Of a stretch of DNA of 45,007 nucleotides, positions 1-45,007 are shown in pieces; the stretch's first letter is position 1, and the number at the start of each line of letters is the position of its first letter. The stretch is from a virus. Both the position numbers and the translations under genes were made by a program. The stretch is taken from IMG/VR virus record IMGVR_UViG_3300021090_000046, positions 1 through 45,007 of that record, one strand, 5' to 3'. A model generated the notes under the pieces. That model made no database searches. It had not been told where the DNA came from and worked only from the letters and a program-made list of their open reading frames with translations.

Positions 1-394
1 TCATATGAATATCCTTTAAAAATTCTCGATCTACGGTAAAAGCATCTTTGCAGATTAATTCTGTAGAATTTAATTTGTACAATTTTCTACCAAAGTTCAC
101 ATAAGGTTTGTGGAATTCCACCCCACAAACTTTTGAAAAAAGTCCGGTTTTTTTCATTATGTGAACAATTCTTCCACTTCCTGCTCCTACGTCTAAAAAT
201 CCAAGATTTTTTCTTCCTGGAAACTCTACCTTAAGGGCTTGTAAAACTTCCCATAAGGAATTTGCATGGCGAAAGGGAATATAATTCCATACATCTCTTT
301 TGTTATGATCAATAGATAAAAAAGAGTCATATAAATTACTCTCAAGGTTGTTAGTTTTGTTCACCAACTTAAAAAAAGTTTCTTTTGTTATCAC
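1..394 (-). CDS. SAM-dependent methyltransferase, partial (C-terminus off the window)
   Basis: The reading frame is open from a GTG at 394 to the left edge, about 131 codons, so the C-terminus is missing. The GTG is preceded by GGAG at an 8-nt spacing, which supports this start. Residues about 57-70 read LDVGAGSGRIVHIM, a textbook class I methyltransferase motif I (SAM-binding glycine loop). An acidic residue follows in CGVEF, in the position that usually contacts the SAM ribose. Family knowledge gives methyl transfer from SAM. The substrate (DNA, protein, glycan or small molecule) cannot be told because the target-recognition part is cut off. It is the last gene of a leftward run of small genes. 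Confidence 0.75.
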   Translation of the reverse strand, partial: MITKETFFKLVNKTNNLESNLYDSFLSIDHNKRDVWNYIPFRHANSLWEVLQALKVEFPGRKNLGFLDVGAGSGRIVHIMKKTGLFSKVCGVEFHKPYVNFGRKLYKLNSTELICKDAFTVDREFLKDIHM

Positions 395-412
395 AGTGTT
401 TTCTCCAACTTC

Positions 413-655
413 CTAGAGGAACAATCCTCCAAAAAGATAAAAAATTCCAATAACAGAAAAAAGTATGGCAATTATTACAACATTTCCAACAAAAAAATGT
501 AAAATCCAGACAAGAATCTCTGGCATATTTTTTGTCCAACTTTTCGGAGTAGAATTTTCTCCAAAATCCTTAATTAATTTCTCCAAAAGATATAGTCCAA
601 AAAGAATTACTGAAGCTATTATTCCATATAATATTCTAGAAAGAATTTCATACAT
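413..655 (-). CDS. Small membrane protein, two predicted TM segments
   Basis: An 80-residue protein. The ATG at 655 is chosen because GGAG sits 5 nt upstream; the frame stays open further but without a ribosome site. Two hydrophobic stretches, about residues 7-24 (ILYGIIASVILFGLYLLEK) and 51-78 (ILHFFVGNVVIIAILFSVIG), flank a polar loop, so a two-pass inner-membrane protein is expected. No family is recognised. It follows an exported-protein gene, and a perfect 14-bp inverted repeat lies just upstream of its ribosome site. Small phage membrane proteins in such positions can act in lysis or superinfection exclusion, but nothing in the sequence decides this. Confidence 0.65.
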   Translation of the reverse strand: MYEILSRILYGIIASVILFGLYLLEKLIKDFGENSTPKSWTKNMPEILVWILHFFVGNVVIIAILFSVIGIFYLFGGLFL

Positions 656-670
656 ATTTTCTCCTTTTTT

Positions 671-716
671 GTGTTTATAAAAGACTCCCAATTTCTTGAG
701 AATCTTTTATAAACAC
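671..716. other. Perfect 14-bp inverted repeat between two small genes
   Basis: GTGTTTATAAAAGA at 671-684 is the exact reverse complement of 703-716, with an 18-nt loop that can add a CTC/GAG pair. It lies after the stop of the exported-protein gene (735) and directly before the ribosome site of the small membrane protein (start 655). Neither strand has a T-run after the stem, so it is not a standard terminator. It could be an RNA-processing site, a stability element, a translational control hairpin or a protein-binding palindrome. Confidence 0.7.
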
Positions 717-734
717 CCCCTAAAATTTTTCCCC

Positions 735-1214
735 CTATTTCTTTTCCTGACCTCCTCCTGCGTTACATTCCGAAGGTGTCCCATCCTTTCCTGCATTTTT
801 GTTCTTACAGTCTTTGGAGGGAACGGCGGAGGGAGGAGTCGAAACTGTTTCTGTCGCCTCTGGTTGAGGAGTTTCCGTAAATTCTGTGGGGGGAGTTTGT
901 GCCTGAGATTCCGTAGGGATAGTTCCCGTGACCATTTCAGTAGGCACAATCGAGGAAGTTTTCACCAGATGCTTGTAGGAAGTTTTGGTGGAAAGTTCTC
1001 CAGCATATAGAACACACTTCTGTTTCCACAATTCCTCAAGATGGCTTGCAACGGGCATCACACAGCTTTGTGTGTATTGTATCATGGAAGATTCGGGAGG
1101 AATCTTCGCTGTATAAGCCCAGGCAGGAAGGGTGAGATTTCCCATGACAACAGCCAGAACAACGAACAGAACAGTAATCCCCAAAATTGCTCCGTAAATA
1201 TTCAGTTTTTTCAT
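735..1214 (-). CDS. Exported or membrane-anchored Thr/Pro-rich protein
   Basis: A 159-residue protein starting at the ATG at 1214, which has GGAG 8 nt upstream. The N-terminus is Lys-Lys followed by a hydrophobic core (about residues 8-28) and then LPAWA-YT, an AXA-type signal-peptidase site near residue 34. It may equally stay anchored by an uncleaved segment. Residues about 90-135 are rich in Thr, Pro, Glu and Ser and look like an extended linker. The C-terminus has Cys-containing KDCKNKN and SECNAGGG parts, and two more cysteines lie mid-protein, so disulfides are possible. No enzyme motif is seen. Export plus a flexible linker suggests a role at the cell surface. Confidence 0.6.
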   Translation of the reverse strand: MKKLNIYGAILGITVLFVVLAVVMGNLTLPAWAYTAKIPPESSMIQYTQSCVMPVASHLEELWKQKCVLYAGELSTKTSYKHLVKTSSIVPTEMVTGTIPTESQAQTPPTEFTETPQPEATETVSTPPSAVPSKDCKNKNAGKDGTPSECNAGGGQEKK

Positions 1215-1294
1215 TTCAAAATCTCCTTTCAAATGTCTGTGAATTTTTTGTTCCAGAAAAATAGGTTAATTATCTTTGAAGAAACCTCCTTGGT

Positions 1295-1453
1295 TTAATA
1301 GCAAAGCTCTCGGAAACCAAAAATGTACTGAAAAGTTTCCCAAACCGTCCAGCCACATTCGTAAGTTTTTGGTGCGTTCAACAGTAGCAGGAAAATCAGG
1401 ACAAATGCTACCAGAAGAATCGCCAGCAAAGCTGAAGACTGTCCTTTCTGCAT
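1295..1453 (-). CDS. 52-residue single-TM protein
   Basis: A short gene supported by a strong ribosome site, AAAGGAG with a 7-nt spacing to the ATG at 1453, and by tight packing 2 nt from the stop of the upstream gene. The product starts MQKGQSS, has a hydrophobic stretch over residues 8-26 (ALLAILLVAFVLIFLLLLN), and ends in a roughly 26-residue tail with Cys33 and Cys51 and several aromatic residues. One membrane span is expected, with the tail probably outside. A longer overlapping frame in the same interval lacks a ribosome site and is rejected. No family is recognised. Confidence 0.65.
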   Translation of the reverse strand: MQKGQSSALLAILLVAFVLIFLLLLNAPKTYECGWTVWETFQYIFGFRELCY

Positions 1454-1455
1454 AT

Positions 1456-1632
1456 TTACTCTCCTTTCTTTTTATCTTCTTTGTCAAAAATTTCCTTCAG
1501 GGTATGGAGTTTTTTGATTTCTTCCTGAATTTTTGCCAAAATTTCAAATATGGAATTTCTCGTATCAATCATACGATTAATTATACGAGGTTCTTTGTCA
1601 TTTTTTGTGTGCTTTCTTTTAAAAAAGCTCAT
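1456..1632 (-). CDS. Small charged helical protein
   Basis: A 58-residue soluble protein from the ATG at 1632, with AGGAG 5 nt upstream. It begins MSFFKRKHTKNDKEPR and continues as a heptad-like Ile/Leu/Lys/Glu helix (about residues 22-50), so it probably forms a coiled coil. No family is recognised. It lies in a set of very small leftward genes, with 2 nt to the next gene and 8 nt from the previous one, which implies one transcript and perhaps coupled translation. Confidence 0.55.
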   Translation of the reverse strand: MSFFKRKHTKNDKEPRIINRMIDTRNSIFEILAKIQEEIKKLHTLKEIFDKEDKKKGE

Positions 1633-1640
1633 GGAATCTC

Positions 1641-1787
1641 CTAAAACAGAATATTTCTTAGTTGAAAAAACAGCCAAATTCCAAATCCAAGCGCGAGAAT
1701 AATTACCAGACAGTTAAGTTTGCACCCTATCAAGCGATTATACCAGCGAATTTTCCTAATAAATTTCTCTCTCTGATACAAGGACAT
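1641..1787 (-). CDS. 48-residue single-TM protein
   Basis: Starts at the ATG at 1787, with GGAG 6 nt upstream. The N-terminal half is basic (MSLYQREKFIRKIRWYNR), followed by one hydrophobic span (about residues 24-42, LNCLVIILALGFGIWLFFQL). The positive-inside rule places the N-terminus in the cytoplasm. The frame extends upstream to a longer reading, but that version overlaps the neighbouring gene and has no ribosome site. Function unknown; it is one of several tiny membrane proteins in this cluster. Confidence 0.55.
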   Translation of the reverse strand: MSLYQREKFIRKIRWYNRLIGCKLNCLVIILALGFGIWLFFQLRNILF

Positions 1788-1788
1788 T

Positions 1789-2040
1789 TTATTCTCCAGT
1801 TCTGGTAAGAATTTCCAGAATATCTTCCCTGTAAGTAATGTCCTCATAATCCTTATAATAGTATTCCAGGAGTTCTTCCAAAGTTTCCAATAAGCCAGAT
1901 TCAAAATTTACTCTGACAGGAACTCTGTGGGGAAGATGATGGACTATTTCCACAAAACCTTCCACATCTTGATAATCACTTTCAGGGAGAAAAAGCTCTT
2001 TGGTTTCTTCGTTGTAACTTACTACGATGGATTTTCTCAT
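1789..2040 (-). CDS. Small acidic hypothetical protein
   Basis: An 83-residue protein starting MRKSIVVSYNEETKELFLPESDYQ. It is acidic, with a helical C-terminal half (LLETLEELLEYYYKDYEDITYREDILEIL). The ribosome site is weak (GAG 6 nt upstream). No cysteines or membrane segments are seen. It is not recognised. Its stop is 2 nt from the next start, consistent with operon organisation. Small acidic early phage proteins often bind host proteins, but this is only a general possibility. Confidence 0.55.
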   Translation of the reverse strand: MRKSIVVSYNEETKELFLPESDYQDVEGFVEIVHHLPHRVPVRVNFESGLLETLEELLEYYYKDYEDITYREDILEILTRTGE

Positions 2041-2076
2041 AATAATCTCAATTCTTTTTTCAAGCCGGTTTAGGGA

Positions 2077-2382
2077 CTAAATTATTCGAAGTTTTTCTGG
2101 AGTATTTTCATCTATAACTTTGTAAGATTCTCCGCAGTGACACTCAAAAATAAATTCCCAGCGAATAGTTTCAGAAGTATCACTCAAAGAAATCCAGTTA
2201 TCTTCTTTAACCCGAACTTCTTCACGAAATTCAGAAAAATGATGAATAAGAATCTTCCCATGATTTTTGTGCTGATTAAGCCAATTCATTTCCTGCTGAA
2301 GATATTTCTCAGCCAATGCTTCCAGCTCTTTTTGTTGGGAAATATTTTCTTCCCACAGATCATCTAGAGACTTGTCATTCAT
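2077..2382 (-). CDS. Hypothetical protein with CxC motif
   Basis: A 101-residue protein. The ATG at 2382 overlaps the TGA of the upstream gene as ATGA, a classic translational-coupling junction, so this start is preferred over a TTG further upstream. The N-terminal third is helical and charged. The C-terminal third reads as a beta-rich segment with FECHCGESYKV, a CHC pair that might be half of a metal site. No family is recognised. It is probably co-translated with the preceding 85-residue protein. Confidence 0.55.
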   Translation of the reverse strand: MNDKSLDDLWEENISQQKELEALAEKYLQQEMNWLNQHKNHGKILIHHFSEFREEVRVKEDNWISLSDTSETIRWEFIFECHCGESYKVIDENTPEKLRII

Positions 2383-2636
2383 TTCTGCACCAATTCCTTT
2401 GGACAATTGTCTGAATATAAGGTGGGAATTTCATCGGTAATTTCTTCAAAAATTGCCCAATAAAAATCAGCGGGAGTAAATCTCACATCAATTTCTCTGC
2501 TGAATCTTTCTGCTGCCATTTTCCTAACCTTCTTGACATCCTTTAGCATGGATTTCTCATCTGTTTGCAATGCCAAAAGATTTATTACAGGAATTTTGCA
2601 ACACGGATGACCGGAGGTTACGAATATTTGTTGCAT
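2379..2636 (-). CDS. Hypothetical protein
   Basis: An 85-residue protein starting MQQIFVTSGHPCCKIP, with GAGG 9 nt upstream of the ATG. Its end overlaps the next gene as ATGA. The middle is basic and helical (KDVKKVRKMAAERFSREIDV). No family is recognised. It is the first gene after a Rho-independent terminator at 2672-2695, so it either needs its own promoter (only poor matches were seen) or depends on read-through. Confidence 0.5.
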   Translation of the reverse strand: MQQIFVTSGHPCCKIPVINLLALQTDEKSMLKDVKKVRKMAAERFSREIDVRFTPADFYWAIFEEITDEIPTLYSDNCPKELVQK

Positions 2637-2671
2637 AATTTTTTACCTCATTTTTCTTGGTTTTTGACAAC

Positions 2672-2695
2672 AAAAAACCTCCCGATTTGGGAGGC
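2672..2695 (-). terminator. Rho-independent terminator
   Basis: On the minus strand CCTCCC pairs with GGGAGG across a 5-nt loop (plus coordinates 2678-2694), followed at once by six T residues (2677-2672). It sits 21 nt after the stop of the 197-residue gene, as expected for termination of leftward transcription from the control region. Confidence 0.85.
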
Positions 2696-2716
2696 TAATT
2701 TATATGAATTTTTCTC

Positions 2717-3310
2717 TCACCGGAGTTCGTGTCTTTTTCCCTGGAAAATGTAGTAATATGCCGTACCAGTTTTTTCGAAAATTCCCACTGTAATCGGAAA
2801 ACCTTCTATGGTGATTTCCAGGAAAGTTGCCATGTCTTTTGTGACCTTATTTATAGTAACAATATCCTCTGGAGATAGATGATTAATTTTTTCCATCCAT
2901 TCTTCGAGAATTGGGCTGTCGATATTTTTGGGAGGTTTTACGGAACCTTCCCATGCATTTTTGAAGGTTGGTGCTGGGGAGTTTACATATGATTTTGTAG
3001 TAAAAAATTCCTGTAAACCCGCCGCATCGAAGTCATTATTCTTAAATCCTGAAACCTTACCGGGTAAAGCCTGTAATTTTTCTGTATTAACCCTACCTCT
3101 AAAAACATTCCCCTCAGAATCAATTACTATACTTTCCCCATGCTTTGTTTTTGTCAGAATAGACAGTAAATCCCACGTGGACATAATAAAGCGGGAAATT
3201 CTGGCTAAACCTCTGGATTCATTTCTAGATACTGCTTCCTGGATTTTCTGAAGCTTTAAAGCTGTGTCAATAGCTTTGGCTTTTTCTTCTGAATTTTGTA
3301 TAGTTTTCAT
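2717..3310 (-). CDS. Hypothetical protein, first leftward gene of the control region
   Basis: A 197-residue protein from the ATG at 3310, with AGAGG 6 nt upstream. The N-terminus is a charged helix (about residues 1-45). The middle holds SIVIDSEGNVFRGRVNTEKLQALPG, beta-rich with a conserved-looking turn. The C-terminus (ITIEGFPITVGIFEKTGTAYYYIF) also looks like a beta sheet. No motif or family is recognised. It is followed by a strong terminator and preceded by roughly 800 nt of non-coding, repeat-rich DNA, so it is probably separately transcribed, perhaps early. Confidence 0.6.
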   Translation of the reverse strand: MKTIQNSEEKAKAIDTALKLQKIQEAVSRNESRGLARISRFIMSTWDLLSILTKTKHGESIVIDSEGNVFRGRVNTEKLQALPGKVSGFKNNDFDAAGLQEFFTTKSYVNSPAPTFKNAWEGSVKPPKNIDSPILEEWMEKINHLSPEDIVTINKVTKDMATFLEITIEGFPITVGIFEKTGTAYYYIFQGKRHELR

Positions 3311-3800
3311 TTCTGACCTCTTTTTTACGGATTCCGTAGAATGAATTACTGCTGAAAATTCCAACTAAATTCTAATACTATTCTCAATTAACTTTCGGTG
3401 TCCCTTTAGGGAGTTTTCCAGAGATTTTCCCAGAAAATTTCCTGGAGGGAATCCCTCCAATGCTCCCAATGGGTACGCCTCGACACCCTAAGCTTAAGCG
3501 ATAGACATTAAGACAATATGAGACAATCTTAACAACTATGCAAACACTCATCTAGACAGCCTTAAGCCTATTGTCTGACAACTTATACAGGTATAAAGAA
3601 TTTTATACAGGGAAAATCTGGGAAAGTATGCTCCAAGGGAATCCATAGAATATTGTTAGAGCATATAATGAGAATAAAGGGAAAGTATAGGAATGTAAGA
3701 GAAGCAGGGAGAATAGGGGAATGTAAGAGAATCTTTTTTTTGTACTGCCAAACATATACAACGGACAAATTACCCATATGAGAATCCCCTATAAAAACTA
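3311..3800. promoter_or_regulatory. Non-coding control region with clustered repeats and palindromes
   Basis: No credible gene is seen here. The stretch carries many short repeats: AGACAAT at 3511-3517 and 3521-3527 (10-nt pitch) with the inverse ATTGTCT at 3570-3576; the palindrome TTGTCTGACAA at 3571-3581; CTTAAGC at 3493-3499 and 3561-3567; TTATACAGG at 3583-3591 and 3603-3611 (20-nt pitch); GGGAAAGTAT at 3620-3629 and 3679-3688; GGAATGTAAGAGAA at 3690-3703 and 3718-3731 (28-nt pitch); ACGGACAAAT at 3761-3770. A perfect 7-bp hairpin is at 3443-3459. Such density suggests operators or replication iterons. Minus-strand promoter matches for the gene at 3310 are weak; TATAAA-like boxes in the TTATACAGG repeats are the best candidates. 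Confidence 0.55.
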
Positions 3801-3844
3801 CAATAAAACTCGTCCGATTCGGCAATAAAACTCGTCCGATTCGG
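3801..3844 (+). repeat. Two perfect 22-bp tandem direct repeats upstream of a promoter
   Basis: Positions 3801-3822 and 3823-3844 are identical. Each unit starts CAATAAAACTCG and ends TCCGATTCGG, and holds the near-palindrome CCGA-T-TCGG. The second copy ends 1 nt before the -35 box of the plus-strand promoter at 3846. The 22-bp pitch is about two helical turns, so two proteins would bind on the same face. Activator or repressor binding is the natural inference. Confidence 0.8.
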
Positions 3845-3845
3845 A

Positions 3846-3874
3846 TTGCAATTTTATTTGATATGCTGTATTAT
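3846..3874 (+). promoter_or_regulatory. Sigma70-type promoter for the plus-strand island
   Basis: TTGCAA at 3846-3851 and TATTAT at 3869-3874 are separated by exactly 17 nt, a good match to TTGACA-N17-TATAAT. Transcription would start near 3881 and run into the two plus-strand genes. The tandem repeats abut the -35 box, which points to regulated use. Confidence 0.65.
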
Positions 3875-4113
3875 GTAGTCATGGTTTGGCGTACGGGAAA
3901 TGGATTTTTCCCCTCCCAAATCCCAGCCCATAGCACTACGGACAAATGATGTAACGGACATCACGCCCACGCCAACGCACCCGCCAAAATCCCGCAAGAA
4001 TGGACCTGCCAAGTGAATAGTAGAAAATCTACAAAGGGTAGCAATCCCCATGATTGTTATATGTAACAGCCTGAAACAATAACAGGATGGTACTAAAGAA
4101 AGTGAGTAATCTA
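3875..4113 (+). other. Long untranslated leader of the plus-strand island
   Basis: About 230 nt separate the promoter from the first supported gene. The stretch is visibly richer in G and C than the surrounding phage DNA. It repeats ACGGACA (3938-3944 and 3954-3960, also at 3761) and can form small hairpins (GGGAAA/TTTCCC at 3895-3912, TGTTA/TAACA near 4056-4070). An ATG at 3881, at the predicted transcript start, opens a 22-codon frame without a ribosome site. A riboswitch class could not be recognised. Confidence 0.4.
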
Positions 4114-4485
4114 ATGGCGAAATTTGCATTGACAATTAATGGCGAGAACGTGACCAAATCGCAGAAGACTCTCGAATTGTGGTCAAAACTTGTTGGTACA
4201 CGCAATCCCGGCGCACAGACTCCGGTCATGGCTATTGAACATATCCTGACTGAGAATCCCGGTTACATTGAAACCGTCAAAGCAACCTACAGCGGGAGCG
4301 ACACCCTTGAAGTATGGGTGACAGAAGAGGGTAAAACCTCTCCTGAGTTTGTTGGCGGTAACACGTTCGCCGGATTTGTTGAGAGGATGCAAATTGCATC
4401 CCGTGCCAAATTCTGGATGGGAAATATCCCATCAGCAGAGAAAAAGGAAAGTAAATCGGCTGATAAGGGAGAACTCGAGGTATAA
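4114..4485 (+). CDS. Hypothetical protein of the plus-strand island
   Basis: A 123-residue protein, one of only two supported plus-strand genes. The start MAKFALTINGENV at 4114 has a weak GTGAG ribosome site 7 nt upstream. An ATG at 4087 in the same frame has no better site. The protein mixes beta segments (KFALTINGEN, DTLEVWVTEEG) with a central helix and ends in a charged tail (AEKKESKSADKGELEV). No motif or family is recognised. G+C and codon choice differ clearly from neighbours (many GGC, CCC and GCC codons), which suggests separate acquisition. With its own promoter and flanking hairpins it resembles a moron gene. Confidence 0.65.
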   Translation: MAKFALTINGENVTKSQKTLELWSKLVGTRNPGAQTPVMAIEHILTENPGYIETVKATYSGSDTLEVWVTEEGKTSPEFVGGNTFAGFVERMQIASRAKFWMGNIPSAEKKESKSADKGELEV

Positions 4486-4505
4486 CCTCTCCCACGTGAG
4501 CAAAA

Positions 4506-4531
4506 TCCCCTCCCCGAAATATGGGAGGGGA
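4506..4531 (+). other. Strong 9-bp hairpin between the two plus-strand genes
   Basis: CCCCTCCC (4507-4514) pairs with GGGAGGGG (4523-4530), plus an outer T-A pair, across an 8-nt loop. No T-run follows on either strand, so it is probably a partial terminator, an RNA stability hairpin or a processing site rather than a full terminator. It lies 21 nt after the stop of the first island gene and 40 nt before the second. Confidence 0.6.
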
Positions 4532-4570
4532 ATCACATCAAAACATCAGACAATTGAAATGAGGTATATC

Positions 4571-4675
4571 ATGGCTAAATTACTGCTTTTCGTGTTGTTG
4601 GTTTTGGTAGTATACGGCGTGATCGTGTCAAAATTTGCAGAGGTGGTATTCGTCACGGCGAGGGGATTATTTTAG
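4571..4675 (+). CDS. 34-residue single-TM peptide
   Basis: The ATG at 4571 has GAGG 6 nt upstream. The product is almost wholly hydrophobic: MAKLLLFVLLVLVVYGVIVSK, then FAEVVFVTARGLF, so one membrane span is expected with few exposed residues. It follows the 123-residue gene by 85 nt on the same strand and is probably on the same transcript. Tiny hydrophobic phage peptides can be toxins, lysis regulators or exclusion factors, and the sequence does not choose between these. Confidence 0.55.
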   Translation: MAKLLLFVLLVLVVYGVIVSKFAEVVFVTARGLF

Positions 4676-4718
4676 TCCAGAAAATCTCCAGAGAATCCCC
4701 CCATATCCCACGAATAAA

Positions 4719-4744
4719 ATCCCGCCAGAATTTTTTGGCGGGAT
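4719..4744. terminator. Hairpin terminator between convergent units
   Basis: A perfect 9-bp stem: ATCCCGCCA at 4719-4727 pairs with TGGCGGGAT at 4736-4744 over an 8-nt T-rich loop. Read on the minus strand it is followed by TTTATT, a fair terminator tail for leftward late transcripts that pass the one at 4970. For the plus-strand island it is the first strong stem after the last gene but lacks a following T-run. Confidence 0.55.
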
Positions 4745-4779
4745 GCCCCTGTGTACCTCACAGACTCCTCTACTATATT

Positions 4780-4813
4780 CCCCAAAATTCCCCAAAATTC
4801 CCCAAAATTCCCC
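4780..4813 (-). repeat. Four-run G-tract repeat (G-quadruplex motif) at 10-nt pitch
   Basis: CCCC occurs at 4780, 4790, 4800 and 4810 on the plus strand with identical AAAATT spacers. The minus strand therefore carries four GGGG runs separated by 6-nt loops, which fits the classical intramolecular G-quadruplex pattern. The repeat lies in the non-coding gap between the plus-strand island and the endolysin gene, on the template side of arriving island transcripts. Confidence 0.8.
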
Positions 4814-4969
4814 AAAGTCTCCATAAAATCCTCCTAAAAATGCCGTAAAGATGTCATAAAAACTCCATAAAAATGTTGTAAATATTCCAGCCTTGTCTTA
4901 CCCCCCCCCCATAGGGTGAATAAATTCAGCTTTTGTTTTTCATTAATTGTCCAAAATCGGTTTTTATTT
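4814..4969. other. Non-coding spacer with C10 tract and degenerate repeats
   Basis: No gene is seen. The first part has loosely repeated CCATAAAA/GTAAA units (4818-4885). Ten consecutive C residues stand at 4901-4910, followed by ATAGGGTGAA. Homopolymers of this length are rare elsewhere in the window, and the tract length may be uncertain from sequencing. The remainder is AT-rich. Confidence 0.5.
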
Positions 4970-5008
4970 TAAAAAATAAATAGTTCCCCACGCTTATGAG
5001 GAACTATT
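4970..5008 (-). terminator. Terminator at the end of the late operon
   Basis: AATAGTTCC (4979-4987) pairs perfectly with GGAACTATT (5000-5008) over a 12-nt loop. On the minus strand the stem is followed by TATTTTTTAAAAT. It begins 12 nt beyond the endolysin stop codon and would end the long leftward structural/lysis transcript. Confidence 0.8.
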
Positions 5009-5019
5009 GTAGTTAATGG

Positions 5020-6024
5020 TTATTTAATCTTTGTAAATGCGTTTGTCTTCCAAGCCGAACCATCAGAGAGTTCTATGGTAATATTATTTATTGGAGAAAG
5101 AGGTTCTTCTGATGGAGGTATTACTTCGTAGTTTCCCCTTAGGTTTCCACTATAACGAAGGGCAAACCAGTCTCCTGAAACCAACTGCATCCATTCCTCC
5201 ACCCCGGGAACGATTACCTTTATATCCACTCCGGTAAATACGTCTCCCTTGTGAAGTATATACAATACAGGATTTGTAATATTATTTACGTAAGGGGCTT
5301 TTCTTACATTTACATCTTCTGACCATGTAATGGTTCCTCTATAAGTAGTAGTTGTAGGCATGGGTTCTCCTTGTTCTTCTGTCTCCAGTTTAAAATATTC
5401 TATAAATTCCAGCTCTGTGCCATTGAATTCGTTCAAATCCATTCCATCGCTTAATCCACCATAAAGTTTTCCATCGCCATTTTCGGTAAATTGCCAGAAA
5501 GTTTCTTTATCCCAAATGGTGGGAATCTTTATTAGTGCTTTGTTTTCCGTATACCAGGGAAGCCATAAGGGATAGTTTCCAAAATATGATGCCTCTCTAG
5601 GAAAATAAAGAGGATTAGGTCCAAAATCCTTCCAGTAATAGTATCCAGTATAAATTCCGAAGCTTCTTCCAGGCATGTATTGTTTGGAGTATTCCAGAAA
5701 GTCATACCAGTTTTTCCATCCAGAATATGCTCCATTGTAGGAATCTTCAAAATCAGTCCAACAGTAAAGAGGTGTGTGAAATCCATCAAGAACTTCAGAC
5801 CAGTACCTGGCTTGGTTCTTTGGGCTTTCCCTGCTATCGAAGTACCAATATGAACCAATAGGTAGATGTACCTCTGCGGCTCCTTTCATGAATACTGGTG
5901 CTCTGGAATCCTTCCAATAACGCTGTCCAGCCCTTATAATGGTTCCTTTTGCTCCAGCCTCCTTCATTATCAGGAAGTTACACTCTTTTACATAAAAATC
6001 AAGGTCGGGTATTATTACTTTCAT
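5020..6024 (-). CDS. Endolysin: GH25 muramidase with C-terminal SH3-like domain
   Basis: A 334-residue peptidoglycan hydrolase that would cut the MurNAc-GlcNAc bond at lysis. GH25 hallmarks appear in order: GTIIRAG (27-33), IGSYWYF (56-62), WTDFED with the catalytic DxE pair Asp91/Glu93, FGIYTGYYYW (122-131), PLWLPWYT, FWQFTENG (176-183) and DLNEFNG (196-202). After a Thr-rich linker, residues about 228-310 (TWSEDVNVRKAPY, HKGDVFTGVD, WFALRY) look like a bacterial SH3 domain for wall binding. The ATG at 6024 has GGAGG 5 nt upstream. No signal peptide is seen, so release would need a holin. It is the last gene of the late operon. Confidence 0.9.
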   Translation of the reverse strand: MKVIIPDLDFYVKECNFLIMKEAGAKGTIIRAGQRYWKDSRAPVFMKGAAEVHLPIGSYWYFDSRESPKNQARYWSEVLDGFHTPLYCWTDFEDSYNGAYSGWKNWYDFLEYSKQYMPGRSFGIYTGYYYWKDFGPNPLYFPREASYFGNYPLWLPWYTENKALIKIPTIWDKETFWQFTENGDGKLYGGLSDGMDLNEFNGTELEFIEYFKLETEEQGEPMPTTTTYRGTITWSEDVNVRKAPYVNNITNPVLYILHKGDVFTGVDIKVIVPGVEEWMQLVSGDWFALRYSGNLRGNYEVIPPSEEPLSPINNITIELSDGSAWKTNAFTKIK

Positions 6025-6025
6025 A

Positions 6026-6532
6026 TTAGCCTCCAGAAGGGTCTTTCTTTCTGAGACGGCGATCTATCGTATCCAATAATTCCTGAGGAGGTTGCCAAAG
6101 AGGTTCCATGTTCATAGCACGAAGCTGTGTAAGAAGAATCTTTATTCCTTGAATAAGCTGATTGCTAATTGCAAGTACCCTATGATTTTCCCTTCTTAGT
6201 GCCTCTGTGGATTCTTTTAATTCTCTGCTTTCCAGAAGAAGCTCTTCGTATTTGCTTTCTGTCTCATTGTATTTCTTTTGAAGTTCTTCTTTCTGGGTTT
6301 CCACACTTTTTATTAACTGACTGGAAATTTCAATTAGTGCCTTTGTGGAATCAAGCAGCGTTTTAGATGTTGAAAATTGTGAAGAATAGTTTTCGTTTTG
6401 TACTCTCTCCTCCTCAGTTTGGGCTTTTTTTTCCTCGGTTTTTGGAGCTTTTCTGTTATTATAAGCCACCATTATTCCTGCGGCTGAAATGATTATTGCT
6501 TCTATAAGTCTTACCACTGTTTCATTGTCCAT
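6026..6532 (-). CDS. Membrane-anchored coiled-coil protein, lysis-module candidate
   Basis: A 168-residue protein ending 1 nt before the endolysin start. A single hydrophobic segment (about residues 6-24, VVRLIEAIIISAAGIMVAYNN) is followed by a long charged coiled coil (about 35-125, e.g. KYNETESKYEELLLESRELKES). The start at 6532 has GGAG 5 nt upstream. Adjacency to the endolysin makes a holin-like or other lysis role likely. One TM plus a long coiled coil is unusual for a holin, so a structural or membrane-tether role is an alternative. A second holin candidate lies at 38873-39118. Confidence 0.55.
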   Translation of the reverse strand: MDNETVVRLIEAIIISAAGIMVAYNNRKAPKTEEKKAQTEEERVQNENYSSQFSTSKTLLDSTKALIEISSQLIKSVETQKEELQKKYNETESKYEELLLESRELKESTEALRRENHRVLAISNQLIQGIKILLTQLRAMNMEPLWQPPQELLDTIDRRLRKKDPSGG

Positions 6533-6544
6533 TAAATCTCCATG

Positions 6545-7084
6545 TTAGAATACGAAAAAGAAGTTACTTTCTGCTGTTTCCACTTCAATCTTATTCACCA
6601 GAATACAGGTGCTTCCCAGTGGTGTATACCCCGTTTTATTCACCGTTGCTGGTTCGTTGACGGCAGCTTTGCTGTAGTCTGTGACGTTGGTTACAGCAGA
6701 CTTGTATCTGCACATATCCGACCCGGTCCCGCCGTTACAATTCCACGCCATGAGCAGGGCGGATGTTTTATTATAGGCAAATGTTGCCCAATCCGTCACT
6801 TCACTTGTATTGGCAGCAATAACTTTCGACCCACTTCCGGCAAACAACAATTGCACAGGAGTGGCAAGAAAATCGTAAGCATCTCCTGCGGCGGCGGCAT
6901 GTTCCACATAGACACCGGATAAGGTGATTGCCTGTGTAGTTCCAGCCTGTAAAGTAAATCTAATTCTAGCTATAGAAGCAGAAGGAAGAGTAAGTGCCGC
7001 AACCGCAAATCCAATAACACGGGTATAACCATTTTGACCGTCTCCGTTTGTATCAAGTGTTTGGGTAAATATTGTATCTGCCAT
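6545..7084 (-). CDS. Tail appendage/fibre protein (distal)
   Basis: A 179-residue beta-rich protein rich in Ala, Thr, Ser and Gly, with DTNGDGQNGY near the N-terminus, which could bind calcium. Two cysteines lie in WNCNGGTGSDMCRY. It is coded 1 nt from the preceding fibre gene and within the fibre cluster. The profile (small, beta-sheet, low charge) fits a fibre-tip or receptor-binding protein. No specific family is recognised, and host binding is inferred from position only. Confidence 0.55.
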   Translation of the reverse strand: MADTIFTQTLDTNGDGQNGYTRVIGFAVAALTLPSASIARIRFTLQAGTTQAITLSGVYVEHAAAAGDAYDFLATPVQLLFAGSGSKVIAANTSEVTDWATFAYNKTSALLMAWNCNGGTGSDMCRYKSAVTNVTDYSKAAVNEPATVNKTGYTPLGSTCILVNKIEVETAESNFFFVF

Positions 7085-7968
7085 TATTGTTCACTTCCGG
7101 CTGCTAGACAAATCCACTTTGAACGGCTTGCTGACCACTCAAAGGCTACGTACAGCCACTTACTTAGTACAGTAGTTGTAGGAAGAGTTCCTGGACCGCT
7201 GGCAAAGCTTGCTCCCCACGTAATTGCTCTCGCTGTTCCATCGTCCAGAATTTCCATCTCTATCTTTTCTCCAGATGCAGGAGTGCCAGAGAGGTTGGTA
7301 GTCATTGAAGTGATGGCAGCATTTTGAGATGTAATGATAAATATATCCCCGTTGTCTGTATTCCATGTTGGAGCAGCATTTACAGTTACTGCCACAGGTC
7401 TTGGCTGCACTCTTTTGGCTGTAAGAGTCTGGGTATCAGACGTTCCAACCACAGTTCCTGATGGAGGAGTCTTGCCTGCCCAGGTATCTAGTTCAGTGTC
7501 CCAAGCCTGTACATTCGTACCTATTACCAATCCAAGTGTGGTTCTAATTGCAGCAGTAGATGCATCGTCCAGAATGGATAAGCCTCCAGCACCAGGAGTT
7601 ACTCCCTGCAAAGTTTGTGCATTTACGAGGTCAGAATTATTGGAACTCCAGCTTACTCCTGCCGCAATTGCATTTTTGTAAACAAAGTATAGTGTTGCTG
7701 AAACATTTATTTTGATTATTATGTTATGTGTTACTGTATCATTGTTATGGACAGTAACAGTTCTTACAAGCCTTCTAGTAGATGCGGCGGGAGCAGCTAC
7801 AATCGTAACTGGAGTAGTTCCATTCGATTGCGACTGTGTGCTTCCTTCTGTGAACGCAGCTCCTGAATCTGCCCAATTAGTTGTAATATCGACAGGATTG
7901 GTAGTATGGGCTTCCTCCAAAGAAAATTCTATAGATTTGCTAGTTGTATCCAGTATAAGTACTTCCAT
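7084..7968 (-). CDS. Tail fibre-like protein
   Basis: A 294-residue beta-rich protein. Residues about 140-190 read TTLGLVIGTNVQAWDTELDTWAG and TVVGTSDTQTLTAKRVQPRP, a signature-like arrangement (GT.vQ..D.eL, T..GT.dtQTLT.KR) that recurs in many phage fibre and collar proteins. The N-terminal half has the Ig-like or collar pattern RRLVRTVTVHNNDTVTHNIIIKI. It overlaps the next gene's start by one base (TAATG), so translation is coupled. It probably attaches to or extends the fibre encoded upstream. Confidence 0.7.
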   Translation of the reverse strand: MEVLILDTTSKSIEFSLEEAHTTNPVDITTNWADSGAAFTEGSTQSQSNGTTPVTIVAAPAASTRRLVRTVTVHNNDTVTHNIIIKINVSATLYFVYKNAIAAGVSWSSNNSDLVNAQTLQGVTPGAGGLSILDDASTAAIRTTLGLVIGTNVQAWDTELDTWAGKTPPSGTVVGTSDTQTLTAKRVQPRPVAVTVNAAPTWNTDNGDIFIITSQNAAITSMTTNLSGTPASGEKIEMEILDDGTARAITWGASFASGPGTLPTTTVLSKWLYVAFEWSASRSKWICLAAGSEQ

Positions 7969-7977
7969 TCATTCTCC

Positions 7978-9567
7978 TTATAAACCAATCCAGGCTCTGG
8001 CAGGATTACCATCACCCGTGCTTGTAACTGTTATATCAAATTTATTGTTAACATCGTCATATGTTATAGTTAGTCCGGTCTGTGTTCCTGCTGCAAATGC
8101 TGCTGCAATGGCGTCCTGTGCTTTTTCATTTGTGAAAGCATCTGCAATGGCTGCATATCTGGCATCATATATTGCATCTAATCCTCCTCCAAACCCAGGA
8201 CTTCCTGTAGTACCTCTTATTGTAACAACAGTATTTTCTATAGATTTTGGCAGCCAAAATCCAGTAGAGTCTGCAAAAATCATGTCGTTTGGATTTTCAG
8301 CCGAAGGAAAAGATATTCTTTTCCATATTGCGTACATGGGTGTATTATCAGTACATATGTATATCGTTCCGCTGGAAGGAATAATCCAAATATCTCCCTC
8401 TTTATATCCATCATTAAAATCATCATTCATTGTAGGAACGGCTTGAATAAAGAATAATCTAGGGAAGTCCATTTCACTGACTCCGCTATCTTTAAGTGTT
8501 CCTACTGCATCGTTGAAGGAAACAAAATTGTCCTCTACTGATGGATTAACTACGTTTCCTCCTGCTCCTCCAGAAATTACTACAGTTACAGAGTTGTCAA
8601 AATTGTCTATTACAACAGCCCCGGAGAAAATTATCTTTTCTACTCCGGCTACAGAGGGATTACCGTCAAACTCCTCTACTATTATTCCAGAACCAATTAA
8701 ATCGTGTGTATGTGGAATTCCATTAATATTATAAAATTGACCACTAGGAATATTTGGAGCACCGTTCACATCCACATCAAAAAATTTTCCTGTGGCTACA
8801 TCTATAATGTGAATAAAACCACCAGTAATTTCTCCAGTCCCTGTGCTATCCTGCCACATTTCCAACATTGGACTTACTATGTCACCAGTTCCAGATGTTT
8901 CTCTATATAAGAACAGTGTAGGATTATTTACCTGGTCATCTACTGTATATTGTTCTACATCAGCAGTAAAGGCATCGCCAATAGTTTGAACGTAAATACC
9001 GCCCGCAGCGTTGTTTGGATTTATGATTAGAAGTTGATTTATAAGAGGGCTATTAGTTGTATCCAATCTAAGATATTCAGCATCCAGACTGGACCATGCG
9101 GAACTTTTTCTTCCATAGGTAATTCCATCGTTAGGAGCTTCTGGAACTCCACCACCCCCACTTCCAGTCGCAGTTACTACAATCTGTATATCTCCACTTC
9201 CAAGGTCATTTACTACAAGAGCTATGCCTGAAAAATGAATGGTGTCTACATCAGCATAGGCTAGTAAGTTATTATCATCTATTACTGTGATTGAAGAACC
9301 ACTTTCTACAAGGTCAAGTCTATATCTTATATGATTCAAGTTGTCCAACAAAGACATACCTGAGGCTGGAGTACTTAAACTAGCTAATTCATCCTCATCG
9401 TAAGAAACCCTTGTTTGAGGAAGCTGACCTATGAAGCCTCCAGGAGGAGCACCAAAACCTCCCGCAGGTCCAGAGACCCCACCAAGGTTCATGGGGGCTG
9501 TTTTCATATTCTTGCTGGATGATTCCAGCAAATCCAATATTACATGTTCTAGATTAGTAGTTCTCAT
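7978..9567 (-). CDS. Large tail fibre / baseplate appendage protein
   Basis: A 529-residue protein. The first 30 residues form a possible attachment helix, followed by a Gly/Pro-rich hinge (GGVSGPAGGFGAPPGG, about 29-44). The rest is beta-rich with repeated patterns of the form D-x-x-x-ITVxx, for example SGSSITVIDDNN, SGDIQIVVTATGSG, NFDNSVTVVISGGAG and KFDITVTSTGDG, typical of fibre shafts that contain a collar-like repeat. The start at 9567 has AAGGA 4 nt upstream. It follows the hub-propeller gene and precedes two smaller fibre-like genes. Receptor-binding function is inferred. Confidence 0.7.
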   Translation of the reverse strand: MRTTNLEHVILDLLESSSKNMKTAPMNLGGVSGPAGGFGAPPGGFIGQLPQTRVSYDEDELASLSTPASGMSLLDNLNHIRYRLDLVESGSSITVIDDNNLLAYADVDTIHFSGIALVVNDLGSGDIQIVVTATGSGGGGVPEAPNDGITYGRKSSAWSSLDAEYLRLDTTNSPLINQLLIINPNNAAGGIYVQTIGDAFTADVEQYTVDDQVNNPTLFLYRETSGTGDIVSPMLEMWQDSTGTGEITGGFIHIIDVATGKFFDVDVNGAPNIPSGQFYNINGIPHTHDLIGSGIIVEEFDGNPSVAGVEKIIFSGAVVIDNFDNSVTVVISGGAGGNVVNPSVEDNFVSFNDAVGTLKDSGVSEMDFPRLFFIQAVPTMNDDFNDGYKEGDIWIIPSSGTIYICTDNTPMYAIWKRISFPSAENPNDMIFADSTGFWLPKSIENTVVTIRGTTGSPGFGGGLDAIYDARYAAIADAFTNEKAQDAIAAAFAAGTQTGLTITYDDVNNKFDITVTSTGDGNPARAWIGL

Positions 9568-9575
9568 AGATTCCT

Positions 9576-12500
9576 TTATACACGGTCATCCAGTCTTATG
9601 ATTGTTGCTCTAGAATCAGGCAGACCGCTATAATAAATAAACGTCTCGGAGTCATTATCCTTTTGATAAAACATAGGAAAATCTCCACTGGTAGTTACAA
9701 AAATATATTGACCAGATGCAACATAGTTAGATGTCTCAAGCCTTCCTAGATTTCCACTAAGAGTAGTCTCCAAATCATATAGAATATCTACTCCAGACAT
9801 AGTATCTACATCAAATGAATAAATATTTGTACCATTTAGGTACAAGGCTCTTTTTGAAAGACCAAGTTCGCCCGAACCTGGTAGATAGGTGTATCTATAG
9901 TCATACACATCCGTCAGTATTCCACTAAAGGTGGAAGGGAGCGTATGTTCTTCAACTGCCGAATCATTTATAAAATAACCTCTAAAGGATGATTCTACGG
10001 TTTGAACAGTTAGAAGAGGAGCAAAATTTGATATGTCTATTCTAATTGGAAAAGATGCCTCTTGTACTATGTTAAAATCGGTATTCTCTCTCTGAAGAAC
10101 CAGAAATCTTACAGTATCTCCCAAAAGATTTCCAAGATCGAGGTAGGCAAAATTTATACTGGCTAGGTTATAAATGTCAGGTCTCAGTATAAACCAGTTT
10201 CCAACTATTGTACCCTTATTCAAACTACTTGTTGTAGTAAAGGCATTAGAAAAAAACTTGAGAGAGTTATAGAAATTTCCACTCTTTTCTGGAATAACCA
10301 GGCTATCTCCAGAGGATATTTCATATCCGTTCCAAAATGTGTATCCTGCAAATCCCGTCTCTCTTGTAGAGAAAGGTTTATCCAGATATATATCATTAGG
10401 TGCTGTGATTAGGTCTGTTACAGAGAGTGTGATTGGACTACATCTGTGCCATGTAGTATCGTCTGGATTGTAGGCAATATAGTCATTGGCATAATTTGAA
10501 AAGTTTGGATAGACATTTACTGATATAACGTGAAATGGCAAATCTGTGGCACTTACCACAAAGAGAGTTCCATCCGTATAGAAGCTGTTAGGTCCTGCAT
10601 CCTTATCCATAGCCAAAAGAGAGTGTGATGTTGTAAGTTGTGCGGGACCTGAATTGGTAACTGAGCCGTCGAATCTGGAATCTGTTCCAGAATAAATCTG
10701 ACCATATTGCAATACTGTTGAATTTCCCAGGAATATATACTCAAGTGTTGCATCACTTCCTGTACCTACTCTGGTAAACTCTTTAATAGACAATTCCAGC
10801 CACCCCAGAATTTTTACATTAGTCCCGTCCTGGAAAATTCCCATAACTGGGTTATTTGATGTTGAGGTCAAAAGTGTGTGACCAGGAATCAATGGAACAA
10901 AGTAATACTTTCCAGCCGTAAATTCTGGAGTAGTCAGTTCCAGCATGTGGTCTATGGATACTGACCCCGTATCTGTATTTATTTTTCTTAAGAAAACTTC
11001 AAAGTAGTCAGAGGATGTTCTGTAGCCCTGTCCATTTACTAAGTTAGTACCTCTCTCAACAAAATAATCCAAAAGATATATTGTATTTCCAATCAATACG
11101 GAGGAGTTTCTTCTAAAAGCTATTACATCTCCATGTATAGAAAAAGTGTCGCTGGATAAAGTTGTTGGTGATGTAAATGAGTTGGTATCGGCGTTCCATG
11201 AAACCCTTTCTATTATTAGAGTGTCATTGGTATTTGGATTGGAAGTTACTCTGTTATAGTAGACATCGTAAGTATTTGTACCGGAGTTTATAATTCCCAG
11301 GATATTATTACCTTGAATATCGGTATTTATAGCAGATGTGGTTGAAAAACCAGAAATGTCAAAACTTTGTGTAAATTCATTCCAGGTTTTTGTAACCTTT
11401 CTTCTTCTCACTCTCCAATCATATCCAACTGAAATGATTACGGAGTTGTCTCCTATTTGATTGTCTATACAATAGACACTATTATCATTCTCTACTCTCA
11501 AGCTTCCTGTCTGATAGTCAGCCAAAGCCACATAATCTGTATTCTCAGGCTGTCTTACTTGTGAATCGTCTCCAATCAGAAAGAACGGCTGATTCTGATG
11601 TTCTCCTAGGTTATAAAGACCGCCATCCGATTCCAGACTTCCACTTCCAATCAAGCCTATTGATACATAATCCTCGTGTCCATCATTTTCAAGGTCTAAT
11701 ACAAATACACTATAATTTCCAGAGACATGAATTGGATATGAATTATATACATCCATCCCAGATGCCAGATTATATTCCAGCATCCAGCCTCTTAGATTAT
11801 CATCTATTCCTGACATTGCTAGAATTCCTGATTGAGTGGTTCCGAAATATCCTGAGAATGTCAGAAAGTAATCCCCCATATTTAATCCAGAATATGTGTC
11901 TGCTCCATAAAGAATTCTGTTGAACTCCTTATCTACAATTGTAGCTCTACCCATTATTCCAGAATATGTTGTCAAAACACCGGACTGTGAAAAACTGTCC
12001 AAAGATGCGATAGATGTTCTTGCCCAGGGTTCGTCGTCTGCCAATGTATAATACATACCGCCGCTTGCGGCTACCGAAGAAAATATTCCATTATTAATAT
12101 GAAGGTCTGTAACAGCAAGGTCATCAAGTCCGTCAGAGAAATCATGCCATGTGTGCTCAAATCTCATATGTTTTCTCCAAACCCCGTCACCATATGTTCC
12201 CACATATACATAATCTCCGAAGTTAAAGAAACCAAATAACCTTGGGCATCTTTCGTCAAGAATGAGGTTGGTAATCAGTCCCAATTTGGACATGGAAACT
12301 CCAAACGTAGTTATCAATCCCTTGCCTGTGTATACTCTTGAATTTACTTTAACTACGTCACCAAGATATAGATTTCTTGCTCCATGTACAGATAAATGCT
12401 TTTCTATGGTTATTCTGGAAAATTCTTTTACCAACTGATTAGCAATGCCATAAGCAGAACTGTTGTTGGGAATATTGGAATTTGAGACCACCATAGTTCT

Positions 12501-13196
12501 TAGGTCTCTGGAATCATAGTTCCACTTGGTTCTTACCGATACATCAGCAAAAACTCTTTCCATTCTGAAAGGGTCAACATTCCCCCACACCAATGCCCTG
12601 TTTCTAAGCATTTTGTCGTCTTTGCGAACAGATATTTCCAATATATCGGTTCTAAGAAGGTTGGCATCTACGGGGGATATTTCCTTATTTAGACTTCCTA
12701 TTATTGCCACCCCATTGCCATCAAAGAACATATACCATCCACTCATCTGAAGCAGCATCATTATCTGGTCATATGCCTGAGTAAGTCCCAGGGAAGTATA
12801 ATTCGAGATTAATTGCCCTTGAGATGTAGTATCGAAGACATAGGAAACTCCAGCCTCGGTTAAGAACTTTTCAATCCAGTACCTTGTATAACTTGGATAA
12901 TCTATTGTGTATTGGTCTGGAATAAAGTAATCCACCAGCCTTTTTGATTTATCCTGACAATCTAAAGTAATGGTTGTTTTTGGGTCTTGAGACTCTATGT
13001 TTGAAACATAATATCTATTTTTATAGTCCCCATTTTCGTAAATATCAATCGTATCCCAAGGTACAAAGCTTCTTCCTATTCTTCCTTCAATTTCAATGGT
13101 TAATATTCCAACCCCTGTACAAATCTTATGAGTTCGTTCATAAGAGATTACGTGAGTTGTTATTGTAGTTCCATTGTGCTTTACAGCGATATTCAT
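9576..13196 (-). CDS. Tail hub-like protein fused to a large beta-propeller-like region
   Basis: A 1206-residue protein. Residues 1 to about 316 resemble a tail hub (XkdQ/gpD-like): TIDIYENGDYKNRYYVSNIES, then DCQDKSKRLVDYF and LRNRALVWGNVDPFR. From about 318 the character changes to propeller-like blades: FGDYVYVGTYGDGVWRK, HTWHDFSDGLDDLAVTDL and SSVAASGGMYYT look like BNR/Asp-box units, and VLDLENDGHEDYVSIG (about 499-514) resembles an FG-GAP motif. The remaining roughly 650 residues are beta-rich, with many short aromatic strands. The likely role is tail tip plus receptor binding or glycan recognition. The start at 13196 follows the previous stop by 1 nt. No catalytic residues could be assigned. 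Confidence 0.65.
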   Translation of the reverse strand: MNIAVKHNGTTITTHVISYERTHKICTGVGILTIEIEGRIGRSFVPWDTIDIYENGDYKNRYYVSNIESQDPKTTITLDCQDKSKRLVDYFIPDQYTIDYPSYTRYWIEKFLTEAGVSYVFDTTSQGQLISNYTSLGLTQAYDQIMMLLQMSGWYMFFDGNGVAIIGSLNKEISPVDANLLRTDILEISVRKDDKMLRNRALVWGNVDPFRMERVFADVSVRTKWNYDSRDLRTMVVSNSNIPNNSSAYGIANQLVKEFSRITIEKHLSVHGARNLYLGDVVKVNSRVYTGKGLITTFGVSMSKLGLITNLILDERCPRLFGFFNFGDYVYVGTYGDGVWRKHMRFEHTWHDFSDGLDDLAVTDLHINNGIFSSVAASGGMYYTLADDEPWARTSIASLDSFSQSGVLTTYSGIMGRATIVDKEFNRILYGADTYSGLNMGDYFLTFSGYFGTTQSGILAMSGIDDNLRGWMLEYNLASGMDVYNSYPIHVSGNYSVFVLDLENDGHEDYVSIGLIGSGSLESDGGLYNLGEHQNQPFFLIGDDSQVRQPENTDYVALADYQTGSLRVENDNSVYCIDNQIGDNSVIISVGYDWRVRRRKVTKTWNEFTQSFDISGFSTTSAINTDIQGNNILGIINSGTNTYDVYYNRVTSNPNTNDTLIIERVSWNADTNSFTSPTTLSSDTFSIHGDVIAFRRNSSVLIGNTIYLLDYFVERGTNLVNGQGYRTSSDYFEVFLRKINTDTGSVSIDHMLELTTPEFTAGKYYFVPLIPGHTLLTSTSNNPVMGIFQDGTNVKILGWLELSIKEFTRVGTGSDATLEYIFLGNSTVLQYGQIYSGTDSRFDGSVTNSGPAQLTTSHSLLAMDKDAGPNSFYTDGTLFVVSATDLPFHVISVNVYPNFSNYANDYIAYNPDDTTWHRCSPITLSVTDLITAPNDIYLDKPFSTRETGFAGYTFWNGYEISSGDSLVIPEKSGNFYNSLKFFSNAFTTTSSLNKGTIVGNWFILRPDIYNLASINFAYLDLGNLLGDTVRFLVLQRENTDFNIVQEASFPIRIDISNFAPLLTVQTVESSFRGYFINDSAVEEHTLPSTFSGILTDVYDYRYTYLPGSGELGLSKRALYLNGTNIYSFDVDTMSGVDILYDLETTLSGNLGRLETSNYVASGQYIFVTTSGDFPMFYQKDNDSETFIYYSGLPDSRATIIRLDDRV

Positions 13197-13197
13197 C

Positions 13198-14163
13198 CTA
13201 TTTCCTCAATTCAATGCTTAGTAAATATCCTGCCTTTGACCAATTGTGTTCCACAGCGTAAACATACCATTTTCCGCTTACTCCGATGTCTGGAACGGTC
13301 ACAGTAGCTATGGTGCGTGGAACCACTCCAGTAGTACCTACCATAGTTAGATTTACTTTTTGTGTAAGTCTATTTAACAAATCCAGGTTATAATCAGCAG
13401 CCTGTTGTGCCATAGAGTTAGAATCTATTACTCCAGGTGCAGCCACCACGATTGTTCTATAAAAACCTGCTGGAAGGTATGGAGAGGTTGCAGAGGCTGT
13501 TTTATGTATGCCTGCTGAACCATATACAATTACCTTGTTTCTGATATTAGCATCAGAAATGCCATAAGACGCCTCGAGAATTTTTCCGTCTGCAACATCA
13601 AAAGTATAATCTGCTGGCTCCGCTCCTACCGGATATGGGCGTCTATTTATGAGATGTACTTCTCCATCATTATCTGCATAGAGGGTAAAGGCTATAATGT
13701 CCGATAGAAATTTACAATAGTCGTAGCATCCCGTAAGATTTACTTCCACTGGTGTACTAATGGCAAAGGTAAAGCTGGTACTTTCTGGAGTATAGTTAGT
13801 CAGTCCTGCAAGCTCTAGAAGGTCTCCTATTAGATTTTCTGCTAAAATATTTTGACGGGAAAACGGAGCATCTGGATTTTCGGAAGCAATAAAGAAATCT
13901 ACGGCTCTGATAAGAACATTTGAAATCGTTATGGTGTAAAATCTTTCAGGTTCCTTGAATTCTATATTTTTTACATACCCCGTTATTGCTTTGAAATTAT
14001 CTCCTACATATCCAATATATACAGTTACACTATTTCCAATATCCAGAGAAGTGTTAATAGCAGAAACTACCGCAGTAGATACTGGAGAAACATGGCTATC
14101 CGAGTAGGTTACTGAGATTATTCCTGTTGTACTGGTACAAGTAGCATAAAGAATTTCAGCCAT
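13198..14163 (-). CDS. Tail hub / baseplate protein
   Basis: A 321-residue protein placed right after the tape-measure and adaptor genes, the usual place for the hub. Its pattern resembles the XkdQ/gpD hub family: an N-terminal barrel with GDNFKAITGYVKNIEF, a middle region DGEVHLINRRPYPVG, then DANIRNKVIVYGSAG and a C-terminal strand-rich part. The motif RNKVIVYG parallels RNRALVWG in the adjacent larger protein, so the two may be paralogues. Start and upstream stop overlap as TAATG, so translation is coupled. It would form a trimeric platform at the distal tail end. Confidence 0.65.
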   Translation of the reverse strand: MAEILYATCTSTTGIISVTYSDSHVSPVSTAVVSAINTSLDIGNSVTVYIGYVGDNFKAITGYVKNIEFKEPERFYTITISNVLIRAVDFFIASENPDAPFSRQNILAENLIGDLLELAGLTNYTPESTSFTFAISTPVEVNLTGCYDYCKFLSDIIAFTLYADNDGEVHLINRRPYPVGAEPADYTFDVADGKILEASYGISDANIRNKVIVYGSAGIHKTASATSPYLPAGFYRTIVVAAPGVIDSNSMAQQAADYNLDLLNRLTQKVNLTMVGTTGVVPRTIATVTVPDIGVSGKWYVYAVEHNWSKAGYLLSIELRK

Positions 14164-14519
14164 TAGTTAGGATATAATTCCATGTCGAAGACATACATTG
14201 GAGAATCTTCCGCCAAGTCTGGTCTTAGAGTTTGACATATATTTCTTATTCTCTTGAAGGAGATTTTCTTTATCAAAAAATCTCCCATAGAGCCTTCTGG
14301 ACTTACCAAGGCATAGTCCAGCCCTGTAGTAGCAAGAGTCATTAGAGCCGCTTTATCGGTATCTCCAACCACAATAGCATTTAAAGAGTGTACCTGAGAC
14401 TCATATCCAAAGATTTGAATAACTGTAGGTCCACTCAATGGTTGCAATCTTGGAATTATCTGGCTTGCATCAGCATTAGCCTCTTGTACAAAAATTCTTA
14501 TTCCATTTAGTGTCCACAT
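14163..14519 (-). CDS. Tail-tip adaptor protein
   Basis: A 118-residue protein starting MWTLNGIRIFVQE, with a pattern (short N-terminal strand pair, GYESQVHSLNAIVVG, C-terminal YVFDMELYPN) typical of small tail proteins between tape measure and hub. It overlaps both neighbours by one base (TAATG on each side). The probable role is joining tail tube to hub, like distal-tail or LysM-adaptor proteins in other siphophages. The exact family is not certain. Confidence 0.55.
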   Translation of the reverse strand: MWTLNGIRIFVQEANADASQIIPRLQPLSGPTVIQIFGYESQVHSLNAIVVGDTDKAALMTLATTGLDYALVSPEGSMGDFLIKKISFKRIRNICQTLRPDLAEDSPMYVFDMELYPN

Positions 14520-17500
14520 TAGATTACATACCTCTTAGTAATTGTGCCTTGAGATGCTTCCAGTCTCAACAATTCTGATGCTAGGAATGGGCTTAGAACA
14601 CTTGCTAATATTCTTCCATCAACTATCAACTGAGTGCTATTGTCAATCTTCATCTCAAGTCTTGTATTTATAGGTGCTGCTGTTGTAGCAGATTGTGTTA
14701 TATTTCTAAAGCCTGTTCCTGCACTTCCGGTTTGTGAAGCAGCTCCCAATCCTTGACCTGCTCCTCCTCCAAACTGTAGAAGCTTCATTAGAAGGGTTGA
14801 TTTAAGAGTTTCTAGGAAACTAGCTCCTCCTGTAGCTTTTGCAGGATTGATTCTATCAAAAGATTCTCTGGCAGCCTCGCTGTAGGCATTGCTTCCAACT
14901 CTGGTATCTTTATACCCAGGACCCGTACCACCAGCGTCCAGCCAAAGCTCCTTCTGAGTCATTTTCTTTGCTCCAGGACCAGTACCTCCCAAGTCTAAAA
15001 GAAGTTCCTTTTGCTTGGTCATCAACCCTTGATTTAGATTTGTTAGAGCCTGAGTATTCTGCTGAGTAGCCGATGTATTCTCCTGTGTACCGATGTCAGG
15101 AAGTCCTCCACCACCTCCGCCTCCCTGATTTCTGTAGTAGGCAGCCTGAAGAGGAACCCAGAAAGTAGCTCCTTCAGGTATGTTATACATACCATCAAGC
15201 TGTTTCTGATTCAAATCAACAAGCTTTTCCAAAGCCAGCTTAATAGCAAGATTATCTCCATGCAAAGTTCCTGTAACATAGTCATTGAAGATTACACCTA
15301 TCTCTTCAGGATTCTGTTCATACTTCGGGAATTTTTGTGTCAGATAGCCGCTGAAGTAGTTAACCATATTCTGTAACTCTCCTGCACGGCTTCCAGGCAA
15401 ATCTATCTGTTCAATACCATAAGGATTGGCTTTCTGTGAGGAAATCTTTCCCTCTTCCAGAAGCTTTTGCATAGCCTGTTGGAAGAATTGTGGGTCAATT
15501 CCTTCAACCGTTTCATAGAAGGCGTCTCCGCTATCCTTTATAATCTGTGCCCACTCGTCCCAGGAAGCTTGTAGCCCATCGTAAAGTTGGTCAGGTATCT
15601 TTAGAAAGCCTTTATAGAACTGTTCCTGTAGCTGGACAGCCTGTTTCTTTATTAAACCAAATTCATCAGATGTTAATGGTTTATTAATATCACCCTGTAC
15701 ATCTGGTATATTCAATCTGGAAATACCGGCTTGCTGGTATGTATCCGTAGCTAATGTTGCCGCCAAGTCTGTTCTTTCTGTCAGCATCTTCTGCAAATCT
15801 TCTCTAGAAAAGTCTCCTCCTTGGAATTGAAGAAGTTTCTCATTCTTTAGGGCTGGGTCATTTAGAAGGTTTATTAAAGTGGAAATTTCTCCGGTAATCG
15901 CAGTGAGTTCGTTTACTGATTCCTGAGAACCATATACAGTAATTTGCGAGAAGGCTTCAAACAAATCTGAGCTTGTTTTTATATCTTTATTTAATTTTTC
16001 AAATTCTTTTCCAAAAGCTGTGTAATATTGTAGAGTTTTAGTATCAACTCCGGTCAAAGATTTAATCTGCTGGGTATATTGTGTTCCTTTTAAATCCCCA
16101 GACAATCTTTCCTGAGAAATTTCCTTTCTCATTGTTTCGGCGATACTTTCTATGACTGGAGTAAACAATTGTTTGTTTTGACCCACTCTGTTTGTGAACT
16201 CAGTACTAATATCGGCATTGGGCTGAACAGCATTATACTCTGCCAAAGCAACATCGTACTGACCTCTTGCCTGTTCAGAAGCACGCAAGTATGCCGGTCT
16301 TTGAGCAGATGCTTCAATTCTGCTTCCTGTTGAAAAAGCTTTTAGAATATCGTCTTTAGTTATGCCGTAGGTTTTGAATACAGTCTCCATGCTGGTGCTA
16401 GAATCTGGACCGCTTCTTCCAGCGAGATACTTGTTTAGTTTCTCCTGGTCTCCGCTTTGTATTATGTCATTAAGATTTTCAACGTCTGTTGGAAGTTTCT
16501 TGGCACTAAAAGATGTGACAAATCTACCCAACTGTTCATTCCCATATCCTATTGATTTATACAAATCAATCTCAGCATCTTTTAGTTTAGCTTCCTTGTC
16601 CTTTGATGTATCAACCCCCCCACCCTCGGCTATTGTGGTTCCTTTTCCATAACCAAATATATCTGTCTTTCTGGCTATTGTAGCAGTAACAAAAGATTCT
16701 GCTATGGAAACACCAATGGCTGCTCCTATTACTGGACCTGCTCCAGTAAGTGAGCCTACAATACCACCAGCTAAACCTCCAATTATATCGGCAGTTGCTT
16801 TTGTTTTTCCAAACCTGTCGTCTTTGTTTGTAGCATTTTGCAAGGCAGGAATTGCTGCTAAAGCAATTCCTTGAAAGATTCCAGAAGAGAGATTTGTACC
16901 CAATAAGTTTGTAGATGCAAAATTACCCGCTCTTTGACCGAATGAAGGAACTCCTCTTGAGAGTCCTTGACTTGCTGCATCTAGTCTTGGTGCTAAGGCA
17001 TCAGTTTGAAGTCCCTGTCCTATACCAGTAAGTCCAGCCTGAATAGATGGAATACCTCTACTTTTTAGTATAAGAGTTGTAGCAATAAATGCAGCCATAG
17101 CAGGAGTTGCCTTTCCCAATAAGGAAATCAATCCATCAAATGCTGTTACAAGAGCTGTTATACCGTTTACACTTCCCTTAATAAGTCCAAGGAAACCTCC
17201 TTCAGTTCCCATAGTCTGGGCTAGTTCCTGAAAAGCGTTTCCTAGTCTTTCAATAGATGTTTGTACTGTTTCCAACTGTTTTGCAAGAGCTGCCTCAGCG
17301 TCCCCACTCGCTCTTTCTGATTCTTGAGCAATAGAAAATACTCTATCAAAATTCTCTATAAATGTAGAATAGGCAGCCTGTCTACGAGTTCCACCACCCA
17401 AAGCTAAAGTAAGCTTTGAGAATTGTGAGTCTGATATAGTTCCCTGTTGTCTTAAGTTATAAATTTCCTGCATTACTTCCAAGAAAGGTCTAAGTTCTCC

Positions 17501-18802
17501 TGTGACAGTAGTAGCGGAAATACCAAGATTTTCCAATTCTTTTCTGGCATTTTCTGATTGAAAGCCCGAAACAATAGAACGAGCAATATTTGCAGTTTCT
17601 TTTCCACTTGAAATGCCAGTTTCAGATATGGCTGCAATTAGACCGTTAAGCTGGTCTACGCCAATTCCTGCGGCTTCAGCAGCATCTCCTACTACAGCAA
17701 AGCCTGTGGCTAATGTAGTAAGGTCTACGTTGGCTACCTTGGTCACTCTTACCCACTTATCCAGCAATTCTGTACCATTTCCCAAACCTCTTTCAGTCTG
17801 TCTAAGGGACGCTGAAAGGGTGTCAATAGCACTTGCCTGGTCTAGTGTGGAAAGTTTTGATAATGTTAAAGAGTCACTCAATAACGTTGTAGCAATACCA
17901 AATCTCTCTACCTCATTGGCTGTTCCACCTGCTGCTCTATAAGCTAGAGTAAAAGCGTCAATAACCCCGCTAACAGATTCTCCTGCTGCATTTGCCGCAG
18001 CAGCAGACGTATCAAAAATTTTTGATTGATCTATAAATGAGCTATTAACAGAAATTGATGCTTCTGCTAATCTTACCTCATTCTCTATCATGATTTGGGT
18101 AAGCTCTTGCAACTTTCTCATTGGTCCATAAACAGCAGCCAAGGCTATTGACCACTTGGTTAATTCACCAATATCTCTAATAACTCCTTGACCGAAACTT
18201 CTGAACTGATTTGAAATACCAGGAGTAGCTCTTCCAGCCTTATTTACAAAAGTATCAAATCTTCCTTGAACTCCTCCCTCATCATATTTTTGAAATTGTA
18301 ACTGCTCTATTCCAGCAGTTCCCCGAGATTGTGCTTTTACAAGATTCTTTACGTCAAATCCGTGTGCTCTAGCCTGTTCAAGAGCTTGTGTGTATTTAGT
18401 TTCTACTTGAACTCTCTTTCTTAAAGAGTCTACTATTTGCTTTTCTGCTTCGATTCTTGCTGTTTGTTTATCCTGAATATCTGGAACTCCAGCAGATTTT
18501 CTGTATGCTGCACGAAGTCTAGTTTCTGCGGCTACTTCAGAACCACCAGAAGGATGTCCTCCAGGAATGGTAGTTACGGCAGCATTTTTTAACTTCAGAT
18601 AGTTATTTGTTGCCGCAACCAGTTCCTGATTTAATCTTTCCGCCTGAATTCTCTGATTGGCTAGGGCTTTATTAAAGTTTTCAGACCCAGTCGCTGAAAA
18701 AATTTTCTGCATTTGGGTTATGGTAGAATTAGCAATATTCAGTTGGGAATTCAGTTGCTTTATTACTGCCAATAGCTTATTAAAATCTTGTTCTGCTGCC
18801 AT
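14519..18802 (-). CDS. Tape-measure protein
   Basis: A 1427-residue protein, the longest in the window, sited directly after the frameshifted tail chaperones. Residues about 1-150 are helical coiled coil. Residues about 235-430 match the TP901-type tape-measure core (LTQIMIENEVRLAEASISVN, VIDAFTLAYRAAGGTANEVE, GIGVDQLNGLIAAISETG). Hydrophobic segments near 560-580 and 690-725 (IIGGLAGGIVGSLTGAG) are typical membrane-interacting parts. Gly-rich linkers stand near 1275. By the usual rule of about 0.15 nm per residue the tail would be near 210 nm. The C-terminus is a small conserved-looking domain ending TITKRYVI. It sets tail length and may help DNA entry. Confidence 0.92.
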   Translation of the reverse strand: MAAEQDFNKLLAVIKQLNSQLNIANSTITQMQKIFSATGSENFNKALANQRIQAERLNQELVAATNNYLKLKNAAVTTIPGGHPSGGSEVAAETRLRAAYRKSAGVPDIQDKQTARIEAEKQIVDSLRKRVQVETKYTQALEQARAHGFDVKNLVKAQSRGTAGIEQLQFQKYDEGGVQGRFDTFVNKAGRATPGISNQFRSFGQGVIRDIGELTKWSIALAAVYGPMRKLQELTQIMIENEVRLAEASISVNSSFIDQSKIFDTSAAAANAAGESVSGVIDAFTLAYRAAGGTANEVERFGIATTLLSDSLTLSKLSTLDQASAIDTLSASLRQTERGLGNGTELLDKWVRVTKVANVDLTTLATGFAVVGDAAEAAGIGVDQLNGLIAAISETGISSGKETANIARSIVSGFQSENARKELENLGISATTVTGELRPFLEVMQEIYNLRQQGTISDSQFSKLTLALGGGTRRQAAYSTFIENFDRVFSIAQESERASGDAEAALAKQLETVQTSIERLGNAFQELAQTMGTEGGFLGLIKGSVNGITALVTAFDGLISLLGKATPAMAAFIATTLILKSRGIPSIQAGLTGIGQGLQTDALAPRLDAASQGLSRGVPSFGQRAGNFASTNLLGTNLSSGIFQGIALAAIPALQNATNKDDRFGKTKATADIIGGLAGGIVGSLTGAGPVIGAAIGVSIAESFVTATIARKTDIFGYGKGTTIAEGGGVDTSKDKEAKLKDAEIDLYKSIGYGNEQLGRFVTSFSAKKLPTDVENLNDIIQSGDQEKLNKYLAGRSGPDSSTSMETVFKTYGITKDDILKAFSTGSRIEASAQRPAYLRASEQARGQYDVALAEYNAVQPNADISTEFTNRVGQNKQLFTPVIESIAETMRKEISQERLSGDLKGTQYTQQIKSLTGVDTKTLQYYTAFGKEFEKLNKDIKTSSDLFEAFSQITVYGSQESVNELTAITGEISTLINLLNDPALKNEKLLQFQGGDFSREDLQKMLTERTDLAATLATDTYQQAGISRLNIPDVQGDINKPLTSDEFGLIKKQAVQLQEQFYKGFLKIPDQLYDGLQASWDEWAQIIKDSGDAFYETVEGIDPQFFQQAMQKLLEEGKISSQKANPYGIEQIDLPGSRAGELQNMVNYFSGYLTQKFPKYEQNPEEIGVIFNDYVTGTLHGDNLAIKLALEKLVDLNQKQLDGMYNIPEGATFWVPLQAAYYRNQGGGGGGGLPDIGTQENTSATQQNTQALTNLNQGLMTKQKELLLDLGGTGPGAKKMTQKELWLDAGGTGPGYKDTRVGSNAYSEAARESFDRINPAKATGGASFLETLKSTLLMKLLQFGGGAGQGLGAASQTGSAGTGFRNITQSATTAAPINTRLEMKIDNSTQLIVDGRILASVLSPFLASELLRLEASQGTITKRYVI

Positions 18803-18804
18803 AT

Positions 18805-19095
18805 TTATCCTTCTATATCTTTTATAGAGAGCTTTAGTGAACCATCGTCACCTTTACTACTTAATACTTTGTTCAGCCACTCATCCATTTCTTCAGATGT
18901 GCCGTCCCAAATAATATCTTCTGGAGGTCTCTTCTCTTTAGGAAGTTCATTCAAATTATCAATCTGTTGCATCTTCCTAATCACGAAACTAATCGTATAC
19001 GGGAGTTGAGATAAATCTTTCACCTTGGGGTCAAGGGGAATACTCAACGCTTTAGAGACATTCCACAGGGCTGCTATAGCGTTGCTTCCCGCAAT
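18805..19095 (-). CDS. Tail assembly chaperone, frameshift extension (T part)
   Basis: This frame has no good start of its own (the first candidate is a TTG at 19047 without a ribosome site), but it is open back to the slippery site at 19101-19095. A -1 shift there continues the upstream protein with IAGSNAIAALWNVSKALSIPLDPKVK and about 70 more residues to the stop at 18805, giving a fused product of about 334 residues. In lambda and most siphophages the G-T fusion binds the tape-measure protein during tail assembly, and the tape-measure gene indeed follows 2 nt later. The extension is 96 residues and acidic near the end. Confidence 0.85.
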   Translation of the reverse strand: MAGSNAIAALWNVSKALSIPLDPKVKDLSQLPYTISFVIRKMQQIDNLNELPKEKRPPEDIIWDGTSEEMDEWLNKVLSSKGDDGSLKLSIKDIEG

Positions 19096-19808
19096 TTTTT
19101 TAGTTCATCAGGTTTGATGTCTAGTTTATCATAGGCAGCCCTAAATTCGGATTTTACCTCTAGGCTCATATTATCAAATTCATCATAAGATGAAAAAAAT
19201 CTTTTGTCTAGTGCGTAAGTATCGTCCTTGTAGCAGCCAAGATAAAGCTCCATATTGCGATAACTTTCCATAGCTCTTTGTTCACAAAGTTCATCTATTA
19301 ATGCATTTGTATATCTTTTGTATAAGGACTCTTTGTCCTCATACTCCAAAAGTTTTAGAGCTTTATCCACTTCTTTTCTCATATGTTTTTCTACAGCATC
19401 TTTGAATTGAGTTGGAAAATCGTCCACTTCTTTTTGGTATTTCTCCATTTTTGAGAGAGAAGCGTTTGATTTTGGTGGTGTGGGTTTCTTCACCTTTATG
19501 CTCTTATAAGCATTATTTGTTATCTCCCTCATGGAATACGCTATAATAAGATTTCTCAAATCTTCTTCGCTTACCTCTTCTATGGATTTAACGAATACTA
19601 TTCTTTCATCGCTGTTTAGATCAAGTAACTTTCTTCTCAGTTCTGCACTCTGTCTTACAGCAAAGACTCTTGCTCTGTTTGCATCTGCGTCTCCCAGAAG
19701 CCTCATGTACACTAGAGCCTCTGGTTTTCCATCCTCTCCTACTACTTCAAAAACTCTTCCCCAAACAAACAGCTTTGAAATATCCACATCGTTCTTTTCT
19801 ATTTCCAT
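19074..19808 (-). CDS. Tail assembly chaperone (G-like)
   Basis: A 244-residue charged, helical protein between the tail-tube and tape-measure genes. It starts MEIEKNDVDISKLFVWGR. Residues about 30-90 are a compact mixed region (LVYMRLLGDADANRARVFAV). The remainder is helical with many Lys and Glu (MEKYQKEVDDFPTQFKDAVE). Near the end, DELKKLREATL runs through the slippery heptamer, and six codons later comes the stop. It would be made in excess over the fusion form and coat the tape-measure protein before tube assembly. There is no sequence match to lambda G by eye; the call rests on position plus the frameshift. Confidence 0.8.
   Translation of the reverse strand: MEIEKNDVDISKLFVWGRVFEVVGEDGKPEALVYMRLLGDADANRARVFAVRQSAELRRKLLDLNSDERIVFVKSIEEVSEEDLRNLIIAYSMREITNNAYKSIKVKKPTPPKSNASLSKMEKYQKEVDDFPTQFKDAVEKHMRKEVDKALKLLEYEDKESLYKRYTNALIDELCEQRAMESYRNMELYLGCYKDDTYALDKRFFSSYDEFDNMSLEVKSEFRAAYDKLDIKPDELKKLREATL
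19095..19101 (-). promoter_or_regulatory. Programmed -1 ribosomal frameshift site A_AAA_AAA
   Basis: On the minus strand the codons read CTA AAA AAA TTG, so the heptamer A AAA AAA is in the correct zero-frame phase for tandem slippage. The zero-frame stop follows 18 nt after the heptamer, and the -1 frame stays open for 96 more codons that read as protein. No obvious pseudoknot was seen downstream; A-rich sites can work without one. Confidence 0.85.
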
Positions 19809-19853
19809 TTCCTAATCCTTTCTCTCTATAAAGTTATACCTAATAGAAATTAG

Positions 19854-20171
19854 CTAATTTTTATATTTCCATTCAGAGCTGACTACATAATCAGCAATTG
19901 TTTTTCCATTTTCGTTCATTACATACACAGTTCCATCATGTATTTCTACACCCTCACCATCAGTATTCCAATAAATTAGAAAGTCTGAATCTGTGATAGA
20001 TTCTGATGCTGGACACCTCATTAATGATTTTATTTCTTTCACTAATTCCTTACCATCTTTTTCAATATACCTCATAGTTAACATTTCTTCTTCTCCTTCT
20101 GCTTCTAGAAGGTATAACTTTAAATTAAAAGGAGCTACAATAGAACAGACTGTTTTTTCAAGTCCATACAT
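19854..20171 (-). CDS. Hypothetical protein between tail tube and chaperone genes
   Basis: A 105-residue protein starting MYGLEKTVCSIVAPFN. The ATG at 20171 is preferred because AAAGGAG stands 5 nt upstream; another ATG directly before it would be too close. The middle is acidic (LEAEGEEEMLTMRYIEKDGKE), and the C-terminal half alternates strand-like segments (FLIYWNTDGEGVEIHDGTVYVM). No family is recognised. It sits where some phages carry an accessory tail gene and is separated from the tail-tube stop by about 50 nt of AT-rich DNA. Confidence 0.55.
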   Translation of the reverse strand: MYGLEKTVCSIVAPFNLKLYLLEAEGEEEMLTMRYIEKDGKELVKEIKSLMRCPASESITDSDFLIYWNTDGEGVEIHDGTVYVMNENGKTIADYVVSSEWKYKN

Positions 20172-20224
20172 CATAGCTCCTTTTATAATCCTTGTATAGC
20201 TATTTAAACTATATTTTAAATTTC

Positions 20225-21415
20225 TTAGACCATTGCACCAGAGAAGATGATACATTGAGCATCAATACTTCTCCAATTGAAGGTCTGTTGTGCGTTGTTA
20301 TTTACGTTGCTTGTAAAACCGTCACTTGTGATTGAAATCGTAGGCACATAGACCGTCTTTAGGACTACAGGATTTGCTCCATCGTCACATGGGTCTACAA
20401 GCTCAATTTTCAAAGTCAGCGTTACATCAGTACATCCCTCACCGGGCTGCCATTCAATACCGCTACCAACAGTTCCCTCGGTTAGAAGAGAAACCAAATC
20501 GGTATCAGTATCCAAAACAGTAATTGTACCTTCTACGGTAGGAACCTGTCTCTGGTATCCCACAACATTTCTATTTCCAAGCTCTTTTACTGCCTGTACG
20601 TTTAAGTTACCATTAATGTTAACTGACTGAACTCTGCTGATGTCATTGGCGGAGATTTGGATTTTTACATCCTTGCCTCTGATAGCCGCTGGCATACTTG
20701 CGTCTGCTACATCACTCCAGTTGTTTCCTGCTGGGTCAGAGTGGTAAACAACCAATAACTGCGCTACTCTTGAGTCACCCGTAGTCAAAGTAGTACCAAC
20801 AACTCGGTATTCGCCGGTAGCTGGTGCTCCAGAAACTTCTGTTAGATATTCTCCATCCAGTACCGCTGAAAGGGCATAATTGCCGTTCTTTAGTTGAATA
20901 GGTGTCTGTGTGAGTACAAATGAAGTCGTTCCTGTTACAAATTTATCAACAACAACATCATACTTCAGGTAACGTCTTTCTGAACCAATCGCTGTATAGT
21001 CTTCGGTTGAGTCTCCGTCTACCTGGTAATTGAATGTAAAATCTCTAACCTGTAAGCGTTTTCCGTGAATTGACTTCACATAGTCCGATACAGTAGTATC
21101 CTTTACAAACAAAATAGTGTCAATCTCACTAAGAGATGAAATGTCCACTCCGATTGCTGGATAAGCTGTGGCGTCCACTCCTGTCAATGCCGCAAAGATT
21201 TTAATTCCAACGTCAAATGCACTAAAAGTAACAGTAACGTTTGGAGTATCTTTTACGATACCTATATGTAATGGATTGCCTAGCTCATCCTTATCCTCGG
21301 AAGGAATTTCTGCCGTGAAGCTTACTCTCTGGATTCTTGACGCCTTGAATGTGTCCCTAGGTCCTACAACATGTAGCTGAAGTTCCTTTGATGGGACGGC
21401 AAGTCTTTCTGCCAT
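20225..21415 (-). CDS. Major tail tube protein
   Basis: A 396-residue beta-rich protein with strong GGAGG 8 nt before the ATG. Its position between tail completion genes and the chaperone/tape-measure pair is the normal place for the tube protein. Sequence features fit: an N-terminal part with QRVSFTAEIPSEDKDE, repeated short strands, and a C-terminal half (VKIQISANDISRVQSVNINGN, VEGTITVLDTDTDL, LKTVYVPTISITSDGF) that looks like a repeat of the same fold or an added Ig-like domain. The length is about 1.5-2 times the smallest tube proteins. Hexameric rings of it would form the tail tube. Confidence 0.75.
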   Translation of the reverse strand: MAERLAVPSKELQLHVVGPRDTFKASRIQRVSFTAEIPSEDKDELGNPLHIGIVKDTPNVTVTFSAFDVGIKIFAALTGVDATAYPAIGVDISSLSEIDTILFVKDTTVSDYVKSIHGKRLQVRDFTFNYQVDGDSTEDYTAIGSERRYLKYDVVVDKFVTGTTSFVLTQTPIQLKNGNYALSAVLDGEYLTEVSGAPATGEYRVVGTTLTTGDSRVAQLLVVYHSDPAGNNWSDVADASMPAAIRGKDVKIQISANDISRVQSVNINGNLNVQAVKELGNRNVVGYQRQVPTVEGTITVLDTDTDLVSLLTEGTVGSGIEWQPGEGCTDVTLTLKIELVDPCDDGANPVVLKTVYVPTISITSDGFTSNVNNNAQQTFNWRSIDAQCIIFSGAMV

Positions 21416-21427
21416 TTATTTATCCTC

Positions 21428-21892
21428 CTACACTTTATCATTTTGTGTGATAAGAATTATTTGTCCTCTGTAGTAGAGTTTTTCATTGGATTGAATGGGT
21501 ATGTCCAGGGGTTCGTAACTTTTAGAAATCACACTTAAGTGATTAATACTCGTTGGAGAAACGTCAGGAGGGAAGCCCTCGTTATAGTCATATACTGTAA
21601 TACCATTGTCCGTTGAATCTAAAATTCTATAGGCAAAATCATCTCTTTGAGATATATTTATGCCAAAAATATCAATAAACCATCTTCTGGTTCTAAGACC
21701 AGAATCTCGATTTCCCATTTCAAATCGCTCTTCAATTAATTTACCATTTACCACAGAAATTGTGGGAACCTGTAAAATTGCTTTAGGAAACTCATTTACT
21801 ATTAGAATTTGGGGAAAAGCTGAAAACAATTCTTTTACAAAAAAGTTTATACTTATATCCTCTAATCTATAAATTGTCATTAGTTCTGCCAT
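21428..21892 (-). CDS. Tail completion / tail terminator-like protein
   Basis: A 154-residue protein directly before the tail-tube gene, where tail terminators (lambda gpU-like) usually lie. It begins MAELMTIYRLEDISINFFVKELF, followed by FPQILIVNEFPKAILQVPTISVV and RRWFIDIFGINISQRDDFAYRI, the mix of helix and strand seen in that group. It overlaps the upstream gene by one base (TAATG). Family membership is by position and general pattern, without a diagnostic motif. Confidence 0.55.
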   Translation of the reverse strand: MAELMTIYRLEDISINFFVKELFSAFPQILIVNEFPKAILQVPTISVVNGKLIEERFEMGNRDSGLRTRRWFIDIFGINISQRDDFAYRILDSTDNGITVYDYNEGFPPDVSPTSINHLSVISKSYEPLDIPIQSNEKLYYRGQIILITQNDKV

Positions 21893-22920
21893 TAGTATTC
21901 CATTAATCCTTCTAATCTTCTGACGGTAAGTCTTACTGGTCTTTTGCTAGATTTGGCGATGTTGATTGTTTTTGTTTCAAATTCTTCGCCAGCCCTATAT
22001 TTTCTAGCCGCCTGTGCTAACTTCTTCTCATCAGAATATTTCTTTAACTTTCCAAGCTTATTGAATATTGCTCTATTTTGTGATGCTTCTACTTTCAAAT
22101 TCTTTACTTCATTGGAAACCTCTTCTACAACTGTATGTACTTCGGAAATTTCTTTTTCATAGAACTGAAGTTCATCATACCATATAGCTGCCTCTTGAAA
22201 GTATTCAGCATTAAATTCTCTTTTTATACTTCTATCCGCATCCCCAACGAAATCTGTTGGTACACTAGGGTCAAGTGGATTGTACGACCCATCCGGTCTG
22301 TCAGAAGAAAGAGGAACTGTTCCGCTGTTCAGAAGCTGCCAGAAGGCTGCCTTTCTTCCAGATGCCGCCTTTCTTCCCAATATGGTTTTAGCATATAAAG
22401 CTTCATTTCCATATACTCTGGATAGCCACCACTCTGTAGCTTTTCCTCCGTAATCGTCTTCCTCATCTCCAATTTTTGATTTTAGAGTTTCTTCCCTGTA
22501 TATTGTAATACCCCTTCCCCAATCAGAAAGCGTTCCAGCTTCTGATTCAAAAACTATACTTCCCGATAATCTTAAAGTTAATCCAGAACCTGCAAACTCA
22601 TATTTATAAATGGAAAGTTCCTTGGCTACCTCATACAACAGTTCTCTATATGCTCTATTGTCAAACTCCTTGTTTGTTCCGATTGCCAAATCTATAGCCT
22701 CTATTAGCTTATCAGGAAACAACTTCTTCTGTCTGTTATATATCAGTTTGGCTTCTCTAGTTAGAGCCTTAGCCTCACGCTTTCTTACTAATCTTCTTTT
22801 TGCGTTGGTTATTTCACGCTTAAGGTCTTTATAAGCCTCCAAAGCCGGAACAATCTCGTTTTCTGTAGCTATTGTTGACCTGGAAAGTTCCCTGACTTTA
22901 TTGAGAGCTTCTTCAAACAT
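21892..22920 (-). CDS. Neck / minor tail protein
   Basis: A 342-residue protein, highly charged. Residues about 1-85 are basic helix (LKREITNAKRRLVRKREAKALTREAK). The middle has an HK97-gp10-like look around FWQLLNSGTVPLSSDRPDG, the region where such neck proteins carry a conserved GT. The C-terminus is again basic (SSKRPVRLTVRRLEG). Gp10-like proteins act in head-tail joining. This one is longer than typical because of the helical flanks. The assignment is tentative. Confidence 0.45.
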   Translation of the reverse strand: MFEEALNKVRELSRSTIATENEIVPALEAYKDLKREITNAKRRLVRKREAKALTREAKLIYNRQKKLFPDKLIEAIDLAIGTNKEFDNRAYRELLYEVAKELSIYKYEFAGSGLTLRLSGSIVFESEAGTLSDWGRGITIYREETLKSKIGDEEDDYGGKATEWWLSRVYGNEALYAKTILGRKAASGRKAAFWQLLNSGTVPLSSDRPDGSYNPLDPSVPTDFVGDADRSIKREFNAEYFQEAAIWYDELQFYEKEISEVHTVVEEVSNEVKNLKVEASQNRAIFNKLGKLKKYSDEKKLAQAARKYRAGEEFETKTINIAKSSKRPVRLTVRRLEGLMEY

Positions 22921-22921
22921 T

Positions 22922-23167
22922 TTATTTTATAAGGAATTCAATATTTCCGAAAGTAGTTCTTACAAATGAGCGGGTAAGATTGTTCAATTCATCAAGGATA
23001 AACTTTCTGATTTCCTGGTATTCTTCGGGGTCTTCTATTACCTTTTCCAGCTTTTGAAGAATTTTGGCTTGTGCCACCTTGTTTTTTGAACTTATTTTTT
23101 TTACTAAATCTATAACATCTACTTCTTGAAAGATTCCTTCTCCTTGAGTTGTGGTTTTTTCATCCAT
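22922..23167 (-). CDS. Small helical hypothetical protein
   Basis: An 81-residue protein from the ATG at 23167, with GGAG 5 nt upstream. It is almost all helix: VIDLVKKISSKNKVAQAKILQKLEKVIEDPEEYQEIRKFI and onward. No membrane segment or cysteine is seen. It ends 1 nt before the neck-like gene. It is probably a minor connector or chaperone, but no family is recognised. Confidence 0.55.
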   Translation of the reverse strand: MDEKTTTQGEGIFQEVDVIDLVKKISSKNKVAQAKILQKLEKVIEDPEEYQEIRKFILDELNNLTRSFVRTTFGNIEFLIK

Positions 23168-23180
23168 CGCTTCTCCTTTA

Positions 23181-23624
23181 TCATAGCCTTTCTTTCTCTT
23201 TTAGTACCACTATTATTCGATTTACGACTGGAATTCCTCTTAATACGATTCTTGAAACATCCATTTCCCGTTCATCTACAATAACAAACTTCGAGCTATG
23301 GATTATTTCCTCCCTTTCGTCCGTATGCATGACCTTTACTGTACAATCCCCATTATCTAACATACCTCCTGTTTCCCAAGCGCGGTTTTCCATTTTCCCC
23401 CACGTAACGTGCCCGGACATTGTAGCACCACTATATGTAGGTATCCAATATTCACCAGAACAAATTATACAGAAAGAATCTGTCGAAGTATTAGTAATTG
23501 GGTCTAGATTGCAAATAGGACAGGAAGTAATGGAATCCACTACATAGAAAGTGACTGGTCTTCCGTCCATGCCTATCATTTCTTCAATTAGCTCTCTTGT
23601 ATTGTCTGGGAATGGTGGCAACAT
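23181..23624 (-). CDS. Zinc-ribbon connector-region protein
   Basis: A 147-residue protein. Cys35-x2-Cys38 and Cys52-x2-Cys55 form a compact zinc ribbon (CPIC...CIIC). The region after it is beta-rich (EYWIPTYSGATMSGHVTWG, CTVKVMHTDEREEIIHSSKFVIVDERE). A small structural protein with such a ribbon between connector genes is plausible as a head-tail joining or stopper protein. It is translationally coupled (TAATG) to the GT4 gene before it. The zinc ribbon is seen directly; the assembly role is inferred from neighbours. Confidence 0.6.
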   Translation of the reverse strand: MLPPFPDNTRELIEEMIGMDGRPVTFYVVDSITSCPICNLDPITNTSTDSFCIICSGEYWIPTYSGATMSGHVTWGKMENRAWETGGMLDNGDCTVKVMHTDEREEIIHSSKFVIVDEREMDVSRIVLRGIPVVNRIIVVLKEKERL

Positions 23625-24814
23625 TACTTACATACCTCTTTAAAAATTTCCGCCCACCTCTTTGCTATTGATTGCCATTGATATTCTGGCTGCAAAAATT
23701 TGGCTAAAGTCTTCTTTGACAACTCTTCTCTTAATTCTTTATCCTGATACAGATGCTCAAGAGAGTCTGCAACTGCTTCTGGAGAAACCAATCTTCCAAC
23801 TGTTTGAGAATGGTCAAAAGTAAAGTCCATAGATGTTTTTATAATCTCACCACAATCTTCAAACAACTCTCTACATGCACTATGGTCTGGAACAATTTGA
23901 GGTGCTCCTGTAATTCCATGTTCTGTACTGATAAGTCCCCACCCCTCTCCCATTCCAGTATTGATACCAACATCGCAGGCATTGTAAATCATATTGAGTT
24001 TCTCTTCTGAAACCCTCTGAATTCCCTGTACAAGACTGGTTAGAAGTAGTCTGTCATCTATTCCATATCTCACAGATATGTATGGAATGTCGATTGCAGC
24101 ATCTCTTGCTCCACAATGCATATATAATTTAACTGTCTTTGGCTTGTTTTTGGCAAATAAAGCAAATCCTGCCATAGTAGTATCGAGTCTTTTTCTGGGC
24201 TGGTTTCTGTTGGCATTGAGAACAAAAAATAAATCTTCCGGCTTTCCCATCTTATAGGCAGCCTCTCCCAAAAGTGCTATTTTAGCCTGTGCTCTAGTTT
24301 CATAAGCCTTATAATAGGTTGAAAAATTCGTACCGTGAGGCATAATTTCTATGTCTCTATCGGGCAGGCACTCTCTTGCCACCTCTTTTCCAAACTTTGT
24401 ATAAGTAAATATCTTTGTTACAATATCAAAATCTTTGTACCACGACTTGTTATGAAATCTTGAATCTACAGGGAAATAGACCACTATTTTTGGGAGGTCA
24501 TTTTTTACATTTTTCTTGATGGCATCAAGGTAATAGCTTATTACCCATGCATCATTTATAAAGAATACCATATCAAATTTTGTGGAATTCAACATGTTGC
24601 AAAGCCTATCAATTCCGTAAACGTTTCCCTGTGCAGTAGATGCGGGATATACTGGAAATCCTAAATTGTGAGGGTCTCCTTTATAGTTTACTCCCAACCC
24701 TGTTATGTCAAACTCGTCTAAATTTGGTATTGTTATGTTATGTAGTACCGTTGAAAATCCAGTAGGAACCACTAAATCTCCTACTACTAAAATCCTTAAC
24801 TTCCTGTTCTCCAT
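23624..24814 (-). CDS. GT4-family (GT-B fold) glycosyltransferase
   Basis: A 396-residue enzyme. Recognisable GT4 features: an N-terminal ILVVGDLVVPTGFSTVLHNI with the Gly-rich acceptor-side loop, MPHGTN near 158, the nucleotide-sugar domain opening FFVLNANRNQPRKRLD near 196-210, and the donor-binding GINTGMGEGWGLISTEHG (about 280-298) with the EX7E-like acidic pair, followed by PQIVPDHSACRELF. It would transfer a sugar from a nucleotide donor to an unknown acceptor. It is embedded, with 1-nt overlaps on both sides, among head-tail connector genes, so it is made with virion proteins and probably decorates the particle. Confidence 0.85.
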   Translation of the reverse strand: MENRKLRILVVGDLVVPTGFSTVLHNITIPNLDEFDITGLGVNYKGDPHNLGFPVYPASTAQGNVYGIDRLCNMLNSTKFDMVFFINDAWVISYYLDAIKKNVKNDLPKIVVYFPVDSRFHNKSWYKDFDIVTKIFTYTKFGKEVARECLPDRDIEIMPHGTNFSTYYKAYETRAQAKIALLGEAAYKMGKPEDLFFVLNANRNQPRKRLDTTMAGFALFAKNKPKTVKLYMHCGARDAAIDIPYISVRYGIDDRLLLTSLVQGIQRVSEEKLNMIYNACDVGINTGMGEGWGLISTEHGITGAPQIVPDHSACRELFEDCGEIIKTSMDFTFDHSQTVGRLVSPEAVADSLEHLYQDKELREELSKKTLAKFLQPEYQWQSIAKRWAEIFKEVCK

Positions 24815-25320
24815 TATGATAATGTTCCTTTCCCATACTCCTCTGCTCCAGGGATGGAATCTCTGTAGCCCGGATTTAATCTCTTTGTAGGTGGTTTAAG
24901 ATACCACAGAAGCTCATTCCAAAGCCTTTCCAATGAGCTGTCCTTCAATCTTCCGCTTTCTATATTGGATACAGAAACTTCTGCATCCCTCCAGCTTCCC
25001 ACACTCCATGACATATTTTCCAATGTACCAGATTGTGTTAGAATTTGAGCCATAATCAAAATAGGAGTTTGGTCCTGCTGTTGAATTACTGGAGGCTCAT
25101 CTATTAAAAACGTGCTATCTGGATAACGAGTTACTACATAGGTAGTCTCATCTATAATATATCTTATTCTCCACCAACGTTGAAGAGACTTTAATGCAGT
25201 AACTAGAGAAACTCTCAACCATGAATCCAGATAGCGATAGGCTGCCGAATCCGTGTCACCGAGTCTAAGTCTTAGTTCTGGTAAAAGAAAATCTAAATCT
25301 GTTACTACATCTATTGGCAT
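24814..25320 (-). CDS. Head-tail adaptor (connector) protein
   Basis: A 168-residue protein. It starts with acidic helix (VVTDLDFLLPELRLRLGDTD) and continues with RYLDSWLRVSLVTALKSLQRWW, the helix-rich layout of gp6/gp15-like head-closure adaptors that bind the portal. The C-terminus ends GYRDSIPGAEEYGKGTLS. Its place, after the capsid cluster and before the other connector genes, agrees. No diagnostic motif exists for this family, so the call rests on layout and position. Confidence 0.6.
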   Translation of the reverse strand: MPIDVVTDLDFLLPELRLRLGDTDSAAYRYLDSWLRVSLVTALKSLQRWWRIRYIIDETTYVVTRYPDSTFLIDEPPVIQQQDQTPILIMAQILTQSGTLENMSWSVGSWRDAEVSVSNIESGRLKDSSLERLWNELLWYLKPPTKRLNPGYRDSIPGAEEYGKGTLS

Positions 25321-25321
25321 A

Positions 25322-25858
25322 TTAGTCCTCTTCGTTTTCTATGGGGTTCTTGGAGGTTGTTTCTTGTGATTGAAGTTCTGAAATTCTAGATTCGATTAGT
25401 CTTGTAATCTTCTCTGACTTTTCCATCTCTTCTGCCAAACCTCTCATTCTAAATAGAACGGCTGTAGAATTAATTTTATTAACAGCACTTGATAGTGCAA
25501 GAAACTTTTTATTAATTATTGCTTTTAATTCATCGTCCGTTGATTGTTCAATGGGCTTTTCTACAGGTTCTGAAATTTCTTTTGCTACATATGGAATTAA
25601 CATTCCAGTAGCAAAATGCTTTTTGTTCACTCTTAAGAAAAATGCATCCTCTCTGGCACTAAATACATTTACAATGCAGGTATCCTCTTTCCTTTTTGGG
25701 TCTCCTTGTAGAATTACGTCCACAGGTTTGTCAAGAAAATTGTCCCATAACTGTACAGCAACTTTTCCCAAGATCGTTTTAATATAAGATTTGAATGGCT
25801 TACCCTCATGTATTGCAGCAAACAATTCATTTCTTCCCAAAGTTGTATTTGAATCCAT
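25322..25858 (-). CDS. Hypothetical virion-associated protein
   Basis: A 178-residue protein. Residues about 1-95 are mixed alpha/beta (FKSYIKTILGKVAVQLWDNF, DTCIVNVFSAREDAFFLRVN). Residues about 105-165 form a helical, coiled-coil-like tail. The C-terminus is acidic (NPIENEED). No family is recognised. The start has AAAGGA 8 nt upstream. It lies between the repeat protein and the adaptor, so a role in the head or neck is expected. Confidence 0.5.
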   Translation of the reverse strand: MDSNTTLGRNELFAAIHEGKPFKSYIKTILGKVAVQLWDNFLDKPVDVILQGDPKRKEDTCIVNVFSAREDAFFLRVNKKHFATGMLIPYVAKEISEPVEKPIEQSTDDELKAIINKKFLALSSAVNKINSTAVLFRMRGLAEEMEKSEKITRLIESRISELQSQETTSKNPIENEED

Positions 25859-25880
25859 TTAAAAAATCCTTTCCTTGTCT

Positions 25881-27653
25881 CTATTTTTTATTTCCCTTAA
25901 AGGAAATACTCGATTCCGATTTACCGGATAGTGTTACAATTTGTTGAACTTTACCCCTCAAAAATACATAAAAAATCATAGTTCCTTTTAGAAAGACTTT
26001 GGAGGCATTTAGAAGAGTTTTTCCTCCCAATCTAACTATATCTGAAATACCCAAAGAGTTCGATATTGAACGAATAAATGTACCAATTCTTGAAACCGTA
26101 TCTGTTATATTTACTATGGTTTCTATAAATACTATTATTCCTGTAAAGATTCCAAGACTGTCTGAAATTTCTATTAAATCTGAAATCTGTTTTAGTAGTG
26201 CTCTGGAAGAAGTATTTATATCAGAAATTCCAATAGTCTCAAAAAACTCTTTTCTAAGACCTCTAGCTGTCAGAACTTCATCTTGAGGTGTTTCAGTTGT
26301 CTGTATATTTCTAAAAAAATTACCTATTCTAGCTACAGTATCCAATATTCCTACCGCATCGAGTATAGTTACAAATACAATCCCAGACAATAAAGATGCA
26401 GAAACGGTATCTGAAATACCCAATGAATTTGCCACACTCTTATAAATTTGTCTCGCTGTATTTACAGAATCTGTAGCCCCCAACGTTGAGGAGATGCTTC
26501 TAGTAGCTGTCAAAATTCTAGAATCTATATCTGAGATGGTTTCACTATCTTGCACAGCTCTCGAAAAATAAACATTTTTTGTGCTATTATCAGTAATTCC
26601 AGATAAGTCTGCCAGATTTCTAACAAAAGATAAATTTCTGGAACTTACATCAGAAATGTCCTCATTATCGGTTACACCTCTAAAAAAAGAAATGGCTTTT
26701 GTAGCAATATCCGTTATTCCCAATGAGTCCTGTATAGATTTTATAATATTTCTTGATGTAGAAAGAGAATCTGTAATTCCTAGAGAATCTGTTATTATAG
26801 CAAATAACTCACTACCTCCTCCCTGCTTTATATAAGAAACCAGGTCTGTAATTCCTAGGGAATCTGCAACCAGTTTTACTATGCTTCTAATATTGCTTGC
26901 AACATCTGTAATTCCAACACCGTCTGCCAAAATCTTTACAAGTGCTCTTAGATTAGAAATGTTGTCTGTTATTACCACCGAATTTGTCAGGGTTTTAGAT
27001 AAATTTCTAAGCTTGGAAACACTGTCTGTTATTCCCAAATTATCTGAAAAAGCTTTGAAAATTCCCTTCGAGTTTGATACACTGTCGGAAATTGCCTCTG
27101 TAGTGGTTATTGCAGCGGATAGTGCCAAGGAATATGTGATTGTTAGTCTCGCACATAAAGTAGTGGAACCATCATATGAAGTCACAGAAGTGTCTCTGGT
27201 CGCTATTGCGCTGTGTGTAGTCATTGCAAAGCCCATCACGCCGTTACTATATGGTCCATAAGACGCATATAATTCACTAACTACTGATGAAAGGTCAGCA
27301 GTATTTACATCTCCGGTTCCAGCATTTGCATTTAACCAGTTTACAAATGCTGTGGTTCTAGCCCTGCTGCTTATATCATTAGACCCAGTAGTAAATTGTG
27401 CTGGACTTGCTATATCAAGACCAAAAATATCTACATCTGGTTCGTCCAAAGTGCTGCTTGTAAATCTAATAGTTAGAAAAGAACTTACTATTGTAGCACC
27501 GGCTGGAATATTTACAGCAGTAAATCTCCATGCGTTCCATACTCCAGCAGTGTCACAATTTGCTAAAGGATTGGCAGTTATGCTAACCGTTGTTCCTACC
27601 TGACTTGCGTCATCGGCAGAGGCTTGAACGGCTCTTGGACCAAATGTAGGCAT
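25881..27653 (-). CDS. DNRLRE-like head protein with eighteen 20-residue repeats
   Basis: A 590-residue protein. Residues 1-178 look like a jelly-roll of DNRLRE type (VNIPAGATIVSSFLTIRF, ATRDTSVTSYDGSTTLCARLTITYS). From 181 to 540 there are 18 repeats with a nearly exact 20-residue pitch: the Asp of an [IL]-[ST]-D-like triplet falls at 190, 210, 230, 250, 270, then after a GGGSE insert at 295-415 in steps of 20, and after a 3-residue insert at 438-538. A Lys or Arg follows ten residues after most of these Asp. The C-terminus (residues 545-590) is hydrophobic then basic. It may be a head fibre or a long decoration appendage. The start has TAGGAG 6 nt upstream. Confidence 0.75.
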   Translation of the reverse strand: MPTFGPRAVQASADDASQVGTTVSITANPLANCDTAGVWNAWRFTAVNIPAGATIVSSFLTIRFTSSTLDEPDVDIFGLDIASPAQFTTGSNDISSRARTTAFVNWLNANAGTGDVNTADLSSVVSELYASYGPYSNGVMGFAMTTHSAIATRDTSVTSYDGSTTLCARLTITYSLALSAAITTTEAISDSVSNSKGIFKAFSDNLGITDSVSKLRNLSKTLTNSVVITDNISNLRALVKILADGVGITDVASNIRSIVKLVADSLGITDLVSYIKQGGGSELFAIITDSLGITDSLSTSRNIIKSIQDSLGITDIATKAISFFRGVTDNEDISDVSSRNLSFVRNLADLSGITDNSTKNVYFSRAVQDSETISDIDSRILTATRSISSTLGATDSVNTARQIYKSVANSLGISDTVSASLLSGIVFVTILDAVGILDTVARIGNFFRNIQTTETPQDEVLTARGLRKEFFETIGISDINTSSRALLKQISDLIEISDSLGIFTGIIVFIETIVNITDTVSRIGTFIRSISNSLGISDIVRLGGKTLLNASKVFLKGTMIFYVFLRGKVQQIVTLSGKSESSISFKGNKK

Positions 27654-27707
27654 AGTACTCTCCTATTTCATAATGGAAGAATTAAAAAGTCCTCCTTATG
27701 TGTTATA

Positions 27708-27932
27708 CTACGCACCTAAAAAGGTAATTTCCCAGTCTACCTGCAATGTGTCTGTAGTAGAAACATCCACAGCGGGAGTAATCTGTGCATATGCAAGATT
27801 ATCTACCGTAGTATTATGAAGAGCTACTTCATCTATTCCGGTAATATTTAAATCACCAGCCTCAAAGACTGCTCTATATTGAGTAACGTTATCGTTTGCT
27901 GCCCCGAATGAGCCTTTTAGTTTTGGATATAT
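27708..27932 (-). pseudogene. Out-of-frame C-terminal half of the structural gene starting at 28255
   Basis: The minus strand here is open in the -1 frame relative to the upstream part, from just after a TGA near 27950 to TAG at 27708. It reads YPKLKGSFGAANDNVTQYRA, then EAGDLNITGIDEVALHN, and ends DTLQVDWEITFLGA. That ending is typical of a phage structural protein family whose members finish with D.L.v.W.itf. Joined at the ATATAT run (27927-27932) it would give a product of about 181 residues. So either two bases are extra in this sequence, or the ribosome shifts here, or the gene is broken. No canonical slippery site is present. Confidence 0.7.
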
Positions 27933-28255
27933 GTTGCATCCATAACCTCAGCAGAACCTGTGGGAGTGTTACAAGCCGTATTTGCCTTTGGAGTTGTGCC
28001 TGTCCATCCAGTTCCTACAGTCATACGACCATTTGTGTTGTCTACTTTTTGTCTTGCGGGTGATGTTGCCATAAGGTCTGCAATAATTGCATCTCCCTGA
28101 TCTGTAACAATGTTATGATTTACAGATACCATTGGGCTTCCACGAAGTCCCAATAATTTTTGGAAAAGATTAGGTTTGTATCTTTTGATATTTCCACTCT
28201 CATCAAATACGGTAGCTGTAACCTTCCCTCTCATTTTTATTTTGTTATTAATCAT
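27917..28255 (-). CDS. Structural protein, N-terminal part (frame-disrupted)
   Basis: As read, a 112-residue protein from the ATG at 28255 (AGGA 5 nt upstream, overlapping the previous stop) to TAA at 27917. MRGKVTATVFDESGNIKRYK and NIVTDQGDAIIADLM, then GRMTVGTGWTGTTPKA, fit a family of small phage structural proteins (VGTG.t.p followed by EaGLhn and W.itf at the C-terminus). The second half of that pattern is present but in another frame (27932-27708). The short form ends MDATYIQN, which looks like a truncated end. It lies in the head module between the Ig-like protein and the repeat protein. Confidence 0.6.
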   Translation of the reverse strand: MINNKIKMRGKVTATVFDESGNIKRYKPNLFQKLLGLRGSPMVSVNHNIVTDQGDAIIADLMATSPARQKVDNTNGRMTVGTGWTGTTPKANTACNTPTGSAEVMDATYIQN

Positions 28256-28262
28256 TTTTTTC

Positions 28263-28610
28263 CTATGCCTTACTATATAAAATCTTAATTGTTCCAGTAG
28301 CAACTGTTGATACTAAACCTTCACTTGTTTTTGAAATCTCACATTCGTGATTATAAACTGCTGGAGCAACGCTTTCAGTGTCTTCCGGGCTTAAGCTAAC
28401 AACTGCTATGTCATTAAAAGCACCGGATACTGTAACATCATCGGCGGTAGTTTTTGTAAGAATGGCTTCTTTGGATGTTTGTTTATAAACCACCCATATC
28501 ACAGTATATGTTGATATATCCAAAGGATTTCCAAACTCGTCTTCAACATTAATATAAATGAGTTTGGAGTCTCCCTGAAACATCTCAAAATTTTGCCCAA
28601 CTTCTGTCAT
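28263..28610 (-). CDS. Ig-like / BppU-N-like small structural protein
   Basis: A 115-residue beta-sandwich-like protein: FQGDSKLIYINVEDEFGNPLDISTYTVIWVVY is the familiar QGD...d.dG.p.dl opening of small phage Ig-like or BppU N-terminal domains. It continues with VTVSGAFNDIAVVSLSPEDTE and ATGTIKILYSKA. The start at 28610 has GGAGG 4 nt upstream. It follows the capsid gene after a hairpin. It may decorate the head or serve as an attachment base for the following head proteins. Confidence 0.65.
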   Translation of the reverse strand: MTEVGQNFEMFQGDSKLIYINVEDEFGNPLDISTYTVIWVVYKQTSKEAILTKTTADDVTVSGAFNDIAVVSLSPEDTESVAPAVYNHECEISKTSEGLVSTVATGTIKILYSKA

Positions 28611-28631
28611 TTGTCCTCCGCCACTGAATTA

Positions 28632-28657
28632 AAGGGAGGGAAATTAATCCCTCCCTT
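28632..28657 (-). terminator. Hairpin after the major capsid gene
   Basis: A perfect 10-bp stem (28632-28641 with 28648-28657; AAGGGAGGGA against TCCCTCCCTT) with a 6-nt loop stands 14 nt after the stop of the capsid gene. On the minus strand TAATTC follows, so the T-run is poor. It may be a partial terminator or a 3' stabiliser that keeps capsid mRNA more abundant than downstream messages. Confidence 0.6.
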
Positions 28658-28671
28658 CAGTCATTTATCCG

Positions 28672-29580
28672 TTAGGAAAGTCCACCGATTACATAGATAC
28701 CATCTGCCCGGTCAATTATCATACCGAACTGTTGGTATAGTTCCAAGTACCACTGTGGAGGTGTTGGTCTCATGTCGGTCCATTCTTTTGTTCTTACGTC
28801 ACCGTAAGTAATGAATTCACCAACATTTTCACCAATTACCAATACCTTATCTGTAGGAAGTAGGGCATTGTAGTCCATTGGGTTATCATAAACCTGGTCT
28901 AGGGCTACGATTCTAGCACCGTAATACTTGCCCAAGAATCCTGTAGCCATGATTTCTTTGATGTTATCAGGAACATCTGCTACGTTTGAACCACCATCAT
29001 CCCAGAAAGCACCAAACTTTGTGATTGGTGCTAGGGCTGCTCTGGTTCCAATAACCACTTTCACACCAGAAGTTGTCTGATTGATATGGTCAATGGCATT
29101 TTCCAAAGCCGTAGATGTTAGAGCACCACCAACAGACGTAAAGTTGCTGGGAGTGTTAATTGCTGTCCACACTGTTGAAAGTGCAGTAAATACCTTTCCA
29201 AGATAGTAATCACGCAATTTTGCGCCCATCTCGGTACGAATATCCTCAACTGTTCCTAGCTCACCTGAGGCAAGTTCCCACTCATTGTAAGTCACTTTGA
29301 CATCAGCACCGTCCAACACGTAGTTGATACGGTCTGAAACTGTCAATTCACTGGCAAGATGGATTCTGCCTGGTACTAGGGTACGAACCTTAATTCCCTT
29401 ACGAACTTTCTTTACGAGAGCATCACCGGGATTTAAGCTTCTACTTGTCAACAGTAGAGAAACCATATCAGCCGTAATATGATTAGGCTGAACGTACTCA
29501 ATGATTAATTGAGCAAGAGCCTCGCGCTTGCCTTCCTTTAGCAAAGACGCAATGGCTTCCTTGAATTTTGTTTCATCCAT
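28672..29580 (-). CDS. Major capsid protein (HK97-like)
   Basis: A 302-residue protein in the canonical place after portal, protease/scaffold and decoration genes. The N-terminal helix region (KFKEAIASLLKEGKREALAQL) is followed by the E-loop/P-domain zone (LVPGRIHLASELTVSDRINYVLD), a long helix (GAKLRDYYLGKVFTALSTVWTAI), an A-domain segment (TSGVKVVIGTRAALAPITKFG) and DKVLVIGENVGEFITYGDV, which fits the HK97 fold in order. The ribosome site is GGAGG 10 nt upstream. It would assemble into the icosahedral shell. Whether the N-terminus is cleaved cannot be seen. Confidence 0.8.
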   Translation of the reverse strand: MDETKFKEAIASLLKEGKREALAQLIIEYVQPNHITADMVSLLLTSRSLNPGDALVKKVRKGIKVRTLVPGRIHLASELTVSDRINYVLDGADVKVTYNEWELASGELGTVEDIRTEMGAKLRDYYLGKVFTALSTVWTAINTPSNFTSVGGALTSTALENAIDHINQTTSGVKVVIGTRAALAPITKFGAFWDDGGSNVADVPDNIKEIMATGFLGKYYGARIVALDQVYDNPMDYNALLPTDKVLVIGENVGEFITYGDVRTKEWTDMRPTPPQWYLELYQQFGMIIDRADGIYVIGGLS

Positions 29581-29600
29581 GTTATTAAGTCCTCCAAAAA

Positions 29601-30176
29601 TTATTCAACACGTACTGTCAAAGCACCAGTTGCATCGTTGTAGTCTTCTACAAAACCGATTACACCTACTGCCATTGTAGCCGTATATTTTAGTTTACCT
29701 GCTTCTGCTCCTGTATCGGTAGTAGCATCAGCTACAATTACTGCTGCACCTGGTACTTCCAAGTTAGCGTCGTAAATGTATCCACCAGAAGGAATTGTAA
29801 AAGTTCCTTCCGTGTATGCAAGAGCCTTGTATCCTGATGGGATGGTCTGACCTTCCTGATTTCCAGGATGAGTCAACCACATCTTAACACCAGTCAATGG
29901 TCCTGCCGAGCTGTTTACCCAACCACCTCTGAAATCAAAGACAGTCTGTGGATAATCAACTATTGGTGTAGGACGATTGTCTACTGAAAATGTGATACAG
30001 AATTTAGCTCTCTTAGCCTCTTCCGCTGTATCAGGTAATTTTGCACCAGGCAAGTCGTCATCCACGTTCATGAATAATCCGCCAAGGGTGTTGGCAGTAA
30101 GTACTACGAAGCGACCTTCGACAATATCTTCCTGAACTACAACACCAATAACGTCTTCAAAACGATTTAGTTCCAT
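29601..30176 (-). CDS. Head decoration / capsid-stabilising protein candidate
   Basis: A 191-residue beta-rich protein directly upstream of the capsid gene, the usual place of decoration proteins. It contains VVVQEDIVEGRFVVLTANTL, GTFTIPSGGYIYDANLEVPGAAVIVADA and a C-terminal strand set. The ribosome site is strong (GGAGG). No conserved motif names the family. Structural function is inferred from position and beta content. Confidence 0.55.
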   Translation of the reverse strand: MELNRFEDVIGVVVQEDIVEGRFVVLTANTLGGLFMNVDDDLPGAKLPDTAEEAKRAKFCITFSVDNRPTPIVDYPQTVFDFRGGWVNSSAGPLTGVKMWLTHPGNQEGQTIPSGYKALAYTEGTFTIPSGGYIYDANLEVPGAAVIVADATTDTGAEAGKLKYTATMAVGVIGFVEDYNDATGALTVRVE

Positions 30177-30194
30177 TATTGTATTCCTCCAAAA

Positions 30195-31556
30195 TTATTT
30201 CTTCTTAGCTCTATTTTCACGTAGATAGGTTGCCATGTCCTTAACGGAAATTTCACCATCGTCATTGTGTGGTAGAACTGGAATCTTAGTTTTCTTAACA
30301 GATGAGTTAGAAGTTCCACTTTCTTCAGCAAAAGCTTTTAGTTCTTGAATCATGAAATTCAATGATGTGTCGTCTAGGGCTACGAGTGAATCATAGTTTT
30401 CATTGAAGTACGTATCATCTTTTACTATTCCTGCGTCTGTAAATTTAGTTTTTAGGGCTTCCAGCTTTGCACTCTTTTCTGCTTCTGCATCAAGAGATGC
30501 TTTCAGTTCCTTCAATGGAACTATTTCAGTCTCCAAAGCTGTCAGTCTTTCAGTCAAGGAAGCTAGTTCAGTTTCTTTACCAGCCAAAGCAGTTTCTTTT
30601 TCCGCAATAGCAGCATTTTTAACTGTAATCTCTTCCAAAGCTGTAGTTAATTTGGCTTCTACGTCTTGTAGTTTAGCCTTGATTTCATTTAGTTCGTCCA
30701 ACGTTCCTTCCTCCAATTTAGGTTTAAAGTCTTTATTATACTCACCAGATATTTCATCTACACTAGCTCCAGCCTCAAATCTTTCAATCATTCTTAGAAT
30801 GATTGCTTTCTTTTCCTTTAAAACATGTGTAGGAAGATTTAGTTCACCTAAGTCTTTTAAAGCATCACCTAGTTTAATTCTATCCACCGCCCCATTTTCA
30901 TCAAATACTGGAAGGTATCTTTTATCTCCATCTTTATGAAGAAAGGCGGCATCTGGTAATGCGTCTATGTAAGCTTTACTCCACTTTCTTGCTGCTACTG
31001 CTAGAAACTGTGTTCGACCTTCATAGGCGGGGTCTCCTACAATAGTAGCTGCTTTCAGTACAGTATCTTTCAAGTCCATGCTATTTGCTTTGTTATTGAA
31101 ACTGGAATCACCGAAAAGGATTTCCCAAGATACATTTACTGGCTCATTGTTCTTAAATCTATCTTTGATATAAGTAACATCAGAAGGTCTTTCCTCCCCC
31201 CAAAGAGCAGCCAAAGCCATTAGTGCGCTTACGCCATCAGGCAGGGTAATTTTCTTAAGGTGAGTAATAACCCCAAGCGGCTTGGAGTTTTTGTGGCTTT
31301 GTTCGATTTCTCCCATAGCCATTTTTACAGGCATATGAATTCCGCTACGCATCAAGTTATCAAATTCCTCGCTAGGAATTCTTTGACCATTGGCGTTTTT
31401 TCTGTCGTCAGTGAGAATAAACTTAGCCCAAACAACTGTTGGGTTAAGCATAAATGACGCAAAAGCCTCTCCGAGTTCCTCGGAAGCTTGACTTTCATTT
31501 ATTAATTGTACCAAATCTACTAAATCTGTGTGCATTTTGGCGATATTTTCTGTCAT
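30195..31556 (-). CDS. Prohead protease-scaffold fusion protein
   Basis: A 453-residue protein. The N-terminal half (about 1-200) resembles phage capsid proteases of the gp175 type: FILTDDRKNANGQRIPSEEF, then GIHMPVKMAMGEIEQSHKNSKPLGVITHLKK, ALMALAALWGEE and VNVSWEILFGD. The catalytic residues could not be fixed with certainty. Residues about 275-390 form a long coiled coil with repeated AEKETALAGKETELASL units, as in scaffolding proteins. The basic C-terminus (TYLRENRAKKK) is typical for capsid binding. Such fusions nucleate the prohead and then cut themselves out. Its place between portal and capsid genes supports this. Confidence 0.75.
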   Translation of the reverse strand: MTENIAKMHTDLVDLVQLINESQASEELGEAFASFMLNPTVVWAKFILTDDRKNANGQRIPSEEFDNLMRSGIHMPVKMAMGEIEQSHKNSKPLGVITHLKKITLPDGVSALMALAALWGEERPSDVTYIKDRFKNNEPVNVSWEILFGDSSFNNKANSMDLKDTVLKAATIVGDPAYEGRTQFLAVAARKWSKAYIDALPDAAFLHKDGDKRYLPVFDENGAVDRIKLGDALKDLGELNLPTHVLKEKKAIILRMIERFEAGASVDEISGEYNKDFKPKLEEGTLDELNEIKAKLQDVEAKLTTALEEITVKNAAIAEKETALAGKETELASLTERLTALETEIVPLKELKASLDAEAEKSAKLEALKTKFTDAGIVKDDTYFNENYDSLVALDDTSLNFMIQELKAFAEESGTSNSSVKKTKIPVLPHNDDGEISVKDMATYLRENRAKKK

Positions 31557-31567
31557 TTTTACTCCAA

Positions 31568-33103
31568 TTACTGTGTTGTAGTCTCTGTTTTAGACTTTTT
31601 CACAGCAGGTTTACTTACCCCTGTGCCTTCAGTTTGACCCTCATCCAGCAAAACAGAGTTTTTACTGTTAGGTGTAGCACCGAATTCAGACAATCCCTTT
31701 CCACGAAGAGTATTCATTTCCTCTTCCATTAGGTCAGCTTCTGCTGAGAAATCATAGCCAAACTCGTTTCCGAGAGATGTTCTGCTTATTGCGGCAGCGT
31801 CATATAACTTTGTAAGTCCATTTAGAAAATCCTGGAATTTGTGCAAATTTATTGATTTAAAGGCTACAGAAGGAACGCTTGTAAACCCGTTCTTCTTGGA
31901 AACCTCAACACAAATATCTCTTACTACTTCCAGTATTTTTCTTCTAAATCCCTCGGCTGTTTTTAGTGGGGATAGTGTAGCAATTTCGGAATCGGAAGTT
32001 CCACTCTTCTGCGCTTCTCCGGTTATTAGAACCCTTGGAAATCCAAGACCAAATAAAATTTCTTGGTTGATGTCCGAATATTTTTCTACGTTTAGCAATG
32101 CTTCCGTGTTTGGAAATATCCAATTTATTTCAACGGTATGGTTGGTAATTAATTGAAAAATTCTCTCTAATACGTCTTCGTTTTTACCCCTCATACGAAG
32201 TTGGTTTCTCAGTTGAGCTATATATTCCTGATCTTCATCAGAGTCAGAAATTGGAAAATCTGCATCACCAACCTTGACATGCATAATCGCACTAATTACT
32301 TTATCTATAATAGAATAATCCATTCTTCTTAGTTTTCTTTTGTGATGTAATGCTTCCAATGCGGAGTTAGCATATGGAATTGGATATGGATTATCGCTTG
32401 TATATTTTCTTCTTAGTACGTTGGAATTCTCCAGAAGAATTTCCTTGGTTCCTTTTAGAACCTCAGCTACAAATTCGGGGTAATATTTTAAAAGAAGCTC
32501 ATACAAAGCTTTGTCTTCTTTTCCGTCTGCATACTTTCCTTTAGACTTTAAAAAGTAAGCCAAGCCTTCAGGTATTTTTACAAAGTAAGAGGGCTTATCC
32601 CCCAAAAGGGATGTATAAATTTTAACTGTAGTAGGGTCTCTTACCCACATGGATTCTGGAAGTATCAATCTTGAATACTTTTTAACTCCAAGGGAGAAAA
32701 TAAAATCCTTATCTACAGATGCATAGCTTATCTCAGGAACTACCAATCCAGATAACAAGTATTCTGTTGCCATTTGTTCCGCAAATTCCAAAAGTCTTGG
32801 TTTCATGGATAAGAATACTCTATATTCATTGTCGGATAGCTTGTTTTTGGAGAACACAAGGTCATTGATTCCTATTTCTACAAGTTTGTCTAAAACTGTA
32901 GAAACCAAAGGCTCTGTTTTGTAAAAGAATCTACAATGATTTACTGATTTTACAAAGTCATCGTAAGCTCTTGTTGTGGTGATAAACTTTGGAATCTCTG
33001 TCCAGGGGTTGTCCGTTTTTTCCAATAGTTCTGAGAAAGCTAAATTGATTGTTTTTGGTTTTTCCACTTCAGCGGTGGAAAGTTTCTTTCTTTTGTTTGT
33101 CAT
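31568..33103 (-). CDS. Portal protein
   Basis: A 511-residue protein next to the large terminase, the standard location. Length and layout fit: a basic N-terminus, mixed wing region (FFYKTEPLVSTVLDKLVEIGIND), stem and crown-like helices in the second half (GEAQKSGTSDSEIATLSPLKTAEGFRRKILEVVRDICVEV), where the xxSGT..xE pattern near the end of the clip/stem segment is common to portals, and a disordered C-terminus (TGVSKPAVKKSKTETTTQ). Twelve copies would form the DNA channel. Overlap and spacing (1 nt after the terminase stop) show an operon. Confidence 0.82.
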   Translation of the reverse strand: MTNKRKKLSTAEVEKPKTINLAFSELLEKTDNPWTEIPKFITTTRAYDDFVKSVNHCRFFYKTEPLVSTVLDKLVEIGINDLVFSKNKLSDNEYRVFLSMKPRLLEFAEQMATEYLLSGLVVPEISYASVDKDFIFSLGVKKYSRLILPESMWVRDPTTVKIYTSLLGDKPSYFVKIPEGLAYFLKSKGKYADGKEDKALYELLLKYYPEFVAEVLKGTKEILLENSNVLRRKYTSDNPYPIPYANSALEALHHKRKLRRMDYSIIDKVISAIMHVKVGDADFPISDSDEDQEYIAQLRNQLRMRGKNEDVLERIFQLITNHTVEINWIFPNTEALLNVEKYSDINQEILFGLGFPRVLITGEAQKSGTSDSEIATLSPLKTAEGFRRKILEVVRDICVEVSKKNGFTSVPSVAFKSINLHKFQDFLNGLTKLYDAAAISRTSLGNEFGYDFSAEADLMEEEMNTLRGKGLSEFGATPNSKNSVLLDEGQTEGTGVSKPAVKKSKTETTTQ

Positions 33104-33104
33104 A

Positions 33105-34652
33105 TTAATTCCATAGTGCCTTCATTAATTTAATCTTAGGTGCTAGAAATGAAAACTCCCTCGTCATGTGGAAAGCACCTACTCCACAAAGTAGTGACGA
33201 AGTAAAGTGGTCTTCTCCTCTCTTGCCACCTCTTTCGGTTATGGTTTTATAGGTTATATCCCCATTAGGACTTTTTGAGTATGTCATTCTTTCCAGTTCT
33301 GTTACCAAATCCATATCTGTAGAAGAGAATATCAATCTATGGTTATTAGCAAACTCCTGCAATACAGATACAAAAAATGGCTTTGCTTTAACCTTGTTCT
33401 CTGTTCCATCCGAGTTAGTTCCCAACACTACAGAGCTGGAAAATTCTACAGGGTAAAGACGTTCCTTGTAATTCTTGTGCTTATAGTCAGGACTTTCATG
33501 TAATGTTTGTATTACTGAAACTCCAGAATTTCCTCTATCTACACCCAAAATGAGAGGAGCATATTTTGTGTCAAGAAAGTCTATTATCTTTTCCTGTATT
33601 GGATAACTAACTTTGGTAAGCTTAATCCTTCCATGAATTCTGAGTCTTTCTTTTCCATCCAGATACATAATTGAAATAGCTGTAGGCTCAGTATATCCTA
33701 AATCTATTCCAATAACTATCCCATAGTTTTGCTCTACAATTTTGGGAAAGCTTTCCAATTTCATTAGCATCTCGCCAAAGTCCTCGGATTTGAGACCGTC
33801 GATATTAAGTTTAAATACAGGATAAGATTCTATTCTTAACAAGCTTCTATCAAACAAGGAGTATACTGGTTTGCCATGCTGACCTAGTACATAATGAATG
33901 AAATCTTCAGTTTCTTCTCCACCATATTGATTTTTAGCTGCCTCAATATCATCTTTTGTAATTCTAGGATTGTCAAAAGCAGAGACTCTGTGTTTGGTAT
34001 AAGAATCATTTTCCTGGTCTACAGTATAAAGAACATTATTTTCTCTCATTCCAGTAGGAACTCCAGAAACTATTTCCCTGTGTCCAGGAGTCCACACATT
34101 TAAAGATGGCTGCATCTCATTGAAAGCATTATATGGAAAGTATCCTCCCTCATCTACCTCTATCCAGGGAGTATGTAAAGCAATTAAATTTGAACCAGTA
34201 CCAGATTGTCCGGCAATACGGCATAAAAGTACCGCACCATTCTTTAAAGTTATTTTAAATTCTGAACTGTTTACTCCAGATTTGGTATCAATAAAATTCT
34301 TCAGAAATGAGTTTGTCTTTAATATTCTTACCAGATTAGTAAATACAGGTTCAAGATGTACTTTGCTAGGTACGGTAAATAAAAGATAATCCTCTGGAAA
34401 AAGATTATAGATAAGTATCCACAAAAGAAGAGAATATTGACTTACTGTCTTACCTGTAGCTCTTGCCGTGCAGACCGAGACCCTGGGATTAAAGTCCGCC
34501 ATGACTTCTCTCTGATACCACGAAAACTCAAACAGCTCCTCATATTCAGGGTCGGAGTCTATGTTGTATATAAATTCGGGGGAAAGAATAGGGTTCTTCA
34601 ATATCTCATAAAGAACCAGGTCTTCCTGACTTACCTTGTATTGAATTGCCAC
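33105..34652 (-). CDS. terL: Large terminase subunit (packaging ATPase and nuclease)
   Basis: A 515-residue motor. Walker A ARATGKT is at 63-69. Walker B WIEVDE, with Asp167 and catalytic Glu168, follows, and motif III-like SGVPTG is near 196. The RNase H-fold nuclease shows GIDLGYTEP with Asp317, ILGVDRGNSG with Asp372, and GEDHFTSSLL near the end with the third acidic residue. It pumps DNA into the prohead and cuts the concatemer. The start is GTG at 34652, with AAGGAG 6 nt upstream. The C-terminus ends in APKIKLMKALWN and may contact the portal. Confidence 0.93.
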   Translation of the reverse strand: MAIQYKVSQEDLVLYEILKNPILSPEFIYNIDSDPEYEELFEFSWYQREVMADFNPRVSVCTARATGKTVSQYSLLLWILIYNLFPEDYLLFTVPSKVHLEPVFTNLVRILKTNSFLKNFIDTKSGVNSSEFKITLKNGAVLLCRIAGQSGTGSNLIALHTPWIEVDEGGYFPYNAFNEMQPSLNVWTPGHREIVSGVPTGMRENNVLYTVDQENDSYTKHRVSAFDNPRITKDDIEAAKNQYGGEETEDFIHYVLGQHGKPVYSLFDRSLLRIESYPVFKLNIDGLKSEDFGEMLMKLESFPKIVEQNYGIVIGIDLGYTEPTAISIMYLDGKERLRIHGRIKLTKVSYPIQEKIIDFLDTKYAPLILGVDRGNSGVSVIQTLHESPDYKHKNYKERLYPVEFSSSVVLGTNSDGTENKVKAKPFFVSVLQEFANNHRLIFSSTDMDLVTELERMTYSKSPNGDITYKTITERGGKRGEDHFTSSLLCGVGAFHMTREFSFLAPKIKLMKALWN

Positions 34653-34662
34653 GACCCGCTCC

Positions 34663-35523
34663 TTAGTGTAATTTATTTCTCCAATAATTTATGGTAGAAA
34701 GTTCTTCTTCTCTGGAATCTATTTTTATTGGAGGATTTGCAGTTTCTTTTCCAACTTCTCCACCCCATTTGGAAACATAGTATGATTTATTGTTATCAAA
34801 AGCGGCATTTGTGCTTCCACCACTTCCCTGATTAATGGTTCTACTCCAGAAGTGAAAGAACTTGGCATTTGTTAAAGAGCAGGATTTTATATTTGCTCTG
34901 ACTATCCTATTGGCATAGTCATTATCTATAAAGTAAGCCGGATAAAAAGCTACATCCGTGTATCCTACGCCGTCAAAAACTCCTCTTTTGTAAAGACATA
35001 GATTTTGTATATCTAAAAGTTGCATATGATTTATATCAAGAATGTTTGAATAATCTTTAAATAATTCCCAGGGGCTTGAACCGAAATCGGAAAAAATGTA
35101 TTTATCGCTTTTGAAAAACTTTCTTGCATCTGGAAATTGACTAGCAAAGGCTCTTACATCCACCTGACTTGCACTTATTACCTGATAAGTGCTTTCATCT
35201 GCCAACTTTATTAACGAATCTATTGCGTAGGGATAAGCTACTATGTCATTACCGGCTATAATTAGATTATCATAATTATTTTCCAACCACGCATAATCAT
35301 AAACATCATTAATGGAGCACGGAAATCCCCAATTTTGTGTGTGAACTTTAAATTTTATATCTGGTTCAGTAGCCAGCCAATTAAGGGTTTCTGAATCTCC
35401 TGGTTTCCCAACTACTATGAAAAAGTCTATAGGACTTTCTGTAGTCTTTCTTATTGAATCTACAGTTAATTTTGTAAATGGAGTATTTCCGAAACTTACG
35501 ATTCCTACTAATGTTTTATCCAT
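34663..35523 (-). CDS. GT2-type (GT-A fold) glycosyltransferase
   Basis: A 286-residue enzyme. It starts TLVGIVSFGNTPFTKLTVDSI (nucleotide-binding strand-helix), has NWGFPCSIND near 64-73 and a DxD-like GNDIVAYPYAID near 91-102, and later FIDNDYANRI and KFFHFWSRT, in the order seen in GT2 proteins. It would use a nucleotide sugar with a metal ion. The acceptor is unknown. It overlaps the upstream glycosyltransferase by 8 nt. It sits between the terminase and further sugar genes, so it is part of a decoration cassette. Confidence 0.75.
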   Translation of the reverse strand: MDKTLVGIVSFGNTPFTKLTVDSIRKTTESPIDFFIVVGKPGDSETLNWLATEPDIKFKVHTQNWGFPCSINDVYDYAWLENNYDNLIIAGNDIVAYPYAIDSLIKLADESTYQVISASQVDVRAFASQFPDARKFFKSDKYIFSDFGSSPWELFKDYSNILDINHMQLLDIQNLCLYKRGVFDGVGYTDVAFYPAYFIDNDYANRIVRANIKSCSLTNAKFFHFWSRTINQGSGGSTNAAFDNNKSYYVSKWGGEVGKETANPPIKIDSREEELSTINYWRNKLH

Positions 35524-36391
35524 CTATTATTTCTCTGCACTTTCTAAACACATTGTCATCGTTTTCGTATGAAGACCAGTATTTTTTTATCAGAACAGGA
35601 CTATTAACTACAAAAGATGCTCCTGTAGCTTTATAGGTAAAAGAACCTAATTTTTTATTTCCATTCATACAATTAACAACATTTTGCATATGAACATGAG
35701 GACCGGAATTTCTTCCTATTAGGCATGAACAGTACTCACTAAGGTACGATAATTCTGTCAAATCAAATCCATCACTACTGCAAATTATTTCTCCAGCAGA
35801 CAATATGTTTTCAAAATGAGCTAGTCCATTATTTTGTACAGTTATAAATAATTTATTAGGATACGCTCCAGATAGTCTAAAGATAATAGGATTGAAATTA
35901 AAGTTTTCAGCTTGCATAGATTGACATAATCCATTATCTATCAGTATTTTATCTTCTGGATGAGCTTCCATAAATATTCTTACATTATTTATATCAGGAA
36001 AATAAGAGTAGTCTATTTGAGGCAAATAGTCTATAGGATTTCCGGTTAGTTTTCCTATGCCCAATTTCCTCATTAAATCGTTGTGCATTTTATAAAACTG
36101 TTCCAAAGTTGTACCTATGCCAGGAAGTACATAACTTCCGTCTCTACCTATCCATGTATTAATATAAAGGATTTTATTCTCAATCCATATATCTCTTTCT
36201 GGTTTCATGACATCTGTAACCGGAGTGAATTGGAGTCCTTGAATATCCTTTAAAATTTTTGGGTTTTTTCCGTGTGCATAATAATAAGAGTCAGCATCTA
36301 TTTTTTTCATCCACTCTTTAACAAATTCTCTAGATTCATATACATCGCCTGCCCCAAAATGGCAATAAAATATTACAGCATCATAGCGCAT
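35516..36391 (-). CDS. GT-B fold glycosyltransferase-like protein
   Basis: A 291-residue protein. FYCHFGAGDVYESREFVKEWM resembles the opening of heptosyltransferase/GT9-like proteins. Near residue 230 IGRNSGPHVHMQNV parallels the donor-site pattern G.dSGp.Hla of that group. The central region has Rossmann-like strands (ILYINTWIG, KILIDNGLCQSM, KLFITVQNNG). The catalytic assignment is tentative. It overlaps both sugar-gene neighbours by 8-11 nt, which points to co-translation. The acceptor may be the product of one of the other transferases or a virion protein. Confidence 0.55.
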   Translation of the reverse strand: MRYDAVIFYCHFGAGDVYESREFVKEWMKKIDADSYYYAHGKNPKILKDIQGLQFTPVTDVMKPERDIWIENKILYINTWIGRDGSYVLPGIGTTLEQFYKMHNDLMRKLGIGKLTGNPIDYLPQIDYSYFPDINNVRIFMEAHPEDKILIDNGLCQSMQAENFNFNPIIFRLSGAYPNKLFITVQNNGLAHFENILSAGEIICSSDGFDLTELSYLSEYCSCLIGRNSGPHVHMQNVVNCMNGNKKLGSFTYKATGASFVVNSPVLIKKYWSSYENDDNVFRKCREIIDG

Positions 36392-37103
36392 GTAATATAC
36401 TTTCTATAAAATCTATAGATGGTTTGTTTAGTAAATTTATCAAAGGCTGTTTGGTTGCACCTCCACCAGCAATATGCAACATTTTTATTCTTTTACCTCT
36501 AAGCTCTAAATGGTCCCCAACAGGATTAATTTCCTTCCATAAATCCCAGTAAGTACGTATTCCCTCAATCAAAGATGTTCCCCAATGAACAGGTTTGTCC
36601 TTTGGGTCTAAAATTTTGGTGTTGTATTTTCCAGAATGAAATACCAAGTTGAGGACTCCCTGTTCCTGATAGGGAATTTCTCCCCCCTTTTCCAAACAAG
36701 TTTTCATCCAGTCCTCCATAAAAATTTCTGAGGATACTGAATGAATTCCTGCATTTACATACATAAATTCATCTATTCCAGGTAGAGTAAGACCTGCGTG
36801 AGTGGCACATCTACCGCTATCGCTATTATTTCTTCCCGCTCTTGCGTCTGTAGAATCATCAAATAACTCGTCTATGTTGTCCAAAACTAAAACATCATTG
36901 TCTATATGGGTTACTGTAGAGTATTTTTTAAACAAAGGTAGTTCAATAGTTGGATAAGCGTATGCCCCAAGGTATACTTTCATAAACTCTTCTTTGTTTG
37001 AAACCTCAACGGTAACGTCTGGATGAAAATGCAAAAGAGTTTTAAGCATCCGATTGTGCTCATCAATGTGGTCTATATAGAAGGTTGAGATGCACTTAGA
37101 CAC
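36381..37103 (-). CDS. GT8-like glycosyltransferase
   Basis: A 240-residue enzyme starting at a GTG (37103). VTHIDNDVLVLDNIDELFD (Asp68 and Asp70 form the DxD metal site) is characteristic of GT8 and similar galactosyl- or glucosyl-transferases. YVNAGIHSVSS and EQGVLNLVF follow in the right order, and KMLHIAGGG near 208-216 matches the C-terminal HxxG metal ligand. It would be a retaining sugar transferase using a UDP-sugar. It overlaps the FkbM methyltransferase gene by 31 nt. Confidence 0.8.
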   Translation of the reverse strand: MSKCISTFYIDHIDEHNRMLKTLLHFHPDVTVEVSNKEEFMKVYLGAYAYPTIELPLFKKYSTVTHIDNDVLVLDNIDELFDDSTDARAGRNNSDSGRCATHAGLTLPGIDEFMYVNAGIHSVSSEIFMEDWMKTCLEKGGEIPYQEQGVLNLVFHSGKYNTKILDPKDKPVHWGTSLIEGIRTYWDLWKEINPVGDHLELRGKRIKMLHIAGGGATKQPLINLLNKPSIDFIESILHAL

Positions 37104-37732
37104 TTTTCCATTCCTTCTTTATCTACATAAATATCATTCAGATGTATTCGTTTAACGAAAGTATAGCCACGCTCTTCAAACCATGTACGTTGTTCTGATT
37201 CTTTATGATAATTTTCAATTACTACCACCACTGGTTTCCATTTGTTTATATCTAAAGTGGATAGAACTTTCATTTCAGAGCCTTCTACATCTATAGTAAG
37301 AAAATCTATATGGTTTTGTTTTATTTCATTTTCCATTAACCACTCAAAAGTACGAACATTTACCTGAATTCTTGTTTCAAATTTGTTGTTCATAAAGGGT
37401 TTGTCTATTAAACCAGATTCAGAAGCCTCCCCCCATGTTCCCGCATAATCGTTTGGAATTTTCCAAATAAAAAAATCTACCCCATCTTCATTTTTATCGC
37501 TAACAGCGTACTCTATTACATGCTTTCTATACTGTTTTAGTTTTGGAATACAATGTGGATTAGGTTCTATACAATAAGTATCCCACCCACTCCGTTCAAA
37601 AATCCAACTATTGTTAATCCACAAAGGGTCATGTGCTCCAATGTCCACACATACCCCTTTAAAATCTTTTGGGAACAGGTCTTTTACAAACTCAGCATGA
37701 CCTTCTGTTTCATATCCTAAATCCCGTATCAT
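37073..37732 (-). CDS. FkbM-family methyltransferase
   Basis: A 219-residue enzyme from the ATG at 37732, with AAGGA 8 nt upstream, just after the previous stop. An upstream TTG in frame lacks support. GVCVDIGAHDPLWINNSWIFE is motif I of the family, SGWDTYCIEPNP is the ribose-binding acidic strand, and IDFLTIDVEGSEMKVL is the conserved catalytic-side motif. FkbM enzymes O-methylate sugars or hydroxyl groups. Next to three glycosyltransferases it probably methylates the transferred glycan, which could cap it or hide it from host sensing. Confidence 0.88.
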   Translation of the reverse strand: MIRDLGYETEGHAEFVKDLFPKDFKGVCVDIGAHDPLWINNSWIFERSGWDTYCIEPNPHCIPKLKQYRKHVIEYAVSDKNEDGVDFFIWKIPNDYAGTWGEASESGLIDKPFMNNKFETRIQVNVRTFEWLMENEIKQNHIDFLTIDVEGSEMKVLSTLDINKWKPVVVVIENYHKESEQRTWFEERGYTFVKRIHLNDIYVDKEGMEKCLSASQPSI

Positions 37733-37733
37733 A

Positions 37734-37976
37734 TTATCTATCCTTATCGTAGGATTTACTTGTTGGGGAGCCGTCCTCAAATCCAAATATTTTATCTAAT
37801 GCTCTAATAAGTTTATTGCGTCTAGCATTTAAAGCGTGTGTATCCTGCGAAGCCTGAAATCTCTGCTCTTTTGTCAGTCTCTCATCAAATATTTTTTCTT
37901 GCGCCATAAAACATTTCATGTCCGTTGTAATAAGCTCGTCTATTAGTATTCCAGGTGTTTTAGTCTCAATGCTCAT
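37734..37976 (-). CDS. Small conserved-looking phage protein upstream of packaging genes
   Basis: An 80-residue helical protein. GILIDELITTDMKCFMAQE, and then ALNARRNKLIRALDKIFG, follow a pattern I have seen in small phage proteins near terminase genes (E.I....k......e followed by LN.rRn.LI.AiD), but no function is known to me. The ribosome region is odd: GGATTAGGATTAGGA makes three tandem purine-rich sites just before the ATG. Its stop is 1 nt before the FkbM gene. Confidence 0.6.
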   Translation of the reverse strand: MSIETKTPGILIDELITTDMKCFMAQEKIFDERLTKEQRFQASQDTHALNARRNKLIRALDKIFGFEDGSPTSKSYDKDR

Positions 37977-37996
37977 ATTCCTAATCCTAATCCTTT

Positions 37997-38746
37997 CTAT
38001 AGCATACTTTCAGGTGTAATTTCTTTCTTATTAGTGCCTCTTTTTTCCGAGAGTTCCCTAGTTCCTATGATTATCTTCTCCCCACATTTGGAGCCATCAT
38101 CGAGAATTCTTTCACATATAAGAGCTATTTTGTTTCTTTCATTTTCTGGATATAATGTCCAGACAGTTGCTAAAAGCATATTACATTTAGGACAAAAGAT
38201 ATAAGACATTTTGCTTGCATAAAACTTTTTTGCCTTTTCCTTTAGCCCATCTATATAAGTCAGAACAGATACGTCCTGGTCAGATTTTCTAATCTTTCTT
38301 GTTATGTTAAGGTCATTCTGCAACTTGCTTATATCATCTCTAAGGTCTGACATGGCTCTCTGTAGCTTTTCATTAGCCATAACGTTAGCTTCTGAAATTC
38401 CTGCTGAACGAACCTTGAATTGAAATTGCTCGTAATCTTCCAGAGTAATCTGTGCTTGAATAAGTGCTCTTAGAATATCCTTATCATTTATTTTTAAATC
38501 CGAAAGGTCATAGTCATTGTCAAACTCCTGCATCTTATTTGCAATTCTCTTCTCAAACTCCTCGGAAATATCTATACCTAAAGCCTTCTGAGCCATGACT
38601 TTATCGAACTCTTCGCTCGAAAGTCCTCTATACTGCTTAAGCCCTTTCAGTCTAGCCAGCTTACCCTTCTTGGCTTTGACCTGCTTATCCTCGGAATTCT
38701 CGTAGGAAAGACCATCATCTAGCTCTATATCATCGAATTCTTCCAT
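37997..38746 (-). CDS. Putative small terminase-like protein with zinc ribbon
   Basis: A 249-residue protein from the ATG at 38746 (AAGGAAGG upstream). It is acidic at the start, then helical: KARLKGLKQYRGLSSEEFDKVM and NDKDILRALIQAQITLEDYEQFQ. Four cysteines form a ribbon: CPKC near 185-188, then Cys211 and Cys221 (ICERILDDGSKCGEKI). It is the first gene after a terminator and promoter candidate and lies two genes before the sugar cassette and terminase. This position and the DNA-binding-like zinc site suggest small-terminase or late-regulator function. No family match is certain. Confidence 0.45.
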   Translation of the reverse strand: MEEFDDIELDDGLSYENSEDKQVKAKKGKLARLKGLKQYRGLSSEEFDKVMAQKALGIDISEEFEKRIANKMQEFDNDYDLSDLKINDKDILRALIQAQITLEDYEQFQFKVRSAGISEANVMANEKLQRAMSDLRDDISKLQNDLNITRKIRKSDQDVSVLTYIDGLKEKAKKFYASKMSYIFCPKCNMLLATVWTLYPENERNKIALICERILDDGSKCGEKIIIGTRELSEKRGTNKKEITPESML

Positions 38747-38779
38747 ATTTTCAAAACCTTCCTTCAATTTTATATACTA

Positions 38780-38809
38780 ATTTTACCATAATTTTTGATT
38801 TCTTGTGCA
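38780..38809 (-). promoter_or_regulatory. Promoter candidate for the late (packaging/structural) operon
   Basis: On the minus strand TGCACA (38809-38804) and TAAAAT (38785-38780) are 18 nt apart, and TGG directly before the -10 makes it an extended -10 (TGGTAAAAT). It lies just downstream of a terminator and 34 nt before the ATG at 38746, where a promoter is needed. Confidence 0.5.
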
Positions 38810-38828
38810 TTTTAGCAGGTTAAATGAC

Positions 38829-38853
38829 AAAAGCCGAGACTTTCGTCTCGGCT
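38829..38853 (-). terminator. Rho-independent terminator after the holin candidate
   Basis: On the minus strand AGCCGAGAC pairs perfectly with GTCTCGGCT (38853-38832) around a GAAA tetraloop, then TTTGTCATTT follows. It is 20 nt after the stop of the two-TM protein and separates the replication and late transcription units. Confidence 0.85.
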
Positions 38854-38872
38854 AATTGTCTAAGTAATAAAC

Positions 38873-39118
38873 TTATTTTTTGATTTTCTTATTCTTTAAA
38901 GCCAAAGCTCTTGCTTCCAAAAACAAACGAACCTGTGGCTCTACATCAAAGAACTTCAAAATTCCCAGGAAGAAGGTTAGAAACACTCCTGCATCCAGGG
39001 CATATTTTGGGTCTAGCAATCCGAACACTGTCAAAAGTCCTGCTACTCCAGCAAGAATAAATGACACGGATTGCCAGAAGGCTTTCACATAGAAAAATGG
39101 GGGGAAGATTAACTTCAT
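38873..39118 (-). CDS. Putative holin, two TM segments
   Basis: An 81-residue protein with two hydrophobic spans: AFWQSVSFILAGVAGLLTVFG (about 13-33) and DAGVFLTFFLGILKFFDV (about 42-59). It ends with a basic tail (RLFLEARALALKNKKIKK). The N-in/C-in hairpin with a charged C-terminus fits class II holins, and I recall siphophage holins with the same FW..(s)F..AG.........G.L pattern followed by KF. It is about 33 kb from the endolysin, which is unusual. It ends a transcription unit before a clear terminator. It could instead be a general small membrane protein. Confidence 0.55.
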   Translation of the reverse strand: MKLIFPPFFYVKAFWQSVSFILAGVAGLLTVFGLLDPKYALDAGVFLTFFLGILKFFDVEPQVRLFLEARALALKNKKIKK

Positions 39119-39131
39119 TTATGGGGTCTCC

Positions 39132-39728
39132 TTATTCAATTACATATACTTGTTTTATCTGTTCAAACATCCCTTTTACTTTATACTCCAGGGATTCCAA
39201 ATCTTGGTCGTTATTAATTATAAAATTATAAAAACTAGATTCTTGATAGGTAAGAAATTCATCTTTGGCATTCGGTAAACTGGTTTCAGATACATCATTC
39301 ATTAGCTCAAGTTCATCAATAGATGAACTTCGTCCTATAAGTCTAATTGTAACCACAGTCATGAGAGGATTTTTAGCTATCTCTGCCGCTTCGTTTACAA
39401 ATCTCCAATCGTCTACTATTACAAAATTATATGGAAGCATTTGCATTTTATCCAGACGATTGAACATGTGTGTTACCCAAATAGATTCTTTATACTCTCT
39501 TCCAATAAAGCCCAACTGTTGCAATAACCTTCTTCCCTTCGCATCCTTTCTATCATCCCAACCGAAGAAGGCTTTTGCTATATACTTAATAGGTTGAGCG
39601 AAGGAATACTTTGTAGAAGAAAACTCGTTCAAAGGTTCCAATTCCTTGCATAATATATTTGATACTGTAGTTTTTCCAGTTCCTGCAAGACCTGATATTA
39701 AAATCACTACGGTTTTCCTAGTTCTCAT
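39132..39728 (-). CDS. Deoxynucleoside monophosphate kinase
   Basis: A 198-residue P-loop kinase. Walker A GLAGTGKTT is at 13-21. GRRLLQQLGFIGREY near 66-80 fits the monophosphate-binding region, and VIVDDWRFVNEAAEI contains the Walker-B-like VDDWRF typical of phage T4-gp1-like dNMP kinases. It would phosphorylate dNMPs from degraded host DNA. The start has GGAG 7 nt upstream and overlaps the previous gene by 11 nt. Confidence 0.8.
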   Translation of the reverse strand: MRTRKTVVILISGLAGTGKTTVSNILCKELEPLNEFSSTKYSFAQPIKYIAKAFFGWDDRKDAKGRRLLQQLGFIGREYKESIWVTHMFNRLDKMQMLPYNFVIVDDWRFVNEAAEIAKNPLMTVVTIRLIGRSSSIDELELMNDVSETSLPNAKDEFLTYQESSFYNFIINNDQDLESLEYKVKGMFEQIKQVYVIE

Positions 39729-39942
39729 TTACTGACTCCTTTATGATATTGTGAAAATCAACCTCGGTTATAAATCCTACGCTTATCATTCCTTTTATAA
39801 GCTCCTTCATTCCATACTTATCAATAATAAAGGAGTCAGGAGCAGACACAAAAAATCTAGTACCTGCTCCCTGCCTTACTACTATTAAATCCAAATTGGG
39901 AATTTTAGTTAGAGTTAGTTTCTTTTGTAGCAACTTGTTCAT
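39718..39942 (-). CDS. Small hypothetical protein
   Basis: A 74-residue protein: MNKLLQKKLTLTKIPNLD and then a beta-like core (LIVVRQGAGTRFFVSAPDSF), followed by helix. The ribosome site is weak, and the start lies 38 nt inside the end of the upstream gene, so translation is probably coupled. No family is recognised. Confidence 0.5.
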   Translation of the reverse strand: MNKLLQKKLTLTKIPNLDLIVVRQGAGTRFFVSAPDSFIIDKYGMKELIKGMISVGFITEVDFHNIIKESVNEN

Positions 39943-40222
39943 CTGTAGCTTCTTTCAGGGACTCTACAGCATCAATCAAACTATCAAAACCTCTTGAGTA
40001 AACAATAGAGTTCATCTGTTGTAATACAGAACGTAAGGCTGTCTTGTGTGCATCATCGAAGGAGGTATCTATGGATTGTGCTACTACCCTCTCCTCTCTC
40101 CAGTTTATTCCATCAAGAGTATCTCTTTCTTTAATCTCCACAGTCAAAGTCCAATATCCATCGTCTGATAGCTTTCCAGCAGTTTCCTGTGAAAAAATTC
40201 TCTGTTTTAAACCGTTATTCAT
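39905..40222 (-). CDS. Hypothetical protein
   Basis: A 105-residue protein. The N-terminal half has two strand-like segments (YWTLTVEIKERDTLDG, EERVVAQSIDTSF). The C-terminal half is a long helix (AHKTALRSVLQQMNSIVYSRGF). The start has GGAG 8 nt upstream. Not recognised. A small alpha-beta phage protein next to the exonuclease may bind DNA, but no motif shows this. Confidence 0.5.
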   Translation of the reverse strand: MNNGLKQRIFSQETAGKLSDDGYWTLTVEIKERDTLDGINWREERVVAQSIDTSFDDAHKTALRSVLQQMNSIVYSRGFDSLIDAVESLKEATDEQVATKETNSN

Positions 40223-40235
40223 TTCCTTTTCTCCT

Positions 40236-41132
40236 TTATTTGCTAAGACCTACGATTAACTTTTTTCCTACTTCTTTGGAAGTTACCGATTTTCTTACTC
40301 TCCCATAAGCCCCACATTTGCATCTAAACAGAGGATACTTCGCTACCAGAGTATAAGAGAACTTATTCTCCAGCATTTCAACCTCTGAGCTTCCACAGTT
40401 AGGACATACAGGCTCTGTTGATTCCACATACAATCCCAAATTCGGATGCCCCTTTATCCAGGGACGAAGAATTACATATAATTCTTCAAGGGTTTCTACA
40501 TCCCCTATATTATATTCCTGCATATATGCTAAAGCTTTTTCATCCCCCTCCACACACTTCTTCCACAACTCGAAATCGGTCTCCTTCTTTTCTGGAAGAC
40601 CAAAGAATTTTGCCAAACCATTTAAACTATTGTGTGTAAATCCAAACTGCTTTTTAGCTACTACTTTGGTATCAATTGTTTGATAAGGACTTGGTGGAGT
40701 AAGTCCGTTTACTACAAATCTTGTATTCATGTTTGGAACATCAAAGGAATCGCCATTATGGGCAATTACTATATCTGATTCATCAAACAGTTTCCAAAGG
40801 CTTTTTACTATTCTACTGTCATCTTCGTTCTTTGCTTCTTTTCCTGTCAGTCTGTCTGTCATGATTTGGTCTCCAAAGAGCCATTTTGCACTCCATGTCA
40901 ACATGAACCATTCAGATATAACCTGGTCAGAGCCTACATTGCCCTTCCACACACTCTTCTGAAAAACATATGCCTGTAACGGTGATGTTTCAATATCGAA
41001 GATAAGTACCTTTGGCAATCTAATCTTAGGCGTATCCTCACCTTTTAGAAATTTCTTATAGCACTCTGGATGTGAAAAAGCCGAGTGTCTGTGTTTGCAT
41101 CTAAAGGTAATTGGATTTTTTGTTAAATTCAT
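40236..41132 (-). CDS. DEDD-family 3'-5' exonuclease with zinc ribbon
   Basis: A 298-residue RNase H-like nuclease. FDIET gives Asp46 and Glu48 (Exo I). IVIAHNGDSFDVPNM (about 121-135) is Exo II with its Asp. DTKVVAKKQFGFTHNSLNGLAKFFG is the helix before Exo III, and YNIGDVETLEELY near 215 holds the last Asp. The C-terminus has CPNC and RCKCGAYG, a zinc ribbon. The N-terminus carries CKHRHSAFSHPEC, possibly another metal site. It resembles the exonuclease domain of phage and family-B-like polymerases without the polymerase part. The probable role is DNA trimming or recombination. The start is coupled to the upstream gene (TAATG). Confidence 0.8.
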   Translation of the reverse strand: MNLTKNPITFRCKHRHSAFSHPECYKKFLKGEDTPKIRLPKVLIFDIETSPLQAYVFQKSVWKGNVGSDQVISEWFMLTWSAKWLFGDQIMTDRLTGKEAKNEDDSRIVKSLWKLFDESDIVIAHNGDSFDVPNMNTRFVVNGLTPPSPYQTIDTKVVAKKQFGFTHNSLNGLAKFFGLPEKKETDFELWKKCVEGDEKALAYMQEYNIGDVETLEELYVILRPWIKGHPNLGLYVESTEPVCPNCGSSEVEMLENKFSYTLVAKYPLFRCKCGAYGRVRKSVTSKEVGKKLIVGLSK

Positions 41133-41560
41133 TATAGGGTCTCCTTGTTTTCAACAAACTTTCTTTTTATATTTCTATGTCTATGCTTGCTCTTTATAAA
41201 GACTCTGATAGCTTCCACTTTCTCGTCCTCGAGTTTATACTTCTTGGCGATATAGTGAATATATCCCTCGTCTGTAAAGTAACCTCCAAGATAGAAGGCT
41301 ACCCTATCGCACACGGCATCGAAATTTTTAATAATAACTCTTCTGTTCTTACCGAGACTCCTGCTTACATCCTTTTTATAACTTCCATCACTTAGCATCT
41401 CTATAAGGGAAATCTCATATTCTGTGAGCGTTCCCATTTTTTTCAAATCCTGTACCGCTTTCTCTATAAGAAGCAGGTCATTGAATTCATCCGATTCTAT
41501 ATCAGCCTCGGAACGAATTTTCAAACTATTCGTCAAAAGGTTCTGGACTATCCACGACAT
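41132..41560 (-). CDS. HTH-like protein, sigma-region-4 style
   Basis: A 142-residue protein. The ATG at 41560 is chosen over a GTG at 41647 because AAAGGAG lies 6 nt upstream and overlap with the nuclease gene falls to 35 nt. Residues about 45-75 (LTEYEISLIEMLSDGSYKKDVSRSLGKNRRVI) have the helix-turn-helix shape of sigma-70 region 4 or LuxR C-terminal domains. The end is strongly basic (KSKHRHRNIKRKF). A transcription role, such as switching to late genes, is plausible but inferred. Confidence 0.5.
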   Translation of the reverse strand: MSWIVQNLLTNSLKIRSEADIESDEFNDLLLIEKAVQDLKKMGTLTEYEISLIEMLSDGSYKKDVSRSLGKNRRVIIKNFDAVCDRVAFYLGGYFTDEGYIHYIAKKYKLEDEKVEAIRVFIKSKHRHRNIKRKFVENKETL

Positions 41561-42242
41561 TGCTGGCTCCTTTCCCCAAGCATCCCTCCCTGTATGGGCA
41601 TTTATAACAGCTTCCGTTGAATAGTCCCAATCTTTCGTATGACTCACTTTTAACTGTCTTTATCATTCTTGGTATTATATTCTTAAATATCTCTTTTACA
41701 AATAGCTCATTACTGCCATTATAGGGTATCAAATTACCTTTGGACAGCGAAGCTACACAAATACTGTTTGGTGCTTTCCCTATCATTGTTCTATAAGCAT
41801 AATCATAAATTATACATTGAACATCATTCTCAAGATTTTTAGGGGGGTTGGATTTTGTTTTCCAATCATAGATATTTCCTGCTGAAATTCTGTCCATCTT
41901 TCCAACCAGAAACACATCATCGTACAATGAAAGTTTGAAAGAATATTCTATTTTATCCCCCTCTCCTACTCTATCTCTGAAATTCAAAAAAAACATGTCT
42001 ATGAAAAATTCAACGTTCTGCATATCTATTCTGTTAAGATTTAAAAAATTTCCTTCTCCCCTTGCTATTGCCAAAGCCATTCCCCTTTCTTTCCATCCAC
42101 GCTCCAGGGCAGAATGAACTACCTTTCCCACCTTCATTTCTCTGGTTGGCACTTCTGGAAACTGCTTTGTAAACCTATACAAAACTCTTTGAGGACATCG
42201 TATAAAATCTGAAATGCTTGATGCTGATAGATATACAGACAT
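41526..42242 (-). CDS. Cas4/RecB-like PD-(D/E)XK nuclease with Fe-S cluster motif
   Basis: A 238-residue nuclease. LSASSISDFIRCP with Cys16, GKVVHSALERGW (His43), VGKMDRIS (Asp117) and IYDWKTKS (Asp126, Lys128) give the motif order of Cas4 and RecB nucleases, and QCIIYDYAYR is the usual motif-QxxxY helix. Near the end CYKCPYREGC supplies three more cysteines, so four Cys can bind a 4Fe-4S cluster. Such enzymes cut single strands with polarity and support phage recombination. No CRISPR neighbours are present. Confidence 0.85.
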   Translation of the reverse strand: MSVYLSASSISDFIRCPQRVLYRFTKQFPEVPTREMKVGKVVHSALERGWKERGMALAIARGEGNFLNLNRIDMQNVEFFIDMFFLNFRDRVGEGDKIEYSFKLSLYDDVFLVGKMDRISAGNIYDWKTKSNPPKNLENDVQCIIYDYAYRTMIGKAPNSICVASLSKGNLIPYNGSNELFVKEIFKNIIPRMIKTVKSESYERLGLFNGSCYKCPYREGCLGKGASNVVDSPEPFDE

Positions 42243-42613
42243 TATACCACACTTCTTTCATTGGCACTAACTGTCCTCCAAACATCCAACATTTGTTTAT
42301 AGATTTCGTATTGAATTCTTTTTTGCTCCAATTCCGAAGATAGTCTAGCATACTCTTCTCTTATAGGAAGAAGCTCTCCTTCAAGTCCCGGATACTTGTA
42401 AGCATTGTCATAATAGGAAACTGCTACCGGCTTTCCGCTTACAAAGTATTTTTCATCTGACATTACAATTTTGAAACCATCAGACTCTTTGGCTTTTATT
42501 CTGGCTTCTACAGACATTCGACTAAAGGATAGAATTTTTATCTCGTCCGCCAGTTTCATAAAGTCCGACCAGTCCGGTATCTGTTCCAGCAATTTCTTTG
42601 CATTAGTTTCCAT
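42242..42613 (-). CDS. Hypothetical coiled-coil protein
   Basis: A 123-residue protein: METNAKKLLEQIPDWSDFMKLADE, a basic helix (SVEARIKAKESDGFKI), then an aromatic patch (AVSYYDNAYKYPGLEGE) and a helical C-terminus (EYARLSSELEQKRIQYEIYKQML). The ribosome site is GGAG 6 nt upstream. The start overlaps the upstream gene end by 11 nt, and the stop is coupled to the Cas4-like nuclease. A partner of that nuclease is a fair guess only. Confidence 0.5.
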   Translation of the reverse strand: METNAKKLLEQIPDWSDFMKLADEIKILSFSRMSVEARIKAKESDGFKIVMSDEKYFVSGKPVAVSYYDNAYKYPGLEGELLPIREEYARLSSELEQKRIQYEIYKQMLDVWRTVSANERSVV

Positions 42614-42989
42614 AATCTACTCCTGAATGTATTACCATGTATGTTCTCTCCTCGTATCTTACTTTCGTAGCTATAAATCCAGCAAACATGCTGACATATT
42701 TCTTCTGAAATTGATGCTCGTCCTTAAGTCCAGTTAATTCTAGTATGATTATACCATCATTTCTGAGTTCTGACAAGACCCTAAATAACCTTCTTACATT
42801 TACCCTGTTGCTAGGAAGAACTATATAATCAAACTTGTCTATACCATTTACAATTCCAGTTACGGGAAGATTTCTTTTATATAATTCATCTAGAAGATTT
42901 CCACTGTCTACAATAAAACCTATGGCTTCTCTGTGTAGAAAATTTTCAGTCTTAAGAATTGAGATTACATCGTTCTCAAACCCACTCAT
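42603..42989 (-). CDS. Rossmann-like protein, possible degenerate methyltransferase
   Basis: A 128-residue protein. IGFIVDSGNLLDELYKRNLPVTGIVNG and then DYIVLPSNRVNVRRLFRVLSELRNDGIIILEL follow a strand-helix order like the late part of a class I methyltransferase (an acidic strand, IVLP in place of the D-P-P-Y-like motif, then the ...LrpgG.iil strand). No glycine-rich SAM loop is seen, so it may be inactive or a different Rossmann fold. It overlaps both neighbours by 11-14 nt. Confidence 0.4.
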   Translation of the reverse strand: MSGFENDVISILKTENFLHREAIGFIVDSGNLLDELYKRNLPVTGIVNGIDKFDYIVLPSNRVNVRRLFRVLSELRNDGIIILELTGLKDEHQFQKKYVSMFAGFIATKVRYEERTYMVIHSGVDYGN

Positions 42990-43374
42990 CGTTTATCTTC
43001 CCTTCTATATCTTTCATGGTTTTGCACATTACCAGTATATCATCAAGGTCTAAAATATCCCGAAATTTTACATAAGAGACAAGTGCCAGTTGTGCTTCTT
43101 TGATAAATTCCTTTTCTCCTACATCATTATAAATTTTATACGGATTTAGTGGAAGGTCATCAATCCAGCCATCGAACAGGAAGGTAGAACTAACTACCTC
43201 ATGAATCTCCTCAAAAGGCAACTCAAGAAATTCCTCTATATGCTTATTACTTACTCCAGACACACAAAGTAAAAGGATGTCCATGTTTGCGAATAGTTCT
43301 ACAACCCACCCATCAATTCCAAAATGTTCCTTATAAAATGTCTTTACAGATTGCCAATCGAGTTTTGAATTCAT
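42976..43374 (-). CDS. Hypothetical protein
   Basis: A 132-residue acidic, helical protein. SVKTFYKEHFGIDGWVVELFANMD starts it. VSGVSNKHIEEFLELPFEEIHEVV has a helix-turn-helix look (a short loop with Gly/Ser before a recognition-like helix), but no family is recognised. The ribosome site is GGA 4 nt upstream. It overlaps the following gene by 14 nt. Its location among replication genes suggests an early function. Confidence 0.45.
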   Translation of the reverse strand: MNSKLDWQSVKTFYKEHFGIDGWVVELFANMDILLLCVSGVSNKHIEEFLELPFEEIHEVVSSTFLFDGWIDDLPLNPYKIYNDVGEKEFIKEAQLALVSYVKFRDILDLDDILVMCKTMKDIEGKINDEWV

Positions 43375-43382
43375 TTTATCCT

Positions 43383-43814
43383 TTAAATAGTTACTGTAGT
43401 TGCAGTATCCAATTCTTTCTTTAGCCTAGTAATTTCATTTACCAGCAAAGCAAAAACCTCCACATCCATAGTCATAAACACCTTCGAGCCTTCTTTGGCT
43501 CCAGCAAACTTTCCCATAAGTATTGGAATGGAATAAGAGGCGTCAGCCTCCATCTTTATTTTATCCAGCCACGCCTTCTTTAAAGCGAACTGTTTAGACC
43601 CTCCATATCCTGTCTTACATTCTACCTTGAAGCTTTTAGAAATGGATTTAACTTTTCCTCTAACATCAGAAGTCAGTAATGGTTCATTCAAAGACGTACC
43701 TAAAGCCCCACTACCTGGAATTCTTTTCCAATCGCTTTCGTTTATAAGCTGAGAAAGAATTTCTACAGCCAGCCTTTCAAAATCCGAGCCTTTTCTTTTA
43801 TTCTTGAAGGTCAT
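43383..43814 (-). CDS. Holliday-junction-resolvase-like PD-(D/E)XK nuclease
   Basis: A 143-residue nuclease. The motif set fits the archaeal Hjc and phage resolvase group: Glu13 in KRKGSDFERLAVEIL, GSGALG before SDVRGK (Asp50), then FKVECKTG with Glu65 and Lys67. It would cut branched DNA, resolving replication or recombination intermediates before packaging. The start has GGGAG 8 nt upstream and overlaps the upstream gene by 17 nt. Confidence 0.75.
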   Translation of the reverse strand: MTFKNKRKGSDFERLAVEILSQLINESDWKRIPGSGALGTSLNEPLLTSDVRGKVKSISKSFKVECKTGYGGSKQFALKKAWLDKIKMEADASYSIPILMGKFAGAKEGSKVFMTMDVEVFALLVNEITRLKKELDTATTVTI

Positions 43815-44022
43815 ATTTTATGCTCCCATCCAAAGTAAGAAGGGTTTTTTTGACAGGGTAGCTTACTAGAACCACACCACCTTCAATTTTCTGTATATAG
43901 TAATAATTAGGTATTATGCCCACTCTTTCTGCATATATAGCTAATTGCTCTTTCCATGTAGGAGTATTCTTGAAAAAAAGAATATTTCCTTTTAGCTCTC
44001 CTGTAGTTTTTACTTCTATCAT
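43798..44022 (-). CDS. Small hypothetical protein, possible resolvase partner
   Basis: A 74-residue protein: MIEVKTTGELKGNILFFKNT and then basic and beta-rich segments (YYYIQKIEGGVVLVSYPVKKTLL). The start overlaps the helicase stop as ATGA, so it is translationally coupled. The initial EVKTTG resembles the E-x-K part of PD-(D/E)XK nucleases, but no other nuclease motif is present. No family is recognised. Confidence 0.5.
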   Translation of the reverse strand: MIEVKTTGELKGNILFFKNTPTWKEQLAIYAERVGIIPNYYYIQKIEGGVVLVSYPVKKTLLTLDGSIKYDLQE

Positions 44023-45007
44023 GAGTCTGTTATCCTATTAGAAGGACCATCAAACTTCAAGGTTACTGTACCAGGAGGTCCATTTCTATGTTTTAGAATT
44101 ATGTATTCCATTAAATTTTTATACTTGGTTTCAGGATTATAGTATTCATCCCTGTACAATCCAACCACGAAATCAGCATCCTCCTCCAATGAGCCTGACA
44201 TTTTCAAATCAGAAAGAAGAGGTCTTTTGTTTTCTCTTTCCTCTACTTTTCTATTTAGTTGTGAAAGAATAATACTACAAATTTTTTTATCGTTAGCCAT
44301 AAGTTTGAAGAGGCGGGTCATCTTTCCTATTTCCTGCGTTTGATTGTCATCCCTGTCTGTAACCAACTGCACGTAATCCAGATAAACCACTTCAATTCCG
44401 TGCTTGTTCCTAAATTTGCTAACCGTAGCTTCCAAATAATAAGAGTCATTGGCTAGGAAATTGGAGTCTAGATAGATTGGAAGCTTCTTTATCTTTCCTA
44501 TGGACGCGTATACCGAATCAATCTGCCCCTGATTTAAGACTCCTAAACGAATATTTGTATTTGGAATTCCAGTATCAATGGCAATCAGTCTTTCCATTAG
44601 TTGCTGATTAGTCATTTCTCTCTCTATCAATAAGGTTGGAACTCCTGCCAAACCGTCTGCCAAAACGGAGTTACATACCAAAGCAGTTTTTCCCGCACCA
44701 GGTCTTCCAGAAACCACCATCAAATCTCCCGCACATTTCCCTCCAGTAGCCTTATCCAATTCAAGAAGAGTTTGTCCCCAAGTTATTCCCCTAATTCCTG
44801 GATTTTTAGTTCTTGCTAGAATTTCTTCATAGGTCTGTCTAGCAATATCTGATACATGAACAGTGGAAAGTGCTCCCCTGATTTCTGTAAGATTATCTAA
44901 AGCCTTTCTCGTATTGTTGATATAATCTTCTATATTGTCTGGATTTATCTTCGACTTATCCGCTCCAGTGGTGATTGATAAATACATTCTGGCTTTGTAG
45001 GATGCTA
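44019..45007 (-). CDS. DnaB-like replicative helicase, N-terminus off the window
   Basis: At least 322 residues. The frame is open to the right edge, and the ATG at 44987 has no ribosome site, so the true start probably lies outside. The RecA-like motor domain has Walker A GRPGAGKT (94-101 counted from that Met), the catalytic Glu in LLIEREM, Walker B VVYLDYVQLV, a motif H3-like SQLNRKVEER and SDLKMSGSLEEDADFV with the expected pattern. The C-terminus is ILKHRNGPPGTVTLKF. It would unwind DNA at the phage fork as a hexamer. It heads the replication block here. Confidence 0.9.
   Translation of the reverse strand, partial: ASYKARMYLSITTGADKSKINPDNIEDYINNTRKALDNLTEIRGALSTVHVSDIARQTYEEILARTKNPGIRGITWGQTLLELDKATGGKCAGDLMVVSGRPGAGKTALVCNSVLADGLAGVPTLLIEREMTNQQLMERLIAIDTGIPNTNIRLGVLNQGQIDSVYASIGKIKKLPIYLDSNFLANDSYYLEATVSKFRNKHGIEVVYLDYVQLVTDRDDNQTQEIGKMTRLFKLMANDKKICSIILSQLNRKVEERENKRPLLSDLKMSGSLEEDADFVVGLYRDEYYNPETKYKNLMEYIILKHRNGPPGTVTLKFDGPSNRITDS

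Follow-up and report, generated by a model that had tools for sequence, protein, structure and literature searches.

In Bacillus phage phi29, the head fibre gp8.5 is a multi-domain protein with a repeated stem of three-stranded helix-turn-helix architecture (PMC6542822). Fibres of this type are trimers on the capsid that have a helical stem and aid attachment; gp8.5 is mounted by its N-terminus, and its gene comes immediately after that of the major capsid protein. T4 Hoc and the adhesins of gut phages, which are built of Ig-like domains, are optional, modular and surface-displayed, with the capsid-binding domain of Hoc located at its C-terminus (PMC7602432, PMC13370021), while flexible head fibres make the first host contact in Agrobacterium phage 7-7-1 (PMC12796354). 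Of these, gp8.5 and Hoc are the nearest functional precedents for the protein reported here, which is a member of neither group.

The window, by which we mean the whole 45,007-bp virus record analysed here, carries its virion genes on the minus strand. One of them encodes a protein whose repeat units share the core G-I-[TS]-D, termed GITD below, and the features used in the comparison are as follows.

25881..27653, minus strand: GITD-repeat protein of 590 aa (open reading frame and translation, 18 Asp positions, relative L001).
27120..27653, minus strand: its N-terminal domain, residues 1-178, probably beta-rich and of no named family (76% identity to the N-terminus of L001; also in L144).
26019..27104, minus strand: its repeat array, residues 184-545, with 18 units of 20 residues each (periodicity and Asp positions).
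25884..26018, minus strand: its C-terminal module, residues 546-590 (common to L109 and to L005, the latter with other repeats).
27708..28303, minus strand: phrog_5417-family partner gene, interrupted by a frameshift near 27920 (phrog_5417 match).
28263..28610, minus strand: small protein encoded by the third cassette gene (phrog_1084 match).
28672..29580, minus strand: major capsid protein, bordering the cassette on the left when read in transcription order (phrog_2522 and relatives).
25322..25858, minus strand: core gene that comes immediately after the capsid gene in cassette-free sisters (sister comparison).
24814..25320, minus strand: core gene, putative head-tail connector by position (conserved gene order).

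The placement of the gp8.5 gene just behind the gene for the major capsid protein recurs in the window, and the window gene, like a gp8.5-type gene, is both capsid-adjacent and optional, whereas other GITD carriers have it placed elsewhere. There is, however, no sequence similarity between the two proteins (best BLASTP E = 1.0 over 11 residues), the gp8.5 stem repeats at about 26 residues rather than 20, and no phrog_5417 partner is listed beside the gp8.5 gene. The mounting may also differ, since gp8.5 docks by its N-terminus, whereas the conserved end of the GITD protein is the C-terminus. With Hoc it shares optional occurrence, modular build and a C-terminal end taken as the docking end, but its putative stalk is a 20-residue repeat instead of Ig-like domains, and no Ig family match was found in the window protein with Pfam or NCBIfam. 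The capsid fibres of phage 7-7-1 are likened to it by description; PMC12796354 gives no structure for them. Elsewhere in the window, a glycosyltransferase-like gene inside the connector region (23624-24814) is kept in nearly all sister genomes, more sugar- or methyltransferase-like genes (named by eye only) stand beside the terminase at 34663-37786, and about 5 kb at positions 1-5000 hold only short open reading frames on both strands, the remainder being tightly packed.

A sequence-only reading of this stretch had proposed a head-module protein with 18 nearly exact 20-residue repeats. The open reading frame is real and begins with ATG, but lies on the minus strand. Asp was found at all 18 residues that this reading had listed (190, 210, 230, 250, 270, 295 ... 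415, 438 ... 538), together with both phase breaks (+5 and +3 residues), and the basic residue expected ten positions after Asp is present as Lys or Arg in 14 of 18 units; apart from D+10, Lys and Arg are nearly confined to D+4 and D+6. The Asp is preceded by [IA][ST] in 16/18 units, the exceptions being ILD438 and PQD458. Over residues 181-545 the self-identity at lag 20 is 0.258, compared with a maximum of 0.160 in 2,000 shuffles at lags 1-60, and seven [ILVAP][STLQ]D triplets keep the same phase modulo 20 across both breaks (maximum of 4 in 5,000 shuffles). The description "nearly exact" thus holds for the spacing but not for the sequence, as the mean pairwise unit identity is 0.24 and the maximum 0.55. 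This low identity, together with the absence of a 60-bp tandem array at the DNA level, indicates that the unit duplications are old. By automatic chain count the window protein has 12 units, by eye 18, and with at least five in-register units of the G-I-[TS]-D type it belongs to the GITD-repeat family as defined here. It has no signal-like N-terminus and is not predicted to be disordered.

Relatives were sought with a DNA pattern for GITD-16 residues-GITD. It matched 67 viral stretches, and after inspection 48 proteins, the window's included, had at least five in-register units, nearly all of them in uncultivated viral contigs. In 84,980 prokaryote species (one genome each), the same pattern matched 86 stretches, two of which were accepted: L172, a contig of phage origin within a Sedimentisphaerales MAG, and L180, a Nitrosarchaeum protein that has GMTD/GITD units and begins with a signal-like N-terminus; the rest were almost all chance matches or other low-complexity proteins. 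Diverged members are undercounted in these searches because the pattern requires two exact GITD cores. No coding-strand match to the repeats was found among 50,697 annotated phage records, and tblastn matches to PhiCh1 and Aminay were rejected, as they run antisense to the repeat genes of these phages; ORF34 of the Natrialba phage PhiCh1, a tail fibre of an archaeal virus, likewise contains short repeats in tandem, but its own repeat is unrelated to GITD. L221 was also rejected as a family member, and a viral scan with the L058 array matched only itself. In the collections searched, the GITD family is mainly viral, and its viral members come from uncultivated viruses only.

Profile searches against Pfam, PHROGs, NCBIfam and PDB sequences returned no named family for the repeats, and matches of the window protein to Ribosomal_S5_C, TAF, RP1-2 and ser_rich_anae_1 were regarded as chance or low-complexity. 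Homologues that are enzymes, which the sequence-only reading had named as a refutation, did not appear, while its expectation that the repeat number changes among relatives was borne out, with 7+17 units in L001 and about 58 in L139 beside the 12 or 18 of the window. The protein with about 58 units has about 1,560 aa and adjoins a second GITD protein (L139/L241, IMGVR_UViG_3300041402_000782), and the terminase of this contig matches the window lineage. That reading had also pointed to similar repeats on cell surfaces, and the Nitrosarchaeum protein (L254-L256) does consist of 20-residue units that share the G-[IM]-T-D core; it differs from the window protein in being a long, secreted-looking protein of a cellular genome bin with a signal-like N-terminus, known from short contigs. 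Within the units, acidic residues at positions 0 and 14 tend to vanish together (r 0.48), a covariation driven mainly by L058/L142 and L063/L104, which could reflect a shared metal site or ancestry alone.

The N-terminal parts of these proteins are exchanged between relatives. L001, a viral contig, encodes a 950-aa relative whose first 178 residues are those 76% identical to the window protein, followed by 7 units (automatic count), an inserted domain of about 200 residues and another 17 units; the insert resembles ConA/LamG domains by eye, but Pfam, Laminin_G_3 included, gave no match. The same N-terminal domain occurs in L144 and, weakly, in the GITD neighbour of L100, but is missing from L109, although the flanking genes of L109 match those of the window more strongly than the flanking genes of L001 do. 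Laminin_G_3 was found by Pfam in the GITD proteins of L089, L094 and L120 and in a protein adjoining GITD in L257, but not in the window protein. For the window N-terminal domain itself, no match was obtained in Pfam, NCBIfam or PDB sequences, and AlphaFold2 gave pLDDT values mostly of 30-43. The proposal of a DNRLRE-like jelly-roll found no backing, as the NCBIfam model NF033679 did not match (the L001 N-terminus scored 12.9 bits against a cut-off of 34) and Pfam gave no DNRLRE/CBM96 match for the window protein at E<=1. In contrast to the exchanged N-termini, the last 45 residues of the window protein have related counterparts at the C-termini of L109 and L005, even though L005 has a different, 18-residue repeat. 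In L094, a weak phrog_1084 domain (E 0.0027) is fused at the C-terminal end, whereas the window phrog_1084 protein is encoded by a separate cassette gene. Because the N-termini are exchanged, the C-terminal module is shared and L094 carries this fusion, we infer that the C-terminus is the docking end and the N-terminus the binding end.

The capsid protein of the window was used as query for the collection of sister genomes, which yielded 80 related loci. The capsid-to-connector interval was spanned by 42 contigs, and 32 of these have only the core genes there, some with one small extra open reading frame. The remaining 10/42 have an insertion, in eight cases with a tandem-repeat protein (units of 18, 19, 20 or 22 residues) and in four with GITD; these figures are counts, not rates, since sister contigs are non-independent samples. 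Other proteins in the same slot are a pectate-lyase-like beta-helix protein beside GITD (L058), a GDSL esterase (L011), and Big_12 Ig and Kelch proteins (L082). GITD is absent from 17 of the 20 sister-lineage records searched whole, several of them 80-97 kb long. The gene is considered accessory because of these 17 records and the 32 core-only contigs. The other repeat families that fill the region downstream of the capsid gene in sister phages (18, 19, 20 and 22 residues) are likewise unnamed.

Unnamed tandem-repeat proteins in sisters: L001:888-1706; L005:4364-6691; L021:12560-15259; L036:5491-6456; L047:3201-4994.

The phrog_5417 partner accompanies GITD in 13/15 wide contexts, compared with 7/80 capsid-selected loci, and was absent from all ten sister records that were searched whole; L109 and L005, both short contigs, carry repeat proteins without a detectable partner. 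Judged from gene content, the GITD-repeat protein, the phrog_5417 partner and the phrog_1084 protein appear to form a movable and optional cassette. Its mobility is suggested by its presence in an unrelated phage with a Mu gpT capsid and in carriers with other capsid types. In the window record the phrog_5417 gene is frameshifted near 27920, whereas orthologs such as L001:4436-4996 are intact, and the window copy may therefore be misassembled or decaying.

The description as a head gene fits part of the carriers. In the window the gene has the major capsid gene on one side and the head-tail connector genes on the other. In the unrelated phage, whose capsid is of the Mu gpT type and whose portal belongs to the lambda family, the genes run capsid - LamG - GITD - partner - neck, and in L240, L243, L248, L249 and L252 the gene lies close to capsid or protease genes from other families; other carriers have capsids of the phrog_752, 212, 1357 and 777 type. 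On the other hand, GITD is found upstream of the terminase in L241 and L253 and after baseplate-type genes in L250, and in L244 (sister phage G012) nothing occupies the head slot, GITD and the partner lying instead between tail-tip genes and the endolysin. These positions argue for a virion protein without settling head or tail. The head-module position may thus be incidental, with the protein serving as a tail- or neck-mounted accessory fibre or as part of a branched receptor-binding apparatus, a reading that we hold to be possible but somewhat doubtful. L244 and L250 speak for it, as does L058, where the gene adjoins a pectate-lyase-like beta-helix protein of a kind common in tailspikes, but the gene stands beside capsid or head-protease genes in the window, in L172 and in several other phages, and the gene for gp8.5 is likewise capsid-adjacent. 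Taken together, an accessory virion adhesin is well supported and a head fibre is likely, the head being the somewhat favoured site; a site on the tail or neck would be tentative, and one outside the virion improbable.

The sequence-only reading had envisaged a rigid solenoid or helical rod. AlphaFold2 predicted strands at low to moderate confidence, both with five sequences as input (pLDDT 66-81 over most of residues 211-500) and with 60 diverse seven-unit arrays (pLDDT about 60), and Foldseek reported weak similarity to beta-helices, so that a beta-solenoid or beta-meander stalk is a candidate, although we put it at rather less than an even chance. The even unit lengths preferred among the repeat proteins (18, 20 and 22) lend it mild support. 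However, neither model found a fold match in the PDB at E<=0.001, and for repeat sequences AlphaFold2 reportedly yields beta-solenoids that are confident but unrealistic, a bias that is reported to be weaker in AlphaFold3 and ESMFold (PMC11795689); the concern applies foremost to perfect repeats, whereas GITD units are diverged. The sequence profile, which lacks beta periodicity (beta moment p about 0.89 for the family profile), resembles instead that of an amphipathic helix and separates into two faces on a helical wheel. The helix hydrophobic moment at 95-110 degrees has p values of about 1e-4 (family) and 0.0008 (window), 31/48 proteins have their hydrophobic peak at 100-110 degrees, and Pro hardly occurs at unit positions 0-11. 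A common short linker between two helices is Gly - hydrophobic - Ser/Thr - Asp. We therefore lean slightly towards each unit forming one amphipathic alpha-helix closed by Gly-Ile-Thr/Ser-Asp within a helical-repeat stalk, which would be reminiscent of the helix-turn-helix stem of gp8.5. The strands in both AlphaFold2 models stand against such helices, as do the many units rich in Thr, Ser, Val and Ile, and solenoid turns could also yield a hydrophobic spacing of 3-4 residues.

We consider it probable, and the best explanation of these observations, that the protein is an optional, virion-displayed attachment fibre encoded on a movable cassette. The 20-residue units would form its stalk, whose length would shift through gain or loss of units, and the variable N-terminal domain would be presented to the host surface, as would the lectin-like domains that are inserted or encoded next door in relatives. 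The C-terminal module probably docks the fibre to the particle, helped by the partner genes. Laminin_G_3 in relatives, together with the pectate-lyase-like, GDSL esterase, Big_12 Ig and Kelch proteins in the sister slot, suggests an adhesin. The GITD protein would be carried on the virion and would bind host glycans. Against a fibre stand the lack of a recognised binding-domain match in the window N-terminal domain, the tail-end cassette of L244, the frameshifted partner in the window record, and L109 and L005 with no partner detected on their short contigs. The accessory distribution and the secreted-looking Nitrosarchaeum protein with similar units would also suit a moron-type gene, whose product is not a virion part but a secreted or cell-surface protein of the infected cell or lysogen. 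We regard this as improbable, because the gene is co-oriented with and packed inside the virion gene block, the window protein has no signal-like N-terminus, and both the partner gene and the C-terminal module common to relatives speak for a role in assembly. The exact unit spacing had raised the idea of a length-defining head ruler or spacer; as most sisters with the same core head genes lack the gene, and the unit number varies widely, this idea was dropped as very improbable.

The functional class of the proposed attachment fibre is a known one, while the repeat family is unnamed in the libraries searched. Tentatively, the GITD units may represent an undescribed repeat fold that serves as interchangeable stalk in a transferable adhesin cassette (stalk, binding head and phrog_5417 partner), head- or tail-mounted in many unrelated uncultivated phages and shared with archaeal surface proteins. 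Extra phage fibres are hard to spot from sequence and few structures are known, and the searchable GITD signature with its travelling partner gene would provide a handle for optional phage adhesins in metagenomes. The cassette would also offer a small, expressible system for the study of how virions carry a variable-length stalk whose binding head can be exchanged.

Follow-up and report, generated by a model that had tools for sequence, protein, structure and literature searches.

A recombining glycan-gene island beside the large terminase gene of a phage lineage and its possible role in virion glycosylation

The window, that is, the whole stretch of DNA analysed here, is a 45,007-bp IMG/VR viral contig (IMGVR_UViG_3300021090_000046) with nearly all of its genes on the minus strand. 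We searched its 45,007 bp for an end repeat and found none, and the window is a fragment. In the minus-strand direction, genes for DnaB and exonuclease come first, followed by a DNMK-type dNMP kinase (39132-39728; phrog_139, E 8.5e-28) just upstream of the c9 region, then by c9, a small ORF, a cassette of four glycan-related ORFs and the gene for the large terminase, TerL (33105-34652, minus strand), an assignment made earlier and borne out by phrog_2 (E 2.1e-15). Beyond TerL come a putative portal gene, a putative major capsid protein (MCP) gene, a core GT4 transferase gene, and genes for the tape measure, the tail and lysis. Window positions 25881-27653, downstream of the capsid gene, encode a 590-aa protein with 25% Ser+Thr that consists mostly of repeated 'SLGITDSVS'-like units; judged from this sequence, it is a candidate glycan acceptor.

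The cassette occupies positions 34663-37732 on the minus strand and reads in the order FkbM-type SAM methyltransferase (37073-37732; 219 aa from an ATG, with a TTG start at 37786 also open), GT8-like transferase (36381-37103; 240 aa, GTG start), GT9-fold (GT-B) transferase (35516-36391; 291 aa) and GT2-like (GT-A) transferase (34663-35523; 286 aa). Successive ORFs overlap by 31, 11 and 8 nt, in agreement with the four-gene arrangement and the 8-31 nt given in the preliminary description, and TerL starts 10 nt past the GT2-like stop. Chance ORFs were rejected: when the mononucleotides of the region were shuffled 200 times, open runs reached 144 codons at most, compared with 295 observed. Homologues of all four proteins are present in related contigs, and the GT2-like gene adjoins TerL in most relatives.

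On the upstream side lies c9 (37997-38767, minus strand), a conserved, putative small terminase candidate with a C-terminal zinc-ribbon-like motif of four cysteines (C184/C187/C210/C220), all invariant in the 13 sequences aligned. It matched no PHROG family, gave sub-threshold Pfam matches only, and had no match in a search of a phage collection. Between c9 and the FkbM gene we found c14 (37734-37976, minus strand), an 80-aa ORF omitted from the preliminary description and a candidate helper, which matches PF14063 (DUF4254) at E 4e-5, below the cut-off of that family. It accompanies the island described below, being present in 10 of the clustered sources, and a c14-like gene with 34% identity adjoins FkbM in a 735-kb phage. 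The cassette does lie between the putative small terminase and TerL, as first described, with c14 as one more small gene on its upstream side. Upstream of c9, a terminator-like hairpin (38832-38853, minus strand) combines a 9-bp stem, including 6 G-C pairs, with a T tail. A similar hairpin occupies the same place in three other loci (L004, L028 and L039) and was not found in 9 others; it possibly separates the replication transcription unit from the late one.

We then assigned each enzyme by family profile, motif and predicted fold. The methyltransferase call is upheld by PF05050 (E 1.5e-20; 74.5 bits against a cut-off of 22.7), which places the protein in the FkbM family. Its homologues occur in locus L016 and in LR756501, and a scan of viral contigs for FkbM gave no matches. 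The GT8-like call survives in a weaker form: D68 and D70 of its DxD motif are invariant in four sequences, and its profile weakly matches the structures of WbbM and Skp1 galactosyltransferase and, still more weakly, glycogenin, but PF01501 (E 0.0036, 17.4 bits) stays below its cut-off of 24.3. No Pfam or PHROG match was obtained for the GT9-like protein, the GT9 family of Pfam included. Its AlphaFold model, built with 13 sequences (pLDDT 90), has as its best PDB match the GT9 enzyme 3tov (Z 15.6), followed by WaaF (14.3), WaaC (14.0) and TibC (13.6-13.7), the last being a heptosyltransferase that glycosylates a protein. The modelled GT-B fold thus agrees with the earlier GT9/heptosyltransferase-like label, and the protein is GT9-like by predicted fold, not a profile-level family member. 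The GT2-like protein also has no Pfam match; PHROG names it 'galactosyl transferase' (E 4.5e-11), its AlphaFold model (pLDDT 86) adopts a GT-A fold, as its label requires, and its motif residues are invariant across 15 sequences. This model reaches Z of about 19.5 with chondroitin polymerase and with polypeptide GalNAc-transferases (GalNAc-T2), a match that speaks for the predicted fold and not for the acceptor. A PDB sequence search with the FkbM, GT9-like and GT2-like profiles yielded no real relative. The 'three different transferase folds' claimed earlier are two folds in three families, GT-A for the GT2-like and GT8-like proteins and GT-B for the GT9-like one. Taken together, the folds and motifs of the cassette transferases are predicted to be those of active transferases; donor and acceptor cannot be read from fold.

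The core GT4 transferase (23624-24814, minus strand; PHROG E 3.5e-36), already recognized as a fourth enzyme, is encoded within the operon's head-tail region, where its position is invariant. It was found as a single copy in all eight records searched. Its profile matches PDB 3oy2, the chlorovirus protein B736L, over the whole length (E 3.4e-39), and E290 and E298 of the EX7E motif are invariant in nine sequences. B736L binds GDP-mannose best, and its own acceptor is not known (PMC9614988). We regard the core GT4 as a candidate priming enzyme.

To compare gene content across the lineage, 30 loci were collected from TerL homologues in viral contigs, further ones were added by a GT2-like search, and all ORFs were clustered. 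This clustering revealed that c9 and TerL are the borders of an insertion site. The c9-TerL gap was filled in 12 of the 12 related contigs that carry both borders in this order, with a length of 1.5-8.0 kb (median 4.4 kb), a mean of 6.6 genes and 38 protein families, mostly glycan genes. Of the other junctions compared from TerL onward, ten had no inserted family and c2-c3 had a single one. The MCP-c8 junction is a lesser hotspot with 12 inserted families, and at the two junctions that immediately precede c9 there were 6 and 8, mainly small genes. One locus (L035) is an exception in order, its island lying upstream of c9. Isolated acquisition by one phage was rejected: the cassette is a single variant of a glycan island that recombines and extends across the lineage, with counterparts in related contigs, a point that the preliminary description had missed.

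The annotated families of these islands are nearly all transferases, sugar-nucleotide enzymes or methyltransferases, with a few non-glycan genes. At least one transferase is encoded in nearly every island, a c7-c5 pair recurs among them, and 11 of the 12 encode a predicted methyltransferase, recognized as PF05050, PF13489 or PF08484 type or as a cluster homologue, with a weak match in two of these; the twelfth (L021) encodes a protein that appears methyltransferase-like to us and has no Pfam match. Islands of relatives also contain a GDP-mannose 4,6-dehydratase (E 3e-127) and a C-methyltransferase, and that of L031 contains NeuB (E 1.6e-53), a cytidylyltransferase, two PF01973-like proteins, a sulfotransferase and another FkbM. 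The dehydratase, NeuB and cytidylyltransferase of these relatives would supply sugar donors. In the island of L003 (348-1034), PF14099 (E 1.8e-37) marks a polysaccharide lyase domain next to the C-methyltransferase gene, placing a depolymerase beside glycan-making genes. Within 13 kb of LR756501.1 (310-323 kb; locus L013), the 735-kb uncultured phage, GT9-like, FkbM, C-methyltransferase and c14-like genes occur together and are related to those of the lineage.

We also compared divergences over small, identical sets of 7-13 loci with permutation p values. Divergence of the portal and MCP tracked that of TerL (rho 0.64-0.79, p <= 0.005), whereas divergence of the GT2-like and GT9-like proteins did not (rho 0.02-0.31, p about 0.1-0.46), and these two were uncorrelated with each other (rho 0.0). 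The departure of the shared island genes from TerL, which portal and capsid follow, indicates that the island genes recombine.

Several other features were seen in the relatives. Upstream of c9, and in that genome only, L021 (2544-5614) encodes a protein with an SPPY motif of the DNA-methylase kind, a PP-loop ATPase-like protein with a weak tRNA_Me_trans HUP match, and a third protein with no Pfam match; the trio might form a nucleic-acid modification set. The capsid gene of L004 (15029-16618) appears in two pieces with other ORFs between them, and GIY-YIG-like ORFs (c38) recur near structural genes in several relatives, possibly reflecting an intron or homing element. Host assignment by a scan of species genomes with the GT9-like alignment under strict patterns was abandoned, as its only two matches were themselves contigs of this phage group (L051 and L052), one assigned to a Bathyarchaeota MAG and the other to a Brevinema MAG; these placements are probably binning errors and provide no trustworthy host.

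Fold, family and context together give good support to the earlier proposal that the cassette, co-directional with the virion genes, carries out stepwise synthesis of a methylated glycan. Its direction, its place directly before the TerL, portal and capsid genes, and its position after the terminator-like hairpin suggest that the enzymes are produced late, together with the particle. We asked which molecule receives the glycan. As in the Corndog/Che8 type, the transferase genes lie within the virion structural operon, the cassette preceding the TerL and portal genes and the core GT4 gene lying among those for head and tail.

One alternative is remodelling of the host envelope (LPS, capsule or teichoic acid) by these enzymes during infection, bringing about superinfection exclusion or serotype change. 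LPS heptosyltransferases are among the closest structural matches of the GT9-like model, and NKWYS, a putative capsular polysaccharide synthesis family, has a match to one island gene. However, the genes for lipid-linked export, namely the initiating phosphoglycosyltransferase, flippase and GtrA (PF02397, PF01943 and PF04138), were absent from all eight records searched, with controls that worked, and no integrase (PF00589) was present in six. The components of gtr-type serotype conversion were accordingly lacking (PF04138 in 0 of 8 records, PF00589 in 0 of 6). A hydropathy check almost never found a membrane-like stretch in island proteins, and late placement would confine their action to a time close to lysis. 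We consider envelope remodelling unlikely.

It is also rather improbable that the enzymes glycosylate phage DNA bases in a T4-like manner for nuclease evasion, even though the DNMK-type dNMP kinase upstream could serve modified nucleotides and phage glycosyltransferases have been tied to DNA hypermodification (PMC12619734). Thymidylate synthase/hydroxymethylase (PF00303), which T4-type DNA glucosylation requires, was absent from six records, and ThyX (PF02511) and C5-cytosine methylase (PF00145) were absent from the records searched; in both cases the records included two that are terminally redundant, and the controls worked. These two relatives have exact terminal repeats of 123 and 127 bp and are probably complete genomes. 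PF12851 (TET/JBP dioxygenase) had no match, but its control also matched nowhere. Moreover, the island sits in the packaging operon, and those of relatives hold NeuB and sulfotransferase types. That the island is a tolerant insertion site for accessory genes with no common pathway seems more doubtful still: its content is broad, with a few non-glycan genes included, but the annotated families are nearly all glycan or methyl enzymes, the c7-c5 pair recurs and all or nearly all of the 12 islands have a predicted methyltransferase.

With the tests arguing against DNA and envelope targets, and with the operon position and Corndog fitting, a virion protein is left as the acceptor. This is the best remaining reading, reached by exclusion and analogy, and the absence tests leave room for unfamiliar routes. 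We put the probability at about 65% that the locus encodes a soluble, late-made glycosylation pathway for virion proteins. In such a pathway, the core GT4 would add the first sugar to a structural protein in the cytoplasm, the GT9-, GT8- and GT2-type enzymes would lengthen the chain by one sugar each time, and FkbM would O-methylate it, probably as a cap. Swaps of island genes between phages would alter the glycan and hence the surface type of the particle, and the altered surface could aid shielding or adhesion. For the further proposal of a phage 'glycotype' locus, in which a constant priming transferase is combined with swapped genes for chain extension, sugar nucleotides, methylation and sulfation at one site beside TerL and gives similar particles different glycans, we see about even odds. 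Bacterial O-antigen loci likewise diversify cell glycans; here the diversification is proposed for phage particles.

Comparable systems have been described. In Corndog, a cluster O mycobacteriophage, gp35-38 comprise an O-methyltransferase and three transferases among structural genes, and a virion-modifying role was proposed for them in 2015 (PMC4351075); the particles of Corndog, Che8 and Myrna are cited as glycosylated in later work (PMC12363180). Compared by described gene content, the Corndog set resembles the present cassette in joining an O-methyltransferase and transferases in a structural operon. However, it lies between portal and protease, whereas the present cassette is beside TerL, and it is described as common to cluster O, unlike the swapping island found here. 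In Caudovirales GX15bay (MK557849), annotated transferases and a methyltransferase also lie shortly upstream of TerL, a distant homologue with 23% identity; this is a single uncultured genome whose transferase sequences differ from ours, and its authors class the transferases as carbohydrate metabolism genes (PMC6460857). Near full-length GT4 homologues occur in Synechococcus phage S-CBS4 (35% identity) and Tetrasphaera phage TJE1 (29-30% identity), where their neighbours include a transferase, a methyltransferase or both, close to head or packaging genes, although position and gene sets differ from those here. Comparable sets are thus present in GX15bay, S-CBS4 and TJE1, and together with Corndog these contradict the view of the preliminary description that a methyl-capped, multi-step cassette is unusual in itself.

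Beyond phages, the chloroviruses PBCV-1 and NY-2A encode glycosyltransferases and a GDP-mannose dehydratase, and the terminal rhamnose of a capsid glycan is predicted to be methylated (PMC5408694, PMC9614988). Virus-encoded transferases, GDP-mannose dehydratase and predicted methylation are shared with the present lineage, and the core GT4 resembles B736L; unlike the present phage, chloroviruses infect eukaryotes and have multidomain transferases. In Megavirinae, glycan gene sets that serve particle fibrils vary by clade (PMC9614988), resembling the variation among relatives here, but these are eukaryotic giant viruses with larger clusters. A narrow literature search for hypervariable glycan loci close to terminase genes found none, a result that counts as weak evidence that no such locus has been described. 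Sets of transferases and methyltransferases near head or packaging genes were already known, and the new element is the lineage-wide, recombining island with its constant GT4.

In the literature examined, phage virion glycosylation is documented mainly for a few mycobacteriophages. If our proposal is true, bacterial viruses would diversify their surface chemistry systematically, through independent recombination at a fixed site and with NeuB-type, sulfated and C-methylated sugars. A defined gene set with a constant first enzyme would provide a way to ask what purpose particle glycans serve in environments without animal immunity.
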